Origin: a virus | Virus record (IMG/VR): IMGVR_UViG_3300031920_000339 | Coordinates: 1 to 32,420 of that record | Direction: 5' to 3' (one strand) | DNA length: 32,420 bases | Shown: in pieces, positions 1 through 32,420 of the stretch | How the letters are laid out: each line of letters opens with the position of its first letter | How positions within the stretch are numbered: the stretch's first letter is position 1 | Notes under the pieces: model-generated | The model's input: only the letters and a program-made list of their open reading frames with translations | Databases searched by the model: none | Told to the model about the DNA's origin: nothing | Translations under genes and position numbers: made by a program

Positions 1-47
1 AAATCTGCACCTGCGTTAATTAAAGTTACTATTTCAGAACCGGTCTG
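1..47 (-). repeat. Direct repeat in fibre gene, copy 2
   Basis: 47 bp, identical to 382-428 except for one base (T here, C there, sixth base on the plus strand). The offset is 381 bp, exactly 127 codons, so the reading frame is kept and both copies encode the same residues, DQTG/QTGSEIVTLINAGADL. It touches the window edge and may continue beyond it. Confidence 0.85.
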
Positions 48-608
48 ATCGTCCTTAGCGCTGTCTTCTATGCCTGCTAATTTTGATGCATCAGCACTTG
101 GATATGTATTTTTAGCAGTGTTTAAATTAATCGCAGTTCTGTTTTCTTGTAATGCACCTTCTACATCAGTTGCAGTTATTAGCAAACCCGAATCTGCAAT
201 TGAAACTTCAGATGCGACCTGATCCGCTGTGGCTTCAGACTCAATGAGAAATAATTTAGAATGGTCTGCATTCAACTCTGCACCCGTGACGGTAGTGTCA
301 GAATGTGATGCTACTGTATGCGACTCAGCATGCAATTCGCTATCACGTGCGATTGTAGAAGCAATATTATTGTCATCTATTAAATCCGCACCTGCGTTAA
401 TTAAAGTTACTATTTCAGAACCGGTCTGGGACTCAATAGAGATAGGACTCCACAAGCCAGCCCCCATATAAATATAGGACTCCTGAGTAATTGTGTCCAC
501 CCATATAGTCGGTATCGCATAACCTGTATCTGATACAGCAGGAGTGGTTTCCTTCAGGACGTACGGAACGTCATAATCTTTTAACTGAGTCGTTAAAGGT
601 CTTCTCAT
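1..608 (-). CDS. Tail fibre/stalk protein, N-terminal part (cut by window edge)
   Basis: This reading frame starts at the ATG at 608, behind a GAGGAA ribosome site, and stays open to base 1, so only the first 202 residues are seen. The N-terminus (MRRPLTTQLKDYDVPYV) is followed by a short domain containing IWVDTITQESYIYMG, then Ser/Thr/Ala-rich repeat sequence with phrases typical of phage fibre shafts: ATDVEGALQENRTAINLN and ADASKLAGIEDSAKDDQTG. The segment QTGSEIVTLINAGADL occurs twice, 127 residues apart. Fibres of this type trimerise and present the receptor-binding tip, which would lie beyond the window. It is the last gene visible of a distal tail operon that appears to start at the promoter near 1027. 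The fibre role comes from repeat style and position; no binding domain is visible. Confidence 0.7.
   Translation of the reverse strand, partial: MRRPLTTQLKDYDVPYVLKETTPAVSDTGYAIPTIWVDTITQESYIYMGAGLWSPISIESQTGSEIVTLINAGADLIDDNNIASTIARDSELHAESHTVASHSDTTVTGAELNADHSKLFLIESEATADQVASEVSIADSGLLITATDVEGALQENRTAINLNTAKNTYPSADASKLAGIEDSAKDDQTGSEIVTLINAGAD
382..428 (-). repeat. Direct repeat in fibre gene, copy 1
   Basis: Partner of the repeat at 1-47, with 46 of 47 bases the same. The near identity at DNA level, including third codon positions, points to recent duplication or to homogenisation of fibre shaft modules rather than only protein-level constraint. Confidence 0.85.
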
Positions 609-628
609 TTTTATTTCCTCAATTATCT

Positions 629-955
629 CTAAGCTATTTCCAACATTCTAAAATCGCCAATCTCGCCAGCGCTTGCAACAAAATGAACATCCAAATCAGT
701 TGTAACAGGGATTTCTACTTGTGATCCTTTTGGGATTAATTGCCCTGTTAGGGGGGTTACATCAGACGCTCCCCAATAACACTCACCAGAAGCAGAGTTA
801 GAATTATTATAAGCGTACAACCCTTTTCTTTTATAGCCTTCTGTTAATTCAGACACAAATGCAGCAGATGTGTTTGTTACAACCAAGGCAGTTGCCTTTA
901 TTTCTTTTGTCGCTTGTGACGACAATCTAAGCAAGTAATTTGTTTCTCTTGACAT
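629..955 (-). CDS. Small distal-tail virion protein, unknown role
   Basis: A 108-residue protein starting at the ATG at 955 behind a good GGAGG site. It is rich in Thr, Ser and Val with predicted beta character and has no signal peptide, membrane segment or recognisable motif. It is the first gene after the promoter and palindrome at 985-1032 and lies just upstream of the fibre gene, with which it is presumably co-transcribed. By position it could be a tail-tip accessory, fibre-attachment or decoration protein, but I do not recognise its family. Confidence 0.6.
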   Translation of the reverse strand: MSRETNYLLRLSSQATKEIKATALVVTNTSAAFVSELTEGYKRKGLYAYNNSNSASGECYWGASDVTPLTGQLIPKGSQVEIPVTTDLDVHFVASAGEIGDFRMLEIA

Positions 956-984
956 CTTTATACCTCCATTTTACAGTTCTCAAT

Positions 985-1006
985 AAATGTTTTATATAAA
1001 ACATTT
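985..1006. promoter_or_regulatory. 22-bp perfect palindrome, candidate operator
   Basis: The half-site AAATGTTTTAT is followed by its exact reverse complement, giving a 22-bp dyad with no mismatch and no spacer. It overlaps the -10 element of the minus-strand promoter (1004-1009) and covers the likely transcription start, where a repressor would act. It is not followed by a T-run on the minus strand, so a terminator role is unlikely. The AT-rich content makes chance somewhat more likely than for a GC-balanced site. Confidence 0.5.
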
Positions 1007-1032
1007 TTACCATATTCAGTCACTTTTGTCAA
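1004..1032 (-). promoter_or_regulatory. Sigma70-type promoter for the distal tail/fibre genes
   Basis: The -35 is TTGACA (1027-1032), followed by a 17-base spacer ending in TATGG and a -10 TAAAAA (1004-1009) with an extended TGG in front. The -35 is a perfect consensus match at ideal spacing, while the -10 is imperfect. The first part resembles the promoter at 17234-17262: both have TTGACAAA, a 17-base spacer ending in ATGG, then TA. It lies at the end of the gene ending at 1016 and reads into the genes starting at 955 and 608. Confidence 0.65.
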
Positions 1033-1444
1033 GATCATTATCCACCATAAGGTGCAATTCCACCTTATAAAAAACTGAGTCAGAATGGAATCCTTCTCTT
1101 GGCATTATGGGCTCTGCTTTAATAGGGGATCCATCCATTTCATGAATAAATCTTACAGTTTTGGAAAAAGTACTACCGTTTGAATTTATAGTAAGGGTAT
1201 ATGTATTGTACACTCCTGAATTACACATATCCATTAAATCGTCTACCGTTGACTTTAATTGAAGCCCCTGTGTTTCGGAGCTGGATAGGATTATCTTTCT
1301 CCCCTTCTCACTAACCTCAAACTCCTGTACTATAATCCCGCCACCAATCGTCTTAGTTGTAGACGATTCAACAAGACTATAATCGTATTCATTAATGAAT
1401 ACCAAGTCTCTATCTAATGTGACAGACCCTATTGTTGTGCTCAT
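1016..1444 (-). CDS. Phage tail/baseplate protein of unknown function
   Basis: 142 residues, starting at the ATG at 1444 behind AGGAGA. The sequence has the feel of small tail proteins found beside hub genes: an N-terminal IGSVTLDRDLVFINEYDY segment, a middle RKIILSSSETQGLQL stretch and a C-terminal VFYKVELHLMV beta strand. There is no enzyme motif, signal peptide or membrane segment. It follows the OB-fold-like protein with a gap of only a few bases, and its 3' end carries the -35 box of the distal tail promoter. A part in the tail tip next to the hub is inferred from context only. Confidence 0.6.
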   Translation of the reverse strand: MSTTIGSVTLDRDLVFINEYDYSLVESSTTKTIGGGIIVQEFEVSEKGRKIILSSSETQGLQLKSTVDDLMDMCNSGVYNTYTLTINSNGSTFSKTVRFIHEMDGSPIKAEPIMPREGFHSDSVFYKVELHLMVDNDLDKSD

Positions 1445-1452
1445 ATCTTCTC

Positions 1453-1728
1453 CTACACATAAAATGTATTGATTATCCCGCTATTAGGATATCCCTTCGC
1501 TATTATTGTGTATATTGGGTTCCTGCCTGCACTTGACAAAACTAAAACAGAGCTTCCAACGGACAAATTAGACTCTCCTATAACCCCTGACGCAAGAGTC
1601 CCATTTTTTAATCTTACTGTATACCTTCCGTCTCTTTCACCCAACGCTGTTATAACAGCCTCTTGTGATTTTCCTGTAGTCCGATTTGCTGAATTAACAA
1701 TGCTTTTTATTTCATTATTCAGGCTCAT
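1453..1728 (-). CDS. Small OB-fold-like tail-tip/spike protein
   Basis: The start chosen is the ATG at 1728, which has GGAGG six bases upstream and overlaps the end of the previous gene (stop 1715). An upstream start at 1773 would add 15 residues with no ribosome site. The 91-residue product has an N-terminal helix (SLNNEIKSIVNSANRTTG) and then short alternating beta strands and glycines (GRYTVRLKNGTLASGVIG, VGSSVLVLSSAGRNPIYTII). This pattern fits an OB-fold like those of phage spike or hub proteins. The fold call is by eye, so confidence in the exact role is modest. Confidence 0.6.
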   Translation of the reverse strand: MSLNNEIKSIVNSANRTTGKSQEAVITALGERDGRYTVRLKNGTLASGVIGESNLSVGSSVLVLSSAGRNPIYTIIAKGYPNSGIINTFYV

Positions 1729-2065
1729 TATATTCCTCCGTAACCATATTTGCCCATACTCCACTCTGATCAATATTTATTGTGTACTCTATGACCTTCA
1801 GATTCTTGTTTTGAAGACCCGTCTTGCCATCTGTGACTGTTACCCAGCACCCAGGCTCAATGTGTCCTGTAGAACCACCTCCGTCAACCCTGTGAGGAAC
1901 TTTAAACGTTCTCTTAGTAGTTTTATAATATGCTCCTTGTGAGGGGTCGTCCAGAAACCTTTTCCCCCTTGTAGTTGCCATATTTTCTGTAACCAATAAT
2001 GGTTCAAAAATAGCATCTGCCCTTTTGACGCCGTTGCCCCTTATACAATTAACGACTACGCTCAT
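1715..2065 (-). CDS. Small tail hub-associated protein
   Basis: 116 residues starting at the ATG at 2065 behind a strong AAGGAGG site. Its sequence resembles the C-terminal arm of hub proteins: ATTRGKRFLDDPSQGAYY, a basic TTKRTFKVPHRVDGG loop, then GHIEPGCWVTVTDGKTGLQNKNLKVIEY. In many hubs an equivalent segment (positions on PGd.V.V) closes the beta barrel. It lies between the large hub-like protein and the OB-fold protein and overlaps the latter by 14 bases, so the hub may be split over several polypeptides here. I infer this from sequence style and order and know of no direct match. Confidence 0.55.
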   Translation of the reverse strand: MSVVVNCIRGNGVKRADAIFEPLLVTENMATTRGKRFLDDPSQGAYYKTTKRTFKVPHRVDGGGSTGHIEPGCWVTVTDGKTGLQNKNLKVIEYTINIDQSGVWANMVTEEYNEPE

Positions 2066-2080
2066 TACGCCTCCTTTTTA

Positions 2081-3232
2081 TTAAATATATTCTTCTGGTG
2101 TGGGAAGCATTTCGTAAGAATATATATTTGCTGGGCTTATAATGTCCCCTCCATTATGACAAAGTTCTGTTACTTCCCCTCCACACTCGATTCCCTCTAT
2201 CAGCTCTTGTTGCAGATACAGAAGATCCTGTATCACAAACGAAGAACTAACCTCAGCATCTTCAAAAACAAGATGCTTCCCTTCTGAATCACTCATTATT
2301 CCTATATTTGGAATACTTGAACCTGCATATTCACGATAATATGCAAGGTTGTATCCGACGCATGTCGGAATCTGACCCTCAGTGTCTCTCCCCTCAGTGG
2401 TATCCGGAGCACCCCGTACCGTACTGCTCCATATAGTGCTCTCGGGACTTAGAGGATAGGATTCAGGAACAAGAGAGCATGAGATAGCATAAGGATCAAA
2501 ATTGGTCTCTTGTTTTGTCCAACCCCTTATCATATAAACTTCAGCATTGATACTATTCCCGTCTTCCGATGGTGGGGTTGAATACTCCTCAATTAAAACA
2601 TAGTCAATCTCAGTTGCTTTTAAAAGAATATTTTCATTCCCTCCCGGAGTATAGTTTACATGATAGCCAACGTCTAAAAGCTCCCTCCCAAAACGATCAT
2701 AATCAATCCTTGAATACAAATATTTATTTTCTTCAATATCAGGAGTTTCAATAAAATAATGGAACAAAGAATAAGTCCCTCCATCACTACCTCCAATCTT
2801 ACTCAAATAAACCTTTATCGGGAATGTCATCCCCTCTTGAGAAATGGGACCAAAATGACCAAACCCATTTTCCTCTGTTGAAGTATAATAAAATTCTTCC
2901 TCTTCACTATCAACTATTTTAATTGTTTTCCAAAAGGTGGGCGTAAAACCATTTATAGTTAAGTTTATATAGTACCCTCCCATTCTAATTTTAAATTCAA
3001 CAGGGATACCTTGACCAGATTTTTTTATTAGAATTACATAATTATTTCCACTAACAATTATGGCATTCTCTTTACTGCCGTCAGTCCCTTTTGGATAACT
3101 TGTAGCGGGGAATAAAGGCGGATTGCTATTGTTCATTATGCCTCCATCTGTTGTATCAAGAAAATCATCAGGATCACTCGACCCATTTTCTGTCGGCATT
3201 TCTCTTTGAATATTAAATGAAATTAATTGCAT
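2081..3232 (-). CDS. Large distal-tail protein, unknown
   Basis: 383 residues from the ATG at 3232, behind a GGTGG site and eight bases after the previous stop. It is acidic and rich in Gly, Ser, Tyr and Ile with many short beta-type stretches, consistent with an extracellular virion protein. I see no lectin, hydrolase or peptidase signature. A CGGEVTELC pair near the C-terminus could form a disulfide or metal site. It lies within the hub/tail-tip gene set, between the PEGA-containing hub and a small hub-associated protein. It could be a tail-tip spike or adsorption protein. Confidence 0.55.
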   Translation of the reverse strand: MQLISFNIQREMPTENGSSDPDDFLDTTDGGIMNNSNPPLFPATSYPKGTDGSKENAIIVSGNNYVILIKKSGQGIPVEFKIRMGGYYINLTINGFTPTFWKTIKIVDSEEEEFYYTSTEENGFGHFGPISQEGMTFPIKVYLSKIGGSDGGTYSLFHYFIETPDIEENKYLYSRIDYDRFGRELLDVGYHVNYTPGGNENILLKATEIDYVLIEEYSTPPSEDGNSINAEVYMIRGWTKQETNFDPYAISCSLVPESYPLSPESTIWSSTVRGAPDTTEGRDTEGQIPTCVGYNLAYYREYAGSSIPNIGIMSDSEGKHLVFEDAEVSSSFVIQDLLYLQQELIEGIECGGEVTELCHNGGDIISPANIYSYEMLPTPEEYI

Positions 3233-3240
3233 TCGTCCAC

Positions 3241-5157
3241 CTATTCTGCTGAAACTGTAAAATTATCATTATCCAAATCATCAACAATAGAGTCAATATA
3301 CCCGTCAGCAATTATTTTTATTGTATGGTCTCCCACAGAGATGGCAGGGACATTTAAAAGACCCTCGCTATCGCTTTCCCCTTTGTATCTACCGTCGATA
3401 TATATAGTTGCTTCTGATACTGTTATATCAGAAACATAGTCTTTAATTGAGATTGTTATATCGACCTTCTCCTCCCATGATCCAGAGTATGCTATGGCAT
3501 ATGAGCCAGCTCCTACAAAAAGAAGATTGTCGGAAGTTCTATCGAAAGAAACCGTCTTTATACCACAAGCAGAGAATTCAAACCACACGTCAAATACAGC
3601 ATTTCTCCATGTCAAGGGGACATACGAATCATAGACTCTATATGCCGTCCTATATGTTATTACGACAGGTATTGAATAATCAGCAACAGATCCAACATAT
3701 CCTTGTTTTAAAAGATTGTTGAACCCCTGCTTAAACGATGGATTGACATCCGGTGAGCAAGATACAATTGAATCAATAGGGTATATAGTATTTGCTACCC
3801 CATCAACAAATACTACCTCCTCTGTCTTCTCCGAAACATCTATTTTCTTGAATTCAACAGGAGCCCCGGCTGAATTCTGCATACTTATGGGGTCGACAAG
3901 CCCGTATACAAAAACAGTTGCTTTTCTCATAATTGTGACCGGTTGTTTCTCTACTATTACTGAAGCACACACATTCCACTTTTCAATACTGTCATCAACA
4001 ACGGTGGTTATGATGAGGCTGCTCTCTGATTTGTCTGCAAAAGTAAATAAAGTATGGAACGGTCCTTCTTCTGATGGAGACCTCAGCTCGTATATCACAT
4101 AACGAATTTTATATGTGACCTCAATAATTTTAAACGGGATAGAACTATCACTAACCAACTCTGTTTTGTTTCTTGAATAAGGGGCACTTGTGTGCCCTGC
4201 TCCCCAAATAAAAACAACGTCTTCGGTGATACTTTTTATTCCGTATGCCGTGCTTTTATATGATCCGTTGTCCATATAAACAATAGGCCTAATGTCACCC
4301 GAATGATAAAATAAAACGTCTACCTTTTGCACACCTCTTGGCTGAGTTGCTGTTGATTCAGAATCTATTGTTGTTGATAAAAAACTGCCAAACTCCCTGT
4401 CATCAAGCTCTCCGACAAGAAACTCATCTGAGATATCGCTATTGTCATCATCTACATACACGGGGCTATCTTCTGTTATAATATCTCCAAATCCATATAG
4501 CTTCACAGCATTATACCCAGATTGTAAATCTACAGACTCCGCCATATCAAATATATCGTCAAGAGAGTTATATCGAGCAGCGATAGTCTCATTCCCCACA
4601 ACAGAGTAGCTTTCTACTTTGATTGATCCATCTTGGAGGGGAGTTATTTGAGCGCCTAAAACATTTGCAAGATCAGATATAATCTGAATCGGACTTTTGT
4701 TTGATACAGAAAAAGAATCCTTATAAATTAAAAAATCATTGACCCCCCAATCCACAGAAACACCACTGCCCCCCACAACATATGATATAACATCAGACAC
4801 ATGTACAGAATCGGCTTGCCATGAATGGGAAGTTGTTTCTGTGTCGCTAATTGTTTCAGAATAGGGCTCAGACAACAAGGCTTGCTTAGACCTCCCCCAT
4901 ACAGAAAATCCAACAGAATTAGAAGACACAGACAAACTTCTTTCTTCACACAAAAAATTATAGGTATCGTTTCCTATAACGACTTTAATCCTTAATTCAC
5001 CAACATTAGTGTTCGGATCGCATTGTTCCCAAAATTTCTGAGAGCCTAATTCTAAATTGAGGGTATAACAAAAACTATTTTCCTGCATACCTACTGAGCA
5101 AGAAACAACATCGTCTATTGCACTTTCAGAGTTTATAATTATATTAATTGGAATCAT
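3241..5157 (-). CDS. Tail hub-like protein with C-terminal PEGA domain
   Basis: 638 residues. The first 230 or so residues resemble phage tail hub proteins of the gp27/gpD type: an SFCYTLNLELG strand, then SPIQIISDLANVLGAQITPLQDGSIKVE, the usual helix-plus-strand of such hubs, and a YNAVKLYGFGD segment. The middle is beta-rich. Residues about 575-630 (VSEATIYIDGRYKGES, then VGDHTIKIIADGYID) match the PEGA domain, a small surface-associated beta domain. The ATG at 5157 has only a weak upstream site and follows the previous stop by a few bases, so it may be translationally coupled. The role is the central hub that closes the tail tube. The PEGA domain may help surface attachment, which is inference. 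Confidence 0.65.
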   Translation of the reverse strand: MIPINIIINSESAIDDVVSCSVGMQENSFCYTLNLELGSQKFWEQCDPNTNVGELRIKVVIGNDTYNFLCEERSLSVSSNSVGFSVWGRSKQALLSEPYSETISDTETTSHSWQADSVHVSDVISYVVGGSGVSVDWGVNDFLIYKDSFSVSNKSPIQIISDLANVLGAQITPLQDGSIKVESYSVVGNETIAARYNSLDDIFDMAESVDLQSGYNAVKLYGFGDIITEDSPVYVDDDNSDISDEFLVGELDDREFGSFLSTTIDSESTATQPRGVQKVDVLFYHSGDIRPIVYMDNGSYKSTAYGIKSITEDVVFIWGAGHTSAPYSRNKTELVSDSSIPFKIIEVTYKIRYVIYELRSPSEEGPFHTLFTFADKSESSLIITTVVDDSIEKWNVCASVIVEKQPVTIMRKATVFVYGLVDPISMQNSAGAPVEFKKIDVSEKTEEVVFVDGVANTIYPIDSIVSCSPDVNPSFKQGFNNLLKQGYVGSVADYSIPVVITYRTAYRVYDSYVPLTWRNAVFDVWFEFSACGIKTVSFDRTSDNLLFVGAGSYAIAYSGSWEEKVDITISIKDYVSDITVSEATIYIDGRYKGESDSEGLLNVPAISVGDHTIKIIADGYIDSIVDDLDNDNFTVSAE

Positions 5158-5160
5158 AAT

Positions 5161-6381
5161 TTATATACCGTGTGACTTTAAAAAATAAAACTGCCCATTT
5201 GCTATACCACTATCATCATCGTGGATACTGTTTATAATAGACTCCGAACCTTTTAATTTTACTAACTCGTTTATGTCTAATTTTAATGCCATTGTGCCAT
5301 TTATTGGCTGCAATATATTATTTAGCAAAGACTGATCGCTTGCTATCTCTTCGTTTAAACTATTGATTAATGAAATATTGGAGCTCATCTTAATGCCATT
5401 CACTAAAGACAATGATGATTTATAAAAATTCCTTATTGAGGCCTCCATAGAAAAAGAAGAATCAAAAGCCGGGACGAGAGCAATATACACAGGAGCCCCT
5501 TCCATAGACCCATTGATAACGAATGGAGATACTAACAACGTTGGATGTATTGACACATCAAGGGAGGAAGTGGCAATTAATGCAGGGGGCACAATAATCG
5601 GTGTTATCCCTGTTATTTCGATATTTGAAGTAGCCGAAAAAGGGGAGACGATTAAATATTTTCCAACAGTGATATTGGCAGTTAATGACGAATCTAAATT
5701 CATATCATCGGCTACAAATGTTAAAAAAGTAGTTGCTTGGTCAAAACTTAAGGATGATGTAAATTCTGGAGTCTGTATTGGAGTACCAATAAAAATATCA
5801 TTTATTTCTACATTAGATACTAATTCAAACGATGGAATTGGCAATGAGTATAGTAGTGAGACGTCTATTGATGACGTTAACGAAAAAGGTTCAGAATCTA
5901 AATATACAGAAGTGTCTATCAGCTCAATCTCACCAATGGAAAGGAATAGAAGATGTCCATTATTTGCTGTAACATAAATTCTATAATATCTATATGTCCC
6001 TGGAGAGTCTACTTCATATTCTCTCATTCCATCTATATATGATCCCCAATCTATTTCTCCAACAACAGTATCTACTGTTGTCCAATCTATATCATTGTTA
6101 GAGCCCTGCAACAACCAATCCTTTGGAGCGCTATCGCCGTCGAAATTAAAAGAAATAGTGTACTGTGTTATATTTCGGCCATTACCAAGATCAATCTTAA
6201 TCCATTCAGGAAAAGATACGTCTCTCACAGTCCATGCTGGAAGATTATTGCTATGGTCAAACGCATTCCACGGATAATAAGTGGTGTAATAATTACTTGC
6301 GCTAACCACAAATGGAGACGGAACATTAAAGTCTGTCATTTGTGGTGTTACGCAATTTTCATTATGTACATATATAGCCAT
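5161..6381 (-). CDS. Tail protein with F5/8 type C (discoidin) domain
   Basis: 406 residues. The ATG at 6381 overlaps the previous stop as TAATG, indicating coupled translation. Residues about 10-155 match an F5/8 type C carbohydrate-binding domain: SNYYTTYYPWNAFDHSNN, WIKIDLGNGRNITQYTISF, DWLLQGSNNDIDWTTVDT, YRYYRIYVTANNG and SIGEIELI, in the order normal for the family. Residues about 160-330 are a series of roughly eight imperfect beta repeats of about 21 residues, each with a core like FSLTSSIDVS or LIATSSLDVS followed by a Pro. The protein probably sits at the distal tail and binds a host polysaccharide or glycan. Domain confidence is high; the ligand is unknown. Confidence 0.75.
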   Translation of the reverse strand: MAIYVHNENCVTPQMTDFNVPSPFVVSASNYYTTYYPWNAFDHSNNLPAWTVRDVSFPEWIKIDLGNGRNITQYTISFNFDGDSAPKDWLLQGSNNDIDWTTVDTVVGEIDWGSYIDGMREYEVDSPGTYRYYRIYVTANNGHLLFLSIGEIELIDTSVYLDSEPFSLTSSIDVSLLYSLPIPSFELVSNVEINDIFIGTPIQTPEFTSSLSFDQATTFLTFVADDMNLDSSLTANITVGKYLIVSPFSATSNIEITGITPIIVPPALIATSSLDVSIHPTLLVSPFVINGSMEGAPVYIALVPAFDSSFSMEASIRNFYKSSLSLVNGIKMSSNISLINSLNEEIASDQSLLNNILQPINGTMALKLDINELVKLKGSESIINSIHDDDSGIANGQFYFLKSHGI

Positions 6382-6812
6382 TATGTCAAATTAACTGCCA
6401 AAGACTGTAACTGGAAAGAACTGCCATCTGCTACTGTATAGTCAGATCCATAATCTATGCAACCGACAACAGTATCGTCAGAAGAACCAAAACCAACCAC
6501 TACAGCAGCGCCAGTTGCACCAATGCTTCCACCTGATGCCGTCCATGTAATGTTTCCCCACGTCATACGTCCTCTATCGTTAGAATCGTCTTCTGTGAGT
6601 TCTCCACTGGACAACACTTCTCCACTCAAAGAATATCCATTGCCAGCAGCCAATTCATTTGCAGAGACATCACCATAAGTAGCATGAGTGTCTTTGTCAA
6701 AAGCAAAGGCGGTATCCATAAGAATGCAACGAAACTCATGTGAACCAAAATCTATTTCGGCGTCCATGATTTGTTTTTTGGCATGGTTTGATAATGTGCT
6801 TACTATAGCCAT
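6381..6812 (-). CDS. Tail-associated virion protein (conserved phage type)
   Basis: 143 residues starting at the ATG at 6812 behind AGGAGGGG. The sequence (NHAKKQIMDAEIDFGSHEF, RCILMDTAFAFDKDTHATYGDV, ANELAAGNGYSLSGEVL) is of a kind I associate with small tail proteins near the tape measure of siphoviruses and prophages. Pfam-level naming is not possible by eye. It is Gly/Ser-rich and beta-rich, with no enzyme motif. It sits between a 323-residue tail protein and the discoidin protein and is coupled to the latter by TAATG. Likely a structural or decorating part of the tail tip. Confidence 0.6.
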   Translation of the reverse strand: MAIVSTLSNHAKKQIMDAEIDFGSHEFRCILMDTAFAFDKDTHATYGDVSANELAAGNGYSLSGEVLSSGELTEDDSNDRGRMTWGNITWTASGGSIGATGAAVVVGFGSSDDTVVGCIDYGSDYTVADGSSFQLQSLAVNLT

Positions 6813-6827
6813 TTTTCCCCTCCTTAA

Positions 6828-7799
6828 TTAAGCAGATTCCCCTGCCCAATCTAATCTAACTGTATTGTTTGATTGACTTGATATCCCAGCAGGAACTATT
6901 TCCTTTACCCATACACCTTGCCCGGCATGAACAGTATTAAATGTGATTGTCTCTCCGGAAGCCCATGTTCCTCCCCACCCATCTTTGTTTATCGCAAAAT
7001 AATAACTACTATCATTAGCCGGTACGAAATTGGATGAGACACTACCCGATCCAACAGAACCGGTAACCGCTCCCGTGACCTCAAAAGACACACCATCATC
7101 AAAGGTCAACGTCCAACTCTCTTTTATTGTTCCAACGTTATATAGAGCAACAGGATAAGTTGCCTCGTCATAAGATCCGGAAACAGTGTTTTCAGTCCAT
7201 GTATTTGACGATGTTTCTATATTCCCTATATCCAGAATAGTACTGACTATAGTATCAGTAAGAGCAAAATTATAATTAAGTTCACCGGAAATATTTATAG
7301 TTGCTGTATTTCCGATCCATGAAGGCGTGCCAACAACTTGAACCCTTGCCTCATTAATCCCGTCGTCAACATGAAGAAATAGGCTCTCTCCTGAAAAAAC
7401 ACCAGAAGTGGTATCAAATGTCACTTCCAACGATGATTCCCCACTGCCTACCGTTGTTGAGAGAACTCCAGCTCCATACCAATTTGTATAATCATCAGCA
7501 GCAGACTGCACGTCTACATCGGACCCTCCCTTAATTTGAAAATGATCACCCCCTGTAGACCTTGATCCAATCCATAACTCAGTAAGCTCAAGTGTAAAAT
7601 CATCAACGCTCTCGTTCCTCATAAATTCTTTTCTATATCTTGTTTTACCAGCAACTCTTTCAGCAGAAGTAACATTAGGAAATAAATTATTTAATGTAGA
7701 GCTCACTACCAAGGTGGAACTAATTGCACCTCCATTCCCGTCTGTGTCGTTATTGTTTGCGCTTTTATAAAACTTTATATCATTGGCAGAGATACTCAT
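6828..7799 (-). CDS. Tail protein downstream of tape measure (distal tail type)
   Basis: 323 residues with a strong AGGAGG site before the ATG at 7799. The N-terminus (SISANDIKFYKSANNNDTDGNGG, NLFPNVTSAERVAGKTRYRKEF) is a type I recognise from conserved phage tail proteins of AT-rich prophages and environmental phages. The rest is beta-rich with many Thr, Ser and Gly, and no signal peptide or membrane segment. It follows directly on the tape measure, the usual place for the distal tail protein that joins tube to tip. That role is inferred from position. Confidence 0.6.
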   Translation of the reverse strand: MSISANDIKFYKSANNNDTDGNGGAISSTLVVSSTLNNLFPNVTSAERVAGKTRYRKEFMRNESVDDFTLELTELWIGSRSTGGDHFQIKGGSDVDVQSAADDYTNWYGAGVLSTTVGSGESSLEVTFDTTSGVFSGESLFLHVDDGINEARVQVVGTPSWIGNTATINISGELNYNFALTDTIVSTILDIGNIETSSNTWTENTVSGSYDEATYPVALYNVGTIKESWTLTFDDGVSFEVTGAVTGSVGSGSVSSNFVPANDSSYYFAINKDGWGGTWASGETITFNTVHAGQGVWVKEIVPAGISSQSNNTVRLDWAGESA

Positions 7800-7811
7800 T
7801 TTTTACCTCCT

Positions 7812-10800
7812 CTACACTGTTACAAGTTGAGACCTTCTTAAATTCTTCACCAGGCCATTTATAGCATCTTCCTTACCATATAATTGATGGGATTTGTTAT
7901 TCAAATTAAAATTGATTGTATATAATTCGCCTTTAGACTGAACTTCCCCTCCACTCTGCATTCTCTGAGGAGCCACAGATGCCTTAGGCAAACCACCTAC
8001 AAAGCCGCCCATTTTAAGACCCGGAATCAAAGATTGAATTTTTTCTTTAGGTATTAATTTTGACCTCAGTGCTTCAAAAAAGTTTAATCCATACTTTTTA
8101 ACAACAGACTTAGGTTGAACAAACTCTCCTGGTTCCAGCATAGCTGGAACTGTGTCCCCTGATCCAGAACCAGGAACATGGCCGCCAAAGGCCATTTTCA
8201 TTATTTCCCCACCACCCTGCTTGGCTTGAACCGTTTTCTCAACAGTTGTATGTGTTGTTTTTATATTCTTTGGAATAGAAGCTAATTTTCTAATAATGTT
8301 ATTTATGTCCGAGATAATCTCGGACTCGTTTATTTCCACCTTAGTTCTCACAATAAACGGGATTGAAGCAACAGCATCTACAATTTTTGCCGTACTTTTT
8401 TGAGCCGCAGTTGCAATGGCCTCATACATATATTGTGTTGCCGCAGTTTCTTGACGGATCCTTGCTATTCTATCATCATGAGCCTGTTTCTCCCATGTTT
8501 CTACATCAGAAGTAGTACCTTTAGCAACATCTGAAATATAATCATAAGATCCATTGATTATATTATTTATACTGGAATAAGAGTTCGACGCAACAGTAAC
8601 AATGTTGTCATATGTTTCTTCGGTCGTCTTTATATTGGCATGGTGATATGTCGCATCCAACTCTGCCATCTTTTGTCGATACTCAGCATGGATTCTGATC
8701 CCATCTTTAGACAATTCCGCTTCTTTAGAATGCACCTCCCCTAAAAGATTAAGTTCAAAATCCCTTTTTGTTTTTAACAACTCAACCCCATTATGATGTT
8801 CTTGTTTAGTCATGGTGATCTTCTTCGCAATTTGACTAAAAACAAAATTATAATGGTTTAATGTTTCTTGTGTACTTTGTGATTGAATCTTAGAAGTCTC
8901 ATCAGCAAGTCTTTTTTCTTCAGAAATAAGATTATCAATGACACTAGAATAATCAGACATGCTATGACCAACAACTATAGTCCCGTTAGAGCTATCCGAA
9001 GGAACGGTTCCTCCTGTGGCCATTTTAACAGGAACCCCGGCATTAACAGACACCATTCCGCCTGTTTGCATTCCAGGAATCAAAGATTGAATTTTTTCTT
9101 TAGGTATTGTCCTTGATCTTAATGCTTCAAATAAACCTTTTCCATATTTCTTTACAGTAGCTTTAGGTTGAACAAACTCTCCTGGTTCCAGCATAGCTGG
9201 AACAGTGTCCCCTGATCCTGAACCAGGAACATGGCCTCCAAAGGCCATTTTAATTATCTCTCCTCCTCCTTGCCTTGCTTGAACTGTTCTCTCGACAGTT
9301 GTTTTTATTATTGCCGTTTCTATAGTCTTTGGGATATCTTTAAGTGTTTTTATATATGCTTTTACTGCCTTGTCCGCCCTATCCAAAGCCTTTAAAGTAG
9401 GAGTAACATCTAATCGTAATTTAGAATCTTTGTTAAAAGACGCTATCTTTTCCTTAAATGAGTTAAATGCACTTTCTGTTTCCTTAATTCTGGTCCTTAC
9501 CGAACCAAGCTCTTCTTCAAATACGCCTATCTTTGAAGAAAAAATTGCTTGTAACGCAGACGTAGAATTAGCAACTCCCGCTACAGCAACCTTAACGGTC
9601 TCTGCAACCGACATAATAGTGTTGCCAGACTCATCCTTAACCTCTTTCGCTAACCCTTGGTATATCCCTCTTGCTTCCTTGGCATACTCACCTGCCTTTT
9701 CGATATTGCCAGCTTGCAATTCAGTATTGGATTTAGCGAGAAGCTCATCTGCTCTTAATTTCTCTTCATTCCATACCTCAAGATCGGTCATTAACTTCTG
9801 ATTCAACTCACGAATTAAATCATCACCTGTTTTAGTGATGTCTGCTCTTTCTTCCTGTGCGTCACGGATAGCGCCTGTAAGACGTTCTTCCTCTGAAATA
9901 AGAGAGTCTATCGTCTTCTTGTATGCAGCCGATCTTTCATCGTATAACTTCTTTATCTCGTCATTTCTTTTTTTCTTTGCTTCAAATATTTCTTTTTCTT
10001 TTTTGTCAGCAGACTCACCAGAGGTTGTTATCTTAGTAAGTATTCCGTCATATGTTTCGTTTACTATTTTTGTTAACTCATTAAAATGCCTGTTGCTTTC
10101 AGCACTAACATCTTTATAATATTGTTGCTTCGTTTTAAATAAAACCCGGGTTCTTTGTTGCTCAGACATTGCAAAAGAAGAAATACGAATTAACTCCCTC
10201 TTCAATCTGGTATCCAACATCCCAAGAATATTATCGTGACCTCTTTGTGCTAATTCTGCAACCAGTTTATAATATTCACCGGTATTTTTTAATTTCTCGT
10301 AATTCTTGTCTCTCAATACAACTATTTTATTTTCTTCCAGGCTTATTAATTTTTGCAAACTATTTTTATGCAATGCTTCTTCTTCGATGCTAAACCTATT
10401 TATCAGTTCTAATTTTTGTTCTTCTGTTCCTATAAAACTATTTAACTCTTTGTTCTTTGCCTCGTGAAATTTAACCTGGGCGATATCATATTTTTCTACT
10501 TCTTGTTCTATATACCCGTCCAACAATTCTAATTTTCGTTCATTAGTATCTCTTGTTATATCTATCGAAATTTCTTCTCTTCTAATAATCCCTTCTAAAA
10601 CAGCCTTAAATCTTGCTTCTGAATTAACTTTATATTGCTCTTCAGCTTGATTTTTACTTTCTAAAGAACCGCTATGCTTAGCCGCATCTTTTAAATAAAG
10701 AGCTTCCTTTTCTTGAAAAGCTTTGTACTCTTTTATAATACCTTCTTTTCTTGAATCGTCTACCTTTTGATAAATCTCTGCCCATATTCCATTAAGCTTG

Positions 10801-13382
10801 CCTACAGCACTTGCATTCCTTACTGCTGCTTCAGCGGTATCGTCAAGATATTTCTTTAATGACACTGACAACTCTGACAACTTGTCTTCAGCCATATCTG
10901 TATGTTTCCCTAATGCACCTGCTATATCCTCTAATGTAGAGCCTGCCGAGACACCATATTCAACTACCTCCCCTGCTAATATTTTTAAAGCCTGTGCCTG
11001 TTGCATAGACATAGCTTCCATTTCCTGTGTTGCCTCTACTCCTTCTACAACTTTGCCTATCACAAAATCAACTGCGGCTCCTATTGATCCGTAATATGAT
11101 TTAATCGCCTTTGAAACAAAACCAATAGCTCCTTTAAGACCAAAAAGCTTAGTAGCAAGTGGAGCGATTTTCTTAAGAACTCCATCTACAGCAATTTCAT
11201 AAAGACCCGTTGCTAATTTGGCTCTATCTATTTTGTTCCCATATTCATCATACAGATTGATTAAGCTTGCTATTTTTTCATCATGTTTGTTCTTTATTAA
11301 TTTGTCGAGCGCTTTTCCTTCATCAGCAAAACTCATTGTTGCGAGGTCAACACTACTGCGTAATTTAGGGTAATCATTTAGAAGTCTTCCCATCACTGAA
11401 GAATATTCTAATGACCCCTTCTCTGCTTCGGCAAGCTTGCTTCTGTATGATTCAAGAGTCTGAACTTGCTTATTGACACTAATTATATTTGCTTCTATAA
11501 CATTTGTTGCATTTGCTATCTTTGCAACCCATGTAGAAATGGCCACAATAACAAGAGACACTCCTATCAGAATAGCGGTATAAGGATTTTTAAGCATCTG
11601 TAGCCACAATTTATTAAAAGCCTTACTAAGAGCTACTATTGCTACCCTCAGAATGCCTGCTCCTTTAGCGGCAACCATTGCCTTAACAGACATGGCTGAG
11701 TAGCCAAAAATAACCGCAGCTAACTCAATCACTATTTTAGAAAAAGCAACCTTTAAAAGTATCATAGCAGTGGTTAGCGCTGTGGTACCTATAATAATTT
11801 TACCAATAGTACTACCTGCCATCTCTGTCAACAAATCTACCACTGGTCTTGTAACTTTATAAAAAATTCTAAATACACCTGTAAGACCAGACTCTCCTAT
11901 AGTGATCGCCAACAACCCAATTTTGTCCATCAGGTTCTTGGACATGACCCCAAGCCCCTCCATCTGCTTAGAAGCCATTTTATGAGCAGTCCCAACATTA
12001 TAAACTTCAGTCAGCATTTTTTGAAAGCCTTCTGCTCCAGCTTCTGTTAAAGCAGATACAGCGGCAGCCCCTCTTAAACCGAACAATTCAAATGCAGCCT
12101 GTGCATCTGGGACAACTCTTGTTAACTCCCCTATAATTGTTTTAAATGAAGCTGTTTTTGGATTTAACTTTGACATGTCTGCGCCGACGGCAGCAAAAGA
12201 AGATCTTAACTTGTTGGTTGGACTGATAAGTCTTGATAAAACTTGTCTAAGACCAGTTCCTATTGTACTTGCTCGCATACCTCTATTGGCAAGGAGCATG
12301 GCTCCAGCAGCAGTTTCCTCTAATGATAAGCCTGCATTGTGTGCAATTGGCGCAATGTAGTTAAATGCTGTGTTTAACTTATTTACTGTCAATTTTGATT
12401 TGTTTACTGCACTTGCAAATATATCAACAATTCGACTCGAATCAGAAGCATTAATACCAAATGCTCTAACTGCGGTTGTAACAAGATCGGCAGCAGTTGT
12501 CATGTCAGACAACGTCCCTGTAGCGAGCAGCGAAACCGCTCCAACTGCATCAATTGACTCTTCTGCTGTAAATCCTGCCTGCCCTAATATAACAGCGGCA
12601 TCAGCTACCTCTTTAGTTGAATATTTGGTTTCACTTGCAACCCTCCTAATTGTTTCCCCTAAAACAATTATTTCTGAATCAGTGGCTCCAGTGATAGCCT
12701 GCAAATTCTTTAATGCCTGGTCAAAGTCAAAAATAACATCTATAGCACTCCCAATTGCTCTTATAACGCCATAAATAGCAGCACTTGCCATACCGTATGC
12801 CATAGTTGATTTCATAGCGCCAGCGAGCGACTTAAGAGCGCTGGTGGTCTCTATTGTTTTCTTACCAACTTCTTTTATTTCTTTCCCTGCTGTTTTTGCG
12901 CTTTTCCCGGCTTTGGTTAAATCTCTTCCATAAAAAGAGGTTTTCTTAGCAGACTTTTCAGCAGCGAAACCGCTTTCCTCGAAACCCTTCTTTGTTATTT
13001 TCATTTCCCCTGACACAATTTTCTGCGTTTTAGATAATCTGTCAGAGTCCTTTATAAAAGTTTTATAATCACCTCCTGCGTCTTTGATTGCGGCAGACTG
13101 CCTAACCAGAGAACCTTCCACCTGCTTTAATGTAGAGGTGTATTTTTTATGAGCAACTGATCCTTTTTCAAAACTTTTATCTATCCATTGTTGTGCTTTG
13201 TTAAAATTTGCTAACTCCTTACTCGCTTTACTTGTTTGGCTTTGAAGAGCAGACATCCCATTGTTGAATGTGGCGAACCTTCTATTGAGCTTAGAAATTT
13301 TACTTTCAAGGCCACTAATAGACTTAGCAAATTCATCTACCTTCCCATAAAAACGAATTCCAAGTTTTATTTCTTTGCCCAT
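7812..13382 (-). CDS. Tail tape measure protein
   Basis: 1856 residues, by far the longest gene. Residues about 215-410 match the conserved tape measure core (ATGATDSEI, TKEVADAAVILGQAGFTAEE, DMTTAADLVTTAVRAFGI, IAPIAHNAGLSLEETA, MRASTIGTGLRQVLSRLI). Two hydrophobic segments lie near residues 530 and 607, followed by long charged helical coiled-coil stretches (about 860-1340). The motif GGHVPGSGSGDTVPAMLEPG occurs twice, near residues 1380 and 1730, inside a duplicated block. The protein sets tail length and may help form a channel at DNA entry. At about 0.15 nm per residue it predicts a tail near 280 nm, if not processed. The start overlaps the chaperone stop as TAATG. Confidence 0.95.
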   Translation of the reverse strand: MGKEIKLGIRFYGKVDEFAKSISGLESKISKLNRRFATFNNGMSALQSQTSKASKELANFNKAQQWIDKSFEKGSVAHKKYTSTLKQVEGSLVRQSAAIKDAGGDYKTFIKDSDRLSKTQKIVSGEMKITKKGFEESGFAAEKSAKKTSFYGRDLTKAGKSAKTAGKEIKEVGKKTIETTSALKSLAGAMKSTMAYGMASAAIYGVIRAIGSAIDVIFDFDQALKNLQAITGATDSEIIVLGETIRRVASETKYSTKEVADAAVILGQAGFTAEESIDAVGAVSLLATGTLSDMTTAADLVTTAVRAFGINASDSSRIVDIFASAVNKSKLTVNKLNTAFNYIAPIAHNAGLSLEETAAGAMLLANRGMRASTIGTGLRQVLSRLISPTNKLRSSFAAVGADMSKLNPKTASFKTIIGELTRVVPDAQAAFELFGLRGAAAVSALTEAGAEGFQKMLTEVYNVGTAHKMASKQMEGLGVMSKNLMDKIGLLAITIGESGLTGVFRIFYKVTRPVVDLLTEMAGSTIGKIIIGTTALTTAMILLKVAFSKIVIELAAVIFGYSAMSVKAMVAAKGAGILRVAIVALSKAFNKLWLQMLKNPYTAILIGVSLVIVAISTWVAKIANATNVIEANIISVNKQVQTLESYRSKLAEAEKGSLEYSSVMGRLLNDYPKLRSSVDLATMSFADEGKALDKLIKNKHDEKIASLINLYDEYGNKIDRAKLATGLYEIAVDGVLKKIAPLATKLFGLKGAIGFVSKAIKSYYGSIGAAVDFVIGKVVEGVEATQEMEAMSMQQAQALKILAGEVVEYGVSAGSTLEDIAGALGKHTDMAEDKLSELSVSLKKYLDDTAEAAVRNASAVGKLNGIWAEIYQKVDDSRKEGIIKEYKAFQEKEALYLKDAAKHSGSLESKNQAEEQYKVNSEARFKAVLEGIIRREEISIDITRDTNERKLELLDGYIEQEVEKYDIAQVKFHEAKNKELNSFIGTEEQKLELINRFSIEEEALHKNSLQKLISLEENKIVVLRDKNYEKLKNTGEYYKLVAELAQRGHDNILGMLDTRLKRELIRISSFAMSEQQRTRVLFKTKQQYYKDVSAESNRHFNELTKIVNETYDGILTKITTSGESADKKEKEIFEAKKKRNDEIKKLYDERSAAYKKTIDSLISEEERLTGAIRDAQEERADITKTGDDLIRELNQKLMTDLEVWNEEKLRADELLAKSNTELQAGNIEKAGEYAKEARGIYQGLAKEVKDESGNTIMSVAETVKVAVAGVANSTSALQAIFSSKIGVFEEELGSVRTRIKETESAFNSFKEKIASFNKDSKLRLDVTPTLKALDRADKAVKAYIKTLKDIPKTIETAIIKTTVERTVQARQGGGEIIKMAFGGHVPGSGSGDTVPAMLEPGEFVQPKATVKKYGKGLFEALRSRTIPKEKIQSLIPGMQTGGMVSVNAGVPVKMATGGTVPSDSSNGTIVVGHSMSDYSSVIDNLISEEKRLADETSKIQSQSTQETLNHYNFVFSQIAKKITMTKQEHHNGVELLKTKRDFELNLLGEVHSKEAELSKDGIRIHAEYRQKMAELDATYHHANIKTTEETYDNIVTVASNSYSSINNIINGSYDYISDVAKGTTSDVETWEKQAHDDRIARIRQETAATQYMYEAIATAAQKSTAKIVDAVASIPFIVRTKVEINESEIISDINNIIRKLASIPKNIKTTHTTVEKTVQAKQGGGEIMKMAFGGHVPGSGSGDTVPAMLEPGEFVQPKSVVKKYGLNFFEALRSKLIPKEKIQSLIPGLKMGGFVGGLPKASVAPQRMQSGGEVQSKGELYTINFNLNNKSHQLYGKEDAINGLVKNLRRSQLVTV
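8023..8249 (-). repeat. Tape measure internal repeat, distal copy
   Basis: About 227 bp highly similar to 9076-9302, offset 1053 bp (351 codons, in frame). It encodes VQAKQGGGEIMKMAFGGHVP, then the DTVPAMLEPGEFVQPK segment, then KEKIQSLIPGLKMGG. Long runs of DNA identity, for example around 8023-8055, show a real duplication. Confidence 0.85.
9076..9302 (-). repeat. Tape measure internal repeat, proximal copy
   Basis: Partner of 8023-8249. It encodes VQARQGGGEIIKMAFGGHVP, the same DTVPAMLEPGEFVQPK core and KEKIQSLIPGMQTGG. Just after it comes DNLISEEKRLADETSKI, which resembles DSLISEEERLTGAI ahead of it, so the duplicated unit may be about 351 residues long with a more diverged helical part. 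Confidence 0.85.
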
Positions 13383-13761
13383 TATGCTCCCAGCCCCATT
13401 TGGTTTGGTAATGTTGACTTGTGGAATCTTATTTGCTTTTCTGCGTTATCGTTACGTTGCTTCTCAGTTAAATCACTTATGTCTTCTGGATGAGGAAACA
13501 TCATCCCCAAACTGTTATTTTCTTTCTTTTTCTTGTCCTTGTCTAAATCTATTCCTTGGATAGCTGCATCGAACTTCATTTTATCTATTGTTCTTTTTTC
13601 TGATTCCTCAAAAAGAACTAATATTTGACTAAAGGTAAGCCCTCCATCTCTGAAGGGCTTGTTGTATATATCGAATAATGTATAATTGTATCTCTCGCAT
13701 ACCGTTGTAATTACGGCCTCTTCTGAAATGCCTTTTGAATCTTCATGAAGAGGCTCTGTAC
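13382..13761 (-). CDS. Frameshift extension of the tail assembly chaperone (gpT-like part)
   Basis: This is the downstream half of a -1 frameshift pair. The frame is open from the slippery site at 13762-13768 to the TAA at 13382-13384 and has no strong start of its own at its beginning. Reading it in full gives GTEPLHEDSKGISEEAVITT, then CERYNYTLFDIYNKPFRDGG, then LTFSQILVLFEESEKRTIDK and a charged tail rich in Lys, Asp and Asn. After slippage at codon 116 of the upstream gene the fusion is about 242 residues. An internal ATG at 13579 would give only 65 residues and no visible ribosome site, so fusion is preferred. As in lambda gpGT, the extension would recruit the tape measure and bring tube subunits to it. 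The stop overlaps the tape measure start. Confidence 0.8.
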
Positions 13762-14109
13762 CTTTTTTAACGAATCCCCATAGTTCATTTCATAAACAAT
13801 CTCTGCCAATTCAATGATTTGCGAATTGGTTACTTGCTTAAGAATGTCTTCCTCGTTATAAGTAACAAGATCAATAATCTTAGCAAAATTCTCTCTGAAT
13901 AACTCAACAAAAAAATGAACCATCTCAATATCGTTTTTTTCTTCTAATTCTTCTCTTGAAGAAAAGAAATGCTGAACCGTTTTTGTAATTAGATCTGTTA
14001 ATTCCAATTGGTCCCCAAAAGACGCAGGGTAAATTTTGATTGTCCTCAGAGTACGAGTCCCTATATCAAAGCTCGTAATCTGAGGATTAATCCTTGATGC
14101 TTCCGGCAT
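13711..14109 (-). CDS. Tail assembly chaperone (gpG-like)
   Basis: 132 residues from the ATG at 14109 behind GGGAAAAC. It is acidic and helical (QLELTDLITKTVQHFFSSRE, NDIEMVHFFVELFRENFAKI, ILKQVTNSQIIELAEIVYEM). Position between tail tube and tape measure is that of the conserved siphovirus tail chaperone. Near its end, codons 114-116 read TTA AAA AAG, containing the slippery heptamer A AAA AAG. Normal decoding ends at 13711. A -1 slip leads into the long open frame that ends at 13382. It keeps the tape measure soluble and guides tube polymerisation in related phages. Confidence 0.8.
   Translation of the reverse strand: MPEASRINPQITSFDIGTRTLRTIKIYPASFGDQLELTDLITKTVQHFFSSREELEEKNDIEMVHFFVELFRENFAKIIDLVTYNEEDILKQVTNSQIIELAEIVYEMNYGDSLKKVQSLFMKIQKAFQKRP
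13762..13768 (-). other. Programmed -1 ribosomal frameshift slippery site
   Basis: On the minus strand the sequence TTA AAA AAG GTA holds A AAA AAG in the zero frame of the chaperone gene. This is the same heptamer used by E. coli dnaX. The -1 frame is open from here for 126 codons to the tape measure start, and the zero frame ends 48 bases beyond the slip site. No strong stem-loop is obvious within about 10 bases downstream, so the stimulator, if any, is not identified. Confidence 0.8.
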
Positions 14110-14159
14110 ATTGTTTTCCCTTTCTTTAATAGATTGTTTTTCTAAACACGGTTACAACT

Positions 14160-14744
14160 CTAATCCCAAAGAATCGTTCCCAATGGTTTTGAATCCCAAA
14201 TTGCATTTCCTCCTGAGACATCAGAATTAGCCGCCTGTGATTCAAAAACAAGAGTAACTGCTGCTGCATCTTCACTGGCAAAACCAAGCTCTGGAGTTGC
14301 GGACACCTGTGCCCTTGGAAAAATGATGTTCATGTGATTCGTGCCATTTGTGTAAGTATAAATAGCTTCCATTCTAACATAAGCAGGAGCCGTTCTGCCG
14401 CCAAGGGCAATCTCACCAGAATGAGTTGTGTATGTCCCATCATCAGGATCAAGCCCCTGTGCTAAAGCCATATTAGCAGGAGTTACCTCTTTAAAAGCAC
14501 ACTCCAATTGAGCAGCCTCTCTTGTAGGGGTAACATAATCAGTGATAAGAGGGAACCCAGACTCTAATTTAAACCAGTCTGTAGGGCCTCTAAAAGTTGT
14601 TGACGCAACAGCGCCAATTGAGTCGGCGCTTGTAAGAATCGCCTCGCCACTACCGATATTGTCCGCAGAATTACCAACCCTTATCTGTGCGAAACCGAGC
14701 ACGATCGAATCGGCATTAATTGTTATTGGTCCACTTCTTGCCAT
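14160..14744 (-). CDS. Major tail tube protein
   Basis: 194 residues with a strong AGGAGG site before the ATG at 14744. The order of features matches phage tail tubes: an N-terminal DSIVLGFAQIRVGNSADN strand, DWFKLESGFPLITDYVTPTR, and a C-terminal IIFPRAQVSATPELGFASED followed by AAVTLVFESQA, the beta strands that form the tube wall. Gly, Ala, Thr and Ser are abundant, with no Cys besides one. It lies directly before the chaperone pair, as expected. With no sheath gene nearby this supports a siphovirus tail. Confidence 0.8.
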   Translation of the reverse strand: MARSGPITINADSIVLGFAQIRVGNSADNIGSGEAILTSADSIGAVASTTFRGPTDWFKLESGFPLITDYVTPTREAAQLECAFKEVTPANMALAQGLDPDDGTYTTHSGEIALGGRTAPAYVRMEAIYTYTNGTNHMNIIFPRAQVSATPELGFASEDAAAVTLVFESQAANSDVSGGNAIWDSKPLGTILWD

Positions 14745-14807
14745 ATCTTCCTCCTTATTGTTTTTAATGTAATTGCCGGATATTCTTCCAACCCAGTTGG
14801 ATTGTTT

Positions 14808-15044
14808 TTATTCAGTCCCATCAAAAAATGGGATAAAGGGCAGAACAGTCCAATGCCCACATCTTTTTCTAAAACACTTTATTTTTACTTCCCCTTTGAT
14901 ATGGATGTCAACAGGAGAAGTCTTGTTCTTATCACCGTCTTTACTTTTACCAAAAACAAAATGCCATGAACCATCACTGGCTCTTTCAATTAATCTTCCA
15001 TGACACTTTTCACAATACACAAATTGCTTCTTGTCATGGATCAT
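14808..15044 (-). CDS. Com-like small zinc-finger protein
   Basis: The start chosen is the ATG at 15044, which overlaps the previous stop as TAATG and has an AAAGATA stretch behind a GGGGGG run. A start at 15074 would add 10 residues. The 78-residue product has C11-x2-C14 (YCEKCHGRLIE) and C57-x4-C62 (IKIKC-type KIKCFRKRCGHW), the layout of Com-type zinc fingers, which in phage Mu bind mRNA and switch on translation of mom. No Mom-like gene is visible here, so the target is unknown. Its place between tail terminator and tube is unusual for a regulator. A structural or RNA-binding zinc ribbon is the safe reading. Confidence 0.6.
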   Translation of the reverse strand: MIHDKKQFVYCEKCHGRLIERASDGSWHFVFGKSKDGDKNKTSPVDIHIKGEVKIKCFRKRCGHWTVLPFIPFFDGTE

Positions 15045-15517
15045 TATATCTTTGCCCCCCATCTTAAAATACATGTTATTTGTTTGACTTTAGTTAAATC
15101 GTCTAATTCCATTTGGCCCCCTTCGATTATACGTTGGACAACAAAACCACCAGACAAAACACCCCATTCTGCAACAGGAGAGCTTTCTCTAAGAGGGATC
15201 CTTGCCATACTGTCTGTTTGCCCGTAGTCAACAAGATAATTAAAAACAATATCTCTTAATTCGGCTAACCTAAAATATTCAGGATCCCTTCTTGTAAAAA
15301 GAAATAAATCAAGAGACAAAGAAGACAATGAGTCCATTTCTATATTTCCAAATCTGACACCCACCCATCTATCTACAGAGGTGCCTTGTAAAGAAGGAGA
15401 ACTAAGGGTCTTGTCAAAAGACAACTGTACTCCATCTTCTGTGTACAAGCCATCAATAAAATACCTCTTTATCGAATCCATTATATTACTTAGGCTTATA
15501 GTAGGGTCAATTGCCAT
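15044..15517 (-). CDS. Tail terminator/tail completion-type protein
   Basis: 157 residues. The ATG at 15517 lies inside the end of the previous gene, so translation is coupled. The pattern (ISLSNIMDSIKRYFIDGLYT, VDRWVGVRFGNIEMDSLSSL, SLDLFLFTRRDPEYFRLAELRD, IVFNYLVDYG) fits proteins that cap the tail tube: a helix, a beta strand carrying WV.VRFG, a strand of LFLFTRRD type and another helix. Position just before the zinc-finger protein and tail tube supports this. I do not recognise a named family with certainty. Confidence 0.55.
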   Translation of the reverse strand: MAIDPTISLSNIMDSIKRYFIDGLYTEDGVQLSFDKTLSSPSLQGTSVDRWVGVRFGNIEMDSLSSLSLDLFLFTRRDPEYFRLAELRDIVFNYLVDYGQTDSMARIPLRESSPVAEWGVLSGGFVVQRIIEGGQMELDDLTKVKQITCILRWGAKI

Positions 15518-15713
15518 TTTTTACACTCTCTAATACTTCATTAAGCATCTTTGCAAAGTTAGTTAACTCTTCTACTGCCGTTTGTGTTTCGTCGTCACAA
15601 ACAATAACATTACTTTTGCTTAAAGCGAAAGATAATTTATTTATTTCAGCCATACTCAAATCAAAAATAATGGAAATCTCTTTTGGTTTTATATCTATAA
15701 CTTTCATAACCAT
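15507..15713 (-). CDS. Small protein in head-tail junction operon
   Basis: 68 residues, helical and mildly acidic (DLSMAEINKLSFALSKSNVI, AVEELTNFAKMLNEVLESVK). The frame has two starts: ATG at 15713 with GGAT close upstream, and ATG at 15707, which overlaps the previous stop as ATGA. Both are plausible and give 68 or 66 residues. No motif is visible. It sits between the tail completion gene and the tail terminator-type gene and overlaps both, so it is probably a real member of the operon. The function is unknown. Confidence 0.55.
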   Translation of the reverse strand: MVMKVIDIKPKEISIIFDLSMAEINKLSFALSKSNVIVCDDETQTAVEELTNFAKMLNEVLESVKNGN

Positions 15714-16168
15714 AAATCCGATATTCTATTTAGCATATTATTAGCACGTTTTTGTATTAATTCTCCGTCTATGTATTCATATGCAGTTGGCTCAAATAAA
15801 GGTCTTCTTGACTCTTCCTTTGTCGCATATACAGAACTCCTGGCAATTTCACTTATTCCTGCGCCCCACCCCTCTTGGCATCTAAAAGACTCAACCTCAT
15901 TAAAAAGTTGTCCGGAAAGCCTCCAAGGAGCAGGATACCCTTTTTTACCATGTTTTTTCTTCCATGATGCATAATCTTTATTATATGGGGGAATTGGTGT
16001 TTTTCTTGTTAATATATTTTTCAACAATAATTGACGATAATCTATACTAAGAATTTCATTAAAAGCGCCTCCATTGTCTATGAGTTGCCTTCTTACTTCT
16101 TTTTCTATTTTTTTTAAAGAAGAAAGAACGTGTTTAATATCTTGTTCGTCAAATTGTATTTTTAGCAT
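15704..16168 (-). CDS. Tail completion/virion morphogenesis protein
   Basis: The start chosen is the ATG at 16168, inside the end of the previous gene (coupled translation). A longer frame to 16303 would overlap that gene deeply and lacks a ribosome site. The 154-residue product has an N-terminal helix (IKHVLSSLKKIEKEVRRQLI), the region TRKTPIPPYNKDYASWKKKHG with PAPWRLSGQLFNEVESF, and a SSVYATKEESRR segment. The Y..WKKKHG...L.SG.L pattern is that of phage tail completion or HK97 gp10-type neck proteins. It resumes the structural genes right after the glycan cassette. Confidence 0.65.
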   Translation of the reverse strand: MLKIQFDEQDIKHVLSSLKKIEKEVRRQLIDNGGAFNEILSIDYRQLLLKNILTRKTPIPPYNKDYASWKKKHGKKGYPAPWRLSGQLFNEVESFRCQEGWGAGISEIARSSVYATKEESRRPLFEPTAYEYIDGELIQKRANNMLNRISDLWL

Positions 16169-16571
16169 TTGGCAAAACCCATCCATCGAGTAGGCGCTCA
16201 AACACACAATCACTTGCATTGTGTGGCAAAAAAGAATCTGCTCCAAGCAAAACAGTGTTGTGAAATATTCTTGGTGCTTGTGAAATCCTTTCGTCCCCAA
16301 CAAGTCCTTCTTTCTTCATTAAAACCAAACTATCAAACACTTTTTGTTTTAAAAAAATAGGAAGAGCATCTCTTACTGCTGGGTCGATAATTTCATCAGA
16401 AAAAATATATCCGTACCATTCGGTATCCACACCCCATTCACGTATGCTGTTAGATAGAGCCCGATGGTTCAAAATATAAGAATGGGATACAATATCCCCA
16501 AAAGAGTCTATTGCATCATTGGGTCTATGGTTTCCCAAATTATCGCATGTCAAAACATACAAAGTAAGCAT
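16149..16571 (-). CDS. Glycosyltransferase-like protein of the cassette (uncertain)
   Basis: 140 residues with AGGAGG before the ATG at 16571. It has a short N-terminal strand (LTLYVLTCDNLGNHRP), then a region NDAIDSFGDIVSHSYILNHR, YGYIFSDEIIDPAVRDALPI and ERISQAPRIFHNTVLLGADS. This resembles the shortened GT-A-like proteins found beside phage sugar-transferase genes, with SDE as a possible metal-binding site. The protein is short for an active glycosyltransferase and I do not recognise a family with certainty. It is the last gene of the cassette and overlaps the next structural gene by 20 bases, so it is translated with it. Confidence 0.4.
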   Translation of the reverse strand: MLTLYVLTCDNLGNHRPNDAIDSFGDIVSHSYILNHRALSNSIREWGVDTEWYGYIFSDEIIDPAVRDALPIFLKQKVFDSLVLMKKEGLVGDERISQAPRIFHNTVLLGADSFLPHNASDCVFERLLDGWVLPNAKNTI

Positions 16572-16572
16572 T

Positions 16573-17190
16573 TTACTTTCCTCCTCTTTTTAGAGTAAAA
16601 AAGCCATGTGCCTTGCCACTATACGGACCTTTTATTCCAGGGACACTATATGATGTTTTTTTAACATCCCACCCGGTGCTTAAAAACATTTGCTTCCACC
16701 ATTTTAAAGGCTCACATGTGACATGTGTAATATCTAAATTATTATAATCGGCATAGTATTCCCCGTTTTCCCCAAGAGGAATGACGGCAAACATATTATC
16801 AGCATGAATACCCTCTAAAACAGGTAGCAATTGTGGCCATTCTACATGTTCAAGAACATCCTTAGCAAGGCACCAATCAAAATTTATATCAAGCATCTCT
16901 GGCAACAATGTACAATATTCTGCAATTTCTGGGTCGGCATTGGAAATAGCATATTCACTTATGTCTGCCCCCCATGCTTTAATTCCAAATTGTCTAAAGG
17001 CTTTGACGACATATCCGAATGCGCAACCATAATCTAATATTGTATCTTGTTTTTCAATGCCTAAATAATTAATCATTGACGACACCATCAATTTTGTCAA
17101 TGATGGCAACCACCGATAATTATGATATCCGCTTTTTCCTGTATTCAGCCCGTTTTGATAATAATTCTCATCATAAATACTACCGTTCAT
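16573..17190 (-). CDS. SAM-dependent methyltransferase of the cassette
   Basis: The start chosen is the ATG at 17190, with AGGAGG seven bases upstream. The frame extends to 17262, but that overlaps the promoter. The 205-residue product has the class I methyltransferase core: ILDYGCAFG (residues 51-59, the SAM-binding loop), GADISEYAI with acidic D76, and AKDVLEHVEWPQLLPVL. It belongs to the Methyltransf_11/23 type, common in polysaccharide and capsule loci. The substrate is unknown and may be a sugar made by the neighbouring glycosyltransferases. It is the first gene behind a strong internal promoter, so it may be expressed apart from the rest. Confidence 0.8.
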   Translation of the reverse strand: MNGSIYDENYYQNGLNTGKSGYHNYRWLPSLTKLMVSSMINYLGIEKQDTILDYGCAFGYVVKAFRQFGIKAWGADISEYAISNADPEIAEYCTLLPEMLDINFDWCLAKDVLEHVEWPQLLPVLEGIHADNMFAVIPLGENGEYYADYNNLDITHVTCEPLKWWKQMFLSTGWDVKKTSYSVPGIKGPYSGKAHGFFTLKRGGK

Positions 17191-17233
17191 TTTCCGCCTC
17201 CTGTGGTGGATTATTTGTGCTTTATATCTTATA

Positions 17234-17262
17234 TATATACCATGTACATCTACATTTGTCAA
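17234..17262 (-). promoter_or_regulatory. Strong internal promoter in the glycan cassette
   Basis: TTGACA (17257-17262), a 17-base spacer ending in ATGG, and TATATA (17234-17239) form a near-consensus sigma70 promoter with an extended TGG before the -10. It lies in a 108-base gap, the longest gap inside the cassette, and reads into the methyltransferase starting at 17190. The first eight bases and the spacer end match the distal tail promoter at 1004-1032. A likely start is near 17227. The rest of the gap holds no gene. Confidence 0.75.
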
Positions 17263-17298
17263 GATCCCATATTACATTCTAAAATACTTATAAGCTGT

Positions 17299-17877
17299 TT
17301 ATTTTATCGCTTCCATAAACAATGAAAATTGAACCCTGTTGTCTAAATCTGAAAGTCCTTTCAAAACCGAGTTCTTAAAAGGGCATCGATAAAAAACTTT
17401 AAACCCTGAAACATACAACAATGAAGATAAACATTCCTTAGAAATCAACTGTACATGTTCATTGAAAAACAACGCCATTTCCAAAAAAGACTTACCGTCG
17501 GATGAATTTTTTTCACCCCAATTTACGACATTCCCGTTATCTTCACATACTTGAAGATTAAGCATTAATTCAGGATCAGGAACCGATACACGAAGCACGC
17601 CTTTTTTTCTTAAAACTCGTCTGCACTCCTTTATTAATTTTAGAGCATTATGAATATCCATATGCTCTAAAATATGAGAACAAAGGACCCCATCTATTTC
17701 GTTGTCGTTAAAGGGAAGGCCTTTGTTCAAGTCGTGATCTAAATAATTCGGCTCTTTATCCATATTAATTCTTTCCGGACATTCTGGATTAGGAAAGATA
17801 GAATGTAAATCATCAATATTTATCCATAACGGCATCTGTGGTCTGTTTGACCCACACCCTAAATTTAAAAATTTCAT
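17299..17877 (-). CDS. SAM-dependent methyltransferase (Methyltransf_11 type)
   Basis: 192 residues. The ATG at 17877 overlaps the previous stop as ATGA. FLNLGCGSN at residues 3-11 is the SAM-binding loop, followed by VLCSHILEHMDIHNALKLI and ECRRVLRKKGVLRVSVPDPE, a standard class I core. This subtype is common in lipopolysaccharide and capsule gene clusters, where it may methylate a sugar or act beside glycosyltransferases. It lies between the sulfotransferase-like protein and the promoter-driven methyltransferase. The two methyltransferases are not closely alike. The substrate is unknown. Confidence 0.8.
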   Translation of the reverse strand: MKFLNLGCGSNRPQMPLWINIDDLHSIFPNPECPERINMDKEPNYLDHDLNKGLPFNDNEIDGVLCSHILEHMDIHNALKLIKECRRVLRKKGVLRVSVPDPELMLNLQVCEDNGNVVNWGEKNSSDGKSFLEMALFFNEHVQLISKECLSSLLYVSGFKVFYRCPFKNSVLKGLSDLDNRVQFSLFMEAIK

Positions 17878-18551
17878 TTTATCACCGATTTAATTAACTT
17901 TTCATATAATTTGTTTGATTTGGGATGGCTTTTCTTGAATTCAAATTTTTCTTTTCTGCTAATATTGTAAATTCTCGAACGATCGTATACAGCGGTTGCA
18001 ACTGGTTTTATTTTCAAGGAGCTTAAAATCTTATTGATTCCTTTAGGCCATGACGAATGGCAATCGACAACATACGCCCCATCGTTGATCAATTCGTCGG
18101 CAGCAGATTCTATAGACAACCACGATTTTAATATCCTTTCATCTGGCCATTCCTTACTATGTGATCTTGTTCTCAACGTCTTGATTATGCCGAGAGGATG
18201 CTGTATTCCAACGATATATTTAGCATTAGGCCATTGTTTTTTAAAAATATCTTTTATGATATCCCACGTTTGAAGACCGTGTGTAACTTTAACCCCATAA
18301 AAAGATTTTGGTTCTTTTTTATAACTAATCAAAACCTTTTCAATTGTATTAAGACTTTCTTGTTTGACTCCGTTATAGAGAATATCTGCCATTGTGTTGT
18401 TTAAAAGTCCGTGTTCGCAATTAGCATTACAAGAATCGTCCCAAAAAGTATTTTTATTGCCCACAAACATTCCACCTTCTTTAAGTGTTTTGGAAACAAG
18501 ACTTGAAGCGGCATGCCAATGCGAAAGAATTACTATTTGTGTTTCTTTCAT
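17874..18551 (-). CDS. Sulfotransferase-like P-loop protein
   Basis: 225 residues with GGAGGGAGG before the ATG at 18551. The layout is that of sulfotransferases: an N-terminal strand and loop (IVILSHWHAASSLVSKTLKE with GGMFVGNKN) equivalent to the PAPS-binding loop, then AKYIVGIQHPLGIIKTLRTR equivalent to the 3'-phosphate-binding strand and helix, and later DGAYVVDCHSSWPKGINKIL. The usual G-R-S-G-T loop is replaced by SHWHAASS, so activity is not assured. If active, it would move a sulfate to a sugar or a protein. It overlaps the methyltransferase by 4 bases. Confidence 0.6.
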   Translation of the reverse strand: MKETQIVILSHWHAASSLVSKTLKEGGMFVGNKNTFWDDSCNANCEHGLLNNTMADILYNGVKQESLNTIEKVLISYKKEPKSFYGVKVTHGLQTWDIIKDIFKKQWPNAKYIVGIQHPLGIIKTLRTRSHSKEWPDERILKSWLSIESAADELINDGAYVVDCHSSWPKGINKILSSLKIKPVATAVYDRSRIYNISRKEKFEFKKSHPKSNKLYEKLIKSVIK

Positions 18552-18560
18552 CCTCCCTCC

Positions 18561-19553
18561 TTAAACAAACTCCTTGTGAATAAGGTCATGAGAAACCTTA
18601 TTTGGCCGAATGCCATTCTTTTTCCATGTGTCAAGCATGTTGACGTTATCTGTGAATACACAGCCGTTGCAATCTTTTCTAATATTGAAACCCATGTTTA
18701 TTTTTCCATCAAGAAAATCCAAAACTTCATTGGCATTGCATATCTTATATTTGTCGTCAAAGAACTCAACATTATTGTTTAAGACCAGCGAATCACATGG
18801 GTAAACTGTTCCTCCGTCGACCTCGCTTAAATAGGGCCTAAAATAAGCCTGATGACAATATTTAGGATTAGGGGTTCCATGAAATTTATATTGATGAAAA
18901 AAAACATCACTACCTACTTCATCAAGGATGTCGTCTATTTTATTATGCTGTTTTATCAAATCTTCTTGACTCAAAAGACAGTTAGGCAATACTCTTACGT
19001 ACTCTAAGCCTATTTTCTTTGCAAAACTCTCTACTTGGTAAAACTTATCTATATCTTGTCCAGTATAAATAAAAGATCCACCAGTAACACCATTCTTTAA
19101 TCTTGGGATAAATATTCTCTTATCCCAACCGTCAAAAGTATTAATACTGACCCGAGCCCATGAAAATAAATCCCATACGTCATTATCAACCTTATTTGAG
19201 TTTGTCCCGTTCGTGATAAGTGCTGTTTTAAGGCCCTTATCAGCTACCCAGCGAACTAACTCATTAAAACGAGGGTATAGAGTAGGCTCTCCACCTCCAG
19301 TCAGGATAACGGCCTTTAAGCCCCTGCCAATTAAATCCCTAACATACTTCTTAGCAACATCAATTTCAATTCTAAAATTTCTTTTTCTTTTTTTTACAGA
19401 ACAGAAAGAACAATTAAGGTTGCATGTACCTTCTGGAGAAATGTGAGTAGATATTATCGAATTTTTATGATTGATCAAATACTTATTCATTTGATCATGT
19501 TCCCAAAACTTTGCGCCGGTGCTTGTAAAATTATTCTCTTTTATACTCTTCAT
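18561..19553 (-). CDS. Radical SAM enzyme with SPASM-like C-terminus
   Basis: 330 residues with GGAGGG before the ATG at 19553. C44-x3-C48-x2-C51 (GTCNLNCSFCSV) binds the 4Fe-4S cluster of radical SAM enzymes, and GGGEPTL at 86-92 is the usual second SAM-binding motif, followed by LKTALITNGTN. The C-terminus has further Cys (YCHQAYF, TVYPCDSL, KICNAN, KDCNGCVF) in a SPASM- or twitch-like spacing that may hold auxiliary clusters. Such enzymes modify peptides, sugars or cofactors by radical chemistry. In this cassette a sugar or a virion peptide is the likely target. The substrate is unknown. Confidence 0.85.
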   Translation of the reverse strand: MKSIKENNFTSTGAKFWEHDQMNKYLINHKNSIISTHISPEGTCNLNCSFCSVKKRKRNFRIEIDVAKKYVRDLIGRGLKAVILTGGGEPTLYPRFNELVRWVADKGLKTALITNGTNSNKVDNDVWDLFSWARVSINTFDGWDKRIFIPRLKNGVTGGSFIYTGQDIDKFYQVESFAKKIGLEYVRVLPNCLLSQEDLIKQHNKIDDILDEVGSDVFFHQYKFHGTPNPKYCHQAYFRPYLSEVDGGTVYPCDSLVLNNNVEFFDDKYKICNANEVLDFLDGKINMGFNIRKDCNGCVFTDNVNMLDTWKKNGIRPNKVSHDLIHKEFV

Positions 19554-19554
19554 T

Positions 19555-20244
19555 TTATAAACCCTCCTTCAAATACTTTTCAAAATAAGAAGCTTCCTTG
19601 TGGTGTTTTGGATAGGTGTCTCCGAACTCACTGTCTATACTATGAAGATAAGAACATACCTTCCCGACATCATCTCTTTTATCTTGAGGCGTAGAGCTAT
19701 GAAAATGGTTAATGATAGGATTATTTAGATTACAATATATACCCCTGTGACCACTTAACTGTTCATGCAATTTCCTTACATATCTAAGATCGCTATCTAA
19801 TCTTGTCATTCTTGCCTGATAATCAGGATAAACATTGTAGTCTTTTTTAGACTTTGTCATTGCTGTATCGTACCAGTCTATTCTTGGGAAAGCGACAACA
19901 TCGAAATTATTGGATAGTTCTTCGCCGATATGACGCAAGTGGTGAACACATCTCCCTAAAATTCGCTCGTCTGCATCAAAAAAAACATTCCATTTTGATT
20001 CAGGGAAAAACTTTCTTGCCATTTCTCTTAAATGGTTCCTTGCATTCCCATATCCCTCCTTGGTAATGATATCTGAGTGAACGACCATCACATCATTGTC
20101 TTCAAGTATCTGTTGGGAATGGTCCGTAGACGTACCAAGAACAACTATTATTTGATTGGTAACGCCTCTCATGTTGTCTATCCATCCATTCAACTGAGCC
20201 TCTTCATTCTTCATGTTCGAAGTTATAACTATCTCTCTTGTCAT
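19555..20244 (-). CDS. Glycosyltransferase family 2 (WaaE-like)
   Basis: 229 residues with GGAG before the ATG at 20244. REIVITSNMKNEEAQLNGWI is the usual GT2 start. NVFFDADERI (D90-A-D92) is the metal-binding DxD, and YPDYQARMTRLDSDLRYVRK with LHEQL is the acceptor-side pattern of the WaaE/KdtX group. WaaE-type enzymes add glucose or a related sugar to an inner lipopolysaccharide core. The C-terminal HKEASYFEKYLKEGL is a normal helix. It ends one base before the radical SAM start. Role: adds one sugar to a glycan whose identity is not known. Confidence 0.8.
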   Translation of the reverse strand: MTREIVITSNMKNEEAQLNGWIDNMRGVTNQIIVVLGTSTDHSQQILEDNDVMVVHSDIITKEGYGNARNHLREMARKFFPESKWNVFFDADERILGRCVHHLRHIGEELSNNFDVVAFPRIDWYDTAMTKSKKDYNVYPDYQARMTRLDSDLRYVRKLHEQLSGHRGIYCNLNNPIINHFHSSTPQDKRDDVGKVCSYLHSIDSEFGDTYPKHHKEASYFEKYLKEGL

Positions 20245-20252
20245 TTTTTCTC

Positions 20253-22295
20253 CTATTTAGAAATTCTCTCTATCATTATTGGCCTGGGCCCCCTTGCTGC
20301 ATCTTTTATATCCCTAACGATTTCATATGGGTCATGAGAACCAGTACATTTAAGATCGCAGTCCTTAACAGAACCGCTACATGGCCCAAGACATGCCATC
20401 TTTACATAATTTGGAATACGGCTAATAAGAATTCCCTTGGTTTGATTTGGCCTTACCACTCGGTAATTACCACATCCAAACAAGCATACTTGATTCAGCC
20501 CAATTGCACCTGCTAAATGGGCCAGATATGAATCAATTGTGACTGCAACTTCTGCCCGTCTCATTATATATGCGGTCTCTGCATATGTCGTTTTCCCTCT
20601 TAAATCAACGCTTGCAAAAGCGTTGATATCATTTTTTGAACCAAGTTGAATTGTAAGGTATTCCTCCTTTATCTCTCTACAAACATCACTCATGAATTTG
20701 TATGTTCTGAACTCTTTATCTCCACCTGATGTTTGAACTATGCATATCGGTTTTTTAGAAGCCTTTCTCCAGCCAGACACAGGCGTTTCAGCAATATAAA
20801 AATCATCTGGAACAAGATTAAGTATCTTCCAATAAAAATCGCTAAGAATTGAATTAGAATTTCTCCCCCATGATCCTTGAAGAATTTTATCCTTATGAAT
20901 ATCAAGGACAAATTTATAATCCTTCTTGATATCCTCATTGTATGGCAAAACATTGTCTATATATGGATTGCCTTCGAGAACTCCGGCATATTGAGGAAGA
21001 GTCATATAGTCTATAGGCAATTTGTATCTGTCTTTGAGCCCCTTAAAACACCTTGTTGTCATTAACACATCGCCAGCGGCACTATGTTGAGCAAACAACA
21101 AGCGATTCTTTTTCTTTATCTTCTTTTGAACGCTTTTGACTAAAATAGAATTTATATCCGAGACAGTACTGACCCAATTACGTCCTCTCTCAATGCCATT
21201 CTTTGTCATTTTATTTTGTAATTTTTTGTCAGAAGAGACTTTTATAATAGCGTCTTTAATATCATCAGAGCGACTTGTGTAAGAAGTCACATGGGAAGTT
21301 CCACCGATAGTTGGAACAGGAATGTATATTTTCTCTTTAGTCTTTACAAGCTCTCCAACGCCTTCAATTAGCTCTGTTTGAGACGTTGTCTCCGACCCTA
21401 TAACAGGTATCCCACAAAGCATTGCTTGCAGCACAGTCCAACTCAGGCCCTCCTGAGCAGAACAATTGACAAGACAGTCTAATGAATTATAAACATCTAC
21501 CATTTCCTCTTCTGAATAGACGGCACCTTGTTTTTTGGTTATTATATCGCCAGTCTTGGCGCCAAGATCAACGGCCATTTGCTTTAAGTTGTACACACCG
21601 TCTTCAAATTCAGAATGAATGTACAAAGAAATATCGTCATTGTCTTTCTTTGCAAGAAAATAAGCCTCCATTAGATTAGGGATACATTTTCTTATTTGGT
21701 TCTTTGCAATACAACCAATTACAAACTTAGATGAAAAATCAGCTCCAAAATACCTTGCCCTCGTTGTTTTCTTTTTGTCAAGAGAATAAGGCTTATATAA
21801 AGCCGAACTCCTAAGAGATGGCTTAAAATACTTTAATTTTGGAACATATGGTTTTAACTCATCGTATCCAAACCGACTATACACACAAGGAACATCTACA
21901 CAATTTATCCAATCTATCCAATCTTTTCTTATTTTGTATAAATCCCATGGAAAGATTGACACCCAACAAAAAGGCTTGTTATTTTTAATCGCCATTATAT
22001 TATTGAGTACAGGAGAGTATCTCCAGATATCAAGGCCTACCATAACCAAATAGTCTACTTCAAACGACTGAATTGTCTGCAAAAAAATACCGAGTCCCTC
22101 TTTGCTATAAGGATTCGATATGGTTTCCATTTTAATTTCTCTGTCAAAAAACGGATCTGCAACACCTATTTTATTTACTAAGCACGAAACATCATATTTT
22201 TCATTGTCTACCTGCGTTAACATTCCATAAAGCATATTCCCATTGCCTGTTCCAGACATGGGATTGTCACCAACAAAAAGAACCTTTTCTCTCAT
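20253..22295 (-). CDS. Fused glycosyltransferase: GT4-like + GT9-like
   Basis: The start chosen is the ATG at 22295, which overlaps the previous stop as ATGA and has AAAGGA upstream. This gives 680 residues. Residues about 1-375 are a GT-B GT4-like domain (VLFVGDNPMSGTGNGNMLYG, KFVIGCIAKNQIRKCIPNLM, YSEEEMVDVYNSLDCLVNCS, EGLSWTVLQAMLCGIPVIGS). The usual E-x7-E motif is E-x7-Q here. Residues about 395-680 are GT9-like (RLLFAQHSAAGDVLMTTRCF, ICIVQTSGGDKEF, TIDSYLAHLAGAIG), with a C-terminal Cys cluster CLGPCSGSVKDCDLKC. GT9 enzymes move heptose. Fusion of the two halves suggests two successive sugar additions. It opens the cassette, coupled to the head-closure gene. Confidence 0.85.
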   Translation of the reverse strand: MREKVLFVGDNPMSGTGNGNMLYGMLTQVDNEKYDVSCLVNKIGVADPFFDREIKMETISNPYSKEGLGIFLQTIQSFEVDYLVMVGLDIWRYSPVLNNIMAIKNNKPFCWVSIFPWDLYKIRKDWIDWINCVDVPCVYSRFGYDELKPYVPKLKYFKPSLRSSALYKPYSLDKKKTTRARYFGADFSSKFVIGCIAKNQIRKCIPNLMEAYFLAKKDNDDISLYIHSEFEDGVYNLKQMAVDLGAKTGDIITKKQGAVYSEEEMVDVYNSLDCLVNCSAQEGLSWTVLQAMLCGIPVIGSETTSQTELIEGVGELVKTKEKIYIPVPTIGGTSHVTSYTSRSDDIKDAIIKVSSDKKLQNKMTKNGIERGRNWVSTVSDINSILVKSVQKKIKKKNRLLFAQHSAAGDVLMTTRCFKGLKDRYKLPIDYMTLPQYAGVLEGNPYIDNVLPYNEDIKKDYKFVLDIHKDKILQGSWGRNSNSILSDFYWKILNLVPDDFYIAETPVSGWRKASKKPICIVQTSGGDKEFRTYKFMSDVCREIKEEYLTIQLGSKNDINAFASVDLRGKTTYAETAYIMRRAEVAVTIDSYLAHLAGAIGLNQVCLFGCGNYRVVRPNQTKGILISRIPNYVKMACLGPCSGSVKDCDLKCTGSHDPYEIVRDIKDAARGPRPIMIERISK

Positions 22296-22906
22296 CTTGT
22301 ATCCTTTGAGAGTCTGCAAACGTCAACCCCTATATACCGATATCTATTTACAACCTCTACTTTATAGTATTCCCCGCTATAAGGAGAATATCTGTCATTT
22401 ATTTTTGCACCAACATAAGAGGGCAAAAATAATTCATTATCTTCCAATTGCGTTAAGGAAGACACGTCATCAACCATCTTGTTTCTGAATTCTGGATTAA
22501 TAAATAGAGAATGGCAATTCTCTCTTACTGTACCCCAGGCTAATTCCTTACGATATGTAAATGTATTCCATACTTCTCCTGAAGAACGAGTTAATTCTCC
22601 AGAGGTATTACAAAAATACAAAATGCCTTGTTTTGTTATTGTTGCACTCTCAAACGACTCTGTATTTAAAGTTGTTATTAAATATTTATCTTGTGCATTT
22701 TCAAGAGCAAGAATATCTCCGGATACCGCCTGTGTGTCGTATGCAAAAAGAGATTTCTTAAAATAGGATATGATAAATGGCTTGGTTGCTTGCTCATTTA
22801 TTTCTAATATGCACGACTCCCCTGATATATTTCCTCCGTCACGCAAAATAACAACAGGAGAACCCATTTCAAAAAGAACACCTTTTATATCCTCGCCGAT
22901 TGACAT
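22292..22906 (-). CDS. Head closure/stopper-type protein
   Basis: 204 residues from the ATG at 22906 behind AGGACG. The sequence (MSIGEDIKGVLFEMGSPVVI, LRDGGNISGESCILEINEQA, TKPFIISYFKKSLFAYDTQ, VSGDILALENAQDKYLI) is a type found beside head-tail adaptors in AT-rich prophages. Position after the adaptor and before the tail genes, once the cassette is set aside, is that of the stopper that closes the portal after packaging. I cannot assign a named family. Its stop overlaps the first cassette gene as ATGA. Confidence 0.6.
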   Translation of the reverse strand: MSIGEDIKGVLFEMGSPVVILRDGGNISGESCILEINEQATKPFIISYFKKSLFAYDTQAVSGDILALENAQDKYLITTLNTESFESATITKQGILYFCNTSGELTRSSGEVWNTFTYRKELAWGTVRENCHSLFINPEFRNKMVDDVSSLTQLEDNELFLPSYVGAKINDRYSPYSGEYYKVEVVNRYRYIGVDVCRLSKDTR

Positions 22907-22925
22907 TAAATACGTCCTCTTCTAT

Positions 22926-22956
22926 ATTATACAATAAATATAATATTTTTGATCAA
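22926..22956 (-). promoter_or_regulatory. Possible promoter before the head closure gene and cassette
   Basis: TTGATC (22951-22956) and a perfect TATAAT (22926-22931) in a 52-base gap. The spacer is 19 bases, two longer than ideal, so strength is uncertain. If real, it would drive the head closure gene and the coupled glycan cassette. Confidence 0.4.
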
Positions 22957-22958
22957 GT

Positions 22959-23414
22959 TTAACTAATTTCACTTGGAAAGTTCATTGACTCTTGGTTATC
23001 GTCATATGTGATGTCTCGGCCTGTTTGTGGTTCATAAGCAAAACCAGTATTTAATTGATGGGGAAATAAAGAAAATGAATCCGCATTTGCAAACTCAGAT
23101 ACGTTTTCTTCTTGAGCTATTGCAAACAAAGCGTCCATTGACTCTACCCGCTTGAATAAGTTGGCAAAACGTTCAGACAAATTTATGTTCTTGTATTTGA
23201 ACTTATACGCAGAAGCATCCATCAAATATGATAACAGATGTCTTTTTGTACGTTCTTTCAACCACTTTATTTTAAATGCAGTACTTTGTGGGAATAGCCA
23301 GCCACAATCATATTCGCTGCTATTGCAGGCATTTTCATAATCAACATCTTCAAATTGCGACGCTAACCCACGGAGTTCTTGCTTTACAACAACAATCATC
23401 TCGTCTCTTGTCAT
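22959..23414 (-). CDS. Head-tail adaptor/connector protein
   Basis: 151 residues from the ATG at 23414 behind GGAGAG. It is strongly helical in its first half (TRDEMIVVVKQELRGLASQF, STAFKIKWLKERTKRHLLSY, ERFANLFKRVESMDALFAIA), as in gp6/gp15-type adaptors that dock under the portal. The C-terminus is loop-like. Gene order (capsid, two head genes, this, head closure) supports the call. The family cannot be fixed by eye. It follows the frame-disrupted CxxC mini-gene. Confidence 0.6.
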   Translation of the reverse strand: MTRDEMIVVVKQELRGLASQFEDVDYENACNSSEYDCGWLFPQSTAFKIKWLKERTKRHLLSYLMDASAYKFKYKNINLSERFANLFKRVESMDALFAIAQEENVSEFANADSFSLFPHQLNTGFAYEPQTGRDITYDDNQESMNFPSEIS

Positions 23415-23415
23415 T

Positions 23416-23539
23416 TTATCTCTCCAACAATTGTTTTCTTTTAACCATTAACGCATCATAATAAGAAGTATGCCATTCTCTATCCTTGTTCACCCTAAAA
23501 TTACACGAATCACATATCGTAATTATATTGCTTAGTCAT
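23416..23539 (-). pseudogene. Frame-disrupted small CxxC protein
   Basis: The 120-base gap between two head genes is not empty. An ATG at 23539 overlaps the upstream stop as ATGA and reads MTKQYNYDM before a TGA. One base further on, the frame that ends at the TAA at 23416-23418 reads CDSCNFRVNKDREWHTSYYD followed by ALMVKRKQLLER. Joining the two by skipping one base gives a 40-residue protein with a C-x2-C knuckle. The second part looks coding in composition and ends two bases before the next start. It is either a broken gene, a sequence error or an unusual +1 frameshift. The first two are more likely. Confidence 0.5.
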
Positions 23540-23928
23540 AATTTACCTACCGCTATCTTGATTAATTGATTCCTTGTTTTATCGGAAAAATCTTTATTCC
23601 CACCAATTAATTCTATTAAATCACTTTTTTTCATTTTTAGAATATCTGTCTTTGTTACTTTATTATACAAGATTTTTTTATTTTCTATCTTGTTTTCTGC
23701 TTTAATTTCATCTGGAATTGGAACCTCAATTATAGGTTCCAATACAGGTTCTACTAATGGTTCAATTACTACCTCTTTTGTTAAAACAACATCCTTTTCT
23801 ATAACCTCGACTGTTCCAGTGTTTCTTTTTATCTCATTCAAAATATCAGAGGGCAGTGGGGACTCTAAGACGAGTCCCTCTGCCCAAATACGTTTACCTT
23901 TTAATGAACACTTTATTTTTACTTTCAC
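23536..23928 (-). CDS. Head gene with HeH/SAP-like C-terminal domain
   Basis: The start chosen is the GTG at 23928, five bases after GGAGG. A TTG at 23931 is only three bases from it. The 130-residue product has an N-terminal KIKCSLKGKRIWAEGLVLES segment, a low-complexity Pro/Glu/Val linker (VIEPLVEPVLEPIIEVPIPD) and a C-terminal helical block (KTDILKMKKSDLIELIGGNK, DKTRNQLIKIAVGKL) resembling the HeH/SAP helix-extended-loop-helix fold, which often binds nucleic acid. Position is that of lambda FI, which assists DNA packaging. Function is inferred from position; the domain call is by eye. Confidence 0.55.
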   Translation of the reverse strand: MKVKIKCSLKGKRIWAEGLVLESPLPSDILNEIKRNTGTVEVIEKDVVLTKEVVIEPLVEPVLEPIIEVPIPDEIKAENKIENKKILYNKVTKTDILKMKKSDLIELIGGNKDFSDKTRNQLIKIAVGKL

Positions 23929-23939
23929 CAATTCCTCCG

Positions 23940-24410
23940 TTAAGACGGATCAAACTCAACTACTATACATGGATGTTTCATTTCTGTAGTAGGGGATGCG
24001 GTGCGTGTTAATGTTAAATCTACAGTAACTACATCTCCTTGACTGAAAGTATTATTGTCTTGATCAACGACACCGGCAGTTATGCCTGTATCTCCTGTTT
24101 TAACCGTAGTCTTTTGCTGGCTACTTTCTCCGGATACATGAGCTATCACTGGAGAGGTAGTTAAACAAGATGTCCCATTAATAGAGGCATCTCCTGCAAA
24201 AGACAATGTTTCCGAATCATCTTTCCCACTTGCTTCAACAGAAAGCCAAACACCACTTACCTTGCCAGACGATAGGCAAGCCCCCATAGGGAGCCCACCT
24301 ATACTTGCTGTAAATTCGCCTGAATAAGAGTATGTCATTGGCATGACGACATTAGCCGCCATCTGCTTCACAAAAGAGGGAGTTGGGAACGGTCCTTGTT
24401 TTCTAATCAT
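23940..24410 (-). CDS. Head-associated virion protein, unknown
   Basis: 156 residues from the ATG at 24410 behind GAGGGA. It is beta-rich and Ser/Thr/Gly-rich (MTYSYSGEFTASIGGLPMGA, KVSGVWLSVEASGKDDSETL, QGDVVTVDLTLTRTASPTTE), with no enzyme motif or signal peptide. It directly follows the major capsid gene, the place of accessory or decoration proteins. It could be an Ig-like head decoration. No family is recognised. Confidence 0.55.
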   Translation of the reverse strand: MIRKQGPFPTPSFVKQMAANVVMPMTYSYSGEFTASIGGLPMGACLSSGKVSGVWLSVEASGKDDSETLSFAGDASINGTSCLTTSPVIAHVSGESSQQKTTVKTGDTGITAGVVDQDNNTFSQGDVVTVDLTLTRTASPTTEMKHPCIVVEFDPS

Positions 24411-24429
24411 AATCCCTCACTCCTTTTTG

Positions 24430-25656
24430 CTACGTTACCGTTAACTGGTATACTCCGTCTTCGTGATATAAAATCGGAAGTCCTTTATCTGAAACCCTAA
24501 TAAAGATTCCGTCCGGATCCTTCTTCTCCCACCTGTCTATCTGCTGCCCCCAAGTACGAGAAAGCATATGAGGGGCTTTCATAACCTCCGCAATAGGCTC
24601 ACCGTCGACACTATCCGCCCACATAACGAACTTATTGGTTGGGACAAACTTTCTTGTCATATAAACATAATCTTCAGTAGACTTATAAGAAGAAGACAAA
24701 GTCCCAGTAGCCGTTATGGTACCTGCATCAGAATCGATTGCTGTAATAGTAAGAGCCTCTTTAGTTCTTGCAGAGACATCATAAACAGTAAGAATCCCGC
24801 CAACCACAAAGTCGGTGGTCTCATCAACATACACAGTGTGAGGACCGGCCCCAGATGAAAGAGCGGTAGTAAGGTACGCTTTGATCTGATACGCCTCATC
24901 ATAAAGATGCATCTTTCCAATACCGATCAAAGAACCAATAACTGAAGTAGGGTTCTTAAAAAGGTCACCAGATCCAAAGCTTGATTTCTGAAGAAGCGTC
25001 TGGATGGTATCGTCAAAAATCATCATCTTAAGAACTTCAGTTGTGAAAATCGCATTATTGAGAACACCAGCATTAGCATTGCTTATTGCAAGCTTCGCAT
25101 CAAAAATATTCTCAACTATATTTCTTGATGTTCCGGTATCCCATTTATAATCAGCCGCCAATGTTACTCTGTTATCAGAGGGAATGGAATAGTCAATAGA
25201 AAGATACTTCTCGTTTTTATCTTTGTAAGTAAATCCATTATTACAAAGCATCTGAGCAATCATCCACTCTTCTCTACGAAAAGAACGATTAGCCAAATTA
25301 CGTGTCTGAACAGCAAGCGTTCTTGCCGCCTTCATATACTTTCTATCTGTTCCTGGCTGCCTAATATTGTTAAGGAAAGAAGATCCAAAAAAAGTTCTTT
25401 CTTTCCAGTATGCCGCTGCCGCAGAGTTCTGCCCTGTGCCTGTTACTGACGCCTGAGGTGCCTCTGCATCCTCACCTGCAAAAGGGGTAAGCCCTCTGCT
25501 TCCTATCTGGGATTCCCATTCGATCTGGTCGGACTCATACTTGACACTGTTGAACATATTCTTAAGAATAAGGTTCGGTGGAGACGTATACTTTGTTACA
25601 AGCTTGTTCAGCACTGTTAGTCTAAGTGCTGGTATTTCATTGATTCCTATGGTCAC
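24430..25656 (-). CDS. Major capsid protein (lambda gpE type)
   Basis: The start chosen is the GTG at 25656, eight bases after AGGAGG. A GTG at 25665 lies too close to that site. The 408-residue product matches the Phage_cap_E style: an N-terminal TIGINEIPALRLTVLNKLVT, WESQIGSRGLTPFAGEDAEA, then a long middle with NLANRSFRREEWMIAQMLCN and a C-terminal MSRTWGQQIDRWEKKDPDGI with IRVSDKGLPILYHEDGVYQL. Length and position after a decoration-type protein and S49 protease agree with the lambda order C-Nu3-D-E. It forms the icosahedral shell. Confidence 0.85.
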   Translation of the reverse strand: MTIGINEIPALRLTVLNKLVTKYTSPPNLILKNMFNSVKYESDQIEWESQIGSRGLTPFAGEDAEAPQASVTGTGQNSAAAAYWKERTFFGSSFLNNIRQPGTDRKYMKAARTLAVQTRNLANRSFRREEWMIAQMLCNNGFTYKDKNEKYLSIDYSIPSDNRVTLAADYKWDTGTSRNIVENIFDAKLAISNANAGVLNNAIFTTEVLKMMIFDDTIQTLLQKSSFGSGDLFKNPTSVIGSLIGIGKMHLYDEAYQIKAYLTTALSSGAGPHTVYVDETTDFVVGGILTVYDVSARTKEALTITAIDSDAGTITATGTLSSSYKSTEDYVYMTRKFVPTNKFVMWADSVDGEPIAEVMKAPHMLSRTWGQQIDRWEKKDPDGIFIRVSDKGLPILYHEDGVYQLTVT

Positions 25657-25673
25657 TTCAATCACCTCCTCAA

Positions 25674-26372
25674 TTACATTATAAGATATTTACCGTCTTC
25701 TACTGCTCCTGACAAATCAGTAAGAGAATCAGCGTTATACCCATACAGATTATTCTTATAGAGCATAGCATTCTTGAGAACAAGAACCCCCTGCCCGCCT
25801 TTTGCGTCTTCCCCAACACCAGTATCGACGCCGCCCTTAAGGACACCAACGGCCTTAACCCATGGTGTAGCGGTAGTCGTCTGAATAGAAATACATGCGC
25901 CCTTGGTAATCTGTATAATCCCTATGGTGTTGGTTACGGAAATAACCGCCATATGAGAGTATGTGGTTCTGTCAATTGCAGTAATGGCACCACAATCTAC
26001 CTGCGTTGCATAATCGCTATCCTGCGCCTGAACATGATCACCTACTGCAAACTTATAGCTATCGTCCATCAAGACATAAGCATCTGTGCTTGCTCCCCCC
26101 TGATCAGCTACAAGATATGCAAGGCCTCTGGCTTCATCATCGGCCAACGCCGCAATCAAACCCGTTGTATCAGCAGGAACATAAGGAACATAATAATTCT
26201 TTCTATTAGTGCTTTCGCTTATCAATCCCATCAATGTACCGGCCTTAATTGCACCGTATCCACCTGGGATGGTAATTGGCTTGCACATGGCCTTGTCTGG
26301 CCCGCTATAAAACAAACGCTTGAGATCAGTCTGACCTCCAAACTGTACGTATGGTGTATCGCCTAATGGCAT
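25674..26372 (-). CDS. Head decoration-type protein (lambda gpD position)
   Basis: The start chosen is the ATG at 26372, eight bases after AGGAGG. A GTG at 26381 lies inside that spacing. The 232-residue product starts QMPLGDTPYVQFGGQTDLKR-like and has Gly-rich beta strands (ITIPGGYGAIKAGTLMGLIS, QGVLVLKNAMLYKNNLYGYN). The region GAIKAGTLMG followed by YVPYVPADTTG is the gpD-like pattern of head decoration proteins. It is about twice the length of lambda gpD, with an extra middle domain. It lies between protease/scaffold and major capsid protein as in lambda. Confidence 0.65.
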   Translation of the reverse strand: MPLGDTPYVQFGGQTDLKRLFYSGPDKAMCKPITIPGGYGAIKAGTLMGLISESTNRKNYYVPYVPADTTGLIAALADDEARGLAYLVADQGGASTDAYVLMDDSYKFAVGDHVQAQDSDYATQVDCGAITAIDRTTYSHMAVISVTNTIGIIQITKGACISIQTTTATPWVKAVGVLKGGVDTGVGEDAKGGQGVLVLKNAMLYKNNLYGYNADSLTDLSGAVEDGKYLIM

Positions 26373-26384
26373 TTGTGTCACCTC

Positions 26385-26876
26385 CTAAATCATTTCAAAA
26401 ATTTTGTCTGCACAAGCTGCATCAGCATCATCCAAAGACGAATTAGCACTTGTTTCCCCTTTAACCGTTGCTCCTGCACCATCTATAGATGGATTCAGAT
26501 CCAACCCCTCCCAATCGCTAATCTCTGTGTCAACTAACGCAGAGAACTTCTCTGTATCAACATTCTCCATAAACTTAGAACAATCGACAAGGGATGTAAC
26601 CTTCCCATAAAGCCTCTCTGGAATTCTGCTTAAACACAACTTAGAAGAGATTAACTCTTTTGCAATGCTCCTCCGATCTGCCTCTAATCTCATTGCTTCT
26701 CTCTTCTCATTCTCGTTCTGAAGTTTTGCAATAAGGCTGTTACTTTCTGCCAATTTAGTTTCAAAATCAGCAATTCTTTTTTCAAACGACATAGCATCCT
26801 TTTGTGATTCTGTAGAAAGTTCGTTTTTCATTGCCTCATAAAGTTCTTTGTCTGCCTTTAATTCTGAGAACGTCAT
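26385..26876 (-). CDS. Nested scaffold from internal start (Nu3-like)
   Basis: Inside the protease gene an ATG at 26876 is preceded by AAAGGGGGTGA, a 9 of 10 match to the ideal ribosome site, at a spacing of about seven bases. This start would give a 163-residue acidic coiled-coil protein (MTFSELKADKELYEAMKNEL, FEKRIADFETKLAESNSLIA, KLQNENEKREAMRLEADRRS), the usual form of a head scaffold. In lambda, Nu3 is made in the same way from an internal start of gene C. Separate production is inferred from the ribosome site. Confidence 0.6.
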   Translation of the reverse strand: MTFSELKADKELYEAMKNELSTESQKDAMSFEKRIADFETKLAESNSLIAKLQNENEKREAMRLEADRRSIAKELISSKLCLSRIPERLYGKVTSLVDCSKFMENVDTEKFSALVDTEISDWEGLDLNPSIDGAGATVKGETSANSSLDDADAACADKIFEMI

Positions 26877-27812
26877 TTCCTCTTCACCCCCTTTGGTTAT
26901 GCTCTTCTGAGCATTAATCTTAATGTAACTTGACTTAGCCTTCATGTTCGTATCTGGATTAGAAACAACAGATCCTGTGATTGCCGTTTCTAAAGTTCCT
27001 ACTTGGTCCATAAGGCCTGCATCGACAGCCTGCTGACCAATAAAAATTCTTCCATCCGCCATATCAGACACCACTGTTTCCGCTGAAACATTTCTGTTTC
27101 TTGCAACGGCGTCTACAAAAAGAGTATAGTAATAATCCAAACTACTTTGAATTATAGCTCTATCATCGTTAGACAAAGGCTTATCACTTCCTCCAACTGA
27201 CTTGTATTTACCAGAAGTAATTGTTGAAACAACAACACCGTCTTTTTCATTTTTCTTAGAATTGTCTATATGTTTTGTTATAACCCCTATTGACCCAACC
27301 TCAGCAGACTGGCTACCGCTAATACTGTCGGTAGCAGAACCAATGAGATATGCAGCAGAGGCCATTATCCCATTTGCAAAGGCCCGAATTGGTTTTATGC
27401 CTCTTGACGCATAAATAAAATCAGACAAATCAAATATCCCGTCAACAGAGCCACCAGGGCTTTCAATATCCATCAAAATAGAATCAATGGAATCGTCCTT
27501 TAATGCCTCCTCTATTTCCGTCTTAATTTCTTCAGTGCTAACTCCACCAGAAATATTAGAAAACATATTCATTCTTTTTGAAATAGTGCCATTAATAGGA
27601 ATTACCCTGACTCCTTCGTTAGTGTAGGAAGAAAGATTAATTTCTCCACCAGCTCCTATTTTAGCCGCTATTTCATCCAATGACAATTTACCATTCATCC
27701 TTGTTTCAACTATTTGATGAATAGTACTTAACATATCAGGTAGTATCGCCCATTGAGATGTTTGCAAATAACTATTTATAGAACTAAACTTATTATTCTT
27801 TGGAGTTGTCAT
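26385..27812 (-). CDS. Head maturation protease, S49 family, with scaffold domain
   Basis: 475 residues from the ATG at 27812. Residues about 65-290 are an S49 (SppA/lambda C) domain: RVIPINGTISKR, DSILMDIESPGGSVDG, AFANGIMASAAYLIGSATD with nucleophile Ser152, AEVGSIGVITKH, and TITSGKYKSVGG with the likely general base Lys202 or Lys204. After residue 310 comes a coiled coil (the nested scaffold) and an acidic Ala/Ser-rich tail. The protein cleaves scaffold and sometimes other head proteins after assembly. The start lies inside the end of the previous gene. Confidence 0.9.
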   Translation of the reverse strand: MTTPKNNKFSSINSYLQTSQWAILPDMLSTIHQIVETRMNGKLSLDEIAAKIGAGGEINLSSYTNEGVRVIPINGTISKRMNMFSNISGGVSTEEIKTEIEEALKDDSIDSILMDIESPGGSVDGIFDLSDFIYASRGIKPIRAFANGIMASAAYLIGSATDSISGSQSAEVGSIGVITKHIDNSKKNEKDGVVVSTITSGKYKSVGGSDKPLSNDDRAIIQSSLDYYYTLFVDAVARNRNVSAETVVSDMADGRIFIGQQAVDAGLMDQVGTLETAITGSVVSNPDTNMKAKSSYIKINAQKSITKGGEEEMTFSELKADKELYEAMKNELSTESQKDAMSFEKRIADFETKLAESNSLIAKLQNENEKREAMRLEADRRSIAKELISSKLCLSRIPERLYGKVTSLVDCSKFMENVDTEKFSALVDTEISDWEGLDLNPSIDGAGATVKGETSANSSLDDADAACADKIFEMI

Positions 27813-28074
27813 TCGTCTCTTCCCCTTCTAAAAAATCCTTGTCAATAATATCTATAAATTTTTGTAAAATTATCTTTGCTTGTTTAGGAGTCCCGAGTTC
27901 AACTCTGTGTGGCATAGCTTTGGAAATAGCCTTTGCCTGAAAAGGACTTTGCCTATAAACCCAAAAAGGCATAGCAGTATCACCCTTTTGGAAGGCGTAT
28001 GTTATACCGAGCTTGCCATTCCACTCATTTAACAGAACGCCAGTATTGTATTCTTTCTTTGTTATAATAAACAT
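27793..28074 (-). CDS. Small protein between portal and protease
   Basis: 93 residues, basic in the middle and acidic at the end. It reads MFIITKKEYNTGVLLNEWNG, then MPFWVYRQSPFQAKAISKAM and PHRVELGTPKQAKIILQKFI. The ATG at 28074 has only a weak ribosome site and may be coupled to the portal stop at 28085. No motif is recognised. Its end overlaps the protease start by 20 bases, which supports it as real. Position would allow a head-joining or portal accessory role, but the sequence gives no proof. Confidence 0.55.
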   Translation of the reverse strand: MFIITKKEYNTGVLLNEWNGKLGITYAFQKGDTAMPFWVYRQSPFQAKAISKAMPHRVELGTPKQAKIILQKFIDIIDKDFLEGEETNDNSKE

Positions 28075-28084
28075 ATATTACTCA

Positions 28085-29737
28085 TCATTTTTGTTTCTTT
28101 TTATTAACATCATTGTCATTGTCATCACTATTATCATCACTGCCATTGGGTTCATTGTCATCCCCCTTATCTTGTTTTCCTTCGAGAGCCTGTTCCTGCA
28201 TAGCTTCTTGCTCAAGACCACTAATTAATTCAGGATATTTTAGTTTTTCTGTTTCTGCCTCCAATCTTAATTTTGGATAATTGTTGAATCCAAGTCTTTT
28301 CATTAATTCATTAACAGGCAGGCCAGCAACGTCTTTTAATGAAGCGTGCTTAACACCAAAGAAAGCCCTTGCCTTTCCTTCAAGATCACCTATTTCACTA
28401 ACAGGAGAATTGATCTGGATAAGTTCTTCTGCTTTTTTTGATACCATTGCCCTAACTGGCTCTTGTTTGTCGTCAAAAGAAACAACTTCTTCTACTTCAT
28501 ACTCACTTTTGAATCCATTTATTTTATTCTTTAAATAAAAGATGCTTCCCCAAAAATCATTTCTAAGAAAGTTGTGCCAATAGTTAACCTCATCGGCCGT
28601 CTTTTCTACCATAGGAGGACGTGAAGCCTTAACTGATGCAAATGTGCCCCTCGATTCACCTGTTGTCTCATCTTCAGGGGAGTCAAGACCCGCTGTTATC
28701 ATCATCAGTATGTCACGGTCTTCATCTGAAATCGAAGGAAGTGTTGGATTTATTATTTTTGCTTTTATTCCGGGAGGAACAAGAAGAGTAGATCCAGGAG
28801 TTTTCTTTGCCATGATGCCAGTTTTCTTTTTGTCTTCATCTGACATCTGGATCCATGTTCTAAATGCTACTTTGTCTTCGACCTCGAAGACATATGAATA
28901 TGCAGAGCAAGCTTTTTTATAATCAGCTTCCCATTTCTTCAAAGCCTCATATAGGTTAACCCATTCTAAAATAGCTCTAATGTGGCCTACGTTACGTTGT
29001 GTAAGCCAGCTTTTATCCCAAGAAACAATAAATCGCTTAAACCCCCCAAGAGATTTAAATTTAGAATCGTTACTTTTACTATGTTTAAGTAAATCATCAC
29101 TGTATCCATTTACTCTCTTTGCAATAGGTAGTAATTCTTCATGGTACCTCGCCATAAAAACACTTGGGATTTGCTCATCTGCTTTGTCAGGAGAATTATT
29201 GTACTTTACATTATAAATCAATGGCATGGTTGTTTTAGTTGGGTGGAACAATATCCCTGTGTCATTAAATGTCCCTTGTATGCAAGAAGGGTCTATAAAA
29301 TCGACTTCTATAAAACCATCTGTATGACATGTCAAACATAAAAACAACTCGCCCTCTATAACAGATCTTGTTACCCATTTAGGATAAAATAAATATAATC
29401 TATTTCTCGGATCAGTTTCTATTTCTTTAATAGCTTTTGATATTTCAATTACATCAGAAGTTGTTTCAAACCCTGCTCCGGCTAATCTGCCGGCATAACG
29501 TTTTACAGTAGTATTTATATGTGGGTTCCTCTGTGCTTTCGTCCAACACTCTTCTTGTAAAACACTTCTTGTAAGAGAATCGTCTCCTTTGTCATCAGAC
29601 GCAATTCCTACAACCCCATCAGGATCTGCGTAACCAGAGCTTGATGGGCTGTACTGCCATGAAGTAGACATAGAAATGCGACTTACAACATCATCTGGCA
29701 TCTGGCTTATATAATCTTCTATTTCTTTGGCTTTCAT
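28085..29737 (-). CDS. Portal protein (lambda gpB type)
   Basis: 550 residues from the ATG at 29737 with AGGA upstream. SVLQEECWTKAQRNPHINTT, VKRYAGRLAGAGFETTSD, GELFLCLTCHTDGFIEVDFI and DRDILMMITAGLDSPEDETT with SRGTFASVKASRPPMVEKT fit the lambda-type portal family (Phage_portal_2). The C-terminus is a highly acidic low-complexity tail (repeats of Asp, Asn and Ser) followed by KKKQK. A dodecamer of this protein forms the DNA entry ring at one vertex. It has its own promoter just upstream. Confidence 0.85.
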   Translation of the reverse strand: MKAKEIEDYISQMPDDVVSRISMSTSWQYSPSSSGYADPDGVVGIASDDKGDDSLTRSVLQEECWTKAQRNPHINTTVKRYAGRLAGAGFETTSDVIEISKAIKEIETDPRNRLYLFYPKWVTRSVIEGELFLCLTCHTDGFIEVDFIDPSCIQGTFNDTGILFHPTKTTMPLIYNVKYNNSPDKADEQIPSVFMARYHEELLPIAKRVNGYSDDLLKHSKSNDSKFKSLGGFKRFIVSWDKSWLTQRNVGHIRAILEWVNLYEALKKWEADYKKACSAYSYVFEVEDKVAFRTWIQMSDEDKKKTGIMAKKTPGSTLLVPPGIKAKIINPTLPSISDEDRDILMMITAGLDSPEDETTGESRGTFASVKASRPPMVEKTADEVNYWHNFLRNDFWGSIFYLKNKINGFKSEYEVEEVVSFDDKQEPVRAMVSKKAEELIQINSPVSEIGDLEGKARAFFGVKHASLKDVAGLPVNELMKRLGFNNYPKLRLEAETEKLKYPELISGLEQEAMQEQALEGKQDKGDDNEPNGSDDNSDDNDNDVNKKKQK

Positions 29738-29790
29738 AAAATCCTATAGTTTTTATTTTTGAAAAGAAAACACAGATCACTTCAATAAAC

Positions 29791-29819
29791 ATAATACACG
29801 TTTACATAAAAAAAGTCAA
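29791..29819 (-). promoter_or_regulatory. Promoter for portal and head genes
   Basis: TTGACT (29814-29819), a 17-base spacer and TATTAT (29791-29796) in a 94-base gap between large terminase and portal. Both boxes miss the consensus by one base and the spacing is ideal. The likely start is near 29784. The rest of the gap is AT-rich and holds no gene. No hairpin with a T-run is visible there, so terminase transcripts may continue into the head genes. Confidence 0.7.
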
Positions 29820-29831
29820 GTTCTTTTTTTG

Positions 29832-31691
29832 TTATTCTAAATCATCTTGTGAATAAACATCGCCAAACCACGCCTGCCCGGTTATCTCTCTTAGATCATC
29901 AAACCCAAGTTCTCTTCCTCCATATATAGCCCATGCCAATGAATACAGGGCATCGTCCTGAACTCCGTATCTTTTAAATTTCTCAGGAGATCCGAATAAA
30001 GCTCTTTTCTTGCTTGAAAAACCTCCCTTATATTCTAAATTGTATTCAAACATCAAAGCTTCCTCTTCCAATATGTCTTCGCCTCTTGACCCGGGGACAC
30101 CGAGTGTTGGTATTTTAATTCTTCCTGTGTTGTATAAATGATAAAGCTCACCAAAAGCAGACTTTTGTTTTTCAGGATTCGGGTAAACCATCTCATAGGA
30201 AATGTCATTATCACCACACCAATTTACCAAATCCCACATTCCCCATCTTTCAGCAGTCATCTTGTCTATCCCATTCATTTCTTGTTGTGCAAATATAACA
30301 CTTTCTTTAATTCCCTCAAGAGAGTGATCTAAAACATTAACAACATTCAAGACAACATAGATATATTGGATAGACGTCTCTGCCTTATAGATCATTGACT
30401 TACTTCCTATGATCCCTTTTGCAACAGTGGTGACAATTGTTCTTGCATTTGATCTCTGTGCTTCCGGATCTGCCCTGTCAACACCAACCAAAATCGCCCA
30501 ATTAGAATTGTACATTCTGGACAAATCATTAAAGTTGTCTATGTCGGCAAACACAGGAGCATTATGCCCGTCTTTTAGAGGAAGGACATCATCGATGCTC
30601 CATAGCCTATTGTCTATTTCCTTTATGCTTCCGCTGTTTGAGTAAAGAAGGGTTCCCATCTTTTCTTTAACTTTGTCCTCTGTATTTATAATCTTATTCT
30701 TTTGCTTAACTAACTCTATTACTTTGTTGTGTTCTCCGAGTATGTTGTCACAGCCTATAATTCTACTTGCCTCTATTTGATCCTGATTAAAGTACTTATT
30801 GGAACCCGCTGTCCATAAATTTAAAATATATCTTGCAAAGTCCTGCGCAGGGAATGTAGCTCTGTAGGACTCAATTTGCTTTGTCGTCATATTTGGATTA
30901 ATGTAGTCTGAATAATGACCTTCGTTGCTACATTTATAAGAAACAAACAACTGATCATCCTTTTTATTTACATAAGACTTGTATAGCCTGTGTAATATAT
31001 GTTCTTGTGCCGAAACTGTAGAGTCAACAACACCAAGAGCATTCGGCATATTTCTTGTAGAACCATATATCTGCGAAAAGAAAGTTTCATTTCTAAGATC
31101 AAACATTTCTGAAAAAGTAAAACCCGTAATATTGGAATAAATGCCGCTGAAAGAAGAAATGCACCTTATAAGAGAGACAATTACTCCTTTCGAATTCTTG
31201 AGAACAATTTCCTTTTCTTTTATATTCCTTTTACCAACGATAGCATGAAGCCTAGGGGAATTTTTTATGAGATCCCTGATGATGTCGTAATGTGAGAAGG
31301 TTATTTGGTCACGGCTGTTCGCACTTAACATTATACGTTGTCTCGGGAAACAAAAGAACTTCCACAACTGGATAAGCACAGTTTTCAGCGATTTCCCCTC
31401 TCCCCTGGGCTCTATAAAAATGATTAATCTATGTTTGAATCTTTTCTCTTCGTCCATTGCCAATGCTCTATGTAAATCTACCTTTTGTGCCTCCCACATA
31501 TCATGGTATGACCTACCTGTAACAGAGTGCTTCTCTTTAGGCAGCTCTCCCATATAGCACCACTTAGGCATATCTGCATTTTCCGGATATACCGGGACCC
31601 GTATATTTTGTTCACACCACGAAGTCATTCCTTCACCACCATCACGGTACTTCACAAGCCTATTGTCTATTTCCTTTACATTATTCTTCAT
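29832..31691 (-). CDS. Large terminase subunit
   Basis: The start chosen is the ATG at 31691, overlapping the previous gene by 11 bases. A longer frame to 31736 would use a TTG with no ribosome site. The 619-residue product has the ATPase Walker A EPRGEGKS (residues 94-101), then QRIMLSANSRDQITFSHYDI, and TGFTFSEMFDLRNETFF near residue 190, the Walker B region. The nuclease half has WAILVGVDRADPEAQRSNAR near residue 400 as the first acidic site, and later VQDDALYSLAWAIYGG with paired Asp. It cuts and pumps phage DNA into the head. Confidence 0.9.
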   Translation of the reverse strand: MKNNVKEIDNRLVKYRDGGEGMTSWCEQNIRVPVYPENADMPKWCYMGELPKEKHSVTGRSYHDMWEAQKVDLHRALAMDEEKRFKHRLIIFIEPRGEGKSLKTVLIQLWKFFCFPRQRIMLSANSRDQITFSHYDIIRDLIKNSPRLHAIVGKRNIKEKEIVLKNSKGVIVSLIRCISSFSGIYSNITGFTFSEMFDLRNETFFSQIYGSTRNMPNALGVVDSTVSAQEHILHRLYKSYVNKKDDQLFVSYKCSNEGHYSDYINPNMTTKQIESYRATFPAQDFARYILNLWTAGSNKYFNQDQIEASRIIGCDNILGEHNKVIELVKQKNKIINTEDKVKEKMGTLLYSNSGSIKEIDNRLWSIDDVLPLKDGHNAPVFADIDNFNDLSRMYNSNWAILVGVDRADPEAQRSNARTIVTTVAKGIIGSKSMIYKAETSIQYIYVVLNVVNVLDHSLEGIKESVIFAQQEMNGIDKMTAERWGMWDLVNWCGDNDISYEMVYPNPEKQKSAFGELYHLYNTGRIKIPTLGVPGSRGEDILEEEALMFEYNLEYKGGFSSKKRALFGSPEKFKRYGVQDDALYSLAWAIYGGRELGFDDLREITGQAWFGDVYSQDDLE

Positions 31692-32292
31692 CGTTCCCCG
31701 CAAGTCTATCTGTATAATCAGTATTTGAACCGTCAAGAACTTCTATCACTTTCATAGCTCCTTCTCCCTTAAGCGCTATGCCTGATGATATCTCTCTGAC
31801 CTTGCCTTTGACCCTCTTTCTTAATAACCTATTGATATCGAGACTCTCAATGGCATTAAGAAGGCTTCTCTCTTCAGCGAACAAAGGGTTAACTTTTATA
31901 CCGTACTTGGTTTCTTTATAAACGTCCATTGAAAGAATTTCTTTTTGGACTCTTATTAAATTATGATGGAGGCGCATGTATTTAAACCCCAATTCAACCA
32001 AGTCATATTCATCAAGGTCTTTTTCTAAATATTTAAAAACCGGATTGAGAACATGTTCCATATAGTCGCCTTCTACCTTACACCCCTTTCCGTCATTTTT
32101 GTTTCCACACCTATCAAACAAACGACAACTTGGACTACATAAGGTGATCATATTCCATGCCAGCAATTTTAAGCCACTTATTAATTTGTCCTCTCTAAGA
32201 ACACTTGGAATATTGTTTGCTTTGGCTACTTCCTTTACATCTTTTACTCTCTTCGTTAATTTCCTCTTTACCTTCGTTTTGGATTTTGTCAT
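31681..32292 (-). CDS. Probable small terminase subunit
   Basis: The start chosen is the ATG at 32292 with AAAGGA upstream. The frame extends to 32367, but that would start at the promoter's -35 box. The 203-residue product has a very basic N-terminus (TKSKTKVKRKLTKRVKDVKE), a Cys group C52-x3-C56-x5-C62-x8-C71 that may bind a metal, and a helical C-terminal half with KYGIKVNPLFAEERSLLNAI, a pattern seen in small terminases. Position directly before the large subunit supports the call. It would recognise the packaging site. Confidence 0.65.
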   Translation of the reverse strand: MTKSKTKVKRKLTKRVKDVKEVAKANNIPSVLREDKLISGLKLLAWNMITLCSPSCRLFDRCGNKNDGKGCKVEGDYMEHVLNPVFKYLEKDLDEYDLVELGFKYMRLHHNLIRVQKEILSMDVYKETKYGIKVNPLFAEERSLLNAIESLDINRLLRKRVKGKVREISSGIALKGEGAMKVIEVLDGSNTDYTDRLAGNDEE

Positions 32293-32338
32293 TAGTTTTC
32301 CTTTCTGGATTGTGCTATCTTTAATTTCATTTACAAAT

Positions 32339-32367
32339 ACTATACAACAATTATCAATAAAAAACAA
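32339..32367 (-). promoter_or_regulatory. Candidate promoter for the terminase genes
   Basis: TTGTTT (32362-32367), a 17-base spacer and TATAGT (32339-32344), upstream of the small terminase start at 32292. The -10 matches five of six bases and the -35 four of six. Bases 32293-32420 hold no other clear gene. They are AT-rich and one frame stays open, without a usable start or a recognisable product. Confidence 0.5.
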
Positions 32368-32420
32368 GAATTTTCTTTATAATACATAAAGACGAAGACA
32401 AAAATGAGAATAAATGTGTC

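Follow-up and report, generated by a model that had tools for sequence, protein, structure and literature searches.

What function could a run of seven genes for sugar-modifying enzymes have among the neck genes of a phage? The question is raised by the window, a 32,420-nucleotide stretch of viral DNA (IMG/VR record IMGVR_UViG_3300031920_000339), in which such a cassette separates two neck genes. Glycosylation of phage virions is known from few cultured cases.

The cassette and its enzymes

The original prediction placed seven genes between those for a head closure and a tail completion protein. All seven reading frames are open and lie on the minus strand within the virion gene run. The genes are listed below in the direction of transcription, together with their neighbours and the major tail protein gene.

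22292-22906, minus strand: neck gene upstream of the cassette (HC), 'head closure' by position
20253-22295, minus strand: GT4-GT9 fusion (GT4-9), 680 residues, 5' anchor of the cassette; Pfam Glycos_transf_1 and Glyco_transf_9
19555-20244, minus strand: GT2; Pfam GT2
18561-19553, minus strand: radical SAM enzyme; Radical_SAM PF04055, E 6e-14
17874-18551, minus strand: sulfotransferase-like protein (ST), assigned through homologue L138:12165-12932
17299-17877, minus strand: methyltransferase 1; PF08241, E 4e-11
16573-17190, minus strand: methyltransferase 2 (MT2); phrog_27380, E 4e-33
16149-16571, minus strand: gtl, predicted 140-residue GT-A-fold protein, 3' anchor; alignment, AlphaFold and Foldseek
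15704-16168, minus strand: neck gene downstream of the cassette (TC), 'tail completion' by position
14160-14744, minus strand: major tail protein, short form without insertion; phrog_476, E 8.5e-4

The names of the two neighbours derive only from their positions; searches of PHROG, Pfam and NCBIfam gave no family assignment for either HC or TC. Both reported boundary overlaps are genuine: ATGA at 22292-22295, and 20 bases shared by gtl and TC at 16149-16168. The ATGA overlap is peculiar to the window phage, most relatives having a gap of 7-57 bases at this position, and the gtl/TC overlap is seen again in most relatives. Overlaps of start and stop codons are weak evidence of coupling to virion genes, because phage genes are tightly packed anyway. 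A scan for promoters and terminators gave no signal clearly exceeding that of shuffled sequences. The reading frame of MT2 opens at TTG 17262, and start codon context makes ATG 17190 the likelier start.

The GT4-GT9 fusion, GT2, the radical SAM enzyme and the two methyltransferases are each backed by a Pfam family of their own. Alignment of the fusion with relatives of 31-44% identity (23 sequences) identified R202, K203 and E282 in the GT4 half and D409, D588 and H593 in the GT9 half as invariant in 23 of 23. The GT4 E-x7-E motif has Gln in place of its second Glu in the window and in loci L049 and L129. The C terminus of the GT9 half holds four cysteines (C635, C639, C646 and C650 in the window), the spacing of which differs from that in the iron finger of TibC-type protein heptosyltransferases (BAHT; Cys339, 342, 358 and 370); TibC is missing from the PDB profile matches of the fusion.

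The radical SAM enzyme matches a protein of Pelagibacter phage HTVC008M (48% over 99%), and MT2 matches proteins of HTVC008M and of the Synechococcus cyanophage SynMITS9220M01 (35%), which in both cases lie beside a radical SAM homologue. Cassettes L104, L133, L137 and L138 contain both a radical SAM homologue and an MT2 homologue that adjoins gtl; homologues of methyltransferase 1 are found in L133 and L138. ST has no significant Pfam match itself, and searches of viral contigs and of the PDB with ST alone gave no relatives; its sulfotransferase-like character is supported indirectly by the homologue in L138, which belongs to PF13469 Sulfotransfer_3 (E 8.7e-9). Similarly, gtl has no significant Pfam match of its own. 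Its description as a small glycosyltransferase-like protein is supported by a confident AlphaFold model (pLDDT 87), the best PDB matches of which are GT-A enzymes; Foldseek matches include SunS/ThuS and PBCV-1 A64R, and the gtl alignment comprises 22 sequences. GT2 weakly matches the model of the peptide S-glycosyltransferase SunS (E 8e-4). These matches of GT2 and gtl, at the level of fold or weak profile only, point to a resemblance to glycosyltransferases of peptides and viral capsids.

A fixed site with an exchangeable middle

The GT4-GT9 fusion is located after the same neck gene, HC, in about 43 related IMG/VR contigs. This order was observed in all 10 relatives mapped first and in every mappable locus from the scan of viral contigs for GT4-9, in which an alignment query found relatives and a single-sequence query found none. 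In every complete locus gtl is the last gene, at an identical position in all complete cassettes, and is followed by TC. Scattered unlinked insertions were looked for and were absent, and the claim that the cassette is not loose cargo is thus borne out by its single site in the neck gene run. Intermediate states include loci with no cassette, gtl only, GT4-9 plus gtl, small cassettes and large cassettes. Eight loci (L131, L159, L163 and L176-L180) contain gtl without GT4-9, so that gtl is not a strict partner of the fusion and might have a separate role. A fusion of gtl to TC, suggested by long TC matches in L150-L155, was ruled out by the sequences.

Beyond this group, a tblastn search with GT4-9 of 50,697 phage records matched only Tetrasphaera phage TJE1 and Microcystis phage Mae-JY09, and GT2 gave no match in phage records. 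Genome contigs provided one GT4-9 match, a 49-residue stretch of generic GT4 in a Desulfuromonadales bin that has no homologue of the capsid protein; 395 genomes of its phylum contain only weak HK97-type matches.

The middle of the cassette ranges from no genes (L049) to 17 (L139), and its 149 open reading frames fall into 55 families. A GT2 of one family is present in all 18 non-empty middles. The Pfam tally of 146 middle proteins includes radical SAM enzymes, methyltransferases, GT2, GT4, GT8, pyruvyl transferase, rhamnosyl O-methyltransferase and GDP-mannose dehydratase; the middle of L020 encodes a DegT aminotransferase and a GNAT protein. The 25 commonest Pfam families in the middle include no tail fibre family, rarer families being outside this list. 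Open reading frames resembling homing endonucleases lie inside some cassettes (L018 and L016).

Middle content is not correlated with capsid identity (Mantel r 0.05, p 0.24). Capsid identity to the window phage is 73-78% for phages with one middle family in common and 46-55% for those with 3-5 middle families in common. The middle is exchanged independently of capsid relatedness, and the ends are conserved. Values of dN/dS of 0.03-0.15 indicate that the cassette is under virion-like purifying selection.

Probable virion glycosylation and competing explanations

The cassette is probably a cytoplasmic, modular virion-glycosylation locus in the late gene run of an uncultured group of siphovirus-like phages. 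Modification of the virion is favoured over classical O-antigen conversion because of the exclusively soluble enzymes, the late-gene position, and the likeness of GT2 and gtl to glycosyltransferases of peptides and viral capsids. A membrane scan detected one weak hydrophobic segment each in 5 of 164 middle genes, compared with eight segments in GtrC, two in GtrB and one in GtrA of the P22 control; unlike the gtrABC control, the cassettes contain no flippase, polymerase, ligase or other membrane protein. Together with the fixed site, these features partly support the original prediction of a sugar-decorated virion, and modification of the host surface, which it named as the alternative, stays a rival.

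We infer the production of a glycan, its chemistry, the virion as its acceptor and a benefit as follows. The GT4-GT9 fusion and GT2 would assemble, in the cytoplasm of the host, a conserved glycan core, which the middle genes (in the window, those for the radical SAM enzyme, the sulfotransferase and the two methyltransferases) would trim or cap differently in each phage. As a minimal GT-A-fold protein, gtl may start the chain or steer these enzymes towards the acceptor. Most likely, a virion protein encoded in the operon of the cassette would receive the glycan; candidates are the tail tube, a decoration protein of the head and a neck protein. The outcome would be a strain-variable particle coat that may alter adsorption or enable escape from capsid- or tail-sensing defences.

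The association of its short form with the cassette makes the major tail protein a candidate acceptor. Of 19 phages that have neither cassette nor gtl, 18 carry an insertion of about 105 residues, which is missing in all sampled cassette phages; the comparison contains four independent contrasts, and linkage could account for the pattern. It is possible, if somewhat doubtful, that cassettes with fixed ends and swapped middles act as a serotype-like system, in which the tail tube or a different virion protein is covered with modified sugars specific to the strain, and these replace the inserted major-tail-protein domain of cassette-less relatives. The protein encoded after the capsid gene (g23940), considered as an obligatory acceptor, is missing in all cassette-less phages and in some that have GT4-9 (L049, for instance); some of these absences (for example, L047) are start-codon artefacts of open reading frame calling.

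If virion glycosylation is the true function, the particle glycans of an environmental phage group evolve like bacterial capsule loci, through exchange of a middle flanked by fixed ends, and this exchange is uncoupled from the capsid. The particle 'glycotype' would then be a heritable, exchangeable trait that matters for host range, immune recognition and the evasion of defences, and unusual sugar-modifying enzymes would be readily obtainable from the locus.

It is rather unlikely that, late in infection, the enzymes instead modify from the cytoplasmic side a host surface polysaccharide, such as the core or O-chain of lipopolysaccharide. Such modification would block superinfection or the loss of progeny onto debris, and the neck would merely tolerate the cargo. 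GT9 is the family of lipopolysaccharide heptosyltransferases, and cytoplasmic GT4, GT9 and GT2 enzymes could equally alter the lipopolysaccharide core with no accompanying membrane proteins; however, the lack of such proteins distinguishes the cassettes from gtrABC, and they occupy a single fixed site in the run of virion genes, the next of which overlaps gtl in most loci. The pair of radical SAM and MT2 genes occurs in sugar clusters of SynMITS9220M01 and HTVC008M, near ADP-heptose genes and glycosyltransferases. Nevertheless, the SIS_2 (phosphoheptose isomerase) family was not found in 11 records, which counts against host surface modification and led to the rejection of phage-supplied ADP-heptose. 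Glycosyltransferase islands in the structural region of pelagimyophages have been interpreted as modifying the host O-chain (PMC7029224). Tyrosine-recombinase family matches occur in 5 of 11 large records; therefore, some of these phages may be temperate, which would also fit a role at the host surface.

A recombination hotspot that gathers sugar-enzyme cargo without a common function in the neck genes, leaving a fixed role only for GT4-9, GT2 and gtl, is improbable. The independence of middle content from capsid phylogeny and the homing-endonuclease-like reading frames of L018 and L016 are consistent with a hotspot; however, nearly all assignable middle genes encode sugar, methyl-transfer or radical-SAM enzymes and not mixed cargo, and the purifying selection appears virion-like. 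Glycosylation of hypermodified bases in phage DNA, a frequent role of phage glycosyltransferases in known systems, is highly improbable given the location among virion genes, the folds resembling peptide and capsid glycosyltransferases, and the detection of thymidylate synthase/pyrimidine hydroxymethylase (PF00303) in none of the 11 large records of relatives, which may be incomplete.

Comparison with known systems

The proposed virion glycosylation has known counterparts in mycobacteriophages and chloroviruses. According to the accounts of Freeman et al. (2023) in PMC12619734 and PMC11600133, mycobacteriophages carry glycans on the capsid and tail tube, and phage glycosyltransferases and a methyltransferase are encoded in one genome, as in the window phage. 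The cassette, the glycan of which is predicted, differs in combining a GT4-GT9 fusion, gtl, a radical SAM enzyme and a sulfotransferase in one exchangeable neck-gene locus. No sequence relatives of GT4-9 were found among sequenced mycobacteriophages at E<=1e-5 (tblastn). The autonomous capsid glycosylation of chloroviruses PBCV-1 and NY2A likewise employs virus-encoded glycosyltransferases with a methyltransferase domain (PMC4691112), and the likeness of gtl to A64R and of the GT4 half to B736L, its closest match, is at fold level only. By contrast, these are viruses of eukaryotic algae, and the account in PMC4691112, as far as it extends, describes no exchangeable single locus.

P22-type gtrABC serotype conversion is also performed by phage-carried glycosylation genes; however, these encode membrane proteins beside an integrase, whereas the window cassette is soluble and lies among virion genes, and no gtr-type membrane flippase or polytopic transferase is found in the cassettes. 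In Microcystis phage Mae-JY09, a GT4 gene (RfaG) closely follows the major capsid gene and precedes those for a head-tail adaptor and tail completion, but this is a lone GT4 with 26% identity over 21% of the query, and no GT9, gtl or cassette is annotated.

The cassette resembles the pelagimyophage 'host recognition cluster' (PMC7029224) in that both are hypervariable, encode glycosyltransferases and radical SAM enzymes, and lie in the structural region. Pelagimyophages are T4-like myophages with islands of about 45 kb that include tail fibres (PMC7029224), whereas the window group has fixed GT4-9 and gtl ends and no recognised tail fibre. The pelagimyophage HTVC008M carries homologues of the radical SAM enzyme and MT2, which follow ribonucleotide reductase genes and are positioned outside the virion genes.

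Organization of the cassette in the window and its relatives

The minus strand of the 32.4-kb IMG/VR record carries its run of virion genes:
minus strand, large terminase (phrog_9)
minus strand, portal region, after the large terminase
minus strand, head maturation protease (phrog_53)
minus strand, major capsid protein (phrog_29)
minus strand, neck genes, between the major capsid and major tail proteins
minus strand, major tail protein (phrog_476)
minus strand, tape measure protein, after the major tail protein
The tape measure gene (window 7812-13382) has the segment ..GGGEI.KMAFGGHVPGSGSGDTVPAMLEPGEFVQPK.. in two copies.

The seven cassette genes of the original prediction were all found where it placed them, together with the ATGA overlap joining the first gene to the upstream neck gene HC and the 20-base overlap of the last gene with the downstream neck gene TC. 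The names of HC and TC, head closure and tail completion, are based on position only. The Pfam families in the cassette are GT4 with GT9 (the fusion GT4-9), GT2, radical SAM (rSAM), and two methyltransferases (MT1 and MT2). No significant Pfam match of their own was found for the sulfotransferase-like protein ST and the terminal small protein gtl, and the putative identity of ST derives from one homologue. Most cassette starts are preceded by a purine-rich stretch resembling a ribosome-binding site; MT2 probably starts at 17190, matching its homologues.

A capsid scan identified 16 contigs whose capsids are 73-78% identical to that of the window, and GT4-9 follows HC in each of the ten that extend to this position. 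In full contigs, the HC-TC interval always opens with GT4-9 and closes with gtl, and the intervening genes differ. Alignment scans with GT4-9, gtl, and capsid, together with an HMM survey, brought the contigs with this pattern to about 43, including some near-identical assemblies. The spacing from HC to GT4-9 is 0.6-1.8 kb in L119, L124, L126, and L129, and L008 has one additional gene. The 92,469-bp contig G024 (L091, L133-L136) has GT4-9 divided between its two ends and so probably represents a nearly complete, circularly permuted genome from the phage group.

Variation and exchange of the middle genes

Nineteen loci cover the full segment from GT4-9 to TC. The middle is empty in L049, and GT2 is the sole family present in all 18 others. 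The 149 middle ORFs of at least 80 residues form 55 families, 28 of them single. Pfam matches of 146 middle proteins are mainly to radical SAM, methyltransferase, GT2, GT4, GT8, pyruvyl transferase, and nucleotide-sugar enzymes, with a DegT aminotransferase and GNAT in L020. The smallest window-type set is GT2, rSAM, and MT2 (L104); larger ones occur in L133, L137, and L138, the last with homologues of ST, MT1, and MT2. The end of other cassettes is occupied by a B12-type radical SAM or another methyltransferase. HNH/NUMOD-like homing-endonuclease ORFs within two cassettes (L018:11081-11794 and L016:15240-17536) are a possible route for exchange. In one group, a major-tail-protein-like gene lies between gtl and TC (L022:14683-15207, L036:20641-21165, L025, and L061); its N-terminus has a Tat-type signal that scores just under the cut-off (PF10518, E 2.4e-4), and it perhaps serves superinfection exclusion.

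Phages with the capsids nearest to the window's have only GT2 in common with its middle, whereas the overlap is three to five families in phages whose capsid identity is 46-55%. Capsid identity and middle content have a correlation of 0.05 (16 loci, Mantel p 0.24). Metagenome assembly errors could touch individual contigs, but hardly the recurring pattern. Pairwise dN/dS of the cassette genes is 0.03-0.15, like that of HC, TC, and capsid, which argues that they are maintained.

The loci form a series of states: no cassette, with TC directly after HC (L099, L109, and others from a scan with long-form tail proteins); gtl alone (L131, L159, L163, and L176-L180); GT4-9 with gtl; small cassettes; and large cassettes. 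The cassette label requires seven changes on a 40-row capsid tree, at least four changes being forced by well-supported branches. Therefore, the cassette was repeatedly gained or lost, or travelled with the neck genes. The cassette-less L099 carries a different GT4 and a methyltransferase between terminase and portal (L099:3737-5685).

Predicted glycosylation and its candidate acceptors

Residues D409, D588, and H593 of the GT9 half of GT4-9 are conserved in 23 of 23 sequences and presumably correspond to the catalytic Asp and nucleotide-sugar motif of WaaC. R202, K203, and E282 of the GT4 half are equally conserved (23/23); the second Glu of its E-x7-E motif is Gln in the window, L049, and L129. 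AlphaFold modelled the domains confidently. The closest fold to the GT4 half is chlorovirus B736L, and the SunS model weakly matches the window GT2. The model of gtl is a small GT-A fold. Among solved structures it most resembles two peptide S-glycosyltransferases, ThuS and SunS, with the PBCV-1 capsid glycosyltransferase slightly lower; these Foldseek matches (E ~4e-4) indicate fold, not activity. Only five of 164 middle genes encode one weak hydrophobic segment, compared with eight segments in GtrC, two in GtrB, and one in GtrA of P22 when scored in the same way. On these grounds, stepwise glycosylation in the cytoplasm is likely. The predicted acceptor that best fits the position of the cassette is the virion. 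An LPS core would likewise be compatible with soluble enzymes.

The locus was not found in any cultured phage of the collection searched. The window rSAM and MT2 are nevertheless 48% and 35% identical to neighbouring genes of Pelagibacter phage HTVC008M; Synechococcus phage SynMITS9220M01 has the pair as well, beside ADP-heptose genes. Pelagimyophages have a hypervariable glycosyltransferase island in their structural region, which its authors took to serve recognition of the host and modification of its surface (PMC7029224). The closest functional precedent is that of mycobacteriophages, with glycans on capsid and tail tube (cited in PMC12619734 and PMC11600133).

Association with the major tail protein

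The major tail protein is short in 15 of 15 cassette phages scored; 18 of the 19 scored without cassette or gtl have an insertion of about 105 residues in a single loop. Phages with only gtl have four short and two long forms. The association was spotted post hoc, and its four supported independent pairs, all in one direction (mean 3.4 same, 0 opposite), are too few for significance. Linkage of neighbouring genes is a full alternative explanation of the pattern. The capsid of the cassette phage L123 groups among those of insertion-bearing phages; its neck proteins, too, score as cassette-type with HMMs, and this case can therefore be explained by adjacent genes having moved as a block. In the gtl-only phage L131, the major tail protein (L131:6216-6851) ends in about ten threonines, plausibly an O-glycan acceptor tail.

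Follow-up and report, generated by a model that had tools for sequence, protein, structure and literature searches.

A radical SAM gene within a virion operon

The window, by which we mean the whole stretch of DNA analysed, is a 32,420-nt IMG/VR virus record in which the structural genes and an intervening cassette all run co-directionally on the minus strand from terminase to tape measure (Table 1). The gene under study (P0001) encodes a radical SAM enzyme, here called rSAM. Its reading frame opens with an ATG at 19553 and closes with a stop at 18561, a Shine-Dalgarno sequence, AAGGAGG, lies ~10 nt 5' of the ATG, and the plus strand is broken by stops across the same coordinates; the ORF is a genuine gene. 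PHROG matches for terminase, protease, head, tube and tape measure genes, all in one direction, bear out an earlier note on this DNA, which had placed the gene in a phage structural operon.

Table 1. Features of the window from the tail genes to the terminase gene
Feature	Coordinates	Strand	Basis or remarks
Tape measure	7812-13382	-	PHROGs
Tail tube	14160-14744	-	PHROGs
Tail-side flank of slot	15044-15517	-	50% in 6/7 sister contigs
140-aa protein, no known family	16149-16571	-	Tail-side cassette edge; kept in same-slot relatives
MT2, class-I SAM methyltransferase, conserved partner	16573-17190	-	phrog_27380, E=3.7e-33; linkage to rSAM
MT1, second class-I methyltransferase	17299-17877	-	PF08241, E=4e-11
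Sulfotransferase-fold protein	17874-18551	-	Homology and predicted fold
rSAM, Twitch-class radical SAM enzyme	18561-19553	-	330 aa; PF04055; HTVC008M relative
GT2 glycosyltransferase	19555-20244	-	PF13704 and PF00535 above cut-off
Fused GT4 + GT9 (heptosyltransferase-like), 688 aa	20253-22319	-	PF00534, PF01075; ATG 22295 likelier start
Head-side flank of slot	22292-22906	-	38-52% in sister contigs
Major head protein	24430-25665	-	PHROGs
Head protease, S49-type	26385-27812	-	PHROGs
Terminase	29832-31736	-	PHROGs

The cassette is tightly packed. The GT2 gene lies 1 nt upstream of rSAM and the sulfotransferase-like gene 9 nt downstream, and spacing throughout is 1-36 nt or an overlap, except for ~108 nt before MT2 when its likelier start is used; ATG 17190 is preferred over TTG 17262 because homologues begin there and AGGAGG precedes it. 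Promoter-like sites in the window occur at chance level and terminator-like sites little above it. The co-directional, tight placement suggests that the cassette would be expressed with the capsid and tail genes.

Both neighbours of rSAM agree with their earlier description. The GT2 gene passes two Pfam families (Table 1), and its homologues (46-57%) stand near rSAM or GT4/GT9 genes in loci L114, L115, L117, L118 and L130, which share the same genomic slot. The sulfotransferase-like protein itself is not convincingly matched in Pfam, NCBIfam or PHROGs; the assignment holds because its homologue in L110 passes PF13469 (Sulfotransfer_3) and its AlphaFold2 model is nearest to sulfotransferases (best Z 11.7 to 3rnl over 190 residues, with adenylate kinases close at 11.0). 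Its PAPS loop reads HAASSL, versus RTGSTL in homologues, which makes its activity doubtful, and the protein is possibly inactive or repurposed. At the tail-side edge, the 140-aa protein is conserved beside the methyltransferase in at least 12 relatives. There is no sugar-nucleotide synthesis gene in the window, so a sugar donor would have to come from the host or from the unsequenced rest of the phage.

A Twitch-class enzyme outside the known families

Pfam Radical_SAM (PF04055) matches rSAM with E=6.3e-14 and 52.9 bits against a curated cut-off of 29.5, and the complete CX3CX2C and GGGEP motifs that had been reported earlier are both present, as C44-x3-C48-x2-C51 and T85-GGGEP; with its GGE-type motif the protein belongs to the radical SAM superfamily. 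The C-terminus carries C233-x14-G248-x4-C253 and C295-x2-C298. A SPASM motif has seven cysteines in the order CX9-15GX4C-gap-CX2CX5CX3C-gap-C and two auxiliary clusters; Twitch is a shortened form of it with a single cluster (PMC6231123, PMC9012708). The second SPASM half is absent from rSAM: CX5CX3C and the last cysteine are missing, and there is no PF13186 match to an E of 0.1. Judged by its motifs, the C-terminus is Twitch, a half-version of SPASM with one predicted auxiliary-cluster site of four cysteines. The earlier label of SPASM-like is accordingly refined to Twitch.

The three radical SAM and four Twitch cysteines are invariant across 48 diverse aligned relatives, as are W132, R134, R187 and F329; some relatives have a longer first Twitch spacing, and none of the 48 has the full CX2CX5CX3C of SPASM. 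The protein ends in HKEFV. The penultimate Phe is found in every row, preceded three residues earlier by His (38/48) or Met (9/48), so that an H/M-x-x-F-x end is common to 47; at least two of three cyanobacterial relatives (L189, L191, L192) end in HVNFI or HINFI. An AlphaFold2 model (pLDDT 75, pTM 0.81) aligns best with DesII (Z 18.6, rmsd 4.1, 304 residues, 12% identity), followed by SkfB (17.1), SuiB (16.4), MoaA (16.4), PqqE (16.2), BlsE (16.1) and BtrN (13.1, 214 residues). As the differences in Z are small, we did not use this ranking to assign chemistry, and the predicted fold match is one at superfamily level.

Membership of a housekeeping family, the outcome that the earlier note had set against its own reading, finds no support. 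rSAM widely misses the cut-offs for MoaA (34.5 bits versus 284, TIGR02666), QueE (30.5 versus 260, TIGR03963) and an NrdG-type activase (37.3 versus 131, TIGR02495), and approaches no NCBIfam equivalog cut-off. Viperin is its top match in NCBIfam and PADLOC, at 42.2 bits versus 180 (NF038283) and over residues 43-141 only; the match to pVip is likewise confined to the core, and the Twitch cysteines also exclude viperin.

A conserved methyltransferase partner

The window rSAM protein alone found no match in a scan of viral contigs. When it was aligned with its HTVC008M counterpart and this two-member alignment served as query, viral contigs yielded 41 relatives, 47-55% identical to the window rSAM, and the SynMITS9220M01 protein as query added 40 further loci. 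Among isolates the best match is AGE60492 of Pelagibacter phage HTVC008M (48% over 99%), the second that of Synechococcus phage SynMITS9220M01 (23%). With this identity to the 41 relatives, a supported common clade and MT2 three genes downstream, the window enzyme is of pelagimyophage type. Genome contigs gave two weak matches, limited to the core, and plasmids partial matches only.

Clustering of the ORFs brings out the same methyltransferase family directly after rSAM, while the other neighbours change. In the window this partner is MT2, third downstream of rSAM after two intervening genes. The methyltransferase lies at most three genes downstream of rSAM in 76 of the 78 viral loci in which two or more downstream ORFs can be seen; only L005 and L107, both of podovirus type, depart from this. 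In the reciprocal direction, viral contigs were scanned with the methyltransferase alignment only and an rSAM was counted if it scored >100 bits within ~5 kb, which was so for 62 of 76 methyltransferase loci. The two genes are immediately adjacent in 42, compared with 11 expected for a random position in the locus and a maximum of 23 in 10,000 shuffles. Many of the counted loci are related to one another and not independent; once near-copies are removed, rSAM is near the methyltransferase in 43 of 56 loci and adjacent in 28. Searching phage records by the methyltransferase alone brings up the same isolate records first, and the pairing is maintained across rSAMs that are just ~23-27% identical. 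At the level of gene neighbourhood, rSAM has a specific partner, a predicted methyltransferase of the phrog_27380 type.

A second radical SAM type was seen directly before the partner methyltransferase in five same-slot phages (L114:4054-4986, L115:4202-5017, L120:1637-2461, L126:836-1645, L133:4216-5016). It has a Pfam SPASM match in the three tested (L114, L115, L133), and no other radical SAM was seen close to the methyltransferase in L120 and L126.

The wider surroundings of the relatives differ in detail and resemble one another in kind. AGE60492 shares with the window enzyme its cysteine set, its C-terminus, the adjacent methyltransferase family and nearby glycosyltransferases; it differs in having ~110 more N-terminal residues and ribonucleotide-reductase neighbours, and is annotated as hypothetical. 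Such long pelagimyophage versions (L002:11689-13059 and others) have no Pfam match in the ~110 extra N-terminal residues, which the window copy lacks. In HTVC008M the context comprises carbamoyltransferase, NAD-synthase-like, UDP-Glc/GDP-Man dehydrogenase, 2OG-oxygenase and glycosyltransferase genes, and here and in its relatives ribonucleotide-reductase and primase genes are found next to the pair, which stands outside the virion operon. SynMITS9220M01 carries it among heptose-synthesis genes and glycosyltransferases, again outside the virion operon. Podovirus ctQWt234 (MW202801) places glycosyltransferases, a methyltransferase, PhyH and a NodB-like protein with its rSAM, between the major capsid and phage stabilization genes. 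Three cyanobacterial relatives (~107-116 bits) adjoin NTP-transferase, TPP-enzyme, NDP-sugar epimerase, methyltransferase and aminotransferase genes, and a GDP-fucose-synthase-like epimerase is among the partners of relatives elsewhere. In Campylobacter phage F379 (L007:4171-11237), five annotated radical SAM genes cluster with an amidinotransferase, and a nucleotidyl-sugar transferase comes after them; this is probably a further glycan cassette of a phage.

A variable slot and the exchange of its genes

Sixteen contigs whose major head protein is 73-78% identical to that of the window, here called sisters, keep the window gene order, where long enough, up to the head-side flank. Beyond it, most of the sisters reaching that far carry the fused GT4/GT9 gene (38-43%) and then differing gene sets, with GT2, GT4, DegT aminotransferase, GNAT acetyltransferase, pyruvyl-transferase-like and B12-binding radical SAM genes. 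The tail-side flank comes next in six of the seven sisters tested (homologue of 15044-15517 at 50%, tail tube at 61-63%). The GT4/GT9 fusion opens the cassette as its constant gene, and the rest is hypervariable. In one sister slot the B12-binding radical SAM protein (L051:17572-18660) adjoins the pyruvyl-transferase-like gene. ORFs that by eye resemble HNH endonucleases were seen within the slot or next to it (L051:15080-15793, L065:16868-17536, L057:12619-13365); such endonucleases are a possible route of cassette exchange.

No rSAM relative was found in seven sister contigs at E<=1e-3, the contigs being partial and the scan run without a positive control; the same query does find itself in a separate search. 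With none in seven of these partial contigs, the idea that rSAM is a fixed core gene of the phage group was rejected. Phages reached through the methyltransferase have the tail module in common and hold divergent members of the rSAM family (29-33%) in the same slot. The cassette of L130 is near-minimal, GT4/GT9-GT2-rSAM-methyltransferase, and L115 has the same order plus one further rSAM. In L125 and L128 the rSAM-methyltransferase pair follows the portal gene, which implies that virion operons acquired the module at more than one position.

The rSAM tree places the window enzyme beside L155 (98*), within the pelagimyophage-type clade (98*) and apart from the rSAMs of the same-slot siphophages; in the methyltransferase tree, the window MT2 falls in a starred set with same-slot siphophages (98*). 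Both trees come from a quick method, and resolution is weak in that of the methyltransferase. The different placement of the two window proteins suggests that the rSAM gene was swapped between phage lineages while the partner methyltransferase stayed.

A proposed sugar-tailoring cassette

Based on the enzyme class, the predicted Twitch site, the pair, the slot and the sugar-gene context, each established at the level of sequence, we propose that rSAM and MT2 act within a glycan-tailoring cassette, that rSAM abstracts hydrogen from a sugar and that the glycan is likelier to sit on a virion protein; taken as a whole, we regard this model as probable. The GT4/GT9 and GT2 proteins would build or attach the sugar. 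rSAM would take a hydrogen from one of its carbons, in a nucleotide-sugar or in the attached glycan, and would then oxidise, epimerise or deoxygenate it, much as BtrN, SpeY or DesII do. MT2 would subsequently decorate the product, probably with MT1 and the sulfotransferase-like protein.

Hydrogen abstraction from a sugar followed by methylation is favoured because the contexts are glycan-like and neither a precursor gene nor a leader-binding domain was found. Every context examined is of this kind, in pelagimyophages, cyanophages, the podovirus, same-slot siphophages and bacterial relatives. The earlier note had named two possible targets, a cassette sugar and a virion-protein peptide; the first is supported, as glycosyltransferases and sugar-nucleotide enzymes surround all these phage relatives, joined by the conserved methyltransferase in all but the podovirus. 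The case for a sugar substrate is strong. For the exact reaction we can offer a weaker suggestion. Oxidation is faintly favoured, solely because a four-cysteine Twitch cluster is known in the dehydrogenase BtrN, which ligates its auxiliary cluster through four cysteines (PMC9012708, PMC6231123). Like BtrN and SpeY, the Twitch dehydrogenases of aminocyclitol antibiotics, the window enzyme has one four-cysteine site in the arrangement CX9-15GX4C...CX2C; unlike them it shows no full-length sequence similarity, sits in a phage and is accompanied by no aminocyclitol pathway, so the likeness would be one of compatibility with a sugar dehydrogenase only. DesII, a radical SAM deaminase of TDP-4-amino-4,6-dideoxyglucose, acts on a nucleotide-sugar; it is the best structural match at 12% identity and is much longer, and the window holds no DesV-like aminotransferase.

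Where would the glycan reside? Embedding of the cassette in the virion operon makes the particle a likelier site than the host surface, an argument of weak to moderate force. Given a sugar, we lean roughly and modestly to the virion and take the host surface as a serious second. The same chemistry could act on host LPS or capsule and so block adsorption of competing phages or re-adsorption of progeny, a possibility that we rate as real and rather doubtful. It matches the view taken of the pelagimyophage hypervariable region, which holds radical SAM cassettes and whose many glycosyltransferases are read as modifying the host surface against coinfection (PMC7029224). Neither the HTVC008M nor the SynMITS9220M01 relative is part of a virion operon, the SynMITS9220M01 one being accompanied by heptose-synthesis genes, the GT9 half of the fusion is heptosyltransferase-like, and the bacterial relatives occur in polysaccharide-type gene clusters. 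However, a cassette inside the virion operon, as in the window and several relatives, would be odd for an early alteration of the host surface. Since the HTVC008M-type pair stands outside the virion operon, a virion role cannot be general.

Modification of a side chain or the backbone of a virion protein, as a RiPP-like cross-link, epimerisation or thioether, appears improbable. Position in the virion operon is compatible with it, and several profiles and folds point that way: SkfB, SuiB and PqqE are fold neighbours, YydG/EpeE comes first in a profile search using the close family of rSAM, and, counting against our sugar proposal, SuiB tops the sequence-profile list and the RiPP enzymes SkfB (17.1) and SuiB (16.4) follow close behind DesII. 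A RiPP maturase is nevertheless rejected, as rSAM has neither an adjacent precursor gene nor a leader-binding RRE domain. No RRE-type Pfam domain was detected in the window or HTVC008M proteins, no conserved small precursor-peptide gene near rSAM in the loci examined, and the intergenic gaps of the window cassette are too small to hold one. Only 43 residues precede the first cysteine, the window copy having no N-terminal extension, and the partners are sugar enzymes everywhere examined. The virion-peptide half of the earlier proposal is thus unsupported.

Phage glycosyltransferases can glycosylate DNA, and the HTVC008M pair lies near nucleotide-metabolism genes; that the glycosyltransferases and rSAM decorate phage DNA is still very improbable, as no base-hydroxymethylating or other DNA-modification enzyme was recognised in the window, the cassette lies in the virion operon and the bacterial relatives stand beside NDP-sugar genes.

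Relation to known systems and implications

Returning to the sugar-tailoring model, both of its ingredients, radical SAM genes in phage glyco-islands and glycosylation of phage virions, are already known. In mycobacteriophages Che8, Corndog and Myrna, phage glycosyltransferases modify capsid and tail-tube proteins, and as described in PMC12363180 and PMC12619734, which cite Freeman et al. 2023, this takes place without a radical SAM or methyltransferase partner; for the window cassette, glycosylation is a prediction from its genes. The cassette of ctQWt234 is similar in joining rSAM, glycosyltransferases and a methyltransferase at virion genes, and differs in an rSAM only 26% identical and in lacking the phrog_27380-type family. 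In the open-licence literature, which gives weak evidence on this point, we found no description of the conserved rSAM-methyltransferase module, of the Twitch signature that it carries, of its location within virion operons or of the apparent exchange of rSAM, and a conserved two-gene module inside virion operons appears to be undescribed. It may represent a novel type of virion modification, with several of the relatives placed elsewhere than in a virion operon.

Discussion of phage glycosylation has centred mainly on glycosyltransferases. The most likely role of rSAM is to tailor an unusual sugar of the virion or host surface, and not a peptide, because in many unrelated phages it is almost always found with one methyltransferase among sugar-handling genes. 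As part of glycan cassettes this pair recurs in siphophages, pelagimyophages and cyanophages, which would indicate that the surfaces of phages, or those that phages alter, bear uncommon sugars that are difficult to make, and GT4/GT9, GT2, radical SAM and methyltransferase form a small, testable gene set in which to search for the product. More speculatively, we suggest that a transferable rSAM-methyltransferase module may place a radically altered, methylated sugar on phage particles, with the rSAM half exchanged between unrelated phages. If this is true, the swapping of radical enzymes would be a means by which phages vary the glycans of their particles.
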